DNA of 64,000 nucleotides from a virus, in the IMG/VR virus record IMGVR_UViG_3300024221_000006, positions 1 to 64,000 of that record. The stretch is one strand, 5' to 3'. The notes beneath the pieces were generated by a model. That model ran no database searches. It was not told the DNA's origin and worked only from the letters and a program-made list of their open reading frames with translations. Both the position numbers and the translations under genes were made by a program. Every line of letters begins with the position of its first letter. The first letter of the stretch is position 1. Of the stretch, positions 1 to 64,000 are shown piece after piece.

Positions 1-1488
1 TTCAGTTTCTTCTACTGCTTCAGTTTCTTCTTCTTCAGTTTCTTCTACTGCTTCAGTTTCTTCTACGAATTCTTCTGCATTTTCTTTATCTTCAGCATCA
101 ACGTCTTCAACTTTATAAGTTTCTCCGTCTACTGTAAATTCTTTTTCTCCGTCTGCGATTGCTTTTGCTCTTGCAGCACCAAATGCATTTCCTTCTTCAA
201 CGTCTTCTTCTTCAGTTTCTTCAACTGCTTCAACGTCTTCTTCTTCAGAAATTTCTTCGTCACCTGCATCGTCAACTGTGTCTTCTAATTCGTCTTCTAA
301 CTCGTCAGATTTGTCTTCAACTTCTGCACCGTGATCTAATTCATTATCTTCAGCATCAACTGTAGGTTCAGTAACATCTGTAGAATCGTCTTCATCTTCA
401 ATTTCTTCAACTTCTTTACCAGCTTCATCTTCTAGTAATAAGTTAGAATTAACTGTTTCTGCAACGTATTCTGCGTATTCAGTAACTTTTTCTAAATTTT
501 CTTTTAAGTATTCAATATACTTTAATAAGCCTTCATGAGTTGTTGCACCTTCATTATAAGATTCTGCTAAATAATTAGTATAGTCTTTAATTGATTCAAC
601 ACCTTCAGCAACATGCTCAGTATATGCAACGCTATTATCTAATTTCTCAGATATTTCGTTATTTGTAGTTATTGTATTATCTAAGTTTTCAGCAAGGTAT
701 GCAGAATACTCGATAGTCTTTTCTAATTTCTCAGCAAGATAGTTTGAATATTCTTTAACGCTTTCAACTTCAGACTTTACAGATTCATCACTATTTAAAG
801 ATTCCATTCCCTCTTTAATAGTTTTTATTTCGCTTGATAAATACTGTGAATATTTATTAAAATCATCAGTACTTACGAATTTTGATTCAGCCATTTTGTT
901 TTCAGTTTTATTTTCGGTTGTTAAAAGTTCTTTTGTATTTCCAATTTCATAAATTTGAATGCTAGAATCGTTATCAAATCCGAAAGATTCGTTAACTCTT
1001 TTTAATTCAGCATTTTCAAAGCCAGGATCTGCAACTAAATCATAAGTGAATAATTGCTTAATTTTAACAGTCCCGTTAGATTCAACTGTACCAGCTGCTC
1101 TAGATGAAATTTGTAAAGGAACACCAGCATCAACCAAAGCTTTAGCCTGACGACCAGCTTCAGTATCAAGTAATCTGATTTTACCTTTTACTTGTTTTGT
1201 TTCGCTATCATAGGATAATTCTTCAATAACGTGAGATACGTTTTTTAAAGATACATCAAATGTTTGTGGGTGATCTAATTCTCCTAAAAGTTTAGAAGAA
1301 CCTATTTTAGATTGAAGAGCTTCAATTTGTGGAACATATTCTGACTCAGTATAGATTCTATTATTTCTATTCTTTTTGTCAATTTCTCCAAATATACCTT
1401 CAAGGACATAAGCCCCATCACCATCTTGTTTGAATTCTAATTCACTAGAAGATCTTTCTAGGATTAATAGATTGTTTTTTGTATTCAT
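1..1488 (-). CDS. 21: Prohead protease-scaffold fusion (T4 gp21 + gp22-like), partial at left edge
   Basis: At least 496 residues; the 3' end lies outside the window. Residues 1-165 look like the T4 gp21 prohead core protease (peptidase S80-like): the GELDHP block puts the candidate catalytic His at 73, and the GVPLQISSRA block puts the candidate Ser at 128 or 129. From Met199 onward the protein is highly charged and helical, with repeated Y-x-x-Y-L-A-E-x-L-x segments, followed by a long Glu/Asp/Thr/Val tail that contains tandem repeats. That is the composition of a prohead core scaffold such as gp22. RVNE-S at 164-168 lies at the junction and fits a self-cleavage site. The ATG at 1488 follows the AGATATATA element by 25 bases. 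Protease assignment is firm; the fused scaffold role is inferred from composition and gene order (20, core protein, 21, 22). Confidence 0.82.
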   Translation of the reverse strand, partial: MNTKNNLLILERSSSELEFKQDGDGAYVLEGIFGEIDKKNRNNRIYTESEYVPQIEALQSKIGSSKLLGELDHPQTFDVSLKNVSHVIEELSYDSETKQVKGKIRLLDTEAGRQAKALVDAGVPLQISSRAAGTVESNGTVKIKQLFTYDLVADPGFENAELKRVNESFGFDNDSSIQIYEIGNTKELLTTENKTENKMAESKFVSTDDFNKYSQYLSSEIKTIKEGMESLNSDESVKSEVESVKEYSNYLAEKLEKTIEYSAYLAENLDNTITTNNEISEKLDNSVAYTEHVAEGVESIKDYTNYLAESYNEGATTHEGLLKYIEYLKENLEKVTEYAEYVAETVNSNLLLEDEAGKEVEEIEDEDDSTDVTEPTVDAEDNELDHGAEVEDKSDELEDELEDTVDDAGDEEISEEEDVEAVEETEEEDVEEGNAFGAARAKAIADGEKEFTVDGETYKVEDVDAEDKENAEEFVEETEAVEETEEEETEAVEETE

Positions 1489-1513
1489 ATATTTTAATAC
1501 TATGTTTGTTGTT

Positions 1514-1522
1514 TATATATCT
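1514..1522 (-). promoter_or_regulatory. Putative late promoter element AGATATATA
   Basis: AGATATATA on the minus strand, 25 bases before the ATG of the protease-scaffold gene. The same nonamer occurs at a similar distance before other structural genes, which is why I read it as the gp55-dependent late promoter (T4 uses TATAAATA). Confidence 0.6.
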
Positions 1523-1550
1523 TTTGAAGAATAATGATTTTTCATTTTTT

Positions 1551-1919
1551 CTATATTTCTAAATCTCCTAGCTCATCTTCTAAGCCTCCAGCACCTTCTT
1601 CGCCACCTTCTTCCTTCTTAGCAGCTTCTTCCTCCTCAGTTTCCTTAGCCTTTACTTCTGTTTCAACTTCTAAATAATAAGTGACTAGAGTTTGCATATC
1701 TTCTTCGGTAAATGCGTTATTACCGTATTCTTTATAAAAATATTCTTTGAATTCTTTCTCTGTTTTACTTGTATTTATTACTCCTATAATTTCAGCAGAT
1801 TTAATCTTTTCACCTGAATCTAAAAGAATATCATCTACTATTACATCTGAATCGTCTCCGACTTCTAGTGCATCTTCTGTTAAATTAGAGTAGTTTTTAA
1901 ATGTTTTTAAGTGTTTCAT
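1551..1919 (-). CDS. Small acidic prohead core protein (position of T4 gp67/gp68)
   Basis: 122 residues, strongly acidic, with a Glu/Lys/Gly-rich low-complexity tail from about residue 85. It lies between the portal gene and the protease gene, the place occupied in T4 by the small core proteins gp67 and gp68. The N-terminus (MKHLKTFKNYSNLTED) resembles the capsid-targeting peptides seen on other proteins in this window, and L13-T14-E15 fits a prohead protease site. Sequence similarity to gp67 or gp68 is not evident, so the role rests on position, charge and the N-terminal motif. Confidence 0.55.
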   Translation of the reverse strand: MKHLKTFKNYSNLTEDALEVGDDSDVIVDDILLDSGEKIKSAEIIGVINTSKTEKEFKEYFYKEYGNNAFTEEDMQTLVTYYLEVETEVKAKETEEEEAAKKEEGGEEGAGGLEDELGDLEI

Positions 1920-1926
1920 TGCTAAT

Positions 1927-1936
1927 TATATATTCT
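1927..1936 (-). promoter_or_regulatory. Variant late-promoter-like element AGAATATATA
   Basis: AGAATATATA in the short gap after the portal stop codon. It is one base longer than the common element and ends only 7 bases before the next ATG, which leaves little room for a leader. It may be a weak promoter or chance AT-rich sequence. Confidence 0.3.
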
Positions 1937-1941
1937 TTTTT

Positions 1942-3537
1942 CTAGAATCCCATGTCCATAGGGTCCACCTCAGGTTCTTCTGCTTCTTCAGAAGCTTGTC
2001 TTTGTTTATAAGCTTCGTTTGCAGCTTTATCGTCAGGGGATAATTTTAAATATCTGTCTACTAAGAATTCCATATCAAAGTAAGGCATTTCTTCCATAGT
2101 AACTGGATCTGTTTTCATTAGAGAATCTTGCATTGTAGATATAAAGTCTAATCGTTTCTCCATGATTTCCATTTGTTTTAATTCAGCAAACATATTCTCT
2201 TCATTAAATTGAATAGCTATTTGAGTTCTAAAACCTGCATCATCTTTAAATTCAGGAAATTTAAGACACATTTGTAACCATAGGGGTTTTACTAAAATTT
2301 CTTGGAAAGAAGAACGTAATCTTTTGATAAATTTAGAAAACTTAATTTCATCTCTAATCATACCATCAGCTGCAAGGTTAAAGTCACCTCCACCGTCTTC
2401 GTACATGAATCTATTGAATGGTATTTTAGAAACCATTTTTAATTTATCATTAAAATATTTAAGTGCTTCTGTATCTGATAATTCGGGACCGTCTCCTCCT
2501 AAAGTTTCAATCTCTGGAGATTCTCCTTCTTTAGATGGTAACCAATATTCTTTGTTAAATTGGAGCATTGGTTTTCCATTAGTTGCTAATGTAGCTGAAT
2601 CCCAATCAAAATCTACAACTTCTTTATAATTACCCATTAATTGAGCAAGAGATTGTTTAGCTCTTGTTTTAGATTTACCACCAACTGGAATAATAAACTT
2701 CATTCTATATGATGAGTTTGTAACCGCCCAGATAACTCTAGTATGTTCCATTATTCTCATCAGGTTAAATGATCTTATAAGTCTTTCTAAGTAACTTACT
2801 CTCGAGGCAGTGGTTATTGAAGAATAAGAAAGATAGATAATCTGTGAATCATACAGGACTCTCTCCTTAACAGGATCGTCCTTAAATTGAACCCATACTT
2901 TTTTACCATCATCTTTATTATAACCTGGCATTAGTGTAATAGGATCTATTTCCTTAAATCCTATAATCTGATCTTGATCTGGGCTGTAAATAATTTCAAA
3001 AGAAAGATATCCGTCAATTAAGAATTTTCTAAAGAAGTACCATGCCGATTGATCTGAATTAAATCCAAAATATTGATATAAATCTCTGTATGATTTATTT
3101 AAGTACTTTGTAACTTCTTCTGAAACATCCATTCCTATAAGTTCTGGATTTCCAATAAAGTTCTTATTGTCATACACGATAGATTCATCACATAAGATAT
3201 CTAATATATCTTCTATTTCATCATGTGTAGAAAATCTTCTTAATTCTTCTCTTTTACCTTCATAACCTTGGTCAAAGAAAGGAATATTTTTTCTCATATT
3301 GGTATCTGCCATCGATAATGCAGCAAATGCCCCATACATGTTATCGTCATCTAGACCCATCTGATTCATTTGGCCGTAACCAAATTCATCTTCTACAGGG
3401 CCTATTGCCTGAGATTGTCTTAAGACTAAATCATCGTAATACATTCCGAAAGACGAGAGTCTTTTTAATGTATCACTTAGTGTGAATGATCTTTTACCAG
3501 TACTTAATGGTCCGTTTCTTTCTATAAATCCTGCCAT
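1942..3537 (-). CDS. 20: Portal vertex protein (T4 gp20)
   Basis: 531 residues, close to the roughly 520 of T4 gp20. This is the dodecameric ring at the unique head vertex through which DNA is packaged and ejected and onto which the head-tail connector assembles. The central part has the typical T4-type portal pattern: a stretch around residues 145-205 with YRDLYQYFGF, WYFFRKFLIDGY and GFKEIDPITLMPGY, then the helical stem and crown. The acidic C-terminus (EEAEEPEVDPMD) is also common in the family. It is followed by a core protein and the protease, as in T4. A variant late element lies 34 bases upstream of its ATG. Confidence 0.9.
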   Translation of the reverse strand: MAGFIERNGPLSTGKRSFTLSDTLKRLSSFGMYYDDLVLRQSQAIGPVEDEFGYGQMNQMGLDDDNMYGAFAALSMADTNMRKNIPFFDQGYEGKREELRRFSTHDEIEDILDILCDESIVYDNKNFIGNPELIGMDVSEEVTKYLNKSYRDLYQYFGFNSDQSAWYFFRKFLIDGYLSFEIIYSPDQDQIIGFKEIDPITLMPGYNKDDGKKVWVQFKDDPVKERVLYDSQIIYLSYSSITTASRVSYLERLIRSFNLMRIMEHTRVIWAVTNSSYRMKFIIPVGGKSKTRAKQSLAQLMGNYKEVVDFDWDSATLATNGKPMLQFNKEYWLPSKEGESPEIETLGGDGPELSDTEALKYFNDKLKMVSKIPFNRFMYEDGGGDFNLAADGMIRDEIKFSKFIKRLRSSFQEILVKPLWLQMCLKFPEFKDDAGFRTQIAIQFNEENMFAELKQMEIMEKRLDFISTMQDSLMKTDPVTMEEMPYFDMEFLVDRYLKLSPDDKAANEAYKQRQASEEAEEPEVDPMDMGF

Positions 3538-3569
3538 GTGTTAAAATTACAATTGTATTATACTTCTCT

Positions 3570-4166
3570 TTATATATTCTTTTTTCTACGATGATCTTCA
3601 AATAATCTAATAAGCTGCTGTTTATCAATTCCCTGAAGAGAATCGAAGTCACATATTGCCATCTTACACCAATCTTTATAAGCTACTACAGCTTGATTAG
3701 TTTTTTTAGAAGGCTTATATCTTCTTATTGCAAAATCATATCCAAATGATTCAAGATATCTTTTTGCACCTTTATATGAAAATCTGGGTAAACCTTTTTG
3801 TTTTTTAGCGTCTTCCTTTTTAGAAGCGGATTTTATAGATGATTCGTATCTACCATATATCTCGTCTAAGAATTCTTCTCTAAATTTAGGAGGAAGCATT
3901 GTTATATTAATTCCTATGTCGTCTCCTTCATAAGGATCTAAGGCTAGAACAACAGGATTATCATCATACCATTTAATATCCTCTGTTATTGGGGTATATT
4001 CAAATACATACATTTTTCCTGGAACAAATCTAGATCTAATAGAACCCACTGCCTTTTCCTTTTTATCCTTTAAACTTTTTTGAAACCACTGTTCAGCCTC
4101 GTTGGCCGCCTTGGCCCTACCCTTGCCCTTTATTAATTTTTTTATTTCCTCTTTAATGTAGCCCAT
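3570..4166 (-). CDS. 2: DNA end protector-like protein (T4 gp2-like)
   Basis: 198 residues, basic N-terminus. The central segment, roughly residues 48-105, has the pattern PGKMYVFEYTP...WYDDNPVVLALDPY...GINITMLPPKFR. I associate this pattern with the T4-like gp2 family, which caps the DNA ends in the filled head and protects them from host RecBCD. The C-terminal third is Lys/Arg-rich. It overlaps the gp4 gene by 14 bases; in T4 genes 2 and 4 are also neighbours, both needed for head completion. The assignment rests on the remembered family pattern plus this neighbourhood; another neck or head-completion protein is possible. Confidence 0.5.
   Translation of the reverse strand: MGYIKEEIKKLIKGKGRAKAANEAEQWFQKSLKDKKEKAVGSIRSRFVPGKMYVFEYTPITEDIKWYDDNPVVLALDPYEGDDIGINITMLPPKFREEFLDEIYGRYESSIKSASKKEDAKKQKGLPRFSYKGAKRYLESFGYDFAIRRYKPSKKTNQAVVAYKDWCKMAICDFDSLQGIDKQQLIRLFEDHRRKKNI
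3571..3580 (-). promoter_or_regulatory. Variant late-promoter-like element AGAATATATA
   Basis: AGAATATATA overlapping the last codons of the gp2-like gene (its TAA is the end of the element), 34 bases before the portal ATG. A GTATAAT sequence follows it. The spacing matches the late elements elsewhere; the extra A makes it less certain. Confidence 0.45.
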
Positions 4167-4641
4167 TTATTATAGTTTCTTCTGTTAGAACTATGAAGTT
4201 CCAATTTCTTTGAGAGCAGAATTCTTTAGCTGCATTATATTTATCCATATTTTTAACATATTGCTCTGCTAAAAATTTATATGACTTAAGAGCCTTCTTA
4301 GAATTTACTCTAGGAGGCTCTGGTTTTATTATCTGTTGCTTTGGTTTGATTTCTACTAGATATTCTTTAGTAGTTTTATCGGGCTGAATTGCCTTAAAAT
4401 AAAAATCAGGGTAATATTTCCTTTTGGTAGAATCTTGTCTAGACCAATATGGTATTTCAACTGGTTCGCTTGACCACATACTTACCTTTTCATTTTTGTC
4501 ACACCACATCATAAACTTACGTTCCCAGGAACTTCTATATATGATAGGAGTAGGTCCTGCATATTTAGAAGGATTATTAGGTTTATAATAACCTTGATTA
4601 AATCCTGAATTTTTAGTTGGTTTGACATTCTTTATTGACAT
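4153..4641 (-). CDS. 4: Head completion protein (T4 gp4, also called gp50/65)
   Basis: 162 residues (T4 gp4 is about 150). The family is needed to finish DNA-filled heads and has a nuclease-like fold related to the TnsA N-terminal/PD-(D/E)xK group. Visible motifs are YRSSWERKFMMWCD (about 34-48), then PVEIPYW, then the active-site-like cluster KYYPDFYF (about 75-82) followed by YLVEIKPKQQ (about 93-102), i.e. D...ExK. The stop overlaps the start of the gp2-like gene, and the start touches the stop of the sigma factor gene at 4641, so the three form one transcription unit. Confidence 0.8.
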   Translation of the reverse strand: MSIKNVKPTKNSGFNQGYYKPNNPSKYAGPTPIIYRSSWERKFMMWCDKNEKVSMWSSEPVEIPYWSRQDSTKRKYYPDFYFKAIQPDKTTKEYLVEIKPKQQIIKPEPPRVNSKKALKSYKFLAEQYVKNMDKYNAAKEFCSQRNWNFIVLTEETIINGLH

Positions 4642-5024
4642 TAGATGCTATAAATTCCTGTTTGATTTTCAGAGTTGCCTGATCCTTTGTCTATAGATAG
4701 AGTTCCTTTGTATTTTTGAGGGTGAATCTTATTCCATCCTTTGGCGTATCCTCTCTTTGCTATCTCTGTGAAATAAGCAAATGCATTTGGATATTTAGGA
4801 TTGAAGTTTCTCCAATATTTTAAAAGGTCTAATATAGCGAATTGTAGACAATCGTTCCTATCATCTTCACTAACATACCTCATCCTATTGATCGCCTTTT
4901 CTGCCAAGAGAATTAGCATTTTTTCAGCATCTCTTGTTAATTTATCCTGTTCTTTTGAAAGGACCATTTGATCAAAGAGGTCTCTGTTATTTAAATAGTT
5001 TTTTGATTTTCTTCTTTTAGCCAC
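4641..5024 (-). CDS. 55: Late-gene RNA polymerase sigma factor (T4 gp55)
   Basis: 127 residues, shorter than T4 gp55 (185). gp55 is a minimal sigma factor that directs host RNA polymerase to late promoters and is activated through gp33 and the sliding clamp. The core DRNDCLQFAILDLLKYWRNF...NAFAYFTEIAKRGYAKGWNK (residues about 57-100) is the conserved sigma region-2-like block. The C-terminus (TGIYSI) does not show the hydrophobic clamp-binding tail expected from T4. The start codon is GTG at 5024; a TATAAATA sequence lies just upstream (5038-5045). A recurrent AGATATATA element before late genes elsewhere in the window fits its presence. Confidence 0.75.
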   Translation of the reverse strand: MAKRRKSKNYLNNRDLFDQMVLSKEQDKLTRDAEKMLILLAEKAINRMRYVSEDDRNDCLQFAILDLLKYWRNFNPKYPNAFAYFTEIAKRGYAKGWNKIHPQKYKGTLSIDKGSGNSENQTGIYSI

Positions 5025-5081
5025 AATGTTGTTGGTTTATTTATAGAGATTATACTCAAAAATGTTAAAAAGTTTATTAAC

Positions 5082-5106
5082 CTAAAAAAGGGACCAATGG
5101 TCCCTT
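5082..5106 (-). terminator. Rho-independent terminator
   Basis: On the minus strand AAGGGACC-ATT-GGTCCCTT followed by a run of T, directly after the stop codon of the coiled-coil gene at 5129. It separates that transcript from the gp55 gene. Confidence 0.85.
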
Positions 5107-5128
5107 CTCTATTTTACGATGATACGTC

Positions 5129-5881
5129 TTATGCGTTTAAAGCTTCGATCTTATCTTCCCATACTTTAATCTCTGAATTAATTAAAGCATCAGCAGCTTT
5201 AATTTCTTCAATTGATTTATCAGCTTCAGCTAATAAACCTCTTTGATCTTTTAAGAAAGAAATCATTTCTTCAAACTTTGAAATTTCTTCAGATTTCTTA
5301 GCAAGTTCTAAAGTTTCTCCTTCTAGCATTTCAATTACTACAGCTGAAGCGTCTTCTGAAGTTTCTGCTTTAATATAAGATACTGCTTCGTTAGCGGTAG
5401 CTGAAAAGAATTTATTTAATTTGGTGTCTTTGTTGAATCTTGAAATAAATAGATTTTCATCTAATTTAAATAAATCAACAGTGACACCTCCCTTCTTATA
5501 CGTGGTAGCGAAGTCTAAATACATGAAATTTTCTACAATAGTAGAAAGGCTTTCAAATAATTCAGCTTTATTTTTGTTGTCATATCTAACTAGTCCGCTG
5601 GCTAATACGTATGTTGAGAATGATTCAGTAATTTCAGATGTTCCATTGTAGAACTTTCCTTCTTCAATGTTGTAAATAAATTTTGAACCTTTGTTATACC
5701 ATTTGATATCGTTTCCTACTATATCGAAGTTTTCAAAAGCAGAAATTGCGTTTAAAAATTCTTTATTAGTTGGTCTTTCGATAATTTCAATGTTGTTTTC
5801 TTTTATTTCGTAAGCTCTATTATTTAAATAGAATTGAACGTTTTCTTCAATTTTTACGAAAGGTGCTAACATGTTTGTCAT
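5129..5881 (-). CDS. Late protein of unknown function, C-terminal coiled coil
   Basis: 250 residues, acidic. I do not recognise the family. The N-terminal half is mixed alpha/beta; from about residue 175 to the end it is a charged, heptad-like helix (SEEISKFEEMISFLKDQRG...). It has its own AGATATATA element 31 bases upstream and its own terminator downstream, so it is probably a monocistronic, strongly expressed late transcript. That fits an abundant virion or head-core component, but nothing in the sequence proves it. Confidence 0.6.
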   Translation of the reverse strand: MTNMLAPFVKIEENVQFYLNNRAYEIKENNIEIIERPTNKEFLNAISAFENFDIVGNDIKWYNKGSKFIYNIEEGKFYNGTSEITESFSTYVLASGLVRYDNKNKAELFESLSTIVENFMYLDFATTYKKGGVTVDLFKLDENLFISRFNKDTKLNKFFSATANEAVSYIKAETSEDASAVVIEMLEGETLELAKKSEEISKFEEMISFLKDQRGLLAEADKSIEEIKAADALINSEIKVWEDKIEALNA

Positions 5882-5910
5882 TTTATTATTCGTTTAATTT
5901 TATTGTTTAA

Positions 5911-6804
5911 CTATATATCTGTATCGTTTTCATCAATTATGTTAGGATTGTCAGGTTGTGCCTGTGATTGCTCATCCTTTGCCTCTCCTTTATTAGATGT
6001 AATTGATTTTTGTTTTATTTCAAACATCCTATTTCCAGCGTGAAATTCAGAAGATCCACCTGAACCATATCTATATGCTCTAGATTCTCCAGATTCTCCA
6101 GATGATCCAGAACCTGGATTTCCGTCTGGCGTGTTTGAGAAAGAAGGTATAAATGAATTTACTTCTATTGGAAATGTTATTTTATATTTGTCTTTATCGT
6201 CGAATCCAAAATCTATTGGAGCCTCCACTGTATAATCATCCGGTAAAGAATAATACGAAGGTAATCTGTACGTTCCTTCTTCTAGATGTCCTACTTCTAT
6301 GTTAAAGTAATTAGATTTATATAATTTCTTTACTATCATTTCAGTAATCTTTAAAGAATCTAACATTGAAGATACTAAAACTTCTATGTCAAAATTTATT
6401 AAAATTGGAATCATTTCAAATTCAGAAGAATATGCTTGTAGAGCTCCTTCTTCATCAAGTCTAGAATAATTTCCCATTATTCTTTTATTGACTAGTTTAG
6501 AAGATTCTATAGATATTGAAGAAATTCTAGCGACTCCTCTTGGAATTACATCGTAATTTCCATCTGCAAACCCAGGATCAGGGTAGCAGTCATCGCCACT
6601 TGCTGTTGTAAATAGAAAATTATCTCTTAAAAATTGATCGTCTCCTGTGATCGAATAATAAAAAGGAACGTCTATATCCTTTCTCTCATTAGCGCTTACT
6701 TGTCTTTGAAACCAAACTTTATTATTTAAGTCTGCCAATAGACCGATAATTATATGCCTAATTACAGAATCGTCCGTGTTATATTTAAGATTATATGTAG
6801 CCAT
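5911..6804 (-). CDS. 15: Tail sheath stabiliser / tail completion protein (T4 gp15-like)
   Basis: 297 residues (T4 gp15 is about 270). gp15 forms the ring that caps the head-proximal end of the tail tube and sheath and joins to the neck. The pattern matches gp15 along its length: LLADLNNKVWFQRQ then VPFYYSITGDDQFLRD (about 22-60), PRGVARISSISIES (about 88-101), FEMIPILINFDIEVLVSS...ITEMIVKKLY (about 129-165), and a C-terminal Gly/Ser- and Pro-rich tail with a tandem SGESGES repeat. It starts 3 bases after the ATPase gene stop and shares its late promoter. Confidence 0.65.
   Translation of the reverse strand: MATYNLKYNTDDSVIRHIIIGLLADLNNKVWFQRQVSANERKDIDVPFYYSITGDDQFLRDNFLFTTASGDDCYPDPGFADGNYDVIPRGVARISSISIESSKLVNKRIMGNYSRLDEEGALQAYSSEFEMIPILINFDIEVLVSSMLDSLKITEMIVKKLYKSNYFNIEVGHLEEGTYRLPSYYSLPDDYTVEAPIDFGFDDKDKYKITFPIEVNSFIPSFSNTPDGNPGSGSSGESGESRAYRYGSGGSSEFHAGNRMFEIKQKSITSNKGEAKDEQSQAQPDNPNIIDENDTDI
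5912..5920 (-). promoter_or_regulatory. Putative late promoter element AGATATATA
   Basis: AGATATATA on the minus strand overlapping the stop codon (TAG) of the gp15-like gene, 31 bases before the ATG of the coiled-coil late gene. Confidence 0.6.
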
Positions 6805-6807
6805 TTA

Positions 6808-8145
6808 TTATAGGTATCTTGTCGCTGCTCTTTGCCAGTTTGGTAAACCTGACATTTTTAAACCAGCTGCTTTAACGAATGTTCTCATAGAAATATCGTT
6901 TGCGTTTTTCATAAATTCGTAGATTTCTTCCTTTTCTTTAAGTGGCATCTCGGTAGGTTCTAAATGGGGTAATAACCTTTCCATTCTTTCCATTAAGGTT
7001 GCATCATCAGGATTTACATCTACTAAAATAGATCTAGATCTAATAGCTCCATCTGGATCTGCCTTTTCTTTTGCTAAATTCGAAATAAAAATTACTCTTC
7101 CTGCGAATTCAAATGAGTTAGGAACAATTCCATTTTCTTCTAATGTGAATGCTTCTTCAGGACTCACATCTTTAGGATCATATACTGCTTTAGTCTTTTT
7201 TAAATAAGAGATTTTTCTTACTTTCTTTGTATCTAATGCCGCTTTCATTAAGTTTCTACCGTTTTCATCTCTAAATACTGCATCACAGTCATCAAAGATT
7301 AATGTCTTATTTCTATATTGATAGAATTTCTTATACATCATAATAACAGATGCTGCACCTGAAACCATAACGTAATCTTCTTCGTCAACAAGACCTTCAT
7401 CTTTCATTGCTCTTTCTACATTATATGTTTTACCAGTACCTGCTCTACCTGAAATAAATAAAGAGTTAAATGCACCTGCAGCGACTCTTCTTGATATTTC
7501 GTAAATATCTTCCATTGTTTCTTCAAGATATTTAACCTTATCATTAAGTGTCATATCATTTTGTGTTTCAGCTGCGGTAGGTTTTACTACAACCTGCTGT
7601 CCTTTCTTAATATTCATGATTGAAGAATAAGGAACTTCTAATTCGTCTGCTATTTTATTAACGGCCATTCCAGCTGCTAATTTAGCCTCGATCATTTTAA
7701 TTTCTTCTTTAGAGAATGCTCTTTTAGTTCTTCTTTCTAATAACATTGACTCTTGTATAGATGCAACGTATTTTTTATCCATTAATCTAACGAATTCTCC
7801 AACTAATTTAACAATTGGGAATGTTTCAGATGAAATAGAAAAATCAGATTTAGCGTCTGCTGCATCTGAGAAATAGATTATAGAACCTACAATACCAGGG
7901 TTTTTTGCAGCAGCGGGAGTTACCATAAATGCCTCTGTACCTTTACTTGAGTAAAACATTACTCCAGAACCCATATCAGTTATCATTTCAAATGGAAACT
8001 TTTTAAAGTCCTTCTTTGTTTTCTTATTTACAAATCTTGCGATTATCGTAGCTGCTTTATTTAGAGAAGGATTTACAAGTTCTATTGAACCCGTTTTCAT
8101 AGCTTCATTTAAATACTGATCGTATTTTAAGATTTTATTATTCAT
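6808..8145 (-). CDS. AAA+ ATPase with helix-turn-helix and capsid-targeting-like N-terminus
   Basis: 445 residues. Residues 1-14 (MNNKILKYDQYLNE, then A) match the internal-protein capsid-targeting pattern seen on several other proteins here. Residues about 20-125 form a small alpha/beta domain; ESMLLE-R at 132-138 looks like a second prohead protease site. Residues 141-182 are a homeodomain-like HTH (FSKEEIKMIEAKLAAG...ADELEVPYSSIMNIK). The AAA+ core has Walker A GRAGTGKT (233-240) and Walker B LIFDDCD (282-288). It is read from a late promoter with the gp15-like gene. The molecular role is unknown; a packaged or morphogenetic ATPase acting on DNA is my inference. Confidence 0.65.
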   Translation of the reverse strand: MNNKILKYDQYLNEAMKTGSIELVNPSLNKAATIIARFVNKKTKKDFKKFPFEMITDMGSGVMFYSSKGTEAFMVTPAAAKNPGIVGSIIYFSDAADAKSDFSISSETFPIVKLVGEFVRLMDKKYVASIQESMLLERRTKRAFSKEEIKMIEAKLAAGMAVNKIADELEVPYSSIMNIKKGQQVVVKPTAAETQNDMTLNDKVKYLEETMEDIYEISRRVAAGAFNSLFISGRAGTGKTYNVERAMKDEGLVDEEDYVMVSGAASVIMMYKKFYQYRNKTLIFDDCDAVFRDENGRNLMKAALDTKKVRKISYLKKTKAVYDPKDVSPEEAFTLEENGIVPNSFEFAGRVIFISNLAKEKADPDGAIRSRSILVDVNPDDATLMERMERLLPHLEPTEMPLKEKEEIYEFMKNANDISMRTFVKAAGLKMSGLPNWQRAATRYL

Positions 8146-8172
8146 GTTTAAGTGAAATCTTTTTATTTGATT

Positions 8173-8181
8173 TATATATCT
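8173..8181 (-). promoter_or_regulatory. Putative late promoter element AGATATATA
   Basis: AGATATATA (followed by AATC) just after the gp46 stop codon, 27 bases before the ATG of the AAA+ ATPase gene. It would start a late transcript inside what is otherwise a replication/recombination gene run. Confidence 0.65.
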
Positions 8182-9855
8182 TTATTCTATAACCTCTATC
8201 TCGAGTTTAGAGAATCCATTTTCTCTATATATTTGTATCTTTTTATCAAATAATTCATGGGGAAGAACGGTGTGATTAATTACGAAAGTATTAATCTTAC
8301 TATCTTTAATAACCTGTGATAGAATTTTAAGAATATTATGGACTCCATCTGCATCTACTGAAGATAATAACTCGTCTAAGAATAAAAGATTTAATTGTGG
8401 AAATCTTAACTTAAGTATTTTAATGATAGCAATAATTATAATAAAGTCTGCCTTCTTTCTTTCACCTGTAGATAATGTAAGTGGATTGATCTCTTCTCCT
8501 AAATGATTAATAAGACAATTAAACTTTTCATCGAATCTTATATGGAAAGGTAAGTGCATTGTCTGACCCATTGCGGCAATATTAGCATTAAGACCTGGTA
8601 AAATAGTTTGAATTGCAAGGTTCTTAACGCCATCTTCACCTAGAACCTCTTCTATTATTTCTAAGAAATTATAGTTACCAGAAGTTTCATCCTTTAAATT
8701 TGACTTTGATGATTCTTGTATTTCGAATTCTTCAATGATTTGCTTTAAGTGTGAAAAATCATTATTAGAATTTAAAGAATCTTTTATCTTTACTAATTCA
8801 TTCTTTAAATTTCTAATGTTAGTATTAATAGTAGACACTTTATCGTTAATTGCCTTGTCCTTAATTCTTAAATCTGAAATATTAGATTTAATATCATTCA
8901 CCTTTGTTTCTGCCTTTGAGATATCAGAAGGAAGAGATTCTGCCTTAGACTCTATTTCTTTTTTTCTTTCTTGGTGAAAAGAAGAGGTTAGTTCGCCTTC
9001 ACATGTTGGACATTTATCAGTTTCATATAACGCTAGCTTTTTCTTTAATTCTACTAACTCATATTTAAGTGAAGTATATTTAGATTGTTTTTCCTGTAAG
9101 TCAGAAGAATTAGAAGTAATCATTTTAGATACTTTGGTGCTTGCCTCTTCTAATTTAATTCTATTAGAATCATATTTTTTAAGACTAGTTTTCAAAGATT
9201 CTATTTCTTCTTTGTTTTTAGTGTCAGCTTCTGCTAGTAATTGATTTAATTTCATATTAACTGAAACTATATTTTCACTAAGCTGGCTTAATTCTTTTTC
9301 ATAAGAATCTAATTCTATTTTAAGATCTCTTCTTTCATCTTTAATCTGCTTTTGCATATCATTAAGGATGGAGAATCCAAACATTTTATCGATGATTTGT
9401 CTTTTATCATGATTTGTCATTGTTAAGAACGACTTAAAATCATTTACAGATAAAATTATAATGTTTTTAAATACATGATATGGGATTCCGAATATCTCTT
9501 CTTCTAAATAATCCTGAACTGATTTCTTACCTGCTTTATCAAATTCAATTCCATTTAAAAGAACTTTAAATCTATTAGGCATCAAACCTCTCTCGATTTC
9601 TACTATAGTTCCTTTACATTGAAGTTCTATTCTTACCCATAATTCCTTATTAATTCTATTAGGAAGGTCCGCCATCTTAACACCTTCAACTTTACCGTAT
9701 AGCGCATATACTATTGCATTGGCGATGGTAGTTTTACCATGACCATTTTTACCAAGAGTTAATAACAACTCCGCTTTATCATCTTCGAATTCTATCCTTT
9801 GAATTGAATTTCCGTATGATGCAAAGTTTTTAAATTCTATTGATTTGATTTTCAT
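8182..9855 (-). CDS. 46: Recombination endonuclease subunit gp46 (Rad50/SbcC-like)
   Basis: 557 residues, as in T4 gp46. It is the SMC-type ATPase partner of gp47; the complex resects DNA ends to load UvsX for recombination-dependent replication and helps degrade host DNA. Walker A GKNGHGKTT lies at about 36-44, long coiled coils flank a zinc hook CPTC (near residue 285), and the C-terminal lobe has the signature LSTGERKKADF and Walker B NLLFLDELLSS. Its start overlaps the gp47 stop by 4 bases, so the two are translationally coupled. Confidence 0.92.
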   Translation of the reverse strand: MKIKSIEFKNFASYGNSIQRIEFEDDKAELLLTLGKNGHGKTTIANAIVYALYGKVEGVKMADLPNRINKELWVRIELQCKGTIVEIERGLMPNRFKVLLNGIEFDKAGKKSVQDYLEEEIFGIPYHVFKNIIILSVNDFKSFLTMTNHDKRQIIDKMFGFSILNDMQKQIKDERRDLKIELDSYEKELSQLSENIVSVNMKLNQLLAEADTKNKEEIESLKTSLKKYDSNRIKLEEASTKVSKMITSNSSDLQEKQSKYTSLKYELVELKKKLALYETDKCPTCEGELTSSFHQERKKEIESKAESLPSDISKAETKVNDIKSNISDLRIKDKAINDKVSTINTNIRNLKNELVKIKDSLNSNNDFSHLKQIIEEFEIQESSKSNLKDETSGNYNFLEIIEEVLGEDGVKNLAIQTILPGLNANIAAMGQTMHLPFHIRFDEKFNCLINHLGEEINPLTLSTGERKKADFIIIIAIIKILKLRFPQLNLLFLDELLSSVDADGVHNILKILSQVIKDSKINTFVINHTVLPHELFDKKIQIYRENGFSKLEIEVIE

Positions 9856-10967
9856 GCTTCGTTATCGTAATTATATGCACACTTATCATGCAAGTTTTTT
9901 AAACTAGTCTTAACTCTTTCTCTAGTTTCGTCATCATGTGGAAGACCATCAACGAACGTATTACATAGGTGTAGAATGTTATAGTTCTTATAGAGATCTT
10001 CTATTTCATCCATATCATATAAGTCCTTATCTAAGAAAGAATCTAATTCATATATGTTTGGTTCTATTCTTCTACCTATTTTTTGTATTTTGTTTATTAA
10101 TCTTGACAGTGCACTTGTTGTTGCAATATTAGAAGGAACATATAAATCTACATAATTATTTCTAATCTTATCTTTAAATTCACCAAGAGAAACATTGTAA
10201 AGACCTGTAAGATAAAACTTTACGAACTTAGGTGATATAGTATTTTCGTAAAAGGTTTCTTCCATGGTTCCTAGATCAACCATATCAAAGCCCTTAGTGT
10301 TACCCGAATCAGATCTTGTTAATTCGTAAGGAGTTCCTACTAATCTTAACTTTCCTTTAGTTTGTCTATAATGAATATGTCCTGAATAAACTGCATCATA
10401 GTTTTTATAAGAAATAGTATCTGTTCCATGGTGGTTTTTAACTTTAGAATTTAAAGAAACTCCTGAAACTTCAGAATGGCAAAATACAATATCTGAATTT
10501 GGAAATTGTGCAAGTGTTTCTGCTTCATGTGTGGAATCTCTTCTCCATGGCATTAAGAGAACTTTCTTTCCTCCCCATTTAAATTCCCTAGGTTCCTTAT
10601 ATACTGCAACGTTAGGAATCCACTTTAAAGAATCTATTGAACTTACATCATTGGATTTTTTAGCCCATATATCATGGTTACCGCATATAACATGAACTGG
10701 CAAAATTTCACCTAATCTTTCAAAAAGATCTACTGCATAGTGCAGAACTCTTAAGTTTATACTTTGTCTATTATCGAATGCGTCTCCAACCTGAACTAAA
10801 ATGTCGCCTTCTTTGACATCTCTTTTTAGTGTTGGAATAAATTGGTTTTCGTAAAAATCTTTCTGTGTCTGTAACCATTCCAGAGAATTAGAACGAACTC
10901 CAAGGTGCATATCTCCGAGAATCCAGATTCTATTTACTGGTTTCTCTAATACCTTTGGCTCTATCAT
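9852..10967 (-). CDS. 47: Recombination endonuclease subunit gp47 (Mre11/SbcD-like)
   Basis: 371 residues (T4 gp47 is about 340). Calcineurin-like metallophosphoesterase with all motifs visible: LGDMHLG (about 18-24), VGDAFDNRQS (about 61-70), CGNHDIW (about 95-101), FCHSEVSG and SGHIHYRQ (about 195-202). It is the nuclease half of the gp46/gp47 resection complex. It starts 3 bases after the gp33-like gene ends and overlaps gp46. Confidence 0.92.
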   Translation of the reverse strand: MIEPKVLEKPVNRIWILGDMHLGVRSNSLEWLQTQKDFYENQFIPTLKRDVKEGDILVQVGDAFDNRQSINLRVLHYAVDLFERLGEILPVHVICGNHDIWAKKSNDVSSIDSLKWIPNVAVYKEPREFKWGGKKVLLMPWRRDSTHEAETLAQFPNSDIVFCHSEVSGVSLNSKVKNHHGTDTISYKNYDAVYSGHIHYRQTKGKLRLVGTPYELTRSDSGNTKGFDMVDLGTMEETFYENTISPKFVKFYLTGLYNVSLGEFKDKIRNNYVDLYVPSNIATTSALSRLINKIQKIGRRIEPNIYELDSFLDKDLYDMDEIEDLYKNYNILHLCNTFVDGLPHDDETRERVKTSLKNLHDKCAYNYDNEA

Positions 10968-10969
10968 TT

Positions 10970-11416
10970 TTAGAAAAGTTTATTTATGTTCTTTCTTTTT
11001 AAGACGTTTGTTTTCTTGTCAAGTTCTTGAATAAGGGCTTCCTTATATTTGTTACTTAGTGAAGAATAAAATTTAGTTGGATTGATATTAAAGTAATCGC
11101 ATAGTTCTGAAAATAAATCTATTATAGAAAACTTTGTGCTTAGTTCGTCATACATAAACCCATACACTTCATTTATGTCTAATTTTCTTAATTTAGTTAT
11201 CTGCTGAAATTCATCTACCTCATTAAACTTCTTAAATCTTGAAGCCTCTATTAATTCATGAATCTTATTTCTGATTTGTTCACTTTCTATTTTATCTTCT
11301 TCGTCTCTGTTATCCGTGTATTGTGGATTAAGGTTAAATGAAATAGTTCCATTTAGTTCAAAGTCTCCGCCGTCTTCGAAAGTGTTGTCAAATATTTTAT
11401 CTCTTTTTGTTCTCAT
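10970..11416 (-). CDS. 33: Late transcription coactivator (T4 gp33-like)
   Basis: 148 residues (T4 gp33 is 112). The last 60 residues (IIDLFSELCDYFNINPTKFYSSLS...) follow the helix pattern of the gp33 family, which bridges RNA polymerase beta flap, gp55 and the sliding clamp for late transcription. The C-terminus NINKLF ends in Leu-Phe, as expected for a clamp-binding tail. The first 60 residues are charged and probably disordered. It sits between gp41 and gp47 genes with 2-base gaps. Similarity is weak, so the name is provisional, but gp55 in the same window makes a partner expected. Confidence 0.5.
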   Translation of the reverse strand: MRTKRDKIFDNTFEDGGDFELNGTISFNLNPQYTDNRDEEDKIESEQIRNKIHELIEASRFKKFNEVDEFQQITKLRKLDINEVYGFMYDELSTKFSIIDLFSELCDYFNINPTKFYSSLSNKYKEALIQELDKKTNVLKRKNINKLF

Positions 11417-11418
11417 AA

Positions 11419-12732
11419 TTATAAGCTGTGTATGTTAGAATTAGTAACTTCATCGGTCTCTGTAAGTCTCATGTAATTATAGTTAATTCCTAATTTACAT
11501 TTAGATCCTCTACCTTCACCGTCTCGTATTTTCAATATTTTAAGCCAGTATTCATAACTAGCTCTCATCATATCGTCTTGTATAATACCAAGCATAATAT
11601 CTGCAGTATGTGATAGACCTGCTGATTCTGCAACATCTGTCATTGTGATATCGCTTGAATTATAACCGTTTCTTGTAATCTGTGTTGCTGTTACAATTAG
11701 CCATCCGTTTCTTACACCCATTGCTCTAAGATCTTCTGCAATCTGCTTGATCTTAAGATATGTGTTTTCAGAATTAGGATTTCTAAAATTAGAAAGAATA
11801 TTAATATAGTCAATAACTACTGCACCTAGTTTTATTTTTCTTTCTTCTTCAATTTGCTTTAAGTATGCTTCAATATCTGGAACAGTCGCCTGTGATGTTG
11901 GAAATTGTTTTACAAATAATTGACCAGGGGGAGTAAAGCCGTCTCCTACTGTTTCTAATTTTCTTTTGATCAAATCAGAATTTTTAGATTTTTCTTCGTA
12001 GTCTGAAATATTTATGCTTAGTAAATTAGAACCGATTCTTTTCATAAATTTAATAGCTGACATTTCTGCAGTGATTACCGCAGTGTTTGTTCCCATCTTT
12101 ACAAAATTAGCGGCATCGTTAGCAAGGTAAATTGATTTACCGATATTCTGTTCACCTACATAAACAACTAAAGAACCATCTTTATCATAACCACCATTTA
12201 AGGCTCGATCTAAAAAGTTATATCCTGTAGATACTTTAACGGCATCTTCGAAAGAGTGATCCTCTGGTTTAAAGAAGTCTAATCCTAGGTCAGAGTTAAA
12301 TACGATAGAGTTTCTATCATTAATTAAAGTTTTAACCTTAGAGATGATCGAGTCTGCATTATCCGGTGTTACTTCAGTTGTTTTAATATACTCGATAGTA
12401 TCTATAAGAGTATTATCAAAGTTACGCCATTTAATCCATGCTTCGGCTGTAGAAGTTAACCATTCTTCGTCATATTGGTCAAGGTCTACATTATATACAA
12501 TATCTATAATAGACTCTTCAACCTTTCCTGAAATCTTATCATTCTTAATAAGCAGTTTCATTTGCTCGTTAGAAGGAGTTTCATGAAACTTATCATAGAA
12601 CTTAGTAGCAAGGAAGTGTATTAAGTCAATATCTTCTGAGGTGTAGAATCCTCGTTTAATATTTCCTAGATACTTGGGTTTCTGTAAAGATAATTTAAAG
12701 AATATTTTTTCAAAATCAGGTCCAAATTTCAT
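11419..12732 (-). CDS. 41: Replicative DNA helicase gp41 (DnaB-like)
   Basis: 437 residues (T4 gp41 is 475). Hexameric 5'-3' helicase of the replication fork, partner of primase gp61. The RecA-like domain has Walker A YVGEQNIGKSIYLAN (about 188-202), a block AVITAEMSAIKFMKRIG, Walker B AVVIDYINILSNF (about 300) and a C-terminal DnaB motif (IVTATQITRNGY, then ADIMLGIIQDD). The N-terminal 150 residues are the helical collar domain. It lies immediately upstream of the gp33-like, gp47 and gp46 genes in the same transcription direction. Confidence 0.92.
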   Translation of the reverse strand: MKFGPDFEKIFFKLSLQKPKYLGNIKRGFYTSEDIDLIHFLATKFYDKFHETPSNEQMKLLIKNDKISGKVEESIIDIVYNVDLDQYDEEWLTSTAEAWIKWRNFDNTLIDTIEYIKTTEVTPDNADSIISKVKTLINDRNSIVFNSDLGLDFFKPEDHSFEDAVKVSTGYNFLDRALNGGYDKDGSLVVYVGEQNIGKSIYLANDAANFVKMGTNTAVITAEMSAIKFMKRIGSNLLSINISDYEEKSKNSDLIKRKLETVGDGFTPPGQLFVKQFPTSQATVPDIEAYLKQIEEERKIKLGAVVIDYINILSNFRNPNSENTYLKIKQIAEDLRAMGVRNGWLIVTATQITRNGYNSSDITMTDVAESAGLSHTADIMLGIIQDDMMRASYEYWLKILKIRDGEGRGSKCKLGINYNYMRLTETDEVTNSNIHSL

Positions 12733-12742
12733 ATTATAGTTT

Positions 12743-13336
12743 TTATACTTGTTCTACCACTAAATCACCATTTGTTTTTGCAAAAGGTACATCTGACCAT
12801 AAATTAATTGCAATTGCCTTTCTAGTTCCCTTAGTAACCGTATCGACTGCATGGACATCATCACCTGCTCTAAATATAATTAATCTATTAGGTCGGGTTT
12901 GAATTACATCAGGCGCTTTATCCTTTCCTGCAGTATGAACTATTAATTCTCCTCCTTCAAACTCAGGCTGTGGCGGATAATATACAGTGCCTATTACAGG
13001 TCTTACTATTTCTTCTCCGTTGGTTTTCTTGAACCAAGATTCATCTTTATCAAAATGAAATCCTAAATTGTCCTTATGTCCTAATGTAGGATTAGCAGAC
13101 TGAATACCTGTCCAATATTCAAATCCTGCTATATCCCATACTTCAGATATTGGGCAATCATTTGCCCAAATAGCTGATATAAGCCTTTGTTTTACTGTAG
13201 GTTCATGGCCTGGTTCTTCGTTGAACCATCCTTTCCACCAGTAATAAACACCTGGATCTGCAAAAAATGTGTTATCATTTGCAATATCTCTGAGGAGTTT
13301 TTCATCTTTAATAAAGTTGTCTCTAATTGTTATCAT
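12743..13336 (-). CDS. 2-oxoglutarate/Fe(II)-dependent oxygenase
   Basis: 197 residues. The double-stranded beta-helix iron site is visible: H-x-D in GFHFDKDESW (about 94-103) and the distal His in AGDDVHAVDTVTKGTRKAIAINLW (about 152-175), whose Arg would bind 2-oxoglutarate. The GGELIVHT block lies between. The family resembles prolyl-4-hydroxylase-like enzymes common in marine T4-like phages, but the substrate (protein, nucleobase or small molecule) cannot be read from sequence. It sits between uvsX and gene 41, overlapping the next upstream gene by 4 bases. Confidence 0.75.
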   Translation of the reverse strand: MITIRDNFIKDEKLLRDIANDNTFFADPGVYYWWKGWFNEEPGHEPTVKQRLISAIWANDCPISEVWDIAGFEYWTGIQSANPTLGHKDNLGFHFDKDESWFKKTNGEEIVRPVIGTVYYPPQPEFEGGELIVHTAGKDKAPDVIQTRPNRLIIFRAGDDVHAVDTVTKGTRKAIAINLWSDVPFAKTNGDLVVEQV

Positions 13337-13644
13337 AGGAATGGGTTAATTAATATTTTATAAGCTTCTTTACCTTCGTTCGAATTGGTTTGTTCTATTA
13401 GTCCCATACCAATTGCTTCATTTAATCCGGATTCTACATTTTCATTTTTCCCCTTTGCGAAATATTTATTGAGAGCATGTTTGGTGAAAGACGCCTTTTG
13501 TCTGTCAGGCTGTCTCACTGCTCTAGTTATAAATATATGCATAATGTCAAATGCATCGGGAAAAGATTCTAATTCTTCTTGTATTCCCAGAATATATTTA
13601 ATTGGAAGCTTATCTTCGTTTATCTTGTTTATGTTCAACTTCAT
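13333..13644 (-). CDS. Small hypothetical protein, possibly winged-helix
   Basis: 103 residues, not recognised. The pattern FTKHALNKYFAKGKNENVESGLNEAIGMGLIEQTN...AYKILINPFL (about 50-103) resembles a winged-helix fold, with a recognition-helix-like segment followed by a two-strand wing, so nucleic-acid binding is possible. It touches the uvsX stop codon and overlaps the oxygenase gene, so it is co-transcribed with recombination genes. Confidence 0.5.
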   Translation of the reverse strand: MKLNINKINEDKLPIKYILGIQEELESFPDAFDIMHIFITRAVRQPDRQKASFTKHALNKYFAKGKNENVESGLNEAIGMGLIEQTNSNEGKEAYKILINPFL

Positions 13645-14753
13645 TATGCTTCACTATCTTCTAACATTTCTTCTACGTCAATTTCAGAAATTTCAGTGTT
13701 GTAATTAAACAAAGGTTGAATGTGCGATTCGATTTGCTCTAGTACGGTTTGTGTAAATACCATTTCAGAAAAGAAATCTTTATTCGCAACAGTATGATCT
13801 AGGTGTTTACATATCCATGTTCTTGCTGTTGCCTTTGGAATCTTTTCTCCTTTTACAATATTTCCTCTAGTAATTCCACAAATATCCCATGTAGCATATT
13901 GTTCTAATCCAACATAAGGATTCATACCTTCTGTAAAGTTTAAGTGAAACTTAATAGGATGTGGCTTTGCAAATCTATTTTTATCAGGTTTAGCCGTAAC
14001 TATAATACCTACTTTTTCAGCTCCGTCCTTTAATTGAGCCTTGTTTAACATCAGTACAATTGATGCTGCATACTGTGGTCCTGTTCCACCACCTGCGATT
14101 TGCATTGGAATAAAGGATTGAGATTGGTATGTATGGTTTGTAAATAAGAAAGGTATTTTAAGATCTGCTAATGGAGTCATTATAATTCTAAAGATAGATT
14201 TTAAAACCTTAGATCTAGTCATATCTGATTTGTCAGAACCACTTGCTGCATCTGCTATTTCTTTCGCAGTCGCTAAGTTACCGGCTGAATCTAAAATAAT
14301 CATTACTTTAGGAACTTCACCACCTGCTCTTTTAGCATCTTGCATTTTCTTAGTAATTGTAGTTACAGAAGTTCTAAAATCTTGAACTGTATTTGTAGGT
14401 TGGTAATTTACTTTGGAAGTATCAATTCCAAACTTTTCCATTTGTTCCTTATCAACGGCTGCTTCAGAATCATAATAAATTACACTATATCCTTTATCAA
14501 TAGCTTCTCTAACTGTGTTTAACATTAAGAATGTTTTACCTGTTCCTGAAGGACCAGCGATAGATGATGATCTATTGTTTGGCCATCCTTTAAATAATGA
14601 ACCTGATACACATGCGTTCAAATGATAATTTCCTGTGTGAATCCAATCTGTTACCTTTGAAAAGTTTGAAGTTTCCATGATAGATCCTAATGGATTTAAA
14701 TCAGCTAATTGCTTATTTAAATCGTCGAATGTAAAGTCTTTATTTTTTGCCAT
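13644..14753 (-). CDS. uvsX: UvsX recombinase (RecA/Rad51-like)
   Basis: 369 residues (T4 UvsX is 391). It forms the ATP-dependent filament on single-stranded DNA for strand invasion and recombination-dependent replication, loaded by UvsY against gp32. Walker A AGPSGTGKTFLM (about 66-77), VIYYDSEAAVDKEQM (about 91-105), Walker B VMIILDSAGNLA (about 150-161) and FLFTNHTYQSQSFIPMQIAGGG (loop L1/L2 region, about 202-223) are all present. The C-terminus is acidic, as in RecA-like proteins. It overlaps the following small coiled-coil gene by 14 bases. Confidence 0.93.
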   Translation of the reverse strand: MAKNKDFTFDDLNKQLADLNPLGSIMETSNFSKVTDWIHTGNYHLNACVSGSLFKGWPNNRSSSIAGPSGTGKTFLMLNTVREAIDKGYSVIYYDSEAAVDKEQMEKFGIDTSKVNYQPTNTVQDFRTSVTTITKKMQDAKRAGGEVPKVMIILDSAGNLATAKEIADAASGSDKSDMTRSKVLKSIFRIIMTPLADLKIPFLFTNHTYQSQSFIPMQIAGGGTGPQYAASIVLMLNKAQLKDGAEKVGIIVTAKPDKNRFAKPHPIKFHLNFTEGMNPYVGLEQYATWDICGITRGNIVKGEKIPKATARTWICKHLDHTVANKDFFSEMVFTQTVLEQIESHIQPLFNYNTEISEIDVEEMLEDSEA

Positions 14754-14928
14754 TTTTAAATATGTTTTTTTCTTGTTTTCTTAGTGTTTCGAGTTCTTTA
14801 ATAAGAACATCGGATTCCTTTTTCATAGAATCCATTTTTTCTTGAAGAGAAACTAGCCTATTATAGAGTGTTTTGTATTTTGCAACAAATACATTCTGTT
14901 CTTCCGTAAGATTATTTGGATCAAGCAT
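14740..14928 (-). CDS. Small coiled-coil protein, unknown
   Basis: 62 residues. Almost the whole chain is a charged helix with heptad spacing (LYNRLVSLQEKMDSMKKESD...). It overlaps both neighbours (8 bases with the upstream small gene, 14 with uvsX), which argues for a real translated gene. No function can be assigned. Confidence 0.55.
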   Translation of the reverse strand: MLDPNNLTEEQNVFVAKYKTLYNRLVSLQEKMDSMKKESDVLIKELETLRKQEKNIFKNGKK

Positions 14929-15097
14929 TGTTTTTTCTTTCTTCTATTTCGTCAAAGATACTAATTTGTTTAGGATCATTTGAAATTGTTTTTTCTTTAA
15001 AAATTAAAGGCCAAATCATTTTTCTTACCTTATCTCCTAATTCATAATTATTAGGGGTTTGTTCAACCAATTCTATTATTTTACTTTTAAAATCCAT
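14921..15097 (-). CDS. Small hypothetical protein
   Basis: 58 residues from ATG at 15097 to TGA at 14921. It begins MDFKSKIIELVEQTPNNYEL and ends EERKNNA. It fills the gap between the polymerase C-terminal gene and the coiled-coil gene, with an 8-base overlap to the latter. Its reading frame is open over the full gap and the composition matches neighbouring genes, so I call it real. It is amphipathic and helical at the start; function unknown. Confidence 0.5.
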   Translation of the reverse strand: MDFKSKIIELVEQTPNNYELGDKVRKMIWPLIFKEKTISNDPKQISIFDEIEERKNNA

Positions 15098-15108
15098 TTT
15101 GTTTATTT

Positions 15109-16308
15109 TTAGAATAATGAAGATGAATATATTAGATTTCTGTTTAGTCTCTGAAGACCTACTGAAGATAATACTCTATTGATAGGATCTATTACAGATT
15201 TTTCAAATTGTGTTTCATAATCTACCTGTGGTGCAATTTCATAAGGATGGGCACCTGGTTGATATGCATACATTTCACATACATTATGTTTACAATGATA
15301 TAATTTTAGCTTTTCGCCATTACCAATCATTTTATACTTGTTTTTATATTTTGGATTCTGATTCATTAAGAAGTTATAGAATCCTGCTGCCTTGACGTTC
15401 GGAGGACATTTTAAACCATATTGAAATTCTATCGTATCATCTACAATGTATTTTTCAATATTATTAGTTCTTTTATTGAAAGCTATTTCATCAACATTAG
15501 ACATCTTAAACTCTTTCTTTGCCGTTTTCAAAAAAGAAACTAATCTACTTAACATCTCTGCAGTTGGCTTTTCAGATAAAATCAATTTAAGAGCTTCAGT
15601 CAAATGCTTTCTTGCTAATGTAGGAGTAGAAGATTGAATAGTATCAAATCCAATCGTCTTAATCTTCTTAAGAGAAGGGTATCTATCGTCTACTTCGAGC
15701 TTATCTTCCCATGCAATGTCTTGTAAATATTTCTTTTTAGCTAACCATATTCCTGAATATGCAATTGTTTCTAAATCGAAATATAAAAAGTTGTCTGTGT
15801 TCGTAACTTCGGCATACTTTGCCATACATTTCGTGATATAGTCTTTGATTCTGAACGTATATAATTCCATAATAAACTTATCAATTGGTAGTTTATTATC
15901 TCCTAGCCATTCAATAGATTCATACATTTCTTCAAACTGAACGTAACATGAATCTGTATCAATATAAACCACGGAAGGTCTTACTAATTTATTCTTAATA
16001 GAAATATTGAAATGTTCATGGACCACAGTATCTTTAGGCCAAAACTCTTGAAAATATTTATTAAGAATCTTTTCAGAATATAGAATTGCATTCTGTCCTT
16101 GTAGTGTAATAGATTCTGCAATGTCTATATTAAAAAAGTGAAACCACTTATTACCAAATGCACCATAGATCGAGTTAAGAGTTACTTTAACGGCCTGTTC
16201 GTATGCAGTAAACTTGGCGGACATTGTTTGATAGTGATCCGCCAAGGTTTGCATTTCATCCCGTGTAAGGTCGTCTTCGGGCTTGTTAATTAGTGTGTTT
16301 ATATCCAT
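15109..16308 (-). CDS. 43: DNA polymerase gp43, C-terminal part (fingers/palm/thumb)
   Basis: 399 residues. Family B polymerase fragment with motif B KVTLNSIYGAFGN (about 41-53) and motif C VVYIDTDSCYV (about 113-123), then the thumb region. Exonuclease domain and motif A are missing here but present in the separate gene at 20228-21625. The combined length is 864, close to T4 gp43 (898). The break lies in the fingers, between motifs A and B. The C-terminus YSSSLF resembles a sliding-clamp-binding tail. Its ATG at 16308 lies directly after the clamp stop codon, so this half is co-transcribed with the clamp. Both halves keep their catalytic motifs, so the pair is probably an active two-subunit enzyme. 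Confidence 0.88.
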   Translation of the reverse strand: MDINTLINKPEDDLTRDEMQTLADHYQTMSAKFTAYEQAVKVTLNSIYGAFGNKWFHFFNIDIAESITLQGQNAILYSEKILNKYFQEFWPKDTVVHEHFNISIKNKLVRPSVVYIDTDSCYVQFEEMYESIEWLGDNKLPIDKFIMELYTFRIKDYITKCMAKYAEVTNTDNFLYFDLETIAYSGIWLAKKKYLQDIAWEDKLEVDDRYPSLKKIKTIGFDTIQSSTPTLARKHLTEALKLILSEKPTAEMLSRLVSFLKTAKKEFKMSNVDEIAFNKRTNNIEKYIVDDTIEFQYGLKCPPNVKAAGFYNFLMNQNPKYKNKYKMIGNGEKLKLYHCKHNVCEMYAYQPGAHPYEIAPQVDYETQFEKSVIDPINRVLSSVGLQRLNRNLIYSSSLF

Positions 16309-16311
16309 AAA

Positions 16312-17067
16312 TTACTCTGCTGTTTGGCAAGTTGCAATCGTTAGCAAAGTTTCTGAATCATTAGATCTAAGAACTACTCTATTGTCTAATACATGGGCAG
16401 TGTAATCTTCTTTATCTAAAAGGTTAAGATATTTTTTGAATAATGTAACGTTAGTTCCTGATTCACCGTCATAATCTGGTGTTACTAACATGTTGTAGGT
16501 TTTTCCTAAAAGCTTTACACCATTTCCGTTTGCATTTATTGAGAACGTTTCTTCTTTATCTAAAGAGAATAGGTTTCTTACCTTTGCAAGTGAAGTGTAA
16601 TCTAAATCGAATTTAAAAGTAGAAGCTTCGGTGTTAAAGATACCTTGAATCTGTGCATCAGTTAGATCTTTATAACCTAAAGATGGCTCTGAACATGCAA
16701 GTGTAATTTCTAATTCATCATTAAATATTTTGAATGTAGTTGCAACACAATCTTCTTCGTTTTCAACGAATTCGATTTCAGCTGAAATAGCATCATAGTC
16801 AAATTGTTTGAATGCATCTGTTATTTTAGAAGCGTCAAAGAATGCAATCTTTAATTCTTTGTCTGTAGAGATTTCACCATCTTCGATTTGAAAAACTTGA
16901 GAAATCGGCATTCTGTGATGCTTAACAGCATCTCTTTGTGGTAAATAAGCGGATGCCTGTACGACACCATCTTTTAATTTAAAATAGACAAAAGAATCAA
17001 TTACTTTAAGTCTATTAACGAAGCCGATGAAGTTGTTTGAATCGACCTTACTGATTGAAATTTTCAT
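16312..17067 (-). CDS. 45: DNA polymerase sliding clamp (T4 gp45-like)
   Basis: 251 residues (T4 gp45 is 228). Two similar beta-rich halves with the PCNA-type pattern: FVYFKLKDGVVQASAYLPQ early on, IAFFDASKITDAFKQFDYD in the first half and TFKFDLDYTSLAKVRNLFSLD in the second, ending with TAHVLDNRVVLRSND. The ring tethers polymerase and, in T4, also activates late transcription through gp55/gp33. Similarity to T4 gp45 is low, as is usual between distant clamps; position next to the polymerase half supports the call. A strong terminator-like structure lies upstream (17125-17182). Confidence 0.68.
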   Translation of the reverse strand: MKISISKVDSNNFIGFVNRLKVIDSFVYFKLKDGVVQASAYLPQRDAVKHHRMPISQVFQIEDGEISTDKELKIAFFDASKITDAFKQFDYDAISAEIEFVENEEDCVATTFKIFNDELEITLACSEPSLGYKDLTDAQIQGIFNTEASTFKFDLDYTSLAKVRNLFSLDKEETFSINANGNGVKLLGKTYNMLVTPDYDGESGTNVTLFKKYLNLLDKEDYTAHVLDNRVVLRSNDSETLLTIATCQTAE

Positions 17068-17124
17068 GAATGTATAATTTTTATTTGTTTATTATTCTAC
17101 ACAAAAATCACAAATAGTTTCAGT

Positions 17125-17182
17125 AAAAAAAGTGAGGCCAGGAAGTAGCGAACTCCTGGCCTCGATCCGAGAACTATCTCGG
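17125..17182 (-). terminator. Tandem hairpins with T-run after nrdA (terminator)
   Basis: On the minus strand, after the nrdA stop: a small hairpin CCGAGA-TAGT-TCTCGG (17167-17182), then a strong one with 10-bp stem GAGGCCAGGA/TCCTGGCCTC (17134-17163) followed by ACTTTTTTTAC. The second is a textbook rho-independent terminator. It is far more GC-rich than its surroundings. Confidence 0.85.
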
Positions 17183-17213
17183 TCCTAAGAAGTGGACTTA
17201 ACCACAACTAATC

Positions 17214-19064
17214 TTATCCATCACATGCTAAACAATCTTCCATTGCTCGCTGTGCGATGTCTCCTCTTAATACAGATTCTGTTCTCATATAATAAAGAGT
17301 TTTTATTCCCTGCTTATAAGCTTCTAAATGAACTTGATTAATATATTTAGGTTCAGCCTGTGTAGGAAAAGCTAAATTTAATGAAACTGCTTGATCAATA
17401 TATTGTTGTCTTACACCAGCTTGTTTAACTAATTCCATTTGATTAATTTCTTTAAAGGTTCTAAATACATCTTTAACAGAAATATAAAGATCCTTTTCGT
17501 GATCTGTTAATTTGTCATAAGTGGCTTGCTTAATCGGGGCATCACTACTTCCTTCCTTTACCCAATATTCTCCTAATACATCAACGCCTTGAACTGAACC
17601 ACCGTCTTCTAGTATTTTGTCCCATACTGTTTTCTTATTTTGCTTGATCTTAGTTAACATATTTTCAAGTGCAGGGTTCTTTCTAATAAAAGTTCCTTTT
17701 GCAGTTTGTTCAGTAAATACATTTGCTGCCCATGGTTCAATGCCTGGTGAAACATTTCCTGCTAATTTAGAATTAGAAACAGTAGGAGCAATTGCTCTTA
17801 AGTGTGTGTTTCTCATTCCAGTTCCTACACACCAAAGAGGTTCTCCAAATTCTGTAGCTAAATCTCTACTTGCTCTTTCACTTTCTACTTTGATTTGAGA
17901 AAATATCTTTCTAGTTTCAAATTGAGCTGTCAAAGAATCGAATGGAATATTTCTATCTTGTAAATAAGTATGCCATCCGAGAACTCCTAAACCTAATGCT
18001 CTACCTTTTTCAGCGGATCTTACTGCATTTTCAAAGCCTCTCATATATTTCGCTCTATGAATAAACTCCTGAAGAACTCCATCTAAAAAGTAAGTTGCAG
18101 TATAGATTAAATCAGTATCTTTCCATTCTTCATATCTTTTAAGATTCACAGAAGATAAACAACATACAAATGAATGATTTTCATCGGTGTGTAAAGTAAT
18201 CTCAGAACAGATGTTAGTCATATAAACCTTTAAACCATTTTGCTTATACGCATCCGGATTCATTCTATTGATATTACCCTTAAACATTATATAAGGTTCT
18301 CCTGTTGCTCTTCTTTTTCTAATCACAGCGGCCCATCTTTTACGAGCTTCTTTATCTCCAGCCTCGATCTTTTGCATAAACCCGTCAGATACTACGATAC
18401 ATTGATGTACGTTTAAACATTGTCTATTTACATCACCCTTAGGTTCTCTAACCTCTAACCATTCCCAAAAATCATCATGTTCTATATCTATATTGACTGA
18501 CGCTGCACCTCTTCTTACTGAACCTTGATTAGTTGCTAAAATAGTAGAATCATAAATTTTTATAAATGGAACTACTCCGTCTGAAGTTCCGTTTCCTGTA
18601 ATGGTTGCTCCTGCCGGTCTTATCTGATTTACTCCGATACCAACACCGCCTCCATGTTTAGCAAGTAACATTAATTCTAAATTCTTTGAACCTATATCGT
18701 GAATTGAATCTGCTACATCTATACCGAAACATGAAATTGGAAGACCTCTTTCTGAACCCGTGTTTGAAAAAACTGGAGTTGCAAGATTTAACCATCCTTT
18801 CCACATATAATCAAAGAATTTACTTGCTAATTCTGGCTTTCTTAATCTTTGTGCAACTGTTGTCGATACTCTCCAGTATGCATCCTTTGGAGTTTCTCCT
18901 TCTAGTAAATATCCCTTAGAAACAGTTTTTACATAAACTTCAGTATTAGCCCATACTGGGAAGTCTACTCCTAATTTCCATCCTTCAGATTCTCCGAAGT
19001 TTCTTTCTTTTCCCTTTTCATTGTATTCGGGGTTTGGTGCGTCGTTGTAATTTCTTATCATCAT
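17214..19064 (-). CDS. nrdA: Ribonucleotide reductase class I, large subunit (NrdA)
   Basis: 616 residues, shorter than E. coli NrdA (761) because the N-terminal ATP-cone is absent. It reduces ribonucleotides to deoxynucleotides with NrdB. Catalytic pieces are visible: the redox Cys in GLPISCFGID (near residue 111) and its partner in FVCCLSSVNL, the thiyl site N-x-C-x-E in TNICSEITL, radical-path tyrosines in TLYYMRTES, and a C-terminal CLACDG pair for re-reduction. With no ATP-cone, dATP inhibition by that site is not expected. It is followed by a strong terminator and preceded by nrdB with a 27-base gap. Confidence 0.93.
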   Translation of the reverse strand: MMIRNYNDAPNPEYNEKGKERNFGESEGWKLGVDFPVWANTEVYVKTVSKGYLLEGETPKDAYWRVSTTVAQRLRKPELASKFFDYMWKGWLNLATPVFSNTGSERGLPISCFGIDVADSIHDIGSKNLELMLLAKHGGGVGIGVNQIRPAGATITGNGTSDGVVPFIKIYDSTILATNQGSVRRGAASVNIDIEHDDFWEWLEVREPKGDVNRQCLNVHQCIVVSDGFMQKIEAGDKEARKRWAAVIRKRRATGEPYIMFKGNINRMNPDAYKQNGLKVYMTNICSEITLHTDENHSFVCCLSSVNLKRYEEWKDTDLIYTATYFLDGVLQEFIHRAKYMRGFENAVRSAEKGRALGLGVLGWHTYLQDRNIPFDSLTAQFETRKIFSQIKVESERASRDLATEFGEPLWCVGTGMRNTHLRAIAPTVSNSKLAGNVSPGIEPWAANVFTEQTAKGTFIRKNPALENMLTKIKQNKKTVWDKILEDGGSVQGVDVLGEYWVKEGSSDAPIKQATYDKLTDHEKDLYISVKDVFRTFKEINQMELVKQAGVRQQYIDQAVSLNLAFPTQAEPKYINQVHLEAYKQGIKTLYYMRTESVLRGDIAQRAMEDCLACDG

Positions 19065-19091
19065 ATATTTTATATTAGAATTATTGATTTG

Positions 19092-20099
19092 TTATGAAAA
19101 CAAATCGTCTTCATCCCAGTTTTCATCTTCGCCTGCTTTAGAATAATCAGTAGGTCTTACTGCAAAGAAATCCGTATGTGTATGTCCACCTGTTAAGTGA
19201 TAGAACCAATCTAATTCTGAAGCACTTTCTTCATTGTATTCAAAGATAGATTGATATCCTATTTCTGCTAATTTTTCATTAGCTCTTTTCTTAATAAATT
19301 CTTTAAGATCTTCTTTCTTAAGATTTTCTAAATCTCCCATTTCAAACATCTTATCAATAAACTTCATTTCCATTTCAACCATTAACTTAGCTGCTTCTTC
19401 TACTTGAGATTGAACTGAATCTCTAAGATCAGTATATTCTTCGCACATGTGGTTAAATAATTGACAACCCATTTTTGAATGAAGAGATTCATCCCTAACT
19501 GACCACTTCATTTGTTGTCCGATTCCCTTAAGTTTATTTCTCATTTGAAAAGAATAAAGAACGGCGAATGAAGAGTATAATGCAACTCCTTCTCCAAATG
19601 CACTGAATATTGCTAAAGATCTAGCAACATCCTTCCTAGCTGTTGGATTTTTCAAAAGGTCTTCATGAGTATATTCTGCTTCTGTATTCATTAAATAATC
19701 GAATCTTTCTGCTGTTGTTGGTTCATGTAAGAATGCTTCAAAATCTTCAAGGCCTAATGTTTCATTTAAATAAGAGTAAGCGGTTGCATGAATAGTTTCT
19801 TGAGAACCAAACAACATTGCCATGTGTTTGATTTCCCATTTAGGAAACCAATCAGTAACCATCCCTGTCCAATAATCTGAAACTGCACATTCAGTTTGTG
19901 CAAACCCCAAAAGAATATTTCCAACTAAATTCTTTTCAGAATCTGTAAGTGTTTCATTCCAATCCTTGACATCGCCTTGCATTGAAATTTCGGTATGTAA
20001 CCAAAACGCCTGTGCTTGTTTTAACCATCCTTCAGTATAATATACTGGATATTCAAACGGTTTGTATTCTATTCTTTCTTTAAATATTGATGGTTTCAT
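19092..20099 (-). CDS. nrdB: Ribonucleotide reductase class I, small subunit (NrdB)
   Basis: 335 residues. Ferritin-like di-metal protein that makes the tyrosyl radical for NrdA. Ligand motifs are QTECAVSDYW, SQETIHATAYSY (Glu, His and the radical Tyr four residues after the His), FGEGVALYSSF and VRDESLHSKMG. The acidic C-terminus (NWDEDDLFS) is the usual NrdA-docking tail. The gene lies, with nrdA and the clamp, between the two halves of the DNA polymerase. Confidence 0.93.
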   Translation of the reverse strand: MKPSIFKERIEYKPFEYPVYYTEGWLKQAQAFWLHTEISMQGDVKDWNETLTDSEKNLVGNILLGFAQTECAVSDYWTGMVTDWFPKWEIKHMAMLFGSQETIHATAYSYLNETLGLEDFEAFLHEPTTAERFDYLMNTEAEYTHEDLLKNPTARKDVARSLAIFSAFGEGVALYSSFAVLYSFQMRNKLKGIGQQMKWSVRDESLHSKMGCQLFNHMCEEYTDLRDSVQSQVEEAAKLMVEMEMKFIDKMFEMGDLENLKKEDLKEFIKKRANEKLAEIGYQSIFEYNEESASELDWFYHLTGGHTHTDFFAVRPTDYSKAGEDENWDEDDLFS

Positions 20100-20143
20100 A
20101 AATTATGTTTTCTTAAATTTTTTAACTAGTTCCTAAAGTCTAC

Positions 20144-20171
20144 AAAAGACCAACTGGTAACAGATTGGTCT
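20144..20171 (-). terminator. Hairpin, possible weak terminator
   Basis: Minus strand AGACCAA-T-CTG-TTAC-CAG-TTGGTCT, followed by only TTTTG. It lies in the 128-base gap between the polymerase N-terminal gene and nrdB. The T-run is short, so it may be an attenuator or processing site rather than an efficient terminator. Confidence 0.5.
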
Positions 20172-20220
20172 CGTTAGTAGTCTATATATTCATGTAGAAT
20201 AATGGACTGCCTCTCGAGAC

Positions 20221-20243
20221 AAAAAGATTATCTTAATCTTTTT
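20221..20243 (-). terminator. Perfect AT-rich inverted repeat across the polymerase N-part stop codon
   Basis: AAAAAGATTA-AGA-TAATCTTTTT: 10-bp arms with the TAA stop codon in the second arm. A T-run is part of the repeat. It could act as a weak terminator or protect the 3' end of the polymerase N-part message. Confidence 0.5.
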
Positions 20244-21625
20244 TTAAGTCTGTCGGCTTTAGTGAAATATTCGTATGAGGTTTGTTTATAATCTTTACGC
20301 TGATCATATAAATCTCCTAGAATTTTCTTTAACATTGAAGTCTCTTGTTTATAGACTACTCCGTTTTCACAAACGATTACTTCTTTATCCTTTCTTCGCT
20401 CAGCGACTTCATGCTTTGCTACCTTTTCAACAAAGGCGTCAGGTGAAATATTAAATTGTCTCATTATAGAAGGATATAGTGATGCAAAGTCAAATGCACT
20501 TACACCTGCATAATATCCAGTAATGGGTTCTTTTACATAAGCACCGGCATATTGTGCATTCTTTTCACTGTCTTCCTTCTTTTCAGATCCAATTCGTTTA
20601 CCTTCTTCTGATAATTTTCGTGCAATCAGAGATTCTGTAACTGCCACTGGCGATGCTGCTTTATATAGAGGCATCTTTGTGATGTTTGCCAAGGTTAAAA
20701 GAACTTCCATCGATTTCAACTTTTGATCTATATAATAAACCAATACGGAATCGACTACATTGTAGTAAATGTATTTTACAAAATCATCCCTATATAAATC
20801 CTGTAGAGATCCTGTAAATTTAATCTTGTTAACATTAAGAACTTGACCTGAGACATAATCAAGTGCATTAGATTCTTTTACCTTTACACTTCTATCATAC
20901 TTATCATATAATTGCATGTAATCTAAGATTCCAATATGTAAGGGTCTGCTGTCATTTCTATCCAAAGATTGTGTCATAGAAACTTCAGCAATATCAATTT
21001 GTAATCTTTTACATCTGTTTACAATATATTGCCAATCATAATTAATAAAGTTCCAGCCTGTCATCATTGGAAACTTAGGTAGGAACTTCATTAAGAACGT
21101 ATAGACCATGTCATATTCTGACTCGAATTTCTGATATTTGAATTCCCAATCCTGATCAAAGTCTTTGAAATACTTATTAGTATCGTCTTCAATTTTTTGG
21201 ATGCTTTTAGAATCCATATCTTCCAATCCTAATACAATAGCTTTATGTTCTGGTGTAATTATGGAAAATGATAGGATTCTACTTTTAGCTTCTTCAGCTT
21301 TTGGAAAGCCATCTACGATTTCAGTTTCAATATCGACGAAGTATGTTTTAGGCATATTGTATGCAAAGATTTCTTCTTTATCCTTTGCGGGTAATGAATC
21401 TAAGAAATAAGTTAAAGAAAACTTATTATATCTTCTTGCACTTCCTAGTTTGACTGATCTGCCATCCCAGTTTTTATGATCTAGACTTCTGCCTTTATCA
21501 TTATCATTACATACATACCAGTTCTGATACTGTGAAATTGGATATTGTTTAAATGCTACTTTACCTTCGGTGTCGTAGTAAGAGATGATAACATCCCTGT
21601 CTCTCTGTTCAATATCTAATATCAT
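20228..21625 (-). CDS. 43: DNA polymerase gp43, N-terminal part (exonuclease + palm motif A)
   Basis: 465 residues. The 3'-5' proofreading domain has Exo I FVDIETE (about 111-117), Exo II GWNFINYDWQYIVNR (about 195-209) and Exo III YYNVVDSVLVYY (near 290). It then contains polymerase motif A FDFASLYPSIMRQFNISPD (about 378-396) and stops in the fingers at ADRLKKRLR. Motifs B and C are in the gene at 15109-16308, about 3.9 kb downstream, beyond nrdB, nrdA and the clamp. The start overlaps the dUTPase stop. Every exonuclease motif residue is kept, so this is not decay. Confidence 0.88.
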   Translation of the reverse strand: MILDIEQRDRDVIISYYDTEGKVAFKQYPISQYQNWYVCNDNDKGRSLDHKNWDGRSVKLGSARRYNKFSLTYFLDSLPAKDKEEIFAYNMPKTYFVDIETEIVDGFPKAEEAKSRILSFSIITPEHKAIVLGLEDMDSKSIQKIEDDTNKYFKDFDQDWEFKYQKFESEYDMVYTFLMKFLPKFPMMTGWNFINYDWQYIVNRCKRLQIDIAEVSMTQSLDRNDSRPLHIGILDYMQLYDKYDRSVKVKESNALDYVSGQVLNVNKIKFTGSLQDLYRDDFVKYIYYNVVDSVLVYYIDQKLKSMEVLLTLANITKMPLYKAASPVAVTESLIARKLSEEGKRIGSEKKEDSEKNAQYAGAYVKEPITGYYAGVSAFDFASLYPSIMRQFNISPDAFVEKVAKHEVAERRKDKEVIVCENGVVYKQETSMLKKILGDLYDQRKDYKQTSYEYFTKADRLKKRLR

Positions 21626-22092
21626 TAATAGTTATTTTTCTGACGGTTAACATTCTCTTCTGCTTTTGCGAAGTAGTAGTTGTATGCTGTTTTAGCATCT
21701 AGCCCAATTGAAGCGGCGTAATTAATAAAGAAGTGTAGAATGTCTACCCATTCCATATACAATTCTTTTTTGTCGCCTTCGGACATGTCAGAAATTTTTA
21801 ACTTATCATACTTAGTGAAGTCTTTTTTCCAGTATTTCCATACTGCATTACCACTTCCGTCTTTAATACCGCCTAGAGCATCTGTCATTTCATGAATTTC
21901 GTCAACTACTGCATGTGTGTTACAGTGCCAGAAATCCATAATTTCTCGGATTGTCATATTATCAAAGTTAAAACCATAAGTCTGCTCTTGCATCTTCTTT
22001 TGGTTTTCCATGATATCTGCTAAGTGTGTTGTTGATTGGTCGTAAAAATCTTTTACTTCTAGATCTTTACATTCGTTGTCAATGTTTGCCAT
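21625..22092 (-). CDS. Dimeric dUTPase / MazG-like nucleotide pyrophosphohydrolase
   Basis: 155 residues, all helical. The metal-binding pattern of the dimeric dUTPase (dUTPase_2)/MazG superfamily is visible: VVDEIHEMTDALGG (E-x-x-E helix, about 62-75) and ELYMEWVDILHFFINYAASIG (E-x-x-D helix, about 110-130), ending YYFAKAEENVNRQKNNY, a typical tail of this family. It would hydrolyse dUTP to dUMP, keeping uracil out of DNA and feeding dTMP synthesis. It overlaps the polymerase N-part start by one base. Confidence 0.72.
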   Translation of the reverse strand: MANIDNECKDLEVKDFYDQSTTHLADIMENQKKMQEQTYGFNFDNMTIREIMDFWHCNTHAVVDEIHEMTDALGGIKDGSGNAVWKYWKKDFTKYDKLKISDMSEGDKKELYMEWVDILHFFINYAASIGLDAKTAYNYYFAKAEENVNRQKNNY

Positions 22093-22128
22093 TTTTTCGC
22101 TACTTTTTAATGTTACTTATTATTCTAC

Positions 22129-23352
22129 TTAAAATAATGAATCTGTTTTTAATTCTACTGGTTTTTCTACTGATCTTTTATTAACATTGTTAATAGCTTC
22201 AAAGAGATCATTGTTAACAACTTCTGGCGCGTTGTGTAATTTAGCTAATCTTAAAGAGTTTTTTCTAAACTCTTCTCTTCTTTCGTTATTGTTTGCTAAT
22301 TCTAAAATCTGTGGAATAGAAGCTGCAATATCTTCTTTGTCTACGAAGATTGCAAAATCTTCAAGTTCTATGAAAGGAACTCCTTCTGTTCTGTGAATAA
22401 CGTGAGTTCCCCAGTGTTTGTCAAATAGTGGTATAGTTCCCGCTGCAATAACCTCACACATTGCATATTCAATCATTGAACCATAGAGTCTTTCTGGTAA
22501 GTTAAAGAATTCTGCACCGAACATTGATTTTCCAAGTTCTGCCATTCCTTCTGCTAAATTATAAGGCCCATACATATACATTCTGTCTTCGACTTGTGGA
22601 TATGTAACAGGGTTTTTGATTTCATGAACTTCAAAGATATCTTCTCTTAGAGTTTTTCTATCTTCTTGTAAAAACATAGGAAGAGCTCCAATAGATCTTT
22701 CAACTCCTCTACATTCTGTTACGAAATTATTACCTTTCAATAGTTCCATAATATCGAACATTCTAAAAGGATCTTTAAATCCAGCAAATCTTCCAAAGTA
22801 TGTAGTTCTTCTTTCTTGTTCTTCAACTGGAACCACAATATTAGACCATGCATCATAGTCATAAGGATTAAGATTCATTTCGATTAATGGAGTATCAGGT
22901 GCATGTTCTCTTAATTTATTTGCAAAATTAGATCTTGCAGAATAGTTGAACATAGCGTCCATTGATTTCATGATTTCCCAATACTTATAATTCTTTGCTA
23001 AGTTTGCAGTGTTATGATCTAAGCAGTTTCCTATTTTAATAGGATTTTCTAAACCATAAATACAGTGCTCAATAAAATCTTCGTTGAATTCATCTCCTAC
23101 TGATTTATGCGGATACGATGTGTAATATACTACATCACTTTTTTCAAGTTCTTTAGCGATATTAGGAATATCCTTTCTTTTAAATTCAGTGCAAACAATA
23201 TCTGTAGTTTTATGGCGAGGCCATTTCTTTTCTACCGCTGCATAAATCGTGGCATCATGGCCTTCTTTTATAAGCCAATTATAAAATTCGATTGTGTGTC
23301 TTGTGAGTCCACAACCTTCAACTCCTTTTGCTAATACTAATGCTATTTTCAT
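22129..23352 (-). CDS. agt: Alpha-glucosyltransferase-like enzyme (T4 AGT family, GT-B fold)
   Basis: 407 residues (T4 AGT is 400). The N-terminus MKIALVLAKGVEGCGLTRHT aligns closely with T4 alpha-glucosyltransferase, and the C-terminal donor-binding half keeps the pattern FGRFAGFKDPFRMFDIMELL and YAMCEVIAAGTIPLFDKHWG. T4 AGT transfers glucose from UDP-glucose to hydroxymethylcytosine in DNA, blocking restriction. The protein ends in TDSLF, like the polymerase C-part, which suggests clamp binding. No hydroxymethylase is visible in this window, so the acceptor base is unknown; modification of another substrate is possible. Confidence 0.72.
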   Translation of the reverse strand: MKIALVLAKGVEGCGLTRHTIEFYNWLIKEGHDATIYAAVEKKWPRHKTTDIVCTEFKRKDIPNIAKELEKSDVVYYTSYPHKSVGDEFNEDFIEHCIYGLENPIKIGNCLDHNTANLAKNYKYWEIMKSMDAMFNYSARSNFANKLREHAPDTPLIEMNLNPYDYDAWSNIVVPVEEQERRTTYFGRFAGFKDPFRMFDIMELLKGNNFVTECRGVERSIGALPMFLQEDRKTLREDIFEVHEIKNPVTYPQVEDRMYMYGPYNLAEGMAELGKSMFGAEFFNLPERLYGSMIEYAMCEVIAAGTIPLFDKHWGTHVIHRTEGVPFIELEDFAIFVDKEDIAASIPQILELANNNERREEFRKNSLRLAKLHNAPEVVNNDLFEAINNVNKRSVEKPVELKTDSLF

Positions 23353-23702
23353 ATTTGTGATCCGTGTTTTATGTTAAATCCTCCATGTTTTCTGTATGAT
23401 TGGTCTTCTTCTCCTATTTGTATTTCTCCTTCATATCCTTTTTCAGATGAATCAGAATATACGTCCATTTCGGAATAGACTAAATCTCCTAATGCGTTAT
23501 GTGTTTCTTCGTCATTTACCCCGATATCAGTTCCTACTAATTCGTCCATTCCTTCCAGCTCCCAATAGTTTTCTGCTAAGTATTGAACGAATTCTTCTTC
23601 GGTTGCTCCTTTATAATTAGGGAATTTTTCAGTGTCTAATGTTACGATAGGAGTTGCTTCGGCAATATATCGATACTCGGTTCTTCTTACCTGTACTTTC
23701 AT
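23349..23702 (-). CDS. Hypothetical acidic protein
   Basis: 117 residues, not recognised. It opens with a basic strand (MKVQVRRTEYRYIAEA) and is acidic after that, with EEFVQYLAENYWELEGMDELVG as a probable helix. It overlaps the glucosyltransferase start by 4 bases and directly abuts the next gene, so it is translated with them. Confidence 0.5.
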   Translation of the reverse strand: MKVQVRRTEYRYIAEATPIVTLDTEKFPNYKGATEEEFVQYLAENYWELEGMDELVGTDIGVNDEETHNALGDLVYSEMDVYSDSSEKGYEGEIQIGEEDQSYRKHGGFNIKHGSQI

Positions 23703-23969
23703 TTATTTTCCGTTTTCGTAATTATCTAAACCTTGAATGTATGCTACTGCATCTAAGAGATTATCTCTTTTATGATTGTAACTTTCTCTTGAAAACTTAA
23801 GAGCAACTAATGCTTTAAACATATCAGCGCCACTTACATCATGGCCTGTCATACCTTTAAATATTAGGGCAGCTCTGTCCATGCCTTCTGAAAAAGGACC
23901 GTAATTACGATCCGCTTCTTCACTCCTGTTGTTTACAATTTCGTTTGCTTCTTCTAAGATACTTTTCAT
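23703..23969 (-). CDS. Phage DUF6378-like small protein
   Basis: 88 residues. The arrangement ILEEANEIVNNRSEEADRNYG, then IFKGMTGHDVSGADMFKALVALKFSRESYNHKRDNLLDAVAYIQG matches my memory of the widespread phage family DUF6378 (helical, with the L-K-x-S-R-E and K-x-D-N-L-x-D blocks). The biochemical function of this family is not known. Confidence 0.55.
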   Translation of the reverse strand: MKSILEEANEIVNNRSEEADRNYGPFSEGMDRAALIFKGMTGHDVSGADMFKALVALKFSRESYNHKRDNLLDAVAYIQGLDNYENGK

Positions 23970-23993
23970 AAGAATGTGTTTAATTATTATACT

Positions 23994-24170
23994 CTATATA
24001 TGCGTTTTGTTTACGGCTAATTTTTCTAATTTTGATTCTACTAGAATTATTAGATCTTCAATTCCTTCGTTATACGCGAATTGTGTTTCGTGGTCCATGT
24101 TTGCATACTTAATTTCATCTGCTGCATTGGTTAGTAGATTAACCAATACCTTTACGTCTTCTTTGCTCAT
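23994..24170 (-). CDS. Small hypothetical helical protein
   Basis: 58 residues from ATG at 24170 to TAG at 23994; begins MSKEDVKVLVNLLTNAADEI. It is helical and acidic in the first half and basic at the end. It fills the gap between the nuclease-like gene (stop at 24178) and the DUF6378-like gene, in the same direction. The stop codon is within a CATATATAG sequence that resembles the promoter elements but lacks the AG start. Confidence 0.5.
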   Translation of the reverse strand: MSKEDVKVLVNLLTNAADEIKYANMDHETQFAYNEGIEDLIILVESKLEKLAVNKTHI

Positions 24171-24177
24171 CTTTGTT

Positions 24178-25119
24178 TTATTTTAGTAAGTTTTCTATTC
24201 CTAATTCTTCGGCGAAAGCAACTGTGATATCCTTTAGCAGCTTTACATTTTCTTCTGAGAAATCAGTGTTATCAAATTTAAATGAAATTGTTTTATCATT
24301 TGCACCTGTGCTTTCTTTTACGAATTCAAAACCTGGAACTTTAGATTTTATACTATCAATTATCTTTCCTGTTTCATCTATGATTCTAGTAAGTCCATGA
24401 TCTTTAACTAAATATCCTGATATTTTAATTCCAAGGTCATGGTTCTTTTGATTAATAACCCATTCTATACCCAATCTAGAACCAGTATAAGCCTTTCCAA
24501 TATAAAGGTATCTACTGCGGTGTGGTAATTCTTTTCTATTTTTGAATCCCATTTCAGATGAAGCGACTTTCATCCATTTTAAACCAAGCTCTTCAAGCGA
24601 AGCGAGTTTAACTGAAACCTTTTCCTTCTTTTCTTCTATTCCATATACATCTGCAAAATAACCTTGATCATTGAACCTTAGATGTATAGCATAAGAATCT
24701 TCCATCTTAGAAAATTCATTAAGATAGGGTGCATCGAATTCTTTAAACGCAATTGCAAATGAATATACTTGTTCGTAATCCTGTTTAAGTCTATTGGATT
24801 TAAGATAGAACTGTTCATGGTGATCATTGTCCCATTTACCCTTTTGAGATTGACTCATCACTTCAAAATAATACATCTGTCCTTCGTCTTCAAACGTAAG
24901 ATCAGCTCTTTTGGTTGCCATTCCAATTGTGATAGGTGTTTCTAATTTTCTGTCTATATCTTCAATGCTGGATAAACCACATGCTTCGATTACAGTGTTC
25001 ATTTCTTCTTTGCCAAAAAAGGCTTCTACGAATTGAGTTTCTCTATTACATTCATAGGCTGAAAATACATCTGTTAATGTGTGGTCGTTGGTTTTAATTC
25101 CTTTCGAATATCTTTTCAT
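24178..25119 (-). CDS. Putative PD-(D/E)xK-type nuclease
   Basis: 313 residues. In the N-terminal third, TKRADLTFEDEGQMYYFEVMSQSQKGKWD (read as RADL...YFEVxSQ, about 69-97) fits the Asp...Glu-x-Lys/Gln core of PD-(D/E)xK nucleases. The C-terminal part (about 175-245) has a pattern similar to the DUF4268 domain found in nuclease-related proteins. No partner methylase is visible. It follows a 95-base gap with a terminator. Function as a nuclease is tentative; it could act in host DNA degradation or exclusion of other phages. Confidence 0.35.
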   Translation of the reverse strand: MKRYSKGIKTNDHTLTDVFSAYECNRETQFVEAFFGKEEMNTVIEACGLSSIEDIDRKLETPITIGMATKRADLTFEDEGQMYYFEVMSQSQKGKWDNDHHEQFYLKSNRLKQDYEQVYSFAIAFKEFDAPYLNEFSKMEDSYAIHLRFNDQGYFADVYGIEEKKEKVSVKLASLEELGLKWMKVASSEMGFKNRKELPHRSRYLYIGKAYTGSRLGIEWVINQKNHDLGIKISGYLVKDHGLTRIIDETGKIIDSIKSKVPGFEFVKESTGANDKTISFKFDNTDFSEENVKLLKDITVAFAEELGIENLLK

Positions 25120-25156
25120 TTATTGCTTTGTTTATTAATTACTATACTAATATAAC

Positions 25157-25185
25157 AAAAAAACCCGAGATAAAAAAATCTCGGG
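25157..25185 (-). terminator. Rho-independent terminator
   Basis: Minus strand CCCGAGAT-TTTTTT-ATCTCGGG followed by TTTTTTTG. It closes the transcript of the small gene at 25215 and the sugar-nucleotide genes upstream. Most of the loop is also a T-run. Confidence 0.85.
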
Positions 25186-25214
25186 CTGCTTTTTTTCAAA
25201 AAAAGTGCAATGTT

Positions 25215-25430
25215 TTACAAATCTTCTGGAAAATACTTGTCAAGTGCTTCTAACTTATCATCAGCGTCAACTAACATTGATAAAGCTTCTTCTGCATTTT
25301 TATAGAAATCACCAGTTGAGTGATCTCCAATACCAGATCCTTTATTTCCTAAAAGATCTAAAGATAAAAGTGCTTTTGATTTTTCAGCTAAGGCACTAGC
25401 TCTTAGCATTTCGATTAATTTCTTATTCAT
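25215..25430 (-). CDS. Small hypothetical protein
   Basis: 71 residues. Helical at both ends (LIEMLRASALAEKSKALLSLDLL and NAEEALSMLVDADDKLEALDKYF) with a Gly-rich turn (GNKGSGIGDH) between. Overlaps the dehydratase start by 4 bases and is the last gene before a terminator. I do not recognise it. Confidence 0.5.
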   Translation of the reverse strand: MNKKLIEMLRASALAEKSKALLSLDLLGNKGSGIGDHSTGDFYKNAEEALSMLVDADDKLEALDKYFPEDL

Positions 25431-26356
25431 AATTGAGTTTCTAGTAGTTTAAATGTTTCTTCTTTTAAAAATTCTTCAAAGGATAAAGGGATCATTTCTC
25501 CTAAAATAGCATTTACCTTTGAGCTATTAAGTGCGTATCTTCTATCATGTCCTAGACGGTCTGCTACAAATTCAAATTCAGGAGTTTTGCCCATGATGTT
25601 TCCTATCATTTCAATAACTTCTAAATTAGTGTATCTTTCCTCTGAACCAATATTAAATACTTCGTTAATTCGGTCTGACATCATTAAGTTATAAATAACT
25701 AAAGTGTTGTCTGTTACGTCCATCCATTCTCTAACTTGCTTTCCATCTCCATAAACAGGAATTTTCTTTCCTTCTTTAATAGAGCGCATGATAGTTGGGA
25801 TAAATTTTTCTTTATGTTGATGAGCACCATAATTGTTACATGTTCTGGTAATAATATATGGAAGATCAAATGTTCTGTTAGCTGAAAGGACTAGCATGTC
25901 TGATGATGCTTTAGTCGCCGAATAATAAGAAGAAGCTACTAGCGGAAATTCTTCATCCGCTACTACGTCCTTACTAATGTCGTCCATGTCGCCGTAAACT
26001 TCATCTGTAGAAATATGAATAAATTTTCTAAGATTAGGGTTTTGTCTAGCACACTCTAAAAGATTGAACGTTCCTTCAACGTTTGTTCTAACGAAAGGTC
26101 TTCCGTCTTTAATAGAATTATCTACATGACTCTCAGCTGCGAAGTGAACAAGGAAATCATATTCTCCTAGATCTTCTACTGTTACTTCGCAAATATCTTT
26201 CTGAATTAATGTTACTTTAGTTTTAATGTTATTTGGATTTGCAGCATAAGTCATTTTATCAACTACTACAATTTCTGCTGTTGGGTTTTTTCTACCAATC
26301 GTGTTTACAAATTCAGATCCTATAAATCCAAATCCACCAGTTACTATTATTCTCAT
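25427..26356 (-). CDS. NAD-dependent sugar-nucleotide dehydratase/epimerase (RmlB-like)
   Basis: 309 residues, extended short-chain dehydrogenase. It has the NAD-binding GGFGFIGSEFV (about 7-17), HFAAESHVDNS (about 70-80), the dTDP-glucose 4,6-dehydratase signature STDEVYGDMDD (about 111-121) with Asp-Glu acid/base pair, and catalytic YYSATKAS (Tyr-x-x-x-Lys, about 138-145). RmlB converts dTDP-glucose to the 4-keto-6-deoxy sugar. It is shorter than bacterial RmlB (about 350), so another NDP-sugar may be the substrate. It overlaps the nucleotidyltransferase gene, suggesting one pathway. Confidence 0.8.
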   Translation of the reverse strand: MRIIVTGGFGFIGSEFVNTIGRKNPTAEIVVVDKMTYAANPNNIKTKVTLIQKDICEVTVEDLGEYDFLVHFAAESHVDNSIKDGRPFVRTNVEGTFNLLECARQNPNLRKFIHISTDEVYGDMDDISKDVVADEEFPLVASSYYSATKASSDMLVLSANRTFDLPYIITRTCNNYGAHQHKEKFIPTIMRSIKEGKKIPVYGDGKQVREWMDVTDNTLVIYNLMMSDRINEVFNIGSEERYTNLEVIEMIGNIMGKTPEFEFVADRLGHDRRYALNSSKVNAILGEMIPLSFEEFLKEETFKLLETQL

Positions 26357-26847
26357 TTGTTATTAATTATTTTAGCCGCTTCATCAGCTGTTAATGACTT
26401 TACGTTTTCTTCTATAATAGAAGGATTCTGTAAGATGGTTTGCTTAGTTATTAAATCTTTAATTCTTGTCGTAGACCAATTATGTGATCTAGTTGTATAA
26501 ATAACCTCAATTGGCATGTGATCTCCTGTGAATCTTTTACCAATGTAATCATCTCCTAAAATTCTAACATCTGGTTTATAAAATTCCATTAAGTTAATAA
26601 GATCTTCTTCTGTTTGATATGTAACTACTTCGTCTACGTATTTAATAGCCATTAAAGTTTTATATCTTTCGTATAATGGAATTACTGGCTTGTATTTAGT
26701 AAATCTAGTTTCCGAAGGATCTCTTTGCAGAAATACCATAAAGTAATCACAGTGTTCTTTTGCTGTTTCGAATGTGTAAATATATCCAGGGTGAAGAAGA
26801 TCGAAGTTCCCTGCTGTAAATCCTATTTTACCTTTATTTTGATCCAT
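26353..26847 (-). CDS. Cytidylyltransferase-like (TagD/RfaE family) protein with altered HxGH
   Basis: 164 residues. Rossmann-like nucleotidyltransferase of the glycerol-3-phosphate cytidylyltransferase group: GFTAGNFDLLHPGYIYTFETAKEHCDYFMVFL (about 8-40), RILGDDYIGKRFTG (about 95-108) and the C-terminal W-S-T-T-R-I-K motif. The catalytic HxGH is HPGY here, so the second His is replaced by Tyr, which may weaken or change activity. It overlaps the RmlB-like gene by 4 bases and the next gene by 14. A role in making an activated polyol or sugar is likely from context only. Confidence 0.65.
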   Translation of the reverse strand: MDQNKGKIGFTAGNFDLLHPGYIYTFETAKEHCDYFMVFLQRDPSETRFTKYKPVIPLYERYKTLMAIKYVDEVVTYQTEEDLINLMEFYKPDVRILGDDYIGKRFTGDHMPIEVIYTTRSHNWSTTRIKDLITKQTILQNPSIIEENVKSLTADEAAKIINNK

Positions 26848-27079
26848 TTATTTTATTTTCTTGTAACTTAATTCTGAGCCACAACTGGTGAATAATTATT
26901 TCAATAGATTTTTCATCATCTTCTTCAAGTGCAGTGATGATAGTAAAGTTATCAACTAATTTTCTAGCTCCATCTAGATGGGAAAGACTAGAACATGAAT
27001 CAATCACAGTTTCGATTTTCTCTATCGCTTGAATTGACCATGTGTTAAAGTTTTCGGGTCTGAAGATAATGTTATCCAT
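26834..27079 (-). CDS. Small hypothetical protein
   Basis: 81 residues, helical, not recognised (MDNIIFRPENFNTWSIQAIE...). Overlaps the nucleotidyltransferase gene by 14 bases and is the first gene of that group; a GTATAAT sequence lies about 20 bases upstream of its ATG. Confidence 0.5.
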   Translation of the reverse strand: MDNIIFRPENFNTWSIQAIEKIETVIDSCSSLSHLDGARKLVDNFTIITALEEDDEKSIEIIIHQLWLRIKLQENKINGSK

Positions 27080-27109
27080 ATTGTATTATACTTAAAAAAA
27101 CTAAATTGT

Positions 27110-27502
27110 TTATATTTTATATTTAGATCTATACCACTTGATAAGAATACTTGCAGTGCTGTAGTTGGTAGCCAAGGGGATGTCATGGACATCGCAAAGT
27201 CTCATTAGCATTGATATATCTACATCATGTGGATGTTTATCTAGAGGGTCTCTCATGAATATTACGCCTGTGATTTCTCCTCTAACTACCATTGCCGCTA
27301 TTTCAGCATCTCCACCTAGAGGACCACTTTGAACAGTAGAAACTCTATCAATTCCAGCATGCTCTACCTTTTTCCCCGTAGTTCCTGTGGTAACTATGTC
27401 TACTGCATCACTGTTAAAGAAATCTAATCTCTTAGATACAAATGCTACCATGTCTGCTTTTTTGTTATCGTGCGCAATTAATGCGAATCTCATCTTGTCC
27501 AT
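27110..27502 (-). CDS. mgsA: Methylglyoxal synthase (MgsA)
   Basis: 130 residues (E. coli MgsA is 152). It converts dihydroxyacetone phosphate to methylglyoxal and phosphate, a bypass of lower glycolysis that releases phosphate and makes a toxic aldehyde. The whole active-site pattern is present: IAHDNKK (His11, Asp12), TTGTTGKK phosphate-binding loop (about 38-45), SGPLGGDAEI with the catalytic Asp65, FMRDPLDKHPHDVD (Asp85, His92) and LCDVHDIPLATN (about 102-113). All are at family spacing, so it is likely active. It is read towards the internal-protein genes' terminator with the sugar genes on the other side. Confidence 0.88.
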   Translation of the reverse strand: MDKMRFALIAHDNKKADMVAFVSKRLDFFNSDAVDIVTTGTTGKKVEHAGIDRVSTVQSGPLGGDAEIAAMVVRGEITGVIFMRDPLDKHPHDVDISMLMRLCDVHDIPLATNYSTASILIKWYRSKYKI

Positions 27503-27513
27503 ACTCTATTAAT

Positions 27514-27543
27514 AAAAAATGCTCTGTAGTTATACAGAGCATT
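27514..27543 (-). terminator. Rho-independent terminator
   Basis: Minus strand AATGCTCTGTA-TAAC-TACAGAGCATT followed by TTTT. It ends the transcript of the internal-protein operon (genes from 31098 to 27570), before the methylglyoxal synthase gene. Confidence 0.85.
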
Positions 27544-27569
27544 CTTAAATTGTTTAAATATTTTAAAGA

Positions 27570-29441
27570 TTACCAGCTAGCAGCCCATACAAATTCAAAG
27601 TTATGTTTCTTACAAAACTTTTCAATCATATCTGAAACCTTAGCTTGAGCAGCTTCGTACTTAGCGTAATCTCTTCCATCTATAATATTATAAGCGCTTT
27701 CTCCATATTCATCAGGATGTCTTAATTCTCTTGGCTCGTCAGTCTTATAATAAACTTTCTTTTCAGCCGTTCTAATATAAGGCATTCTTAATTCTATTCT
27801 TCTATGTGCTTTTCTTCCGCTTGCCTTTGCGATGTCATATTGCTTTTCGATTCTTGGCTTTAATCTAGTCCATTCGGCTAATATTTTATCATTAGCTTTA
27901 AAACCTGCTAGGATAGTTTTCATGTCAAATTCTACTCCGTTTACTCTTTTGTAATCTTTGAAAACTCCAACTACATCATCCATAAATTTATCAAAGCTAG
28001 AAATAGATTGATAAGAACCATGTACAGTTCCCATACCCCAATCATCTTCTACCTTTCCAGTTGATACTTTTTTGGTTCCATTGAATAATTTTGCAAATGA
28101 ATAATTAGGTTTACGCGTTGAGTTGTTAGACTGAAACTTAAATACTTCATGTTTCCATGATTTTCCTCGAAGCTCAATGCTCAAACATAAGTTACCTCCA
28201 TAATTCCATTCTGATCTATAAACTCTACATTTGAATTGAATTTTTGGAAATTCCTTTTTTAAACGTTCAGCCATTTGTAAACCATTACCGAAGTTAGATT
28301 CTCTTTTGTATGCTTCTTTACATTCTTTAGATTTTCTAGCAATAGCTAAAACCTTACTTATTGTATAGTATGTTTCTGAATCGAATATTTCATCATCTGT
28401 TTCTTTATCTAAAATAACATCTTCATTAATAGATTTTAAATGAGTCAGTTTAGTGGATGTTGATTCTGCAAATGCTTCAATATCCCATTGGATTCTTTGC
28501 ATTGGATCATCACCTCTAAAGTTTTTCTCAACCCAATCAATAAGACCTGGTTCGAATTGGGCGTTTTGTGCCATATCATAGGCATTCTTCCAACCGTCGT
28601 TTGATGCAACGTCTTCTAACCATTGGTCATATTTCCTTTGAGTCCATCTTACTTTCTTAACAGCTTTCTTATGAGGACCAGCTCCTAATGTTGACTTTAC
28701 AGTATTATAATGGTCTGGACCAGCAAATACGCCTTCTGCCCATTCTTGATCTCTTTTATTACCGTCCCAATATTTAATTTCTTTTCTGAATCTTCTTAGT
28801 GAATAATTACCACCTTCAATTTGTTTACGCTTTGTTACTTCTCCTTGTCTGTAACCTATTTCAATCTTCTTTTCTTCGGCAGTTTTAGGATCCATTTCAA
28901 AATGTAAAGATTTTACTAAATCTGCAATACCGTCAAACTTACCTTCATTAACCGATTCTAAAATAATAGAATTTAGCTTTACTTCTTTATTAAATCTAGC
29001 GCTGCGTACATCGTCAGTTACTTCTAACTTAACACCATACATTGCAGTTAATTTTACCTTTACTTTTTTACCATTATGTTCTGCTTCAAATTCTTTAAAT
29101 GCATTTGCCTGTCGGCCATAATCCGTAATTTCATAGTTTCCATCTTCTGTATCAAATATAGTACCGATGCTAATTTTATTAAGAACTCTTGCACCCATCA
29201 TAGATATTTTAGAAGAAGATATTGTTTTACCTTCATCAAGTGATCCGAAAGATTCAAATGATATAATGTTTTTCATTTCGCGTTGTTTCTTTTTATTTCT
29301 CTTCTTCTTATACTCTTCTTCGGCATCTCCTTTTCCGGCTGGAATATCCCCTGATCCAACTGATGTTTCAGATGGTAAAGAGACTTCTCCCATTCCGGCC
29401 ATATCGCCAAGTGATAAGTTTTCGTTTTCGTTTAATTCCAT
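27570..29441 (-). CDS. Putative internal head polyprotein, 623 residues
   Basis: Not recognised as a family. Residues 1-55 are an acidic then basic leader; Met56 starts MKNIISFESFGSLDEG, which resembles the capsid-targeting peptides of neighbouring genes, so translation may begin at 29276. SLDE-G (67-71), ESVNE-G (162-167) and SINE-D (337-341) look like prohead protease sites. They would release a small beta-rich domain (about 71-166), a basic domain rich in Trp/Arg/Lys (about 167-340) and a C-terminal domain (341-623) that is also basic. It is the last gene of the late unit started at 31131. Role as injected protein is inferred. Confidence 0.55.
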   Translation of the reverse strand: MELNENENLSLGDMAGMGEVSLPSETSVGSGDIPAGKGDAEEEYKKKRNKKKQREMKNIISFESFGSLDEGKTISSSKISMMGARVLNKISIGTIFDTEDGNYEITDYGRQANAFKEFEAEHNGKKVKVKLTAMYGVKLEVTDDVRSARFNKEVKLNSIILESVNEGKFDGIADLVKSLHFEMDPKTAEEKKIEIGYRQGEVTKRKQIEGGNYSLRRFRKEIKYWDGNKRDQEWAEGVFAGPDHYNTVKSTLGAGPHKKAVKKVRWTQRKYDQWLEDVASNDGWKNAYDMAQNAQFEPGLIDWVEKNFRGDDPMQRIQWDIEAFAESTSTKLTHLKSINEDVILDKETDDEIFDSETYYTISKVLAIARKSKECKEAYKRESNFGNGLQMAERLKKEFPKIQFKCRVYRSEWNYGGNLCLSIELRGKSWKHEVFKFQSNNSTRKPNYSFAKLFNGTKKVSTGKVEDDWGMGTVHGSYQSISSFDKFMDDVVGVFKDYKRVNGVEFDMKTILAGFKANDKILAEWTRLKPRIEKQYDIAKASGRKAHRRIELRMPYIRTAEKKVYYKTDEPRELRHPDEYGESAYNIIDGRDYAKYEAAQAKVSDMIEKFCKKHNFEFVWAASW

Positions 29442-29444
29442 ATC

Positions 29445-29762
29445 TTAATATTCAAATGGTGGAGTTCCATAATCATCTTGTTCGATGCCATACCATACTC
29501 CTGATACTTGTAAATACCACCATCCATATTTAGTGTCGTCTACTACTTTAAATTTCTTAGGTAATTTAACAGATTTTTTTGGAGCTCTAGCAATATACTT
29601 TAAAACTGGAACACCATCGTCCCATGTTTTTTTAGTAGATCTTGCTTGAACTGATTGTCCATCTGAAAACGCATCAAATGCTTTTGCATCTTCTATTTCA
29701 TCTGCTAATAAATCGATAGCTGATTCATTAATGTATTGTTCAAATAATTTTACTTTTTTCAT
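29445..29762 (-). CDS. Small putative internal head protein
   Basis: 105 residues. The N-terminus MKKVKLFEQYINES is a close match to the capsid-targeting peptide of T4 internal proteins (FIAE-A type), with a predicted cut after Glu13. The rest is a compact domain with a Trp/Tyr-rich end (KYGWWYLQVSGVWYGIEQDD). Spaced by 1-3 bases from both neighbours in the same late operon. Confidence 0.55.
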   Translation of the reverse strand: MKKVKLFEQYINESAIDLLADEIEDAKAFDAFSDGQSVQARSTKKTWDDGVPVLKYIARAPKKSVKLPKKFKVVDDTKYGWWYLQVSGVWYGIEQDDYGTPPFEY

Positions 29763-29763
29763 T

Positions 29764-31098
29764 TTACCAAACTATGTTTTTATTATCCCATTTAGCCATT
29801 CTTTGCTTAAGCTCTAGTGCTTTACGCTTAGCATCTCTCATATACCAAGAACTTGATGAACCGAATTTTTCTTCTTCAGTTTTCATATTAACGTATGCTG
29901 AAACATATCCTTGATAATCTGACAATATATTTGCAATATAATTGGTTAAATCTCTAGGTCTAATTTCTCTTCCTTTAGGGTCTTTTCCTATTGTTAATTC
30001 GTTATAGTTTCCTAATTCTTTTTTAGCTAAACCAGCCATTAAGAATTGGTGTGCATCTTCGATAATTTCTTTAACTTTCTTGTCTATTTTATCTGGGTTA
30101 TCAGCTTTCTTCGCAAGAATATCGTTATACCTTGTTAAGTTATCCTCTTTGATTTTCTTAGGGTTTGTAAGTGCAGTAGCTCCAGATTTTGCCTCTGCTC
30201 TTGCAGATGTCTTATCATCGGTAGATAAAGAAGCTCTTAATGTGTCTAAATTAATAATGTAACATTCGTCAGACATTTCCGCAATTCTTTTAATGTTACC
30301 TAATCCCGTTCCACTATATTGGTTGTGTGATTTGTTAACACCGACAGTATCTTTAGATCCAGGGTATTTACCCATGTTCTTAAGTCTTCTTGTGTTTTTC
30401 TTACCACCTATTGTGTCGCTGTTTCTATTCCATATTGAATCGTTCTGAAACATTTCATTTTTTCCATTAGAAACAGCTAATAAACAATTTCCAGGAATCA
30501 TTTCAACATATCTTCCGGAAGAAGGAGCATATTCATTTTCTTTTTCATTTCTAGAAATCCAAAATACAATTACGTTTCCGAATGTTTTTGCTTTCTTATA
30601 AACTTCAACTGGGTTGCTATTAGAAATTATCATATCATCGGTAACTTTATCTAGTGCTACTTTAGCAAGACCGTATATACCTTTAATTAATTCCTTACCA
30701 CCTTTTTTGATGTCTATTAATCCTCTTAACTTGGAAGAAGCTAGAGCTTCATTAAGTTCTAAAGATTCAGTTGCTCTGTATTTTGCAAATTTACCCTTTT
30801 TAATTGTTTTAACTAATTCAGCTTCGCTATCGTCCATGTGACCATATACATCATTATGTGTTGCTGCGTTTACTATTTCACCAGCATCACCAATAAAATA
30901 AGTTCCTCCTGCATATTCGTCTCCATCCATATCTAGATCAAAACCACCGGAATCTAATGAATTTTTAGAAATTGTGAATTCTTTTCCGTCTGCTTTTGAA
31001 AGAGCAGCTGCTAATTTTTTTGCTATTTTAGCAGTATCTTTCTGCTTCATAACCTTTGCTTCATTGATAAAATTATCGAAGTTAGTATATAGTTTCAT
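29764..31098 (-). CDS. Putative internal head protein with two processing-like sites
   Basis: 444 residues, basic. It begins MKLYTNFDNFINEA, an almost exact internal-protein targeting pattern with FINE-A at residues 10-14. A second site SLELNE-A lies at 112-118, so processing would give a ~100-residue acidic domain and a ~327-residue basic protein (Lys/Asn-rich, with repeated K-K-I/D-K motifs). I do not recognise either domain. It is the first gene after the AGATATATA element at 31131. DNA binding inside the head is plausible from charge. Confidence 0.55.
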   Translation of the reverse strand: MKLYTNFDNFINEAKVMKQKDTAKIAKKLAAALSKADGKEFTISKNSLDSGGFDLDMDGDEYAGGTYFIGDAGEIVNAATHNDVYGHMDDSEAELVKTIKKGKFAKYRATESLELNEALASSKLRGLIDIKKGGKELIKGIYGLAKVALDKVTDDMIISNSNPVEVYKKAKTFGNVIVFWISRNEKENEYAPSSGRYVEMIPGNCLLAVSNGKNEMFQNDSIWNRNSDTIGGKKNTRRLKNMGKYPGSKDTVGVNKSHNQYSGTGLGNIKRIAEMSDECYIINLDTLRASLSTDDKTSARAEAKSGATALTNPKKIKEDNLTRYNDILAKKADNPDKIDKKVKEIIEDAHQFLMAGLAKKELGNYNELTIGKDPKGREIRPRDLTNYIANILSDYQGYVSAYVNMKTEEEKFGSSSSWYMRDAKRKALELKQRMAKWDNKNIVW

Positions 31099-31122
31099 TT
31101 TATATTGTTTTGTTTATAATAG

Positions 31123-31131
31123 TATATATCT
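31123..31131 (-). promoter_or_regulatory. Putative late promoter element AGATATATA
   Basis: AGATATATA (followed by CTATT), 24 bases before the ATG of the 444-residue internal protein gene. It lies just inside the 3' end gap after the 1072-residue gene. Confidence 0.6.
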
Positions 31132-31132
31132 T

Positions 31133-34100
31133 TTAATGTAAGGAATCATGTGCTAATTCATTAGCTAAGTCTGGATTATCATCTGTGAAATCTGATAATT
31201 CTTCGTCAGTCATTTCTTTTCCATTAGAATATTCACCATAACTAAAGAATGCATCTGTGAAATCTGGATAATCTTTCATATCAACATCTTCCATTTCTAA
31301 TGAACTAATATCTACTTTCTTTCCTTTAAATTTAATATAATTAGCTTCGTTAATAAAAGATTCTAATGTTAAACTAACAACTGGTTTAATTCCAGTTAAT
31401 ATTCTTTTTCCAAATTTAGAAAGACCAATTCCATTTTCACTTACTGTAAAGTATTTAGAATTTCTTCTCATCCATCTTTTATTATCGATTGATTTTTCTT
31501 TTAGAATATTATTGAATTCTTCTTCTGTTAATACACCATCCGCTAATGCCTCGATCATTGCGTTTCTGACTTTAGCAGTTCTACCTGAAGTTTGTGCAGG
31601 ATGATTATCGGTATATCTTCTTTTTATTTGAATTTTAGATTCTCTAAGACCCGGTTTCATTACGTTTAATTCCCACCACTGTTCTAATTGGTGATAAATA
31701 TTTGCACCCATGTTTGAAATCATGAAGTCAATTACATCATCATAATTGTCTTTTTCATCTTGATAAAAACCAGGAGTATCGATATATTCTTTACCCATTA
31801 TCTTTCTAACTGCTCTTTCTGGCATAGCATCGATTTCTTTTAAAAATTCTTCGAAATCTTCATCGTTTTTAAAACCCTTAGCTTCAATAACCATTGATTC
31901 CATTAGGCCAATAGCAATCTCTCCAACTTCTCTATCGCCGCCGTCAACATATCTTTTGTTAAGTATTGCAAATTTAAAACCATCTGCTTTTATCGTATAC
32001 ATTGGCATCATACTATCACTATAGTCGTATTTGTATTTACCTGCTTTTAATTCTTTACCGATTGCAAAGAAATCTTTAGCTTTACCTACTAAATCTGCAA
32101 GATTATCTAAGTGGTCACCGGCGTCGTCCTTTTCATTAACTAATGATTCATAAACTCCTTTTTCAATGTTCTTGATTAAGAGTTTAGCACCCTTCTTGTC
32201 AAGTTCATTTTGAATAAAGTCCATCATTTCGTTGGGATCTTCAGCATCTATACCAAATTCAGATGCTAAGTTTTGATATGCATCAAATTCCATATTAGAA
32301 ATAGTGTCTTCTAAGTCTGCATACACATCTTCATTAACTGCTGATTCTACCATTACTAGCCCTATATCCTTATATGCTATTTCATGCTCTCCACCGTCTT
32401 GATCTAGTGCAAATACTGATTTATCATGCCACATTGCAGCATTGTCATCGTTATTAGAATCAGGATTATAAATGATATATTCTTTTCCGTTTCCGGTTTG
32501 AATCATTGCATCATCTGCATCTCCTAATTTTTTTAATAATGACTTTTTAGTATACCTTTCTTCAACAGCTTCACCTGACGTATATTCAAAATCATTATAT
32601 AGTGCCTTTAACCATTCTAAAAACTCTGGAGTTTTCTTCATTACTTTCTTATGTCCGTATTCTTTAAAGAATTCTTTCTGAAAAGTATCAAATGATTTGT
32701 GATTACCTATCATTTGGTGAATGTCAGACATAACACCCTCACTGATAACTAATTTTACATCTTTGTTTTTACCAGCTACTGCATCATCTAGTTCATTTGT
32801 AAGAGCTTTCTTTTTTGCTGTTAAATCTATTAGCTGCTGTCTAGTTGCTGCTTTCTCATCACTTCCATCTTCCGCAGCGATGTATATCTTTACAATATCT
32901 TTCATCTTATTAACTGTTTCTCCAAATTCCTTTGAAATCTTGTTAATAGATCTAGCTTCTAATATATTAGATTCTTCAATGTATTCTCCTAATTCAGGAT
33001 CGTCCCATCCATTAGGATCGGCTAATACTGATTGTAAATCTTCTCTTGAACCTGTCATTTCAACTTCTGGCCAATTGCCACCAGGGCCGTTCATTGTTAA
33101 AACTTTCATTTTAACATTATATTTCTTTAAAAGCTTTTTGAGTGTTTTTGATTTAGGATCTATTGCATCCATTACTACAGTAGCTTCATTTAAATTTTCG
33201 TCTAGCTTATCAAAGAATCCACCATGTTCACTTTGTAAATCTTCACCATACTTGTCGTCCCATATTTTAGCTAATTCATCTTTAGTAATTTTACCTTTAT
33301 ATTTTCCCATGATTTCAACATAGACACTACCATATTCATATTCAAAATCTTCACCATAAGAAAAATCCCATGCCTTTTCAACATCTTTAATTGTAAGCTT
33401 TTTGGCTTCAGTAACCTTTGATTCATACCATCCGTTTTCGTAATCGTCATCATCTTCATAATCATCATACTCAGGTTCTTGATACCATGATTGATTTGGA
33501 TCAGATTCTGCTTCTTCAGTAAAGTCATGTCTTTTCCAATTAAATCTTGGATCTTCAACTAATGCAGGGAATAATGTCTTTTTCTTTTTATCTTTGGTCT
33601 TTATTTTACCGAATGCTAAATCAATACCAAGTTGTCTTAATTCTTTAAATGAACCTTTCATTGTTTTAACATCTTCTTCAGTATATCCATTCATTGTAGC
33701 AACAAGATCATAATAATCCATTCCACCAAATTCACCATATCCTTCATAATCCTTTTCCGTCCACTTGTTACCCATATTATCATACATAAATACTGTAATC
33801 ATGTTCTGTCTTTCAGAACCTATTTGTGTGTTTGTATCGGATGTAAGCCATGAAAATTGACCTTCAACTATCATCTGTTCATGTAACAATTGAGCACCAG
33901 TCGTTACAATGTTTAAATAGCTTTCAGGAATTCCATTTACAAAGTTATGTAATTCTGGTTCGAAATCTGGCATACCACATGCATATCTTGGATATGTTGC
34001 TCCTTCTGTATTTACAAGAATACTCATTCCATAATACTCTCCAAGCTCACCTGATTCAGTGTTACAATATAATACAAATACCTGTGGCACTTGAACTTTA

Positions 34101-34351
34101 AAGTTAGATTGTAATGGATATTCGTTATGACATCCTAATTCTTTAGTAGTGTATACGTCTAAGGAATGTAATTCTTTATCATATTTAGTTAATTCTCTAT
34201 ATGGAATAGAAGCTCTTTGGTTAAATAGATCTCCCCAATAAGAAGGCTTTCTCAAGGAATATTTCCCAGAAACCTTTTTGTATACTTTATATAAATCAAC
34301 GTTTTCGTTCATTGAATTTACAAAGCTTTCGAATGTTTTTTTAGTGCTCAT
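31133..34351 (-). CDS. Giant putative internal head polyprotein, 1072 residues
   Basis: The N-terminus MSTKKTFESFVNSMNE resembles the capsid-targeting peptides. At least eight sites of type ES-x-[VIL]-x-E-[AGDK] divide the chain: 313-316 (VTE-A), 387-390 (LNE-A), 463-466 (ILE-A), 536-539 (ISE-G), 672-675 (VNE-D), 738-741 (VNE-K), 821-824 (VIE-A) and 1000-1003 (INE-A). Between them lie small acidic or mixed domains of 45-180 residues with no shared family that I can name. This layout fits cleavage by the prohead protease into a set of head-internal peptides. The N-terminal ~300 residues form a larger domain ending in an Asp/Glu/Tyr-rich stretch (about 280-310). Confidence 0.6.
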   Translation of the reverse strand: MSTKKTFESFVNSMNENVDLYKVYKKVSGKYSLRKPSYWGDLFNQRASIPYRELTKYDKELHSLDVYTTKELGCHNEYPLQSNFKVQVPQVFVLYCNTESGELGEYYGMSILVNTEGATYPRYACGMPDFEPELHNFVNGIPESYLNIVTTGAQLLHEQMIVEGQFSWLTSDTNTQIGSERQNMITVFMYDNMGNKWTEKDYEGYGEFGGMDYYDLVATMNGYTEEDVKTMKGSFKELRQLGIDLAFGKIKTKDKKKKTLFPALVEDPRFNWKRHDFTEEAESDPNQSWYQEPEYDDYEDDDDYENGWYESKVTEAKKLTIKDVEKAWDFSYGEDFEYEYGSVYVEIMGKYKGKITKDELAKIWDDKYGEDLQSEHGGFFDKLDENLNEATVVMDAIDPKSKTLKKLLKKYNVKMKVLTMNGPGGNWPEVEMTGSREDLQSVLADPNGWDDPELGEYIEESNILEARSINKISKEFGETVNKMKDIVKIYIAAEDGSDEKAATRQQLIDLTAKKKALTNELDDAVAGKNKDVKLVISEGVMSDIHQMIGNHKSFDTFQKEFFKEYGHKKVMKKTPEFLEWLKALYNDFEYTSGEAVEERYTKKSLLKKLGDADDAMIQTGNGKEYIIYNPDSNNDDNAAMWHDKSVFALDQDGGEHEIAYKDIGLVMVESAVNEDVYADLEDTISNMEFDAYQNLASEFGIDAEDPNEMMDFIQNELDKKGAKLLIKNIEKGVYESLVNEKDDAGDHLDNLADLVGKAKDFFAIGKELKAGKYKYDYSDSMMPMYTIKADGFKFAILNKRYVDGGDREVGEIAIGLMESMVIEAKGFKNDEDFEEFLKEIDAMPERAVRKIMGKEYIDTPGFYQDEKDNYDDVIDFMISNMGANIYHQLEQWWELNVMKPGLRESKIQIKRRYTDNHPAQTSGRTAKVRNAMIEALADGVLTEEEFNNILKEKSIDNKRWMRRNSKYFTVSENGIGLSKFGKRILTGIKPVVSLTLESFINEANYIKFKGKKVDISSLEMEDVDMKDYPDFTDAFFSYGEYSNGKEMTDEELSDFTDDNPDLANELAHDSLH

Positions 34352-34371
34352 TTTTATTTGTATTTGTTTAT

Positions 34372-35451
34372 TTAAACTCGGTTAGGCTTTATTTTATATT
34401 TAAATTTACCTTGTGTAATAGAATATATTTGTAATTCGCTAGTTTTTCCAGGTAATTTCTTGTAATAGTGAAAAGCTACTATTTCATGATCTTTAGACTC
34501 TATAAAAAGGAATGGAGTAGGTATATCTCCTACTGCTGAAATTACATCGTCTTGTATTTCAGTAAATGTTCTAACGGAAGGCTCAGTCTCTATTATACTT
34601 TTAATTTTTTCTGCAGTTTTAGAGTCACTTAGCTTTCCTAATTCTACGTCATTAAATTTAATTACTAATGCGCCGTTATCTTTATCTCCAGGACCTATTT
34701 TAAAATCTCTTTCACTAGAAGAAAGGGCCTGAATATCTGTCTTAGTTAAATTTTGAATATGCTTAAATCTTTTTCCACCTACAGTTCCCCATTCATTTAT
34801 CCAACCTCCACCGGCAGCCATATCTTTACCATCTCCGTCCGGGTTGATTTCTTCAATATTATATTTTACTGCGTCATATAATGCCGTTAACTTCGGTACA
34901 TAAGTACTATTAATTCCCTGGTGTTTTGCACCTGTTCTCCAATTTTGTAACATGCCCTTTGACATTTGAGCTTCTTTTAACTCACATTTACCAAGGGGTG
35001 GTTTAATTGGTGACCACCTTTCATTATATAATTCTAAGTCAGTATCGGCCGCACCTCCACCTATTTTTATATTTTCTACAATATACGCTAGCATTATTTC
35101 TCCAGCACCAATTCCATTATCGTCTCTTCCAATATTAAACAATTCGTTTGCTTCGCTTTTATTTAACATTAAATATTGAAAAACTACTCCGAATGTATCG
35201 TCATCCATTTTAGAAAGCCATAACCTGCCATCAGGTTGTTGTTTAACATCCTGTGTTGAAGTAAACTTAACACCTTGCCATGGACACTTATTCTTTTTAA
35301 ATGTTCTATTAATTGAATTAAATAAATTCTGTTGGGCAGATTTACTTCCGGTCGTTGCAACTCCAATATAGGATTCTATAATTAACGCTTCATTTTCAGC
35401 GTTGGTTTTTGCAGCACTATGTAGTGCTCTTTCAAAATCGTACCTATCCAT
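34372..35451 (-). CDS. Hypothetical protein near internal-protein genes
   Basis: 359 residues, not recognised. It has an alpha-helical N-terminus and a mixed C-terminal domain from about 230 that ends in a basic strand pair (LQIYSITQGKFKYKIKPNRV). Near residues 19-28, ENEALIIESYI resembles the protease-site linkers, but there is no clear targeting peptide at the start. It overlaps the ligase-nucleotidyltransferase gene by 8 bases. A restriction-enzyme-like or packaged DNA-binding role would be guesswork. Confidence 0.45.
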   Translation of the reverse strand: MDRYDFERALHSAAKTNAENEALIIESYIGVATTGSKSAQQNLFNSINRTFKKNKCPWQGVKFTSTQDVKQQPDGRLWLSKMDDDTFGVVFQYLMLNKSEANELFNIGRDDNGIGAGEIMLAYIVENIKIGGGAADTDLELYNERWSPIKPPLGKCELKEAQMSKGMLQNWRTGAKHQGINSTYVPKLTALYDAVKYNIEEINPDGDGKDMAAGGGWINEWGTVGGKRFKHIQNLTKTDIQALSSSERDFKIGPGDKDNGALVIKFNDVELGKLSDSKTAEKIKSIIETEPSVRTFTEIQDDVISAVGDIPTPFLFIESKDHEIVAFHYYKKLPGKTSELQIYSITQGKFKYKIKPNRV

Positions 35452-37315
35452 TGTTTTCTAAAAATTGTTTAAATGTTAATAATGATTCAGCAACTTCATT
35501 TGATTCTGAAGTACCTACTGAATCTTCTAATTTTTTCTTAAGTTCGCCATACATTTTATGTAATGCTTTGGGTGTTGTTGACTTAAATAATCCTTCATCT
35601 CCGTCTAGCATTGCGTTTCTAACCTGAGTCGCTGAAATATTATTGTCTGTTCTTGGAATTTCAAATAATCCAAAATCACTCCTAACTCCAAGATCTTCTC
35701 TATAAGAATCTTTATTTACTTGGAATCCGTAAGTTTTCATTCTATCGCTTCCTGTTCCCCATAATACGGGTTCATAAGTTGGTCTCATTGCATTGAACAT
35801 TGTATCAATACCTCCGGTTGGAATTACAAAGATTTCTTTTAAAAATGGATATTGTTTTTGAACCGCCTTAAACATATCTAATTGTGTCTTCTCATCATAA
35901 GGTCTTTTAAATGCATCTTCCTTTTTCTTATTCTTTGCTTTTACTAATAAAACAACCACAGGATATCCATTTTCTTTGTGTATAGTTTCTAATACTTTAG
36001 CATGTCCAAGTGTAAATGGTTGGAATCTACCAACAAACATATTTACTAATTCTCCTCCTTGTTCAGGATGATCTACTTTAAGTGCTTCATTTAAATTAAC
36101 ACTTGTCTTTACTTTATTATGTAATATGAAATTATTAAAGTCGTATATGGAATTTTCATCGGTATTCTCTACAAATACTTTCTTATCTATAGTTTCTACT
36201 ATTTGATTTAAATGCTCTAACATTTCTGCATTTATGATATCGCTTTCCTTGCTTCTCTTTTTTCTAAAAGAACCTAAAGTTATTTTAAATAATTCTGCAA
36301 GTATTTCGTTTTCAACATAAGAAAGAGTGGTCTCGTTCTTAATGTATTTAGTATTTAGTTTAAAGGAATCTGAATCTGCAAAATCAGCTGATTCAAAGTT
36401 AACACCAATAAACTTAGCAGAGTGTTCTTTAACATACGTATTAAACATCACTGACATTAATTCAATATATCTCCAGTCTGCTGTTTCTTCATTTAGTTGA
36501 ATGTCTTTCATTTCAAATGTAGAAATAAATTCAATAAGACCAGCAATAGTAATTTGATACATGTGGCTTGATCTCTTATTTTCACTAACAGTTCTTGTAA
36601 AATCTTCTAATTTAAAAGATCTAGATTTTTTCTCATCAATAAAAGAAACTATTAATCCGTCAATTTCTACTTCAAAGTCTTCATTTAACGTAGGAGAAAC
36701 TGCATTTGGATTAAATGTCTTAATCATCTTTTGAGTGAAAGGTAATCTTGCATCTGTATTTGGATCATAATCAAATGCTTCAGAAAACTCCTTATCTGAC
36801 ATAGATAAAACACTTATTAATTCTTCTTTTTGCATTTGAGATAGCATACCATCAAACACAATGCTAGGTCCTTGAACCTCTAATATCTTTGCCCATTTAT
36901 TTAATATAATTGGATCGCTAATTGTTTTTCTAATCTTACCTGACTCATTCATAGTTTGAATGTGCGTAAGTATTAAATTGTTTTTAGGTAGTTTAGTATA
37001 TTTATATTCTGACACGTTTAATTCAGGTAAATATTCAAAACCAAATTTCCAATCATGTGGCATTTGTTCCTTTATACTAGGATCTAAACTTTGGATGTGC
37101 TTGACACCTGTTTCATATAAACCTACTATTGTTCTGTCTATCATGTTCATTCTAGAATCTCCAGATTTGTAATATTCAAATTTAGTCTGGTTTCTTCTAA
37201 CGTGAAATGAAGCTCCTTGTATTTTTTCAGTTACTAGAACCCTGCTATTCAACATATCTTGAAATGCATTGATATTAGTTTCCTGAAATACTTGTCTTAG
37301 TTTTTTAAGTGCCAT
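35444..37315 (-). CDS. Nucleic acid ligase-like + NMN adenylyltransferase-like fusion
   Basis: 623 residues. The N-terminal half has an RNA/DNA ligase-type adenylation core: VTEKIQGASFHVRR, candidate nucleophile Lys31, then FGFEYLPELN (about 91-100) and EVEIDGLIVSFIDEKKSRSFKLEDF (motifs IV and V, about 215-238). The C-terminal part is a nucleotidyltransferase with MFVGRFQPFTLGHAKVLE (426-443, HxGH-type T-L-G-H) and ISATQVRNAMLDGD, as in NMN adenylyltransferases. Between them is SVNLNE-A (405-411), a prohead-protease-like site, so the two enzymes may be separated in the head. The last residues TFKQFLENNG echo the targeting peptides. Confidence 0.6.
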   Translation of the reverse strand: MALKKLRQVFQETNINAFQDMLNSRVLVTEKIQGASFHVRRNQTKFEYYKSGDSRMNMIDRTIVGLYETGVKHIQSLDPSIKEQMPHDWKFGFEYLPELNVSEYKYTKLPKNNLILTHIQTMNESGKIRKTISDPIILNKWAKILEVQGPSIVFDGMLSQMQKEELISVLSMSDKEFSEAFDYDPNTDARLPFTQKMIKTFNPNAVSPTLNEDFEVEIDGLIVSFIDEKKSRSFKLEDFTRTVSENKRSSHMYQITIAGLIEFISTFEMKDIQLNEETADWRYIELMSVMFNTYVKEHSAKFIGVNFESADFADSDSFKLNTKYIKNETTLSYVENEILAELFKITLGSFRKKRSKESDIINAEMLEHLNQIVETIDKKVFVENTDENSIYDFNNFILHNKVKTSVNLNEALKVDHPEQGGELVNMFVGRFQPFTLGHAKVLETIHKENGYPVVVLLVKAKNKKKEDAFKRPYDEKTQLDMFKAVQKQYPFLKEIFVIPTGGIDTMFNAMRPTYEPVLWGTGSDRMKTYGFQVNKDSYREDLGVRSDFGLFEIPRTDNNISATQVRNAMLDGDEGLFKSTTPKALHKMYGELKKKLEDSVGTSESNEVAESLLTFKQFLENNG

Positions 37316-37325
37316 ATTATATTAT

Positions 37326-38696
37326 TTATCTTCCGTACTTTATGATTCCCATCAGCTGATTGATAGCAGCAAAAGTACCTGTTAGTTTCATAGTCTTTCC
37401 TTTATATACAAAAACTATTCCTTCAGTTGGTATGATAGATTCTACTCCTCCAATTCTATCTAATCTCTCTAGTTCTTTCATTACCTTTTCGATCTGAGTA
37501 ACGCTTCCATCTTTTTTGATCTTTTCAGATTCTGATCTAATTTGATTATGTAGTCTTTGCATCTCTTTGTCTGGATTTGCAGCTACAAAATTAGAAGCAT
37601 TCATAAGAATTATAGACCCTAGTTCTAAAAATAAATCTTCAAACGGTCTAATGTTTTCTTTATATTTCTTTTTAACATCTTCTTTGTCAAATTTCTTAAC
37701 AGAAGCAGCTTCATCTTTTCCTATCTCCTTTGCAAGTGATCTCATATTTAAAGACTTTTTATCTCCATAAGCCCATCTTAATAATAAACCTTCCTTATAG
37801 TCTTGTTGTAAATCTGGGAAATTTGCATCTATTGTTTCTCTCCACCACATTTCATGATATCTAGAAACTTCGTCACCGTCTGTTAAGTTATAACGATCTC
37901 TTAATTTTTCAATCTGCTTTATAAATTTAGCTTGATTTTTATCAAAATTAATATCTTTACCTAGTTTTAAAATCTGAGGAGGAATTATTGTAAATGTCTT
38001 TTGAACATCGGCATCTACTTCCTTTAAAGCTTTGACTAATTCTCCTGCTATTTTTCTAGATCCTGTAATATTACCATTCCCATCAGTTTCTTGAATATCG
38101 TGAAATTGAAGAACATCTCTTTCGTAATAGATTACATTTGGGTTTTTAGAATAGATTAATTCTATATTTATAAAATCTTTACCGTCATTAAATATGGACT
38201 GATCTTTAATTTTTGGAAGAGCTTCATTTAGATCTTTAGCTGCAAACACGTATGTTTCTCGCACTAAAGGTACCTCATGCTTTTCAAACATTTCTATAAT
38301 ACCGTCTAAATCAACGGGACTAATTAATTGACCTTTATTTCTAGAAAACATCGTAACTCCGTTTTTTACGGTTGCTAATAGATTTTGACCGTCTGTTTTT
38401 TCAGTGGCTACCTCTTCAAAGTTTAATTCTCCTTGAAGACCGGACGTTACGATCTTTTTAAAATCTGCGAATGTTAAATCTTTTTCATCGAAAGGATGAG
38501 ACATGTGACCAGCTGCACCGCCTTCTAAGATTAATTCTTCTTTAAGTGTATTGTATTTTTCAACGATATATTCGTCAAATGATAAAACTTTACTCTTATT
38601 TTCACTCATATAATGTGCAACATATTCCTCTCTGGTCATGCCTTGTGCATCTGCGTGATGTTGAATAAAATCTACAAAGTTGTTATTTAGTTCCAT
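37326..38696 (-). CDS. ATP-dependent nucleic acid ligase-like protein with N-terminal processing-like sites
   Basis: 456 residues. Adenylation motif I is ATEKTDGQNLLATV (Lys100), and near the C-terminus are TEGIVFVYKGKTMKLTGTF (motifs IV/V), so it is a nucleotidyltransferase-fold ligase or tRNA/RNA repair enzyme of an unfamiliar type. Before the catalytic core, residues 36-59 read KVLSFDEYIVE and then EELILE-G, which resemble the targeting peptide and processing site of neighbouring genes. The core after the cut would start GGAAGHMSHPFD. It is adjacent to a second ligase-like gene. Substrate is unknown. Confidence 0.58.
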   Translation of the reverse strand: MELNNNFVDFIQHHADAQGMTREEYVAHYMSENKSKVLSFDEYIVEKYNTLKEELILEGGAAGHMSHPFDEKDLTFADFKKIVTSGLQGELNFEEVATEKTDGQNLLATVKNGVTMFSRNKGQLISPVDLDGIIEMFEKHEVPLVRETYVFAAKDLNEALPKIKDQSIFNDGKDFINIELIYSKNPNVIYYERDVLQFHDIQETDGNGNITGSRKIAGELVKALKEVDADVQKTFTIIPPQILKLGKDINFDKNQAKFIKQIEKLRDRYNLTDGDEVSRYHEMWWRETIDANFPDLQQDYKEGLLLRWAYGDKKSLNMRSLAKEIGKDEAASVKKFDKEDVKKKYKENIRPFEDLFLELGSIILMNASNFVAANPDKEMQRLHNQIRSESEKIKKDGSVTQIEKVMKELERLDRIGGVESIIPTEGIVFVYKGKTMKLTGTFAAINQLMGIIKYGR

Positions 38697-38715
38697 GTAT
38701 ATAGCTAATATAATT

Positions 38716-38745
38716 AAAAAACTTGACCCGGAAAAATCCAGGTCA
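38716..38745 (-). terminator. Rho-independent terminator
   Basis: Minus strand TGACCTGG-ATTTTT-CCGGGTCA (one G-T pair) followed by AGTTTTTT. It ends the monocistronic late transcript of the 708-residue gene. Confidence 0.8.
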
Positions 38746-38763
38746 GTTTATTTTTATTTTTTA

Positions 38764-40890
38764 TTATAAATATCTATCGATAAATTCTTCTTTGCTACCA
38801 ACAAATGATCTAGTCTTTGGGCCGAAAAGAACAATCTCAGCACCTTCTGATTTAAGCCAATCTGCAACTTTTTGAGCTTTTTTCTTATCAGCTGATAACC
38901 ATACTGTGTCAAATTCAGGACCATGAGACCTTTGCATTACAATACCTCCTTTTTCATTTGTAAATTTAAACTTATCTCCAAGAGCAACACTTACTTTAAT
39001 ATTTTTATCAAAATTCTTTTTATGATTCTTAAAAGAATATGCTAAAGCACCTGAGTAACTTTTAGTGTCAGTTGTAAATTCATCTAAAGATGTAGTAGTA
39101 CCTTCATAAATATTTGATTCAAATGCTGGAACTAATCCAGTTTCTCCGTAGATATCTGCCATCATCCATTTTTTAGAACCTTCATCCCATAAATAAACGA
39201 ATTCTGCACCACCTTCGTAATTTGCATCTTTAATATATTTGTTAATATTCTTAACATTACCTTTCATCAGATTAACATCTCCGCCATAGAAATTAATTTT
39301 CTTAACGTCTTTATCTAAACCTGAATTATCTCCATTTTTAAGAACAAAATCTACATTTTTACCACTTTTAAAGGTTGATTTAATAATAGGCAACATGTTT
39401 TCAGGATATGAATCATAGTGAGTATATACTGAAGTAATATTTCCTTTCTTGTCTATTTTACCAAATTGACCTCTAGTTCCTTCATTAATTACATAATTGA
39501 TTACTTCGTTAAATTTAGATTCTTTTAAAGAAATTTCTTCTTCAGTTAATTGAAACTTAACTGATTCTTCTACTGCGTTAAATCCTGCTAATAATTTTTC
39601 AGCAAGTTTAGATTCACCAATAGATTCTAAATATAGAGCAGTGCCTTCAGCAACTCCAATACCTGACCATCCGGCAGCATTTGAAATTCTAGAATAATAC
39701 TCATCTAATATCTGTGATATTTTCTTTGCTCCTACTATAATAGCTTGTTTACCAAGAGTTAAAGGATTAACAGTAACACTTCCTAATCTTCCTTTGATAA
39801 TTTTTTCAGTAGCTGTTCTTTCTCTATGGAAATTAGCATCAGTTAATGCTTCAGCGTAAATATATTTAATAGCTCCTAAGTGAGAAATTTTATCAGCTGT
39901 TAAGCTTCCTAGTTCTGCAAATATTTTATTGTATTGAGTTAATACTTTCTTTGCATCTCTTTTATATTTAATATCTAAGGCCTCATTCATTAATGATTCT
40001 CCTAATCCCCAGTAATTTGCGTGATCGTATTCAACTGGGAATATACCTAAATCACCTTCATCACCTTCTTCACTTTTAACAATTTTAGCAAGATAGTAAT
40101 CTCCCTTTGCAGTATCTTCATATCCGTATGAATCTGCATCTGATCCCATTTCTTTTTTAAATTGCTTTGATATCTTTCTCCAATTATCGATAGCGATTAT
40201 TTCAACTTCGCTTCCAATTGAATTTTCAGTAGTATCTCCTACTTTAAATTTAGCTTTTTCAGTAACTAAAGATTCTGAAAATTCTTCAATATGTTCCATA
40301 TCGATTTCATCTTCTCCCTTTAATTCTTTTTGTACTTCTTTAGACTTTACTAATTTTGAAAGATCTTTCATAGTGATTTCTCCATCAATGAAGTCAGCTA
40401 GTATATAGTATTGATTAGAAGAATATCCTTCACTGTCTCTAAAATCACCAATTTCTTCAATTGCTGCTTTAGTAACGGTCTTAGCTTCAGTAACTAAAGA
40501 TTCGCTTAATGAATTTCTTAGACCACAGTGTACGCATTCTACCGTTCCGTCCTTGTCAATTTGCTTATATAAATGTCCTTTTTTATTAGTACACTTTGGT
40601 TCGTCTGATTCAGTAACTTCTTCTGATGCAGTAACATCTTCTACCTCTACTTCTATTTCAGCTATTTCTTCTTCTGAAACATCTCCAAATATTTTTGAGA
40701 TAATTGATTCTTTCTGATCTTCTTCTAAACCTTCGAAAGAAGTTAATCCTAATTCATCTAGAATAGCAGCTATTTTACCAACTGATTCTTGTCTTTTTAA
40801 ATTGTTTTCTTCTCTAAGTTTACTAACAGATTCCTGTTTTCTAATCTCTGTAAACGATTTAAATGAAGAAATTTTATTAACTTGTGCCAT
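38764..40890 (-). CDS. Putative internal head polyprotein with zinc ribbon, 708 residues
   Basis: Begins MAQVNKISSFKSFTEIRKQE, resembling the targeting peptides. Residues 100-122 hold a Cys/His cluster (Cys100, His106, Cys119, Cys122) like a zinc ribbon. Processing-like linkers are ESLVTE-A (130-136), ESLVTE-K (206-212), ESLMNE-A (298-304), VINE-G (467-471) and NIYE-G (593-597). The first two linkers are nearly identical, indicating module duplication or constraint. The piece 471-590 (starting GTRGQFGKIDKKGN) is a compact domain. It has its own late promoter and terminator, so it is probably abundant. No enzymatic family was recognised. Confidence 0.58.
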   Translation of the reverse strand: MAQVNKISSFKSFTEIRKQESVSKLREENNLKRQESVGKIAAILDELGLTSFEGLEEDQKESIISKIFGDVSEEEIAEIEVEVEDVTASEEVTESDEPKCTNKKGHLYKQIDKDGTVECVHCGLRNSLSESLVTEAKTVTKAAIEEIGDFRDSEGYSSNQYYILADFIDGEITMKDLSKLVKSKEVQKELKGEDEIDMEHIEEFSESLVTEKAKFKVGDTTENSIGSEVEIIAIDNWRKISKQFKKEMGSDADSYGYEDTAKGDYYLAKIVKSEEGDEGDLGIFPVEYDHANYWGLGESLMNEALDIKYKRDAKKVLTQYNKIFAELGSLTADKISHLGAIKYIYAEALTDANFHRERTATEKIIKGRLGSVTVNPLTLGKQAIIVGAKKISQILDEYYSRISNAAGWSGIGVAEGTALYLESIGESKLAEKLLAGFNAVEESVKFQLTEEEISLKESKFNEVINYVINEGTRGQFGKIDKKGNITSVYTHYDSYPENMLPIIKSTFKSGKNVDFVLKNGDNSGLDKDVKKINFYGGDVNLMKGNVKNINKYIKDANYEGGAEFVYLWDEGSKKWMMADIYGETGLVPAFESNIYEGTTTSLDEFTTDTKSYSGALAYSFKNHKKNFDKNIKVSVALGDKFKFTNEKGGIVMQRSHGPEFDTVWLSADKKKAQKVADWLKSEGAEIVLFGPKTRSFVGSKEEFIDRYL

Positions 40891-40923
40891 TTTTTAATGT
40901 TTATTTAATTTAGTTTCGTTATT

Positions 40924-42432
40924 CTATATATCTCCGTCAAATTTGACTTTCTTAATACTATACTCAAATTTCTCTTGTTTATAAATTTTCTGCCTCGCCT
41001 TACTATGTTTATATAAATAGTTATCCCATTCGTCAGTTCTAATGTCATCCACAAAATCGACAATTAATACAGCTTCTTTAGACTCATGCTGCCTTAGACC
41101 TCTACCAATTGACTGCCTGATGATCACCTCGGACTTAAATGACTCTGTAAAGAATATATTGTGTATTTTCTTAATGGAAATTCCAGTAGAAAATGTACCA
41201 TAACTCGCTACAATAACTACTTCATCTCCTGCTTCCATTTTCTTTTTATATTCTTCTCTAATATCTTTATCTGTTCCTCCATCTACATAAAAAACTCTTT
41301 TATCTGAGTTTTGGCGGAGCTGTTCGTATATTTTTTTACCATGTTCTATTCTATGAAACAGAACTAGAGAGTTCCTAGGGACCTTGCCAACAACATTACA
41401 TATAAAATTAAGTCTACCAAAAGAATTAATAATATAATTTTGTTCCAGTTGAAAAACATCCTTCCTATCATACTTATTAAATGCTAATTCTTCAAATGCT
41501 TTTTTGGCGGAATCAGGTGCGTAATTCATTTCAATTACTTTTACTTTACATTTAGCGATGTGACCCTGACTCTGTAAAAATGCAGCCTTAACTTCGCTAA
41601 TTACAGGACCCGTTTGACTCATTAGTGTTAACTTGTCTAAAGATCCATCTTTAGGAATTGTACCCGATAAACCATATTTATATTGTGCACTTGTACATTT
41701 TTGTAATATAGTCTTAATAGAATTAGATTTCGCTTTATGAGTTTCATCTACAATAACAGCATCGAACTGTTGAAAATATTCTTTAGGCTTTTTAACTAAG
41801 GACTGATATGTACCTATCACTACATTCCTGTCTGACTTTATTTTCTGGCCGGCATATATCTGTTGTATCTTTAGTTTTATTCTATTCTTATTATTGTATT
41901 CGTGGAAATCTTCATGGGCCTGAACAACTAGAGAAACATTAGGAACTATAAATAATATCTTTTCGGCCTTTTCTTTTTCTAACATATACGCCACTGTTAA
42001 AAAACTAATAAGTGTTTTCCCAGCGGAAGTTGCTAATTCAGCTAAACATCTCCTAAACTTTAGGATATTAAATGCTGTTTCTATTTGATAATCCCTTGGA
42101 ACAAATTTACTACCCTCAAAAAATTCTAAAGCCCATGCTTCAAATGATTCTGCACCTATGTTTCTATCAAATAGTCTTTGAATTCCATTAAGTTTAAGAT
42201 CAAACTTATATTCCTTGCAAATGAGCATAACGTATCTCCAAAGACCGGCGGGAATCCACTTATCGTCTTTGATGTATGAAACATATCCGTCCCATATTCC
42301 TTTCTTGACTAAAGGATTAAATCTCCAACTATCAATTCTTTTAGTTAAAGATATTTTAATCTGCTCTAGTTCAAGTTCCTCTGCTTCATCAATTCGTAAG
42401 AATTGATTATCATCTGTTAGAGTTAAAATCAA
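40924..42432 (-). CDS. uvsW: UvsW recombination helicase (SF2)
   Basis: 502 residues, the size of T4 UvsW. It reverses forks, unwinds R-loops and D-loops and shuts off origin replication late in infection. Motifs: PRDYQIETAFNIL (about 112-124), Walker A LATSAGKTLIS (about 136-146), DETHKA (motif II, about 230), GLSGTIPKD (motif III) and RQSIGRGLRQHE (motif VI, about 439-450). It follows uvsY with a 17-base gap. Confidence 0.92.
   Translation of the reverse strand: MILTLTDDNQFLRIDEAEELELEQIKISLTKRIDSWRFNPLVKKGIWDGYVSYIKDDKWIPAGLWRYVMLICKEYKFDLKLNGIQRLFDRNIGAESFEAWALEFFEGSKFVPRDYQIETAFNILKFRRCLAELATSAGKTLISFLTVAYMLEKEKAEKILFIVPNVSLVVQAHEDFHEYNNKNRIKLKIQQIYAGQKIKSDRNVVIGTYQSLVKKPKEYFQQFDAVIVDETHKAKSNSIKTILQKCTSAQYKYGLSGTIPKDGSLDKLTLMSQTGPVISEVKAAFLQSQGHIAKCKVKVIEMNYAPDSAKKAFEELAFNKYDRKDVFQLEQNYIINSFGRLNFICNVVGKVPRNSLVLFHRIEHGKKIYEQLRQNSDKRVFYVDGGTDKDIREEYKKKMEAGDEVVIVASYGTFSTGISIKKIHNIFFTESFKSEVIIRQSIGRGLRQHESKEAVLIVDFVDDIRTDEWDNYLYKHSKARQKIYKQEKFEYSIKKVKFDGDI
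40925..40933 (-). promoter_or_regulatory. Putative late promoter element AGATATATA
   Basis: AGATATATA overlapping the uvsW stop codon (TAG), 34 bases before the ATG of the 708-residue gene. Confidence 0.6.
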
Positions 42433-42449
42433 TTTTCATTTAACTTTTT

Positions 42450-42887
42450 TTACAGTCTCGAAATATCAAGGCGATTCTTTATTGCAAAGCCCATATTGTC
42501 GAGAGTTTTTACTGAGCCTTCAATAAAGGCCTTTTGGCTTTCAAGTAAATCCAAAATCTGTTTATCATCTGAAAGATCTGCGTCGATAAAACGTTCTCTT
42601 TGTTTATCCGTTATCTTATAATCAAACTTATAATATTCAATCCATTTCTGTTTATATAACTTGTCTACTGTTCCCTTCTGTGTTCTAATTTTACCAGCGA
42701 TAGTTGCTAAATTTTCAACTAATATTTGCCTATAACTTAATGTATATGCACTAACATCTTCTAGGTTAATACCTTCTTTTAAGTTTGCAGTAAGTTCTTT
42801 AATCTTTAAAGTCCATTCTGATCTTTGGTTTGCTAAATATTCGTCTAATTGTACAATCTTAGATTTGTTAGTTGATTGTTCTGTCAT
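42450..42887 (-). CDS. uvsY: UvsY recombination mediator
   Basis: 145 residues (T4 UvsY is 137). All-helical. The C-terminal segment YYKFDYKITDKQRERFIDADLSDDK...VKTLDNMGFAIKNRLDISRL aligns with the end of T4 UvsY, including the conserved GFAIK block. It loads UvsX on gp32-covered DNA. Its position just before uvsW matches T4, where uvsY and uvsW are neighbours. Confidence 0.75.
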   Translation of the reverse strand: MTEQSTNKSKIVQLDEYLANQRSEWTLKIKELTANLKEGINLEDVSAYTLSYRQILVENLATIAGKIRTQKGTVDKLYKQKWIEYYKFDYKITDKQRERFIDADLSDDKQILDLLESQKAFIEGSVKTLDNMGFAIKNRLDISRL

Positions 42888-42897
42888 GTGGTGTTTT

Positions 42898-43110
42898 TTA
42901 GAATAATGAGTTATTATTAGTATTCTTCTTAATATAAACTTGACTCTTAAATTTCTTTTTGTATTTAGGAGTTATTTTAATTTCTTTTTCAGCGTGTGAT
43001 AAATCGGCTGCTGCAAACCCAATAATCATTTTTAGATTTTTGTGTCTTTTTCCATCTTCTTCGAATTGATCTAATTCGTCATTTACCATTTGTACGTAAT
43101 CGTCTATCAT
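42898..43110 (-). CDS. Small protein with clamp-binding-like C-terminus
   Basis: 70 residues, unknown. Acidic first half, then a very basic stretch (YKKKFKSQVYIKK) and the end NTNNNSLF. The terminal SLF is the same as in the polymerase C-part and the glucosyltransferase, suggesting attachment to the sliding clamp. It overlaps the primase gene start by 4 bases. Confidence 0.5.
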   Translation of the reverse strand: MIDDYVQMVNDELDQFEEDGKRHKNLKMIIGFAAADLSHAEKEIKITPKYKKKFKSQVYIKKNTNNNSLF

Positions 43111-44189
43111 AAGTAATAAGCATCTAGTCGTGAATTACTAAAATACTTATCCATTGTGGATAAACATTTATTTTTTGTTTTCCAAGCAGCGATAACTAGA
43201 TCGTTTAGATCTTTAATCTTGCTAGGATATTTATCCATCTTTGATTCAGACATAAATTTGTCCCATGTAAATACTTCTTTACCTCTTTTTAATTTTTGCA
43301 TCATCTTTGATTTTCCTGCTTCGTCATTATCAAACATATATCGTATTGTTGGAATTTCATCTAACTCTTCGGTTGATCTGGTTACAGACGCCAATGCTAT
43401 AGAGTTAGGCATAAATAAGGCATCTAAAGGTCCTTCGAATACCGTACAGGGCATTTGGAAGTTTGCAGTCATGATACCAAACAAAGTTGATAACTTCTTA
43501 GAGGATATAAGCTGTTCATCCTGGAGAGGTATTTCTTTATTCATTTCCTGATATATCTTTTCTATATCGTATGTTAGATATCTTGTGTTTTTACTTTTCC
43601 TTAAAGATCTACTTTGAAATCCTATAACCTTACCTTCAGGTGCTAAGTTTAAAACTAAGATTCTTTTATCTCTGGGAGAATACAAGAAGTGATTAAGCTT
43701 CTTATGTAAAAACCTGTTCTTTAAATAGAAAAAAGCAGGATCTCCTGGTTCTATCTCTACTAGTTTAAAAACTTCTTTAAGTTCCTTTCTCGTAGGTGAT
43801 AAATCATATAAGGTTTTAAATACACCATGTTGTAGAGTGTCTACTTCATTAACAGATACTTTGTGTTCTTTAATGTATTCTATAATTGTAATAGAATCTT
43901 GAGTATCTTTGAATTTTAGGTGATGATCTTTTAAAAAACCATATAGATCTGAGTGTTGTCCACAATTAAAGCAGTGGAATTGTAACGTTGCCCAATATAG
44001 ATTACCTCTTTTCTTATGAGTTTCACCATGCGAGTCACCACAATAAGGGCATGCCAGGTTTAAACGACCTGGCATTTCCTTAATCATGTGTTTGTTAGGG
44101 TCAGTATGTTCTTTTACACAAACTTGTTTAACTAAACTTCTGACCTTCTGCTTTAAATCTTCTGTGATTTTTTTAGATTCCGATTTCAT
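43107..44189 (-). CDS. 61: DNA primase gp61
   Basis: 360 residues (T4 gp61 is 342). It makes the RNA primers for lagging-strand synthesis, bound to helicase gp41. An N-terminal zinc finger is visible: CPYC (about 49-52) and CFNC (about 75-78). The catalytic TOPRIM domain has TVFEGPLDALFMP and MFDNDEAGKSKM. It lies between gp32 and a small gene, overlapping gp32 by 17 bases. Confidence 0.9.
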   Translation of the reverse strand: MKSESKKITEDLKQKVRSLVKQVCVKEHTDPNKHMIKEMPGRLNLACPYCGDSHGETHKKRGNLYWATLQFHCFNCGQHSDLYGFLKDHHLKFKDTQDSITIIEYIKEHKVSVNEVDTLQHGVFKTLYDLSPTRKELKEVFKLVEIEPGDPAFFYLKNRFLHKKLNHFLYSPRDKRILVLNLAPEGKVIGFQSRSLRKSKNTRYLTYDIEKIYQEMNKEIPLQDEQLISSKKLSTLFGIMTANFQMPCTVFEGPLDALFMPNSIALASVTRSTEELDEIPTIRYMFDNDEAGKSKMMQKLKRGKEVFTWDKFMSESKMDKYPSKIKDLNDLVIAAWKTKNKCLSTMDKYFSNSRLDAYYL

Positions 44190-45129
44190 CTAAGAAAGAA
44201 TCTAGATCATCGCTATCTGCTGATGCAGTTGAAGATTTTGTTTCTGCTGCCGTTGGAGTCGCTGTCATTGTGTCAGGGAATTCAAAGTTAGCATCATTTC
44301 CTGTTACCGGAGCTGCTTCTTTTACTGCTGCTTTTTTAGCAGCTGGCTTCGGTGTAGAAATTACAGAATCCATTGAAGAACCAGGGTTAAGATATTGTCT
44401 TAAAATACCATTGACAAAGTCAAGAGTTTCAGCATCCCATTTCTTATATCCATAAGGATCTAAAGATGGCGCTGTATCTAATTCACCTTTAATAGATGTC
44501 ATAGCTTCTTGGTTTCTTTCAGCTGGTTTTCCATCAATTGCAATAGCTGATCTAGTTGCAGAGAATTTAGACTTATCATAGTTATTATATTCACCTTGGC
44601 GAGTAATAATAAGTTCAAAGTTCTTTCCTTCGAATAAATCATAAATCTGAGTTGGTTCACCAAATGCAGGTTTAGTTTCTTCTTCGATCTTCTCTTTAAT
44701 TTTGTAACCGAATTTAAATACTTTATAAGTACCTTCTAATTCAGGGTTCTGAGGATCTTTCACTACTTTGATAAGTGAGTAATACTGTTCTCTACGCTTA
44801 AGCTTGTCGCTCATCTTACGGTCTACTGCTGAATCACTCTTACGAAGTTTGAAGAATGCATCTGCAATTGGACACTTATCTCCTACCGTTGAAGGTGAAT
44901 CAATAAGTCTTCCATCGCCGTTAGCGTCAGTTAGCCAGTGTACATACTTTTTAACTAATGAATTTCTTGGGTTTGTTGGGTTTGGAACAAAACGAATAAG
45001 TGCTTTGTAAGTTCCGTCTTTACCATCATCTGCGGATGGTTTGTAGATCTCATTTGTAGAGCTTGAGCTCTTTGTTTCATGAGTTTCAACGTCTGATACG
45101 CTGAGGTTAAAAATGTCAAAATCTGCCAT
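44173..45129 (-). CDS. 32: Single-stranded DNA-binding protein gp32
   Basis: 318 residues (T4 gp32 is 301). The DNA-binding core has the family pattern KALIRFVPNPTNPRNSLVKKYVHWL (about 42-66) and YYSLIKVVKDPQNPELEGTYKVFKFGYKIKEKI (about 117-149). The acidic C-terminal tail ends DSDDLDSFLDEIGI, used in T4 to recruit other replication proteins. Only one Cys (Cys86, in KCPIAD) and His64 are kept of the T4 zinc ligands, so a zinc-binding subdomain is probably lost or remodelled. Upstream is a 134-base gap with promoter-like sequence. Confidence 0.9.
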   Translation of the reverse strand: MADFDIFNLSVSDVETHETKSSSSTNEIYKPSADDGKDGTYKALIRFVPNPTNPRNSLVKKYVHWLTDANGDGRLIDSPSTVGDKCPIADAFFKLRKSDSAVDRKMSDKLKRREQYYSLIKVVKDPQNPELEGTYKVFKFGYKIKEKIEEETKPAFGEPTQIYDLFEGKNFELIITRQGEYNNYDKSKFSATRSAIAIDGKPAERNQEAMTSIKGELDTAPSLDPYGYKKWDAETLDFVNGILRQYLNPGSSMDSVISTPKPAAKKAAVKEAAPVTGNDANFEFPDTMTATPTAAETKSSTASADSDDLDSFLDEIGI

Positions 45130-45229
45130 GTCTTTAATTGCTTTAATTTACGTTAATGTCTTTAATCTTTAAAAAACTTTCAATAGTTATACATGCAATT
45201 CCTAAAAGGTTTCACAATAATAACTATTC

Positions 45230-45237
45230 TATATATC
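45230..45237 (-). promoter_or_regulatory. GATATATA, possible promoter element upstream of gp32
   Basis: GATATATA preceded by CG rather than A, about 100 bases before the gp32 ATG and just after the small 45264 gene. The longer distance and imperfect match make it weaker than the other elements. A C-rich tract (CCCCCTG repeated twice) lies right upstream of it at 45246-45259. Confidence 0.25.
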
Positions 45238-45263
45238 CGTATTGCAGGGGGCAGGGGGAAGAA

Positions 45264-45455
45264 TTATAACTCTGAATAGGTTGATCCAGATTCGTCAATC
45301 CACTTTGAAGAAGAGTTTGGAAGACGAGCTAAACCAGCCTTTCTTAACATATCTATCATTTCATTTTCTGTTATTCTATGTTGAGTTACCATATCACTTA
45401 AAATCTCTTTAAGCTTTAATAGGTGTGCCGGTATTATTTCTCTATCTGTTTGCAT
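45264..45455 (-). CDS. Small hypothetical protein
   Basis: 63 residues. Helical N-terminus, not recognised (MQTDREIIPAHLLKLKEILS...). The AGATATATA-like element ends only 4 bases before its ATG (45460-45468), so the true start or the element's role is uncertain. It is the first gene upstream of gp32. Confidence 0.45.
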   Translation of the reverse strand: MQTDREIIPAHLLKLKEILSDMVTQHRITENEMIDMLRKAGLARLPNSSSKWIDESGSTYSEL

Positions 45456-45459
45456 ATTT

Positions 45460-45468
45460 TATATATCT
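45460..45468 (-). promoter_or_regulatory. AGATATATA element directly before a start codon
   Basis: Exact AGATATATA nonamer, but it ends 4 bases before the ATG at 45455. As a late promoter it would give a leaderless or internally started message. It may belong to a different start or be coincidental. Confidence 0.35.
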
Positions 45469-45535
45469 TTTTATTTTATGAAACTTTATGGGGAAAAGAC
45501 AGTATAACTTAAGACTTTAAGCCTCAGTGGTAAAT

Positions 45536-46231
45536 CTATTCCTCAGTGGCCGACATCTTTGCTCTAACGAAGTGAGTTAAAAAGTAAGCGTCAACTAAAT
45601 CGTCAAAGGGTTTTGGTATTTTTTTAGAAGGTCCAATTTCTTTCACACAAAAATCTAAAAGAGGATGTTCTGCTAAAATTTGATCTCCTAATACATTACT
45701 TAAAAAGGCATCCCATAATTGAGACTTATTCATGTTTCCTTTTCCAGCGTGTTTCTTAATTGTAGTGGGAGCAATGGTTTGAATATCTAAGATTTCAAGT
45801 TGACTTAGCATTCTTTCTTTAAGTATCGCAGCTCCTGCAGCCATATCTATAATATTATTAGTTCCCATTTTAGAACCGAAAGAAGTTCCTTCAAAAGAAA
45901 TAATATATTGCTTCTTTGTTTTTGTAATATCCGTTATTAAATTAATAATGTCATCTGCGGTTTTAGCGTATCTCTTTATCTTTGCTAATTCAACGCTTGA
46001 ATAATCTTCACCATGTTTTCCCCAGTCAGGTTGATTAATAAGAGTAACTCCCTTTAAATGAGATATGTCTTCTTGCCAAGCTCTTTCTTTCTTGGTTCCT
46101 TGACCTTCTTTAATATAAGATATGAAATGATATTCGTTAGTTTCTTCTTGGTATATAAAAATACCTGGAGAATTTAATGAAAAGTCTACTGATACGTAAT
46201 TCAAATTAGAATGATTTTCCGATAGCCGCAC
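45536..46231 (-). CDS. RuvC-like resolvase/RNase H-fold nuclease
   Basis: 231 residues. RNase H-like acidic residues are spaced as in RuvC: YVSVDFSLNSPG (Asp16), IISFEGTSFGSKMGTNNIIDMAAGAAILKE (Glu near 120, with the conserved Gly-rich helix) and KPFDDLVDAYFLTHF (Asp pair near 214-218). It would cut branched DNA, taking part in recombination-linked replication or packaging. The start overlaps the glycine-zipper gene by 26 bases. Two copies of CCACTGAGG lie at its 3' end and just beyond the stop codon. Confidence 0.6.
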   Translation of the reverse strand: MRLSENHSNLNYVSVDFSLNSPGIFIYQEETNEYHFISYIKEGQGTKKERAWQEDISHLKGVTLINQPDWGKHGEDYSSVELAKIKRYAKTADDIINLITDITKTKKQYIISFEGTSFGSKMGTNNIIDMAAGAAILKERMLSQLEILDIQTIAPTTIKKHAGKGNMNKSQLWDAFLSNVLGDQILAEHPLLDFCVKEIGPSKKIPKPFDDLVDAYFLTHFVRAKMSATEE

Positions 46232-46574
46232 CTAATCCAGCGCCAACTAATCTTGAGGTTAATAAATCGTAAAAAATACCTTTCTGAATTCCTAGAACTT
46301 TAGCAACTGTTTTACCAATTGTTTTACCTAGAGCAAATCCTGTAAGGCCACCAAATATAGAACCTAAGAAACCTTCATTTGTTAATTCCTCATTAAATCT
46401 TTCAAAATCAAACGTTCCATCTTCATTTGCATACTGTCTAGTAAATTCTTCTAAAGCAGCATCTACTTTTTGCTCTAATTCATCAGTCCATTCTGACTGC
46501 AGAGATTCTTCTAAAAGGGTAATTTCCTCTTTAGTTATATTCTCTTCGCTTAAGTATTCAAAAAATGTTTTCAT
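46206..46574 (-). CDS. Putative packaged glycine-zipper membrane protein with propeptide
   Basis: 122 residues. It begins MKTFFEYLSEEN, very close to the T4 internal-protein targeting peptide (MKTYQEFIAE). The first 67 residues are very acidic and end ELTNE-G (63-68), a processing-like site. What follows is hydrophobic and small-residue rich with a G-x-x-x-G zipper (GFLGSIFGGLTGFALG...GAGLGAAIGKSF), the pattern of membrane-inserting helices. My inference is a head protein whose acidic propeptide is removed, leaving a membrane-active peptide for DNA delivery. It is read from the AGATATATA element 26 bases upstream. Confidence 0.55.
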   Translation of the reverse strand: MKTFFEYLSEENITKEEITLLEESLQSEWTDELEQKVDAALEEFTRQYANEDGTFDFERFNEELTNEGFLGSIFGGLTGFALGKTIGKTVAKVLGIQKGIFYDLLTSRLVGAGLGAAIGKSF

Positions 46575-46599
46575 TATATTGGTCTATATTGTTATGGAT

Positions 46600-46608
46600 T
46601 ATATATCT
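46600..46608 (-). promoter_or_regulatory. Putative late promoter element AGATATATA
   Basis: AGATATATA (followed by ATCC), 26 bases before the ATG of the glycine-zipper protein gene, in the 37-base gap after the tube-like gene. Confidence 0.6.
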
Positions 46609-46611
46609 CGT

Positions 46612-47169
46612 TTATTTACCGTCTATCTCTGAGATAATATTAAACTTATTATAATAGAAGTTAAGTGTAAATGTAGAAAAATCAGCAACATTACTTGACA
46701 TGTTTAACTCTAATTCAGAAATAGAATTAAGAATAGGCTTTTCAAAAACTGCACTCATTAAATGTATACCTTCTGCATCCATTATTTGAAGTTTTAGATC
46801 GTTAATAAAAGGGTCTCTAACTTGTTTTGAATAATAATATAATAAAGTATCTTGCATTATCCAATAATTAATATACCCGTCTAATAGCTGTAACTCTATA
46901 GAGAATTGTCTTTCAACTGTATTTTGAATAGGAATAGACCCTCTATGGTATGTGATAGTTCCGTCGTTAGGCGATTGCTGTATTGGATCAAAATTAATTC
47001 CAGGTAAACTTAAACCCTGTATTGAATAATTGACAAAATCAATAGGTTCTTCTATTATGTTGCCTGGCATTTTACCCAAATAAGATCTATATTTGTCAGC
47101 TACTTCCTTCGGAATAAATGTCCTAGGAAATTTAAAGTTAAATAAGTTATTTCTACTATTTAATATCAT
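46612..47169 (-). CDS. Tail tube-like structural protein (gp19/gp54-like fold)
   Basis: 185 residues, beta-rich. A loop-helix-strand pattern is visible: VNYSIQGLSLPGINFDPIQQ (about 47-66), VERQFSIELQLLDGYINYWIMQ (about 85-106), INDLKLQIMDAEG and LELNMSSNVADFSTFTLNFYYNKF (about 154-177). This is the tail-tube fold of contractile tails. T4-like phages carry tube paralogues in the tube and baseplate, and which one this is cannot be told. It overlaps the following structural gene by one base. Confidence 0.45.
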   Translation of the reverse strand: MILNSRNNLFNFKFPRTFIPKEVADKYRSYLGKMPGNIIEEPIDFVNYSIQGLSLPGINFDPIQQSPNDGTITYHRGSIPIQNTVERQFSIELQLLDGYINYWIMQDTLLYYYSKQVRDPFINDLKLQIMDAEGIHLMSAVFEKPILNSISELELNMSSNVADFSTFTLNFYYNKFNIISEIDGK

Positions 47170-49226
47170 TATACTATTTCTACTTTTCCATGATACAATA
47201 AGGACTCTGTTTCTCCATTCTTTATATTAATATAGAATTTGTCTTCGAACTTATTTGCATCTGTTTTATCAAATCTTACAGCTGTGCCTTTAGGTATTTT
47301 AAAGAATACTTCTCCTAATCCTAAATCTATATTAGGAAATGAAGGATCATGTACTATTCTCTGTTCTATAGATCCGCTTTTAATAATTAAAATTATATTT
47401 TCAGCGCTTACTAATGAAACCGCTTTTTTATCGTCACCATCGGGCTGAGCAATATTAAATTTCACGAAGTTATCAGATACTTTAGATAATTTAATGCTAG
47501 CTTTACCTTCTTCAAAAAACTTAATGTTATCTAATTCTTCAGATTCTGTTAAATCTGTTGTAACGTTTGTAGCAGATGCTAATATACCATAAGTATCTAA
47601 CGCAACTGGAACATATTTAGTTTCTCCAACGCTCGGTCTAATTGAATTAACAAATTGATTTAATTCTCTATTTACTGTAGTGTTAGGTAGTTTATTATAG
47701 ATAATAGTAGGATCTACGTTTCTTAGATTAATCTTTTCCATACGAGTACCGTATTTCTTAGGATTATATGATGTCATAGTAGCAACCTTAATAATCTGTG
47801 TATTATCGGTTTCATTATACATTCTCATAGTATGTCTAATATAAAATGAACTTGCAATATCAGAATTAAATATGATAGGTCTAAATGGTATCGGAGCTTC
47901 ATAATTTGCGGTTTGAGTAAATGTCATAGAAGATGTGTCTAAGAAATCTAAACCTATTTGTTCACTAACTTCTATGTCATGGAATATTATGATATCATCA
48001 CTTGATGTTTGTATTCTTCCATTTATATAGTTTTCAAAACCTTGCCTAGATCCGTCCTTGGTCCCATATATTTGAAAATAATCCATATCTTCTACTTCCT
48101 CGACGTTTGCTGCAATATCTACATATTCGTCTTCCATTGCGACTGTAACATCAATAGTGTCTTCTACATTGATGTATTCTACATCTCCTTCTTCAGTTAA
48201 AGTGTTTATTAATTTTAAACTTATTTCATAGTTAGTAGAATCTAATATTGCATCTTCGTTTTCTCCAAAGAATGCATCGTGAAAATCTTTATTCTTAGTT
48301 GAAACATCAAAATAAATTAAAGAAGGTACTTTAATTTGTATGTATTTAGAATATGAAGTATCTCCTAATACAAATGAATTAGGATTACTAATTTCAAAAT
48401 TAGAATGATTTAAATACACAATAGATGTGAAATAATTATAGACTCCTGATTCTCTTTTTGCTTTTACCTGAAACATAAAACCTTCTTTACCTCTAGCTGC
48501 AAATGAAAATCCTGTCTTTAAGTGTAATCTTATAGTGTCATACCATACATCACTTACTATACTATCATCTACGTTTGCAAGAGAAGAGTCTGTTCCATTC
48601 CATGATGAACTATCTAAATATGCTAAATCATTTTTTAGTAAAGCCCATTTGCCATCATATTCTGAAGGAACTCCATAATATCTTCCAACTTCACCTGTTG
48701 CAGTTTTAATACTATTTCCAGTTTCTTGTTCTGGTTCTGCAAATAAAGGATTAGCTCTATTTCCTACGTTTATTTCTCCACCTCTAGCACTATCTCCAGC
48801 CATATTTTCATATGAATATTCAAATCTTCCATTAGTTCCTGGAGTATATATGTATGTGTTACCAATTAATTGGGTAGTTGAACCATCTATTGTGAATCCA
48901 GCTATATTGTCTATCGTAGAATCAGATAGGTTAAATTTATAAGTTTTGCCGTTTTTAAGAACTAATTGCCTAGACGCAAAATCATTAATAAAAACATAAC
49001 CATCTTGTATCTTTACACTGAAGTTAACAACATCTGCTCCTAATTCATGAATTAAGAATCTAGAGGCTGAATCGTTAGATGCCTCTGTGTTTAAAAATTT
49101 AAATTGACTTCCGTTGTCGTCGTTTTCTATCTTAGCATCATCTACATAATCAACATTTTGATCATGATACATGAACTCCATTAGAATGTCGTCATCTAGT
49201 CTTAAGAATTTGGATGATTGTGCCAT
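47169..49226 (-). CDS. Virion structural protein, probably baseplate or fibre
   Basis: 685 residues, beta-rich with many Tyr/Asn/Asp. Not recognised. The repeated strand-turn pattern (e.g. GKTYKFNLSDSTIDNIAGFTIDG, about 94-116) and position between the tube-like gene and the fibre genes suggest a baseplate or tail-fibre component. Its last 80 residues include FVKFNIAQPDGDDKKAVSLVSAENIILIIKSG, an IG-like strand pattern. Confidence 0.5.
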   Translation of the reverse strand: MAQSSKFLRLDDDILMEFMYHDQNVDYVDDAKIENDDNGSQFKFLNTEASNDSASRFLIHELGADVVNFSVKIQDGYVFINDFASRQLVLKNGKTYKFNLSDSTIDNIAGFTIDGSTTQLIGNTYIYTPGTNGRFEYSYENMAGDSARGGEINVGNRANPLFAEPEQETGNSIKTATGEVGRYYGVPSEYDGKWALLKNDLAYLDSSSWNGTDSSLANVDDSIVSDVWYDTIRLHLKTGFSFAARGKEGFMFQVKAKRESGVYNYFTSIVYLNHSNFEISNPNSFVLGDTSYSKYIQIKVPSLIYFDVSTKNKDFHDAFFGENEDAILDSTNYEISLKLINTLTEEGDVEYINVEDTIDVTVAMEDEYVDIAANVEEVEDMDYFQIYGTKDGSRQGFENYINGRIQTSSDDIIIFHDIEVSEQIGLDFLDTSSMTFTQTANYEAPIPFRPIIFNSDIASSFYIRHTMRMYNETDNTQIIKVATMTSYNPKKYGTRMEKINLRNVDPTIIYNKLPNTTVNRELNQFVNSIRPSVGETKYVPVALDTYGILASATNVTTDLTESEELDNIKFFEEGKASIKLSKVSDNFVKFNIAQPDGDDKKAVSLVSAENIILIIKSGSIEQRIVHDPSFPNIDLGLGEVFFKIPKGTAVRFDKTDANKFEDKFYINIKNGETESLLYHGKVEIV

Positions 49227-49241
49227 TGTTTATTTATTATT

Positions 49242-50063
49242 TTAAAATCTAAGAAATTTAGGGGACCAGTATACTCCTATACCAATTGATGGACCAGTAC
49301 TTATAACTTGATTGTTATTCAAGTTAAGTCCATATTGAAATCCAACACCAATAGACCACCCTGCTTTTTTCTCATATTTATTATTTAATCTATCGTTAAC
49401 TAAGTTTATATTTTCTATATTAGTGAACGTTACTCCTTTATATGGAGTTGTAATTTTAAGTCTGTCAAATCCTTCTTCATTAATGATGGCAGCACTTAAA
49501 CCTATTCCCTGTATAATATCAAATCTAGAAGAGAATAAATTATAATTAGTGCTATCCTTTAAAAGAGATATACTTCCTTGAAATCTTCTCCAGTTATATT
49601 TATCAAACTCCCACTTATCGTTTACGTCAACTGTTATCGTATCTATATTATTTATAGAATCCGTATCAACGGTTACAACTCCATTTGCGTTTATTATAGA
49701 ATCTTTTACGTTTAAAGTTGTTGAAAGTAAACTATTAACATTCTCTAATTCGTTATTAATATTTAATTGATTAGCATATTTAGAAACTAGTTTCTTATTA
49801 CTTTCAGTTAGGGTGTTTACATCATACTCAAAGGATCTTATACTAGAAACTAATTCTTTATTTTTATTCTTTTCAATTATAATAGTATCTTGCGTGGCTT
49901 TATAGTTATTAAGGTTTCTATCAGATACCTTCTGAACTTGTATAATTTCTCTTTTTAAGTTTTGGTTAGAGTTACATTGTTGTAAAAGACAAAACAACAA
50001 AATCGCAAGTCCTCCGAAAAGAATTACGTTTTTGTAAAGTTTATATGTGTTTATTATATTCAT
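49242..50063 (-). CDS. Membrane-anchored spanin-like protein with outer-membrane-like C-terminus
   Basis: 273 residues. One N-terminal transmembrane segment (NVILFGGLAILLFCLLQQC, residues 12-30), then a periplasmic coiled coil to about 120 (Glu/Asn/Lys-rich), a Thr/Asp-rich linker, and a C-terminal domain of beta hairpins ending IGIGVYWSPKFLRF. The terminal aromatic Phe and alternating strands look like an outer-membrane beta signal. A protein that spans both membranes could act as a unimolecular spanin in lysis. It is also reminiscent of Bacteroidetes phage proteins of unknown function; no holin or lysozyme is adjacent. Confidence 0.45.
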   Translation of the reverse strand: MNIINTYKLYKNVILFGGLAILLFCLLQQCNSNQNLKREIIQVQKVSDRNLNNYKATQDTIIIEKNKNKELVSSIRSFEYDVNTLTESNKKLVSKYANQLNINNELENVNSLLSTTLNVKDSIINANGVVTVDTDSINNIDTITVDVNDKWEFDKYNWRRFQGSISLLKDSTNYNLFSSRFDIIQGIGLSAAIINEEGFDRLKITTPYKGVTFTNIENINLVNDRLNNKYEKKAGWSIGVGFQYGLNLNNNQVISTGPSIGIGVYWSPKFLRF

Positions 50064-50072
50064 ATCTTTATT

Positions 50073-53000
50073 TTAATCACATCTCAGCATTCCTCCTAGG
50101 GAAACCGATGCACCGGAACTTGGAGTTGTTATTATTACACTACCGATCGCTGCACAGAATGTTTGTGAAGGTCCATTTACCAGGATCGTATCAAACTGTA
50201 TAACACCGTTACAATCTTCATAAGAGTAAAGTGATGAGGAATTAGTCCCGGCTGTCACCACATGTGACTCACATAGACTAGGGCATGTAGCTGTTGTTAA
50301 AGAACCAGTATACGTAATTTGCGTAGAATTACCCGCTGAATGCTGTATTACAAGATCGTTAGTGGTATATCCCATGCCTAATTGCGAACATGCTGTCACT
50401 GATTGGATATCAATTGTTCCTATTCCAGTATTAATGTTAGGTGGATTTACGGTTGCAGTATACCTAGTTCCATTTCCAGTGTTTTGGGAAGTACCTGAAA
50501 TTACAATAGGAGTTTGAGTAGCATCGTTTGTTATATACTGTACCTGGTCGCTACCGTTTCCCGCTCCAAAGGAATAATCATCCAAATTAAAGGTAGACCC
50601 TCCTTGTATTTGAAGTGCTGAAGTAGGTGGATTATAGTTCTGTACGCACACTGATGGATCGTATCCCATTCCAGCCGGCTGTCTATTCCATGCTGAAGAA
50701 CTGTAATCCGGACTTCCACCGCCATTATATATACCGTTGTCAGTGTCAGGATCTAAATAATCTTCGGTTCCATCTTGTATCTTATCACTCCACCATGCAG
50801 TTCTAAATTTAATAGTAGAACCAGGATTATTATCTAAATAAGAATATATGTCGTTTGAAACTGAAGGTGATACTAGGATTTTAAATTCAACCCTCTGATA
50901 TCTTCTAAATTCAGTATCATTCTGTCCAGTATACCAATAATCCCAATCTTCTCCAGATAATACACCTGTCCCTGGGTTTTCCCATCCTCCGCTATACATC
51001 TTTTCTATGGTACCACCGGGACCGCTTATTGTCGGACCAACTTGTGTACCTATTGTTGCAGCCGTATTCCAGTGATTAGTACCCTCTGTATAGTTATATG
51101 GCATTGAATATTGTGGAAAGTCAGTTGTCGGGTCTATTGTTAAACTATCATAGAGGTCTTCTATTATACCTTTGTTCCATCTTGTAATTATAGGAACTTG
51201 AACCATCGCAACAGTTTGACCTATATCATTATAAATGTCTAAAAAGACCTCTGCTGGCCATGTCCATCTTCCCTGTTGATCATATAATTCTCCGCTTGTT
51301 AATGCGTTTGCTGTGGTAGAATTAGCCTGCTCATAAAGTGAAGGCCATACGGGCTCAAATTGACCAGGGCTTCCCGATATTGGACGTACTATTGCGCCGT
51401 CTGATGTATTAGTAGCCCAATCGCCATATCCTCCTCTACCTCCTGTTAGTGTTAAACTAAATCTGTTGTTCGGCGGAGGAGCAGAATTAGAAGGACTGTT
51501 TGATTGATTCATAGGACTATAGTGCCAACTCTCTTCTTCAGGATCTTCTACTTTAGGCAATCTATAAAAATAACGAGGAGTACCATACCAGCTATTTCCT
51601 CCTTTTTCCCATGAGCTTCCAGTTGCAACTATATGTGCAGATGGATCTGTTATATTTAAAGCCACCGGATCTATTCCCATACTGGACTGTCCGGGAGAAA
51701 CTGTATAAAAGTTGTTTTGATAACTAAAAATCTGACCTTCGTAATATGAACTAGTTGAACTTGGATTAAATTCTCCTACGTAATTCCATGCAGATGTAGT
51801 AGATGTATTTCCATTCCATCTTTCTGACCAGTCAGTAAACCATGAATAAGATTCTGCTTCTCTTTCAGTATTGCAATTAGGTGGTGATTCTGGAGAAGGA
51901 TTTGATGACCATGAGGTATCTTTACCTCTAGCTGTTAATCTTAAGTCAAATATATTAACTTGGCCGTATTCGAGTTGAACATCTGACGTACTTCCTGCTG
52001 ACCATGTTCCTGTTGTAGTATTTTTAATTTCTCTACCTGCTGATTGAAGTGGCTGTCCAACGATAATCGAATTACCTTGATATCCATTAGCATCTACTAA
52101 ATTTATTTCTCTCCATCTATCTGCTCCTGCTTCATCTGGTGAATTAGGAAATACTGCATCGTTATATGTTGTGCTATTGTTATCTAATAATTTAGAATAC
52201 ATGGCAGGGAATGTAAGAGGAGCAGGGCCTGTAACATTATAATATAAATCAGATGCTCCTAAATATATTAATTGAGGAGTTTTAACAACCGCATACTCAG
52301 TTGTTGCATAATTAGAATTAGTTGAAGTCTCACTTACCCATGCCTCTGTAGAATCAACAGTTATATCATATTCAATTGAATTCGCGTCTTGAGAGAAAGT
52401 AAATAGACCTCCTCCTATAAAATTAGGTCTTGATGCACCACTTAGTGATGTTATTTGGCCTACGTTTGTTGTAAAATTAAATGAAAAGGAATTTAAATTA
52501 GGAACAGTGTAGTTTATATTACTATTTTTCCAAGTTTGACCATTACATAAATACCATCCCTCATATTGCGTACCTGCAACTCCTCTTCCAACTACAATAT
52601 CTATCGTACTTGGATCACTATTTAAATTTATTGTTTGATTCTGTGTAAAGTTACTAACATCAATATATGTGTCATAATGAAAAGATATTATTGTTCCTAT
52701 GGGAACACTTGCACCTATTTCAGATGCTTCCTTAAAACCTATCGTTCCAGTATTGTCTAATGCCACCGCAATCTTATCTACATCTGGGTTAGTGTTAGTT
52801 GTTCCACCTACGTAAGAGTTATTAATTTTAAAAATACTACCTGTAAATATTGCATCGTTAGTAGAAAGAAATGATCCTGTAAATTTTACACCGTTAATAG
52901 CGTCCATTGACATCATCTCATTATCATTGACATCGTTGATTATGTACGTATCTGCATTCCATCTATATTCTCCTGCCGCTACACTAGATGCAAATTTAAA

Positions 53001-53555
53001 TTCTAGAACAGACTGTTCGCCAATTGAACTTAAAGCAGGATAATTAGTCAATGCTATGTCTAAATACTTATCTGTTCCTTTTTCAGATATTAATCTAATG
53101 TTAGAATCATGATAATTTGAATTCTTATTAATTAATAAAACGCTATTTAGATACCCCGATATTAAATTTAAATCATTATACTCATCATCATTACTTGCAT
53201 AACCTAATAATACGTTAGTTGGAGGGAAATTCACCTGTGTTGCTGGACCTGCCAGCTCATGTTCAGGTACTATAGTTTTAATATTAAGAGCTCCATTGTA
53301 CCATATTGCTCCGTCTTTCCATTTTGAATTATTAGAAGCGTCAGCAGGTCCTTGAAAACCCTGAGGACCGTCAATACCCTGAGGACCATCGTCACCAGTT
53401 GCACCCTGAAATCCCGTTTCACCAATAGAACCAGTGGCTCCCATTGGTCCACCGCCATTAGCAACTAACTGATCAAAGTTATAATTAACTTTATCCAGTT
53501 TTTCCTGTTGTGTATCAGATTGTAGAATCTGCTTTAAATTAATAGGTATTGGCAT
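50073..53555 (-). CDS. Collagen-like tail fibre with collar domain
   Basis: 1160 residues. The N-terminus (KLDKVNYNFDQLV, about 19-31) is homologous to the next fibre gene and probably binds the tail. Gly-X-Y collagen-like repeats follow (35-70, e.g. GPMGATGSIGETG). Further along is the phage tail-collar-like motif YEGWYLCNGQTWKN (near 335). The C-terminal 600 residues are Asn/Ser/Thr/Gly- and Cys-containing beta-rich sequence, likely the receptor-binding part. It is read from a late element 24 bases upstream. Confidence 0.7.
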   Translation of the reverse strand: MPIPINLKQILQSDTQQEKLDKVNYNFDQLVANGGGPMGATGSIGETGFQGATGDDGPQGIDGPQGFQGPADASNNSKWKDGAIWYNGALNIKTIVPEHELAGPATQVNFPPTNVLLGYASNDDEYNDLNLISGYLNSVLLINKNSNYHDSNIRLISEKGTDKYLDIALTNYPALSSIGEQSVLEFKFASSVAAGEYRWNADTYIINDVNDNEMMSMDAINGVKFTGSFLSTNDAIFTGSIFKINNSYVGGTTNTNPDVDKIAVALDNTGTIGFKEASEIGASVPIGTIISFHYDTYIDVSNFTQNQTINLNSDPSTIDIVVGRGVAGTQYEGWYLCNGQTWKNSNINYTVPNLNSFSFNFTTNVGQITSLSGASRPNFIGGGLFTFSQDANSIEYDITVDSTEAWVSETSTNSNYATTEYAVVKTPQLIYLGASDLYYNVTGPAPLTFPAMYSKLLDNNSTTYNDAVFPNSPDEAGADRWREINLVDANGYQGNSIIVGQPLQSAGREIKNTTTGTWSAGSTSDVQLEYGQVNIFDLRLTARGKDTSWSSNPSPESPPNCNTEREAESYSWFTDWSERWNGNTSTTSAWNYVGEFNPSSTSSYYEGQIFSYQNNFYTVSPGQSSMGIDPVALNITDPSAHIVATGSSWEKGGNSWYGTPRYFYRLPKVEDPEEESWHYSPMNQSNSPSNSAPPPNNRFSLTLTGGRGGYGDWATNTSDGAIVRPISGSPGQFEPVWPSLYEQANSTTANALTSGELYDQQGRWTWPAEVFLDIYNDIGQTVAMVQVPIITRWNKGIIEDLYDSLTIDPTTDFPQYSMPYNYTEGTNHWNTAATIGTQVGPTISGPGGTIEKMYSGGWENPGTGVLSGEDWDYWYTGQNDTEFRRYQRVEFKILVSPSVSNDIYSYLDNNPGSTIKFRTAWWSDKIQDGTEDYLDPDTDNGIYNGGGSPDYSSSAWNRQPAGMGYDPSVCVQNYNPPTSALQIQGGSTFNLDDYSFGAGNGSDQVQYITNDATQTPIVISGTSQNTGNGTRYTATVNPPNINTGIGTIDIQSVTACSQLGMGYTTNDLVIQHSAGNSTQITYTGSLTTATCPSLCESHVVTAGTNSSSLYSYEDCNGVIQFDTILVNGPSQTFCAAIGSVIITTPSSGASVSLGGMLRCD

Positions 53556-53578
53556 TACTTAAATCTTTATTTATTTAG

Positions 53579-53587
53579 TATATATCT
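53579..53587 (-). promoter_or_regulatory. Putative late promoter element AGATATATA
   Basis: AGATATATA (followed by CTAAA), 24 bases before the ATG of the collagen-like fibre gene at 53555, in the gap after the Hint-domain fibre gene. Confidence 0.6.
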
Positions 53588-53607
53588 TTAATTTCTAGAA
53601 CTAATTA

Positions 53608-56600
53608 TTACTGGACCTTTTCCTCTAGCTCTTCAACATTATGGCATAAAATACCGTCTGCAATATAAACATCTTCATTTTCAACATCAATAGAATATGT
53701 GTTAACCGTTTTGTGAATAGTTTCATTAGAGTTAACTCTTGTCCATTTTTCATTAACATATATCATGTCGGTCGTATCAATATAAAGAGCCTGTTTAAAG
53801 AATATTTCTCCATCTGGTCTTTTTATTAATATAGGGTGTTCGTTTGTTATTTTAGTTAATCCGTTATTAATATCTTGATAGTTCTTATAAGTTCCTTTTA
53901 TTATTCTGACTATTTTAGCAGATGACTTAGGAGCCCTGAATTCCATCGCATTAGTTTTAAAATTTCTCCATTCACCACTATCGCTTAATCCTTTTATATC
54001 AAACGAATCTAATACATCTCCTACTTTTAAGTTTTCAACTAATTTAGTAGTTCCATTTGCCATACTAATTACAGTACCTTCAACGTGACATGGATCAATG
54101 GAAATTCCTATAGTAGTATCGCTAGCGAGTTCATTCAATGTACCACTATAATCAAAATCTAAGTCCAATATTTCACTAGGCTCTTCTATTGGCGTCATGA
54201 TACTTAGTGATACATAATTGTCACCTGGGTTGAAACTTACACTAGCCCAATTCATGCTGTTGCTAGGATCCTCTATAGTAAAATTAGAAGAACTAAGCTG
54301 GGATGGAGATATGCCACTAAGCGTAAAATAAACATTTCCATTACCTCCTCCACCGAAATAATTAAGTGTATTATTGGTATTTCCGTCATCCCAGTCAAAT
54401 ATAACACCGGATGGACTTCCTCCCGAGCATTCTGTCGGATTAGTGGCAGTTGCTTGACTATTTGAATCAATAGCTTTATAATGTTCACCTGTATATCCTG
54501 ATGTACCAGAGTCTCCAGTCCAGTCGGCTATTTTTATCGAGATGTTTGTTCCTGGAATAAAGGTATCTGATTTTAATAATGTAAGTGGATATTTTCCAAG
54601 ATTAGCGATTGAACTATAAAGAACTGTGTTAGAACTCTGGTCTTGTCTTACGTATATTTGGTTTGACAACCATGACGAAACTCTACCTTCATTCTCGGCA
54701 TTTGAATTAGATGCACCTAAATTCGTTACGCGCCATGATCCAGGGTTTTCTCCTAATTCAAACATATCAGAAGAATAAAATATATCATTACCTGAAGTTG
54801 CATCACATGCCGTAGTAGCACCTATTCCAAGAGAAAGGTCTCCACTCGACCATTGTACAAATCTAGATTTTATAACATCTCCTTTAAATTCATTATCATT
54901 TGCTGACCAATATTTTCTCCATGCCATATATAATCCAGAATCTATTGTTAACATACCACCGAAGCCAAAATTAACCAGATACGTATCCGTATTTGGTACA
55001 CTCCTATACCAACCATCAGTTAATTGATCTATGGTATTATTTCCATCATTACGTTTCCATATATGTGAAGTATTTTCATAATCTTTAAAATCACTAGAAG
55101 ATCCCACGACATCTGGATGATTGTCTATTTTATTAGAAATAAATACTTTTTCCAAAGAAGTGCCGGCTGGCCATCCAGTAAACCCGGTTACATCTGCCTC
55201 TGTCATTGTTACAGGAGGGAGCAGTCCGTTATTAGAAATACCAATGCTAGAATACGTACCGTCAACTCCATTTACACTTTCAGAATACATCATCCAGCAT
55301 TCTTTAGGCTCTGTTTCTAAAGCGTCATCTGAAGATATCCCAACACCATTAATATATTTTCTTGCATAGCCCCATCCATTCTGTCCACCAGATTCTCTAG
55401 CTAACCATCCGTCTGCTAATTCCTGTCCGTTTGAATAGCATCTTACATTACCATTTGCAAAATTATTATCGTTATTCCAATAAGCATCTAATTGAGCTCC
55501 ATCACTTGGAGCACCGTCTGCCGTCCATTGTATTGTTTCTGGGTTTAATGTAGTTGCATATTGCATTGCAATATCTATGTTAGTGCTGTACGTGCCTGGT
55601 GCGATAGTATTTGAATCCATAGATCCTGTCATCGCGTGATATTGTAATTGTATATTAGAAGAGCTGGTAGAGGCGGCGGCCGTACTCCACTTATAATCAT
55701 ATTCTTTCAAATAAATTATACTAATTTGTTCTCCCATTATGATATGCTCAGAAGGCGCAAACTGTATATTTTCATTGTCATATATTCTTACATCTTCTGT
55801 ACTATTATCAAAAGAATGTGATATGACATTAGGGTTTAATCCAGAACCATCGAGACCCAATGCACTAACTCCTCCTGAAAAAAGTATATTACCATTATAT
55901 GTGGCTAAGCTACCTCCACTTGTACTGCCTGATAAATCTCCCGTTAAACCTGCTATATTAGTAATAGCCCAGTCAAACCCGTTTAAGTTAGGTGTATCGT
56001 ATGCTACGATTCCTCCATCACCCCATGTTTCTCCATTACATAAGTACCATCCTGCATAAAGCCCGGTTGGTTTACCTGATCCGAAGTTTGTTTTAATTAC
56101 TTCATCTCCGTCTACAATTAACATAGGCCCTGTCTCGGCATCCGATAGATTAAAGTTCTCTTCACTAAAGAAGGTATCACTGGGTATTCTTATTATAGAT
56201 CCCACGGGGAATACTTGAAACATGTTAAAAACATCTTCCCATTCAACTCTTCCCTGTGTGTCGTGTGATTTTAGTAATTTATTTAAACTTGGAGAGTGAT
56301 TAGAATACTTTATCTCCCCTACTTTAAATTCTATTACACTACCCGGCGAGGTTGCATCTACATTAAGTTCATACGGAATTACGGATTCGGCACCTAATAC
56401 GTTTTGAATGGTTCCATTAAAATAAAACCTATTGTCTCTATCAAATTTTATAGCAAATTTATTATTTACGTGATCAGCATTGATATCCGGAGTAAATGTT
56501 AAAACAGGAAATTCAATATTATTACTATCTTCTTCTATTTTTAATCCAATATTATATGACTTATCGAGATGTTTATCTTCTGCAAATATGATAGAATTCT

Positions 56601-57102
56601 GAGGAGATGGAGTGGGGTTATTGGGGCTTGAACCGGTTGAAGCTTCTGTTATAATATTTAATGTTCCGCTCTTCGAAGCACTGACAGGCTCTGTTGATAA
56701 TTCACCATAATAAGGACTTATTAATTCCCCATTGCTATCTAAATGAGCCGATGCACCAATTGCTAATGTAACCGTTCCACTCTGATTAACAGCAACGGAA
56801 GGATATATTACCCTTTGTGTTGGATTATTATCATCTGTTATCTCTTGTGATTTCCAAGTTCCACTTGACTCTGGTCCTATCATACCCTGTGTTCCACGTG
56901 GTCCCTCAGTTCCTTGTAGACCGTCTTCACCCTTATCACCATCTTCACCATTTGGTCCTTCAATTCCTACAGGGCCACTTGGCCCTCCGTTTTTCATTAG
57001 TCTAAAATTAAAATTAATTTTATCAATTTTATCCTTTGACCACCATTCACTACTGTTAGGATCTAGATCACTCTTAAAAAGTTCTTTGATTCTTATGTTC
57101 AT
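53608..57102 (-). CDS. Collagen-like tail fibre with C-terminal Hint (intein-like) domain
   Basis: 1164 residues. N-terminal attachment segment KIDKINFNFRLMKNGG (about 25-40), Gly-X-Y repeats (about 40-77), a collar-like motif LYAGWYLCNGETWGDGG (about 347-363), and a long beta-rich shaft. Residues 1005-1155 are a Hint domain: Cys1005 in CHVEGTVISMANGTTKLVE, a block-B-like ITNEHPILI (1085-1093) and the C-terminal VYIADGILCHN (1145-1155), where His-Asn are the splicing-type residues. After Asn1155 only nine residues (VEELEEKVQ) remain, and the next residue is Val, not Cys/Ser/Thr. Self-cleavage rather than splicing is therefore likely. Confidence 0.78.
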   Translation of the reverse strand: MNIRIKELFKSDLDPNSSEWWSKDKIDKINFNFRLMKNGGPSGPVGIEGPNGEDGDKGEDGLQGTEGPRGTQGMIGPESSGTWKSQEITDDNNPTQRVIYPSVAVNQSGTVTLAIGASAHLDSNGELISPYYGELSTEPVSASKSGTLNIITEASTGSSPNNPTPSPQNSIIFAEDKHLDKSYNIGLKIEEDSNNIEFPVLTFTPDINADHVNNKFAIKFDRDNRFYFNGTIQNVLGAESVIPYELNVDATSPGSVIEFKVGEIKYSNHSPSLNKLLKSHDTQGRVEWEDVFNMFQVFPVGSIIRIPSDTFFSEENFNLSDAETGPMLIVDGDEVIKTNFGSGKPTGLYAGWYLCNGETWGDGGIVAYDTPNLNGFDWAITNIAGLTGDLSGSTSGGSLATYNGNILFSGGVSALGLDGSGLNPNVISHSFDNSTEDVRIYDNENIQFAPSEHIIMGEQISIIYLKEYDYKWSTAAASTSSSNIQLQYHAMTGSMDSNTIAPGTYSTNIDIAMQYATTLNPETIQWTADGAPSDGAQLDAYWNNDNNFANGNVRCYSNGQELADGWLARESGGQNGWGYARKYINGVGISSDDALETEPKECWMMYSESVNGVDGTYSSIGISNNGLLPPVTMTEADVTGFTGWPAGTSLEKVFISNKIDNHPDVVGSSSDFKDYENTSHIWKRNDGNNTIDQLTDGWYRSVPNTDTYLVNFGFGGMLTIDSGLYMAWRKYWSANDNEFKGDVIKSRFVQWSSGDLSLGIGATTACDATSGNDIFYSSDMFELGENPGSWRVTNLGASNSNAENEGRVSSWLSNQIYVRQDQSSNTVLYSSIANLGKYPLTLLKSDTFIPGTNISIKIADWTGDSGTSGYTGEHYKAIDSNSQATATNPTECSGGSPSGVIFDWDDGNTNNTLNYFGGGGNGNVYFTLSGISPSQLSSSNFTIEDPSNSMNWASVSFNPGDNYVSLSIMTPIEEPSEILDLDFDYSGTLNELASDTTIGISIDPCHVEGTVISMANGTTKLVENLKVGDVLDSFDIKGLSDSGEWRNFKTNAMEFRAPKSSAKIVRIIKGTYKNYQDINNGLTKITNEHPILIKRPDGEIFFKQALYIDTTDMIYVNEKWTRVNSNETIHKTVNTYSIDVENEDVYIADGILCHNVEELEEKVQ

Positions 57103-57104
57103 TT

Positions 57105-60100
57105 TTATGCAATTATTTTAGAATGGACCCTCAAATTATATCGATACCCTGGTTTTTTATTATATATTAATCTGAAATTTAAAGGCTTTTCAGCGAAACT
57201 TCTGATTTCAAAATTAGTAAGTTCAAAAAACCCATCAGATGTAATATCTTCTATATTAGTTACGCTTTCCAATTCACTATATTTAGATTGATTTATATCA
57301 TCACTTGGAAGATACCCTGCTATTTCAGTTCCATATACCTTTATTTGATCTATTATAAATCTAGGTATAATGTTTTCTTCAATGTATATTGTTGAATCAT
57401 CTTCCAATGTTGTTTTATCTCCATACGAATATTCAGAAGTAGCGTACCTTGAATAATACGCAGTTATATTTTCTTCTTTTAATTTTCTTACAATAGAATT
57501 AGCGATGTAGAAGTCAATGTGAATTTTTTGAGAATCTTCAAAAATATAAGCACCATCATCTTCTCTTTCATCATATCTAATTACATCTAACGCTTGAAGA
57601 GATCTTACTCTTTTTAAATTGTATGAAGTTATATCATATTCATTTTTAACTTTCATTATTGTAGATGCAAAGAAAGATCTTTCTTCTATAGGGCTTAATG
57701 TTCCATGGACTTCCTTTGATCTATTTGTTCCACCAAAGGACCTTGTATAATAGTCTTTAGCATATTTACTCTTAAATAGGTTTAAATCTTTTTTATCTAT
57801 TGCTATTTCTCCAATTAATGGATATAGGGGTAGTTTATCTGATTCTTGACTTAGTTTAATAACCTTCGGCTGTAATTCATTTACTTTATGAAAGAAAAAG
57901 TTATTGATAATTCCGTAATTTTCATCAACTCCTAAATTAGAATTAAACATACAATTTACTCCTATCAGTCTGTTGTATTTTTTCAACCTGTTCTCTTGCT
58001 CTTCATTAAAAGAATCTAAGGTATTTCTAAATTTATAATTGCCATAGGGAGATGAAAAAGTTACAACATCTTTAAATAAAGGATCATAGCTACCGTTCAT
58101 TCTTTTAAGAGTAGTGTAATATCCACCATCTTCTCTTGCAACCAGATTATAACCTATATTATCATTATTTAATTTAAATGCCTTAGGTTTATCATCATCT
58201 ATTTCTATGTCTAAAATTGAGGTTTTTACAAACTCAACACCGCTTTGTATTTCTAAACAAAACTGACCTGACTCTATATCTCCATTCTCTAGAATAGTAG
58301 TATACGTTATATCTCTATGTGTATTAATTCTATCTGCAAATCCAAATGAAGAAACGTCTTGTAATGCATTATCCCATGCCTTTTTACCACCGTTATAATA
58401 TTTAAGAGGTATAATGTTAGGAATCGTAGTTGGATCGTCATAGGGTACATCTAAATCCTGATAATATTCTCCAGTCTGCTGATTTAATACCCATAGGTAA
58501 GGAAGACCTTTAACTATTATTTGTGAATCGTCTATCACCGAAACAACCTGTAAAGAATAAGTTTCATTTCCACTTTCAAATAATATATATGAATATTGCT
58601 CATCTATTTTAAAAATGTCTTGTGTAAATTTAGGTGTATTTTCGCCAACTGATTGCACCGAAGCTTCCACTATCGTTGTAATTTCAGGATCTTCAGTATT
58701 CCATACTGTTACTGAGCTACCTCCAAACTCTAAGAAACCTCTAATATTACTATCAAGTATTTCTCCTTCATTTAAAAGGTCATTTAAATTATATAACAAA
58801 TATCTGTCTAATTGTGATATATCATTTGTAGGAACTTGTAAATTTATAAGAATGCTAATAGTTTTAAATTTATTATTTCTTACAACCTCTATATCTACTC
58901 CCGTGTTGTTTATTTCGTCGTTAGAAGTATAGTTAAGTATTGTTGCAACTTTAAAATCATTTACATCAGACGAAGATTTAAAAGATATCGGGCTAGTCGA
59001 TAAAAATTCAGTTCTATCTTTATAAATATATCTTAATCCTTTAAAAACTGTAGATGAAAAATTAACAGAATCTCCACCTTGCATTTTAGTGTACATTTTA
59101 AGTGGGGTTGAATTAACCCATTCACCGGGTTCAATTGTCGCTAGACCTGAGCTATCATTTTGATGAGCACCTGTATAGTTTAATATAGTTGAAAAATAAT
59201 CAAAGTCAGTGCTTTTTAAATTTGCGACTAATTCTGAATAAGGCTTTTCGTACCCTTCATAGACATAATCCATAAGTAATGGAATACTGCTAGGTTCTAA
59301 TAAATATGTAGGAATATTATGTATATAGAAGTGTTCCATATTTAGTTTTTCAGCTGATCTTTCTGAAAGTTTAGTAATATCAGCTGATAAATTATTTACA
59401 CCGAATGCTTCATTGGTGTTTAGGATGTATGATAAATTTCTAGAGTTAGTAGAATCTTTTAAATTAAATTTACATATAGTAGGTACGACTCTTGAATTAA
59501 CACTCGTCTCCTTTAATGAGTTCTCCTTTAACCTATCATATTCATTAATGATTTCTGTATCTATAAAATCACTTTCAACTATATCATCTCTAATAATACT
59601 AGATAAAGATTTAAACTTAAATAATTGACTATTACCAGGACCCGGTTTAAATATAAAATCTTCATAGATATCAGCAACGTTAGACTGGTTGAAAAAATAA
59701 TTAGCAGATGCTAAATCCTTCGTGATTATTTTAGTAAAGAACATCGTACCCATTGATGTATAGATTACATCTTTTACCTCTGTCCATTCCTGTTCACCAG
59801 GATTACCTACCGTATCGACCTTTACAAAGTCTCCTTTTTTAATAAATTCACTAACGTCTATATCATGTATTAATATATAAGGATCTGCTCCAGGAAAAGG
59901 TTGGTCATTGGCTTCGAGGACGTAAATGGAAGAAACATTTGCTACTCCAAACGAAGCTTCATCATTCTTATATTGCATGCTCTCTAAAACTAAAAAGTCT
60001 ATTTTAGAATTTGAAGTATCGTAGAAATCAAAATTAAAATCCTTGAAATCATACGCTGAAAACTTTCCAAAGGGAGTATCATAGGTTTCATAACTTGTAA

Positions 60101-61934
60101 TCACATTGTCCATTGAAAAAACCACCGGTTTTTGAAAAATAACTCTAAAGTTTTCTGAATAAGGATCTTTTATTATTTCTATAATCCTAACATAGTTATC
60201 CTTATTAAGTTCTTTAATAAAATACCCTACCTGTAGGTTTCCTATTTCGTTAGGGGATATTAATACACCCTGATTAACAGAACATCCACCAATCATAGTG
60301 TAAATTTCATAGTCTCCTAATTGCAATCCACCCGTAACAGTTCCACCTTCACTTATAAAGTCGTTATACTTATTTGAAAATGCAAGATTTGCGTCGGTTG
60401 AACTTTGCATATCGATAAAGGGGTTCGGATTAGATGAACTAATACCAAATACAGTTGTATTCTTATTCCTTCCCTGTGAGTAGTCATCTATGATCACCCT
60501 GTTCTTTATAGAGCTAGCATTATACGGTATAACTTCTGCATTTCTAATCGCCGCTGCAAGTGCTGCTGCTATTTGAGAAGTATTACCTATTGCAGAATAT
60601 CTATTTTCTTGAAATGTTCCAATTGGAAGAGAAGTGTCTGCGATTAAAACAAAATCACCCAAATTAAAGTTTTCAATACTTATCTCGAGCAAGTCTCCTA
60701 AAAATACTTTATCATTATCAGAAGGCTGGTCTATTATATTTAATTCTATAAAACCATTAAATGGTGTTTTGTTTATTACGGGGGTGTTAAACTCTGTTTG
60801 TTTTTTATTTACAAAAATAGAAGAGTCTCCATTATATGATGTTAGTATTTGGTTTTTTTCTATTCTAGTCTTTCTAAATCTATTTAAAACGTTATGATAT
60901 TTATTATTAATATCTTTTACCCATCCAAGAATCGGCTGGGTGTAATCCTTTATAGATGGTAATTTATCTAATTCGTCAGACGATGAATTGCTTATATCTA
61001 AATTTAAGTGTCCTATTGAATTTACAGAATTGACAACTACAGTTCCTTCTTGATGTTCATCTACGAAAATTCCAAAATATCTATAAACATTATAGTCGTC
61101 GGCTTCATTATCGTCAAATAAAAATTCTAAATTAATTATATTGTGAGAAACAATTCCGTTTCTTTCAAAGCTAGTTGTTAATGTATTATTAGCTAAAATT
61201 TCGGGAAGGTCTTCTTTAACGTAATCATCATCTATATAATCTGACTTTTCAACAAAGCCACCTAACATTACGTCTATTCCGTTAAAGGAAGTAGGATCAT
61301 CCAGTTCAAAATTAAAATCAATATGCGACTTAGGAATTAAGGGATTAGATACGTGACTATTTAGATATCTCCCTAGCTTAGAGTTATTAGTCATATCATA
61401 CGATTTTATTAAAGTCGCATTAGATAACATTTCTTGAATTCTAGAATTTTGACTAGGATCATCTTCTAAAGATTTTTCTTTAAAATCTACATCTTTAATT
61501 CTATAAATTATAAATTTTTCAGGAACACTTTCTTCTAACCATATTGGAGCAAATATTCTATATTGCTCGTCATAGGCCTTTGTATAATTGAATGAAGCTC
61601 CGTAATTATATAGGTTTTCATATTGTGTAGAATAGTCTTTAGAAACACTTAGATCTGTAAATTCCCTACCGACCTGATATCTTTCATCTTTACTTAATCT
61701 TCCGTAAAACTGAGCAACGTCCCTACAATATTCACCTGAACTAGAAATAGGATATTTCTGATATTCATACTGCGATAGAGTTCTATTTGCCTTGATTGAG
61801 CTTAAATAGATATCTCCCTCTTCGTCAGTAATTAATTTGACATTAGAAGTTAACTTGGGGTTAGTTCTTAATAGGGCAAAGGACTTATCCTTATACGAAA
61901 TACCTTCTGCTTGTGTGTTAATCGTTATCGCCAT
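57105..61934 (-). CDS. Large virion protein, probable baseplate/tail component
   Basis: 1609 residues, one of the largest genes in the window; family not recognised. The N-terminal 200 residues (YGRLSKDERYQVGREFTDL, APIWLEESVPEKFIIYRIKD) have a folded, mixed pattern; the remainder is beta-rich with many Asn/Tyr/Asp/Ser and repeated turns, and the C-terminus (about 1450-1609) is charged. It is immediately followed by the Hint-fibre gene and has an AGATATATA element 29 bases upstream. Large proteins of this composition in T4-like phages are baseplate wedge or long-fibre components. Confidence 0.5.
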   Translation of the reverse strand: MAITINTQAEGISYKDKSFALLRTNPKLTSNVKLITDEEGDIYLSSIKANRTLSQYEYQKYPISSSGEYCRDVAQFYGRLSKDERYQVGREFTDLSVSKDYSTQYENLYNYGASFNYTKAYDEQYRIFAPIWLEESVPEKFIIYRIKDVDFKEKSLEDDPSQNSRIQEMLSNATLIKSYDMTNNSKLGRYLNSHVSNPLIPKSHIDFNFELDDPTSFNGIDVMLGGFVEKSDYIDDDYVKEDLPEILANNTLTTSFERNGIVSHNIINLEFLFDDNEADDYNVYRYFGIFVDEHQEGTVVVNSVNSIGHLNLDISNSSSDELDKLPSIKDYTQPILGWVKDINNKYHNVLNRFRKTRIEKNQILTSYNGDSSIFVNKKQTEFNTPVINKTPFNGFIELNIIDQPSDNDKVFLGDLLEISIENFNLGDFVLIADTSLPIGTFQENRYSAIGNTSQIAAALAAAIRNAEVIPYNASSIKNRVIIDDYSQGRNKNTTVFGISSSNPNPFIDMQSSTDANLAFSNKYNDFISEGGTVTGGLQLGDYEIYTMIGGCSVNQGVLISPNEIGNLQVGYFIKELNKDNYVRIIEIIKDPYSENFRVIFQKPVVFSMDNVITSYETYDTPFGKFSAYDFKDFNFDFYDTSNSKIDFLVLESMQYKNDEASFGVANVSSIYVLEANDQPFPGADPYILIHDIDVSEFIKKGDFVKVDTVGNPGEQEWTEVKDVIYTSMGTMFFTKIITKDLASANYFFNQSNVADIYEDFIFKPGPGNSQLFKFKSLSSIIRDDIVESDFIDTEIINEYDRLKENSLKETSVNSRVVPTICKFNLKDSTNSRNLSYILNTNEAFGVNNLSADITKLSERSAEKLNMEHFYIHNIPTYLLEPSSIPLLMDYVYEGYEKPYSELVANLKSTDFDYFSTILNYTGAHQNDSSGLATIEPGEWVNSTPLKMYTKMQGGDSVNFSSTVFKGLRYIYKDRTEFLSTSPISFKSSSDVNDFKVATILNYTSNDEINNTGVDIEVVRNNKFKTISILINLQVPTNDISQLDRYLLYNLNDLLNEGEILDSNIRGFLEFGGSSVTVWNTEDPEITTIVEASVQSVGENTPKFTQDIFKIDEQYSYILFESGNETYSLQVVSVIDDSQIIVKGLPYLWVLNQQTGEYYQDLDVPYDDPTTIPNIIPLKYYNGGKKAWDNALQDVSSFGFADRINTHRDITYTTILENGDIESGQFCLEIQSGVEFVKTSILDIEIDDDKPKAFKLNNDNIGYNLVAREDGGYYTTLKRMNGSYDPLFKDVVTFSSPYGNYKFRNTLDSFNEEQENRLKKYNRLIGVNCMFNSNLGVDENYGIINNFFFHKVNELQPKVIKLSQESDKLPLYPLIGEIAIDKKDLNLFKSKYAKDYYTRSFGGTNRSKEVHGTLSPIEERSFFASTIMKVKNEYDITSYNLKRVRSLQALDVIRYDEREDDGAYIFEDSQKIHIDFYIANSIVRKLKEENITAYYSRYATSEYSYGDKTTLEDDSTIYIEENIIPRFIIDQIKVYGTEIAGYLPSDDINQSKYSELESVTNIEDITSDGFFELTNFEIRSFAEKPLNFRLIYNKKPGYRYNLRVHSKIIA

Positions 61935-61962
61935 TTATAAATAGACTCTATTTTTGTTAGAG

Positions 61963-61971
61963 TATATATCT
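61963..61971 (-). promoter_or_regulatory. Putative late promoter element AGATATATA
   Basis: AGATATATA (followed by CTCTA), 29 bases before the ATG of the 1609-residue structural gene. Confidence 0.6.
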
Positions 61972-61991
61972 TGCTTAGTTACAGCGAGATA

Positions 61992-64000
61992 TTACCTATA
62001 TGGACGAGCATCGAAATCGTATAATCTAGATGAACTAAAATCATTATATCCACTGAAGAATCTTCTTCTATTCCACCACCAGTTTCCGGAACCAAGGGAG
62101 TTTCTATAATTACTCAGCATCACTTTGTTGATACTATTTTTATTTGTTCCAACTGCTCTATATTTAGCGTAAACTTCTACATCGAAGCTAAATTCAGTTT
62201 TATAAGAATCTATGATGTCTAGCCCTATTTTCTTTGAATATGTTAAATTGGTAAATGCATTTCCATATATTCCAGCAACTCTACCTTTACCGGTTTCACT
62301 CTCTCCAAAATAATCTGTCATTCTATATTGGAATACCATATCAACTGACACTGCATTTTGACTTCCACCTTCAATTAATTTTTTACCATACTTGTTAGGT
62401 CCATCTACCGATAGACTAGTTTGGTTTATAGGTGAAAGGTATAAGAAAGAACCACATGAAAGACCACCTAATAAAAATTGATCATCTTCCGTAAATGAGT
62501 TTTTTAAAGACTTTTTACCAATTACATTACCTTGTTCATCTATTGGTCCAGATTCACCGTCACTTCTAAATGTAATTGTCAGCGGTTGATATGCTGTTTG
62601 AATTTTTCCATTCTTATCGTTAGATCTTTTAATAGCATATTTCGGCATCGATACAATTCCCGTTGAAACTATATCCTTTGTATTTAAACCTATGTCAGAC
62701 TGAAGTAGCGGGTGTGATTTATGAAGAAAAAGACCTGAATCATACTTAGCAGCCGTTATTTGAGAAACAGAAACTGTATCAGCTGAGTTCGGAAGAATAG
62801 CTTCAGGAACGTTCGGATCAGATTGGAATCCGTTTTCATCTTCATTCTGCACACCCTGTCCATTATTATTCCATGTTCCATTCCATATAAAATCACCAGC
62901 TCCGTTTAAATTACTAGGTAAATCTTGATGTGGTTGTATTTTAAAGTCTGTAAAATCTCTTAAATGAGTTCTATCAGAAATTGATCCAATTCCAGAATTC
63001 GTGACTGTTGCAAATGTTAATCCATATTCTGCGCTACTTACTCCTGTTAAGTTTGAATCCCTAGACAAGTCAGTATCAGGATCTATAATCGAATAAAGAT
63101 CAGCGTTATTAGCTATATTTCTAAATCTAGAATAAATAAACTGTCCATTTAATTGAGATGATTGGTCTGGCGCAACAGAAAAATGATTGTATGAATTTCC
63201 ATCACCTGTAAGATTTTGATAAACAACAGGGACTAAATCATACTGAGCCTCTGTCATATAATATGTATCATTTGCTATTTTAACATCAGGTGTTGTAGTT
63301 CCAGTTGGTTGTTTATTACCAGTTTCTAAATTAATAATACCTAGGCCATATTCTTGTTGTGATGAAGAAACATAAGCAGGTTGTTTAAGATTTCCATTAA
63401 TTCTTGCACATAATTCTAGATCAGATGCCTTAGTATTATGAAGTTCTACTCTATAATTTTTAGTAACAATATATCCTTTAGTTTCATCATCTGGTTTTTC
63501 ATCTACATAATATCCTGCGAATATTTTAGCAGTTGAATTATTTTTAACTAGCGTTACTTCACCTTCTTCGTCAATAATTTTAATTTGTAATTCTCCAACG
63601 GCACCTTCAACCTTAGCTTGTAGTCTTTCTAATTGATTCTGTAATTCCAATAATTTATCATATACGCTAATAGGATTCTGTTCTCCTGTTAAAAAACCAG
63701 ATGCTAGTGATTCTGCGGCATGGGCATAATAAGTATCTCCTGCCGTAAATCCACTATCAAGGTGTGTAAATAATCCTTGTGATTCTAAATCATCATTTAT
63801 TTCAACCTTAACATTATCTAAATCATTTTGGTTTACTAGGCTATTTGCTCCGTCTGTAGATATTTCTCCTTCAGGAAAAGGAATAGTAATAATATCTGAC
63901 CATTCTGACTCTACTGGGGTTTGTGGGAAACCTGCTTCAGAAACAGATTTAATCATCATTTCTATTTTTTCACCAGGCTGAATAGATAAATCTATTGAGT
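61992..64000 (-). CDS. Structural tail protein, partial at right edge (5' end outside)
   Basis: The reading frame is open to the window edge: codons upstream of the in-frame Met at 63959 read SIDLSIQPGEKIE, so that Met is internal and the true start lies outside. At least 669 residues. The visible beginning (IQPGEKIEMMIKSVSEAGFP, then SEWSDIITIPFP) matches the end of a fibronectin type III-like domain, as found in baseplate hub or tail-fibre proteins. A coiled-coil segment follows (LELQNQLERLQAKVEGA), then beta-rich sequence. The C-terminal residues are Arg/Tyr/Asp-rich (NWWWNRRRFF). Confidence 0.55.
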   Translation of the reverse strand, partial: SIDLSIQPGEKIEMMIKSVSEAGFPQTPVESEWSDIITIPFPEGEISTDGANSLVNQNDLDNVKVEINDDLESQGLFTHLDSGFTAGDTYYAHAAESLASGFLTGEQNPISVYDKLLELQNQLERLQAKVEGAVGELQIKIIDEEGEVTLVKNNSTAKIFAGYYVDEKPDDETKGYIVTKNYRVELHNTKASDLELCARINGNLKQPAYVSSSQQEYGLGIINLETGNKQPTGTTTPDVKIANDTYYMTEAQYDLVPVVYQNLTGDGNSYNHFSVAPDQSSQLNGQFIYSRFRNIANNADLYSIIDPDTDLSRDSNLTGVSSAEYGLTFATVTNSGIGSISDRTHLRDFTDFKIQPHQDLPSNLNGAGDFIWNGTWNNNGQGVQNEDENGFQSDPNVPEAILPNSADTVSVSQITAAKYDSGLFLHKSHPLLQSDIGLNTKDIVSTGIVSMPKYAIKRSNDKNGKIQTAYQPLTITFRSDGESGPIDEQGNVIGKKSLKNSFTEDDQFLLGGLSCGSFLYLSPINQTSLSVDGPNKYGKKLIEGGSQNAVSVDMVFQYRMTDYFGESETGKGRVAGIYGNAFTNLTYSKKIGLDIIDSYKTEFSFDVEVYAKYRAVGTNKNSINKVMLSNYRNSLGSGNWWWNRRRFFSGYNDFSSSRLYDFDARPYR

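Follow-up and report, generated by a model that had tools for sequence, protein, structure and literature searches.

The internal proteins of bacteriophage T4 remain with the DNA and pass into the host on ejection. They carry a 10-residue capsid-targeting sequence (CTS) with a cut at its end; in the case of IPIII the first ten residues target the core and are cut off, residues 4 and 7 mattering most for targeting and residues 8 and 10 for cutting, and an Asp at position 10 prevents its processing (PMC9026906). T4 gp21 cleaves after L/I-x-E (PMC9026906), in line with a preliminary description of the locus studied here, which had gp21 cutting after hydrophobic-x-Glu. For phiKZ and SPN3US, the reported sites lie within propeptides, leave one mature protein and have the specificity S/A/G-x-E or A-x-E (PMC5694885, PMC10052503), and polyvalent proteins often have their own peptidase domain together with other domain families (PMC5512222). 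As the preliminary description had remarked for T4-like phages, we found no description, in the literature searched, of a phage polyprotein of head cargo that is cut by a maturation protease. Here we analyse a stretch of 64,000 nucleotides (the window) from a marine T4-like bacterial virus which, judged by its genes, appears to make one chain of about twelve small proteins with head-protease cut sites.

Modules, linkers and junctions of P0001

The preliminary description proposed a 1072-residue protein with eight linkers of the form ES-x-[VIL]-x-E. The open reading frame, here called P0001, is genuine and was confirmed at 31133-34351 on the minus strand (Table 1); six of the linkers match the proposed form (residues 310, 460, 669, 735, 818 and 997), whereas LDENLNE/A and VKLVISE/G lack ES but are nevertheless junctions, with hydrophobic-x-Glu and with module boundaries defined by homology (a slash marks the putative cut). 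The P1 glutamates of the eight sites are E315, E389, E465, E538, E674, E740, E823 and E1002, each residue number given earlier being one too high. Homology and the N-terminus add four further sites, i.e. E16 (SMNE/N), E163 (MIVE/G), E598 (AVEE/R) and E904 (GLRE/S), which brings the putative cut sites along the chain to about 12 and the products nearer to 12 than to the about nine first claimed.

The signal in P0001 is the extended motif and its placement at homology breakpoints. The strict motif, present six times, averaged 0.095 occurrences over 2000 shuffles of the protein and never exceeded 2 in any of them; bare [VILMF]-x-E, at 35 versus 28 in shuffles, is not enriched, and its count was rejected as evidence. 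Since plain hydrophobic-x-Glu is too common by count, the case is built on position and comparison. In the aligned linkers, the E and S of ES are conserved at 80% and 73% and the Glu at 82%, and P3 is mostly Val (83%).

When BLAST segments at 70% identity or above were considered, 59% of their internal breakpoints lay within 8 residues of a linker, compared with 12% of random positions. We also used a junction test that is free of the regular expression, in which homologues of each P0001 module were found and the preceding sequence was read in each distinct non-self context. Hydrophobic-x-Glu ends at the junction in 79 of 89 such contexts, versus about 10% at random positions; these contexts partly share ancestry and are not independent, although what precedes the junction is in most of them an unrelated module or the start of a gene. 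E163, E598 and E904 came out of this test, and junctions without ES still keep hydrophobic-x-E. Homologues of module N7 often have ESVVTE directly before them, with hydrophobic-x-E in all 12 of 12 contexts. The placement of breakpoints on linkers, the junction contexts and the presence of an S77 protease in the genome support the claim of a polyprotein with cut-type linkers at its module borders.

A single IMG/VR scan yielded 27 loci related to P0001, mostly near-identical, with whole-module differences in L011, L018, L020-L025, L026, L027 and L028. The alignment of homologues, put forward earlier as a check, reveals that the linkers are kept while modules are gained, lost and swapped between them: inter-linker blocks are present, absent or replaced, and the flanking blocks remain similar. 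Across IMG/VR, the ES-V-V-T-E-A DNA pattern occurs in at least 120 stretches, with up to four matches per stretch, whereas a codon-order-scrambled control of equal degeneracy occurs in 53 stretches of the entire collection and never two together. In at least 78 ORFs of the fetched loci, of which 64 are non-redundant, strict linkers number 2-14 (the most being 14 in L169 and 13 in L173), at a median spacing of 82 residues. No multi-linker ORF outside the scaffold was found in the complete Tenacibaculum phage PTm1 or in the parts of LR756500 and Lak-A2 searched, and tblastn of P0001 against annotated phages gave no match. A second lineage (L115, L129, L168 and L231; contigs of 270-284 kb and others) has a short, unfused gp21 of about 200 residues and proteins beginning MKEQLRKIVRETMKESVLSEIESVNE that bear the same linkers.

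Table 1. Features of the window, in window coordinates; those of the scaffold-embedded module were computed from ORF coordinates.
Feature	Position	Strand	Remarks
P0001 polyprotein	31133..34351	-	1072 aa: 16-aa N-terminal propeptide and about 12 modules
N-terminal propeptide, capsid-targeting-like, MSTKKTFESFVNSMNE/N	34304..34351	-	residues 1-16
Module N1	33863..34303	-	residues 17-163; end MIVE/G; E163 junction via L163 and L178 homologues
Module N2	33407..33862	-	residues 164-315; end ESKVTE/A
Module N3	33185..33406	-	residues 316-389; end DENLNE/A
Module N4	32957..33184	-	residues 390-465; end ESNILE/A; found in about 20 contexts
Module N5	32738..32956	-	residues 466-538; end KLVISE/G
Module N6	32558..32737	-	residues 539-598; end AVEE/R
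Module N7	32330..32557	-	residues 599-674; end ESAVNE/D
Module N8	32132..32329	-	residues 675-740; end ESLVNE/K; relatives without it or with a replacement
Module N9	31883..32131	-	residues 741-823; end ESMVIE/A
Module N10	31640..31882	-	residues 824-904; end GLRE/S
Module N11	31346..31639	-	residues 905-1002; winged-helix-like (predicted); end ESFINE/A
Module N12	31136..31345	-	residues 1003-1072
Second polyprotein, 708 aa	38764..40890	-	4 strict linkers; modules in common with P0001 relatives
444-aa protein	29764..31098	-	CTS-like N-terminus MKLYTNFDNFINE/A
105-aa protein	29445..29762	-	CTS-like N-terminus MKKVKLFEQYINE/S
623-aa protein	27570..29441	-	linker-like sites
gp21-type prohead protease and acidic scaffold fusion	1..1488	-	Peptidase_S77 at 1075-1416; ORF continues beyond the window
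Scaffold-embedded module GNAFGAARAKAIADG..EFTVDGETYKV	67..192	-	VEE/G directly before; also in many polyproteins

Capsid-targeting sequences, head protease and scaffold

Module N11 is internal in P0001 (GLRE/SKIQIKRR), yet it is the first module of other genes, where it stands directly after a T4-type CTS. The sequences found there (MNKFEDFLKE/GKKIQIKRK, MATFEEFLNE/RNITLKRR, MKKFEEFIGE/GKITLKRK and MATFEDFLSE/) have aromatic residues at 4 and 7, a hydrophobic residue at 8 and Glu at 10, i.e. the same spacing as in the N-terminus of T4 IPII and IPIII (MKTYQEFIAE/A). Internal linkers and N-terminal targeting sequences are shown here, by sequence comparison, to be equivalent. Sister genes, such as those at 29764 and 29445, have similar N-termini in a 13-residue form, and at least eight genes of this phage have CTS-like N-termini, versus 1.2 in shuffled N-termini. 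The N-terminus of P0001 itself, MSTKKTFESFVNSMNE, resembles those of other genes in the same genome and the CTS of T4 internal proteins, but is longer than a T4-type CTS and only similar to it. The T4 late promoter TATAAATA was considered as a marker of CTS and linker genes and rejected, as it does not mark them.

Neighbouring genes have modular homologues. That of the 444-residue protein in L025 is 609 residues long, with additional linker-bounded modules, and in L028 and L082 the protein is joined to module N11; the homologue of the 623-residue protein at L025:11548-13554 has four strict linkers.

A gp21-type protease, as found with T4-type internal head proteins, is encoded in the same genome as P0001 (Peptidase_S77, E=6e-12), in one ORF with an acidic scaffold, as in PTm1; the fusion is 686 residues long in relative G001 and is also present at L037:2109-4169. 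An S77 protease is present in every one of the eight linker contigs longer than 100 kb; above 70 kb, it is present in 12 of 14 linker contigs and in 2 of 7 controls. The scaffold has four matches of [FYW][VIL]AE (YLAE and YVAE sites), against 0.1 expected. YLAE/YVAE-like sites are spaced 14, 28, 14 and 35 residues apart, the intervals to be expected if a heptad coiled coil were cleaved at regular distances. The same ORF contains a polyprotein module (GNAFGAARAKAI..EFTVDGETYKV) behind VEE/G, which in many polyproteins is usually again behind hydrophobic-x-Glu; the module pool is thereby linked to a genuine protein of the prohead core. The major capsid proteins of linker phages have an invariant KLYE/DA in their N-termini, probably near the position where T4 gp23 is cut. 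The N-terminus of the 623-residue protein, LGDMAGMGEVSLPSETSVGSGD, is similar to the N-arm of the same phage's major capsid protein, AGNIYGMGNVSLPSATADGSGD (P0002).

Linker DNA and the cargo modules

The codons of 122 ESVV[TN]E linkers hardly vary when compared with those elsewhere in the same ORFs (TCA 82% versus 36%, GTA 89% versus 39%, GTT 94% versus 55%, and ACT, as a share of Thr, 95% versus 52%). The linker 18-mer GAATCAGTAGTTACTGAA, with one mismatch allowed, has 127 copies, 122 of them in frame; the remaining five lie outside ORFs of at least 100 residues and none is in another frame of such an ORF, and only one of the scrambled 18-mers tried occurs at all, twice. The near-fixed codons and in-frame copies imply that the linker is kept as protein and that its DNA is shared besides, a pattern most simply read as having spread through duplication and through recombination at the linker. 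Linkers conserved as DNA beyond codon usage may thus also be recombination seams. More tentatively, and with considerable doubt, we suggest that the linker could be capsid-targeting signal, protease site and recombination seam at once, its almost fixed in-frame 18-mer letting T4-like phages trade cargo modules combinatorially, such that the gene would be an updatable cassette array of injected effectors. The exact linker 20-mer is absent from 85k prokaryote genomes, so no host can be inferred by that route.

Module N11 is predicted to adopt a winged-helix fold (pLDDT 75, with a core near 90), though the winged-helix matches of its model in Foldseek are weak (E≥0.04). An AlphaFold2 model of the whole of P0001, made from 6 sequences, has a pLDDT of 40.7, too low for the linkers to be placed with respect to folds; its dips near residues 388-391, 450-467 and 668-689 are at most suggestive. 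A Pfam scan of P0001 returned no family above cut-off, and the sole PHROGs match is short and of unknown function (residues 408-448, E=4e-5).

One module of L133 is DUF5824, which occurs in a NadM-type protein of Melnitz after QLDE/K, at the C-terminus of a NadM-type protein in HTVC008M after EIDE/T, and as a solo gene in phage C48C1 behind MITFKKYLEE/K; cultured phages may therefore have two- or three-domain versions of such an arrangement. A module of L133:536-4546 (residues 594-699) is 55-62% identical to part of a halovirus HGTV-1 ORF annotated as prohead protease, and also to gp459 of Salicola phage SCTP-2. Inside the polyprotein cluster, window 35444-37315 and 37326-38696 encode ligase-like proteins (KxDG-type motif, by eye), the former with its ligase-like part joined to an NMN adenylyltransferase (NadM) domain. 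Both have linker- or CTS-like ends, and Kyanoviridae isolates have counterparts with CTS-like N-termini; they are possible injected NAD or nucleic-acid repair enzymes. Collagen-like G-x-x repeat proteins of up to 1852 residues are encoded at window 50073-57102 and at G000 104986-110544.

Interpretation and comparison with known systems

Most probably, P0001 is a gp21-processed modular polyprotein of internal head proteins, which would give a propeptide plus some 12 products, each 60-152 residues long. Its N-terminus and the repeated internal capsid-targeting cores (ES-V-V-T/N-E) would bring the chain into the prohead core, where the phage's gp21-type protease would cleave after every hydrophobic-x-Glu and so free, besides the short propeptide, about a dozen small folded proteins, which would remain with the DNA and then be ejected into the host; related phages would alter their cargo through module swaps at the linkers. 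We infer packaging, cleavage, survival of the products and ejection, together with a function in takeover or counter-defence.

Two features sit less easily with gp21: the linker P3 is mostly Val, whereas T4 gp21 prefers Leu/Ile, and the known specificity does not require the conserved ES. Conservation of ES nearly to the level of the Glu, beyond the needs of gp21, is what an uncut multivalent head protein might have, in which the linkers are repeated scaffold docking sites (avidity) and which, like a polyvalent protein, would be packaged and then ejected in one piece, the N4 virion RNA polymerase being a precedent that is packaged unprocessed (PMC5512222). We consider this unlikely, given that the ES-less junctions retain hydrophobic-x-E and that modules also occur directly behind an N-terminal CTS of the type removed by T4 gp21.

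Cutting by gp21 is retained if P0001 is a sacrificial core protein that helps to build the scaffold like T4 gp22, gp67 and gp68 and whose fragments exit the head. Although cutting of T4 core proteins yields multiple fragments (PMC9026906) and one shared module lies inside the scaffold ORF, the pieces, at least one of them predicted to be folded, are far larger than peptides, their strong modular turnover suits cargo better than scaffold, and some 30 kb separate the gene from the gp20-gp21 cluster; such a role is decidedly improbable. P0001 sits among replication genes, not head genes, which would accord with a modular protein of the cytoplasm or the tail that has linker repeats and is either cut by a different enzyme or left uncut. 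The identity of the linkers with CTS-type N-termini, the module common to the scaffold and the co-occurrence with gp21 all argue against it and leave it a very small probability.

If P0001 is indeed a processed polyprotein of head proteins, it would represent a new means by which a single gene supplies a virus head with many proteins, and would account for the dozens of internal proteins that phages load. The repeated CTS cores would provide a sequence signature for finding ejected proteins in uncultured phages, and the module pool a set of candidates for proteins of takeover or counter-defence. One targeting chain delivering several cargoes has potential as a tool, and with the linker DNA held in common, sequence data can be used to test for module swapping.

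Polyvalent proteins (P1 DarA/DdrB, N4 vRNAP) similarly join many domains in a single polypeptide that is ejected or packaged, with proteolytic release in some cases; in contrast, the Pfam scan of P0001 shows neither a peptidase nor a known polyvalent domain, and the protease proposed here is that of head maturation. The long propeptides of phiKZ and SPN3US resemble P0001 in having several maturation-protease sites per head protein. In the NadM-DUF5824 proteins of cultured Kyanoviridae (HTVC008M and Melnitz), hydrophobic-x-Glu precedes DUF5824 in both, and that of Melnitz has a CTS-like N-terminus, but they have just two or three domains and no ES-V-V-T-E linkers. T4 gp22, gp67 and gp68 likewise combine several hydrophobic-x-Glu gp21 sites (putative in P0001) in one protein; theirs is a scaffold whose fragments are mostly discarded, whereas the pieces of P0001 are domain-sized and exchangeable, and P0001 matches none of these families in Pfam or PHROGs and lies outside the gp20-gp21-gp23 cluster. 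With T4 IPI, IPII and IPIII the locus has in common a CTS of about 10 residues (aromatic 4 and 7; hydrophobic 8; Glu 10), cutting by gp21, presumed here, and small diverse mature proteins. In T4, however, each gene yields a single protein carrying a single N-terminal propeptide, whereas here there are up to 14 sites per chain, with P3 mostly Val. Having about 12 sites along its chain rather than a single N-terminal one, P0001 would work like a precursor of internal proteins, not like an ordinary internal protein.
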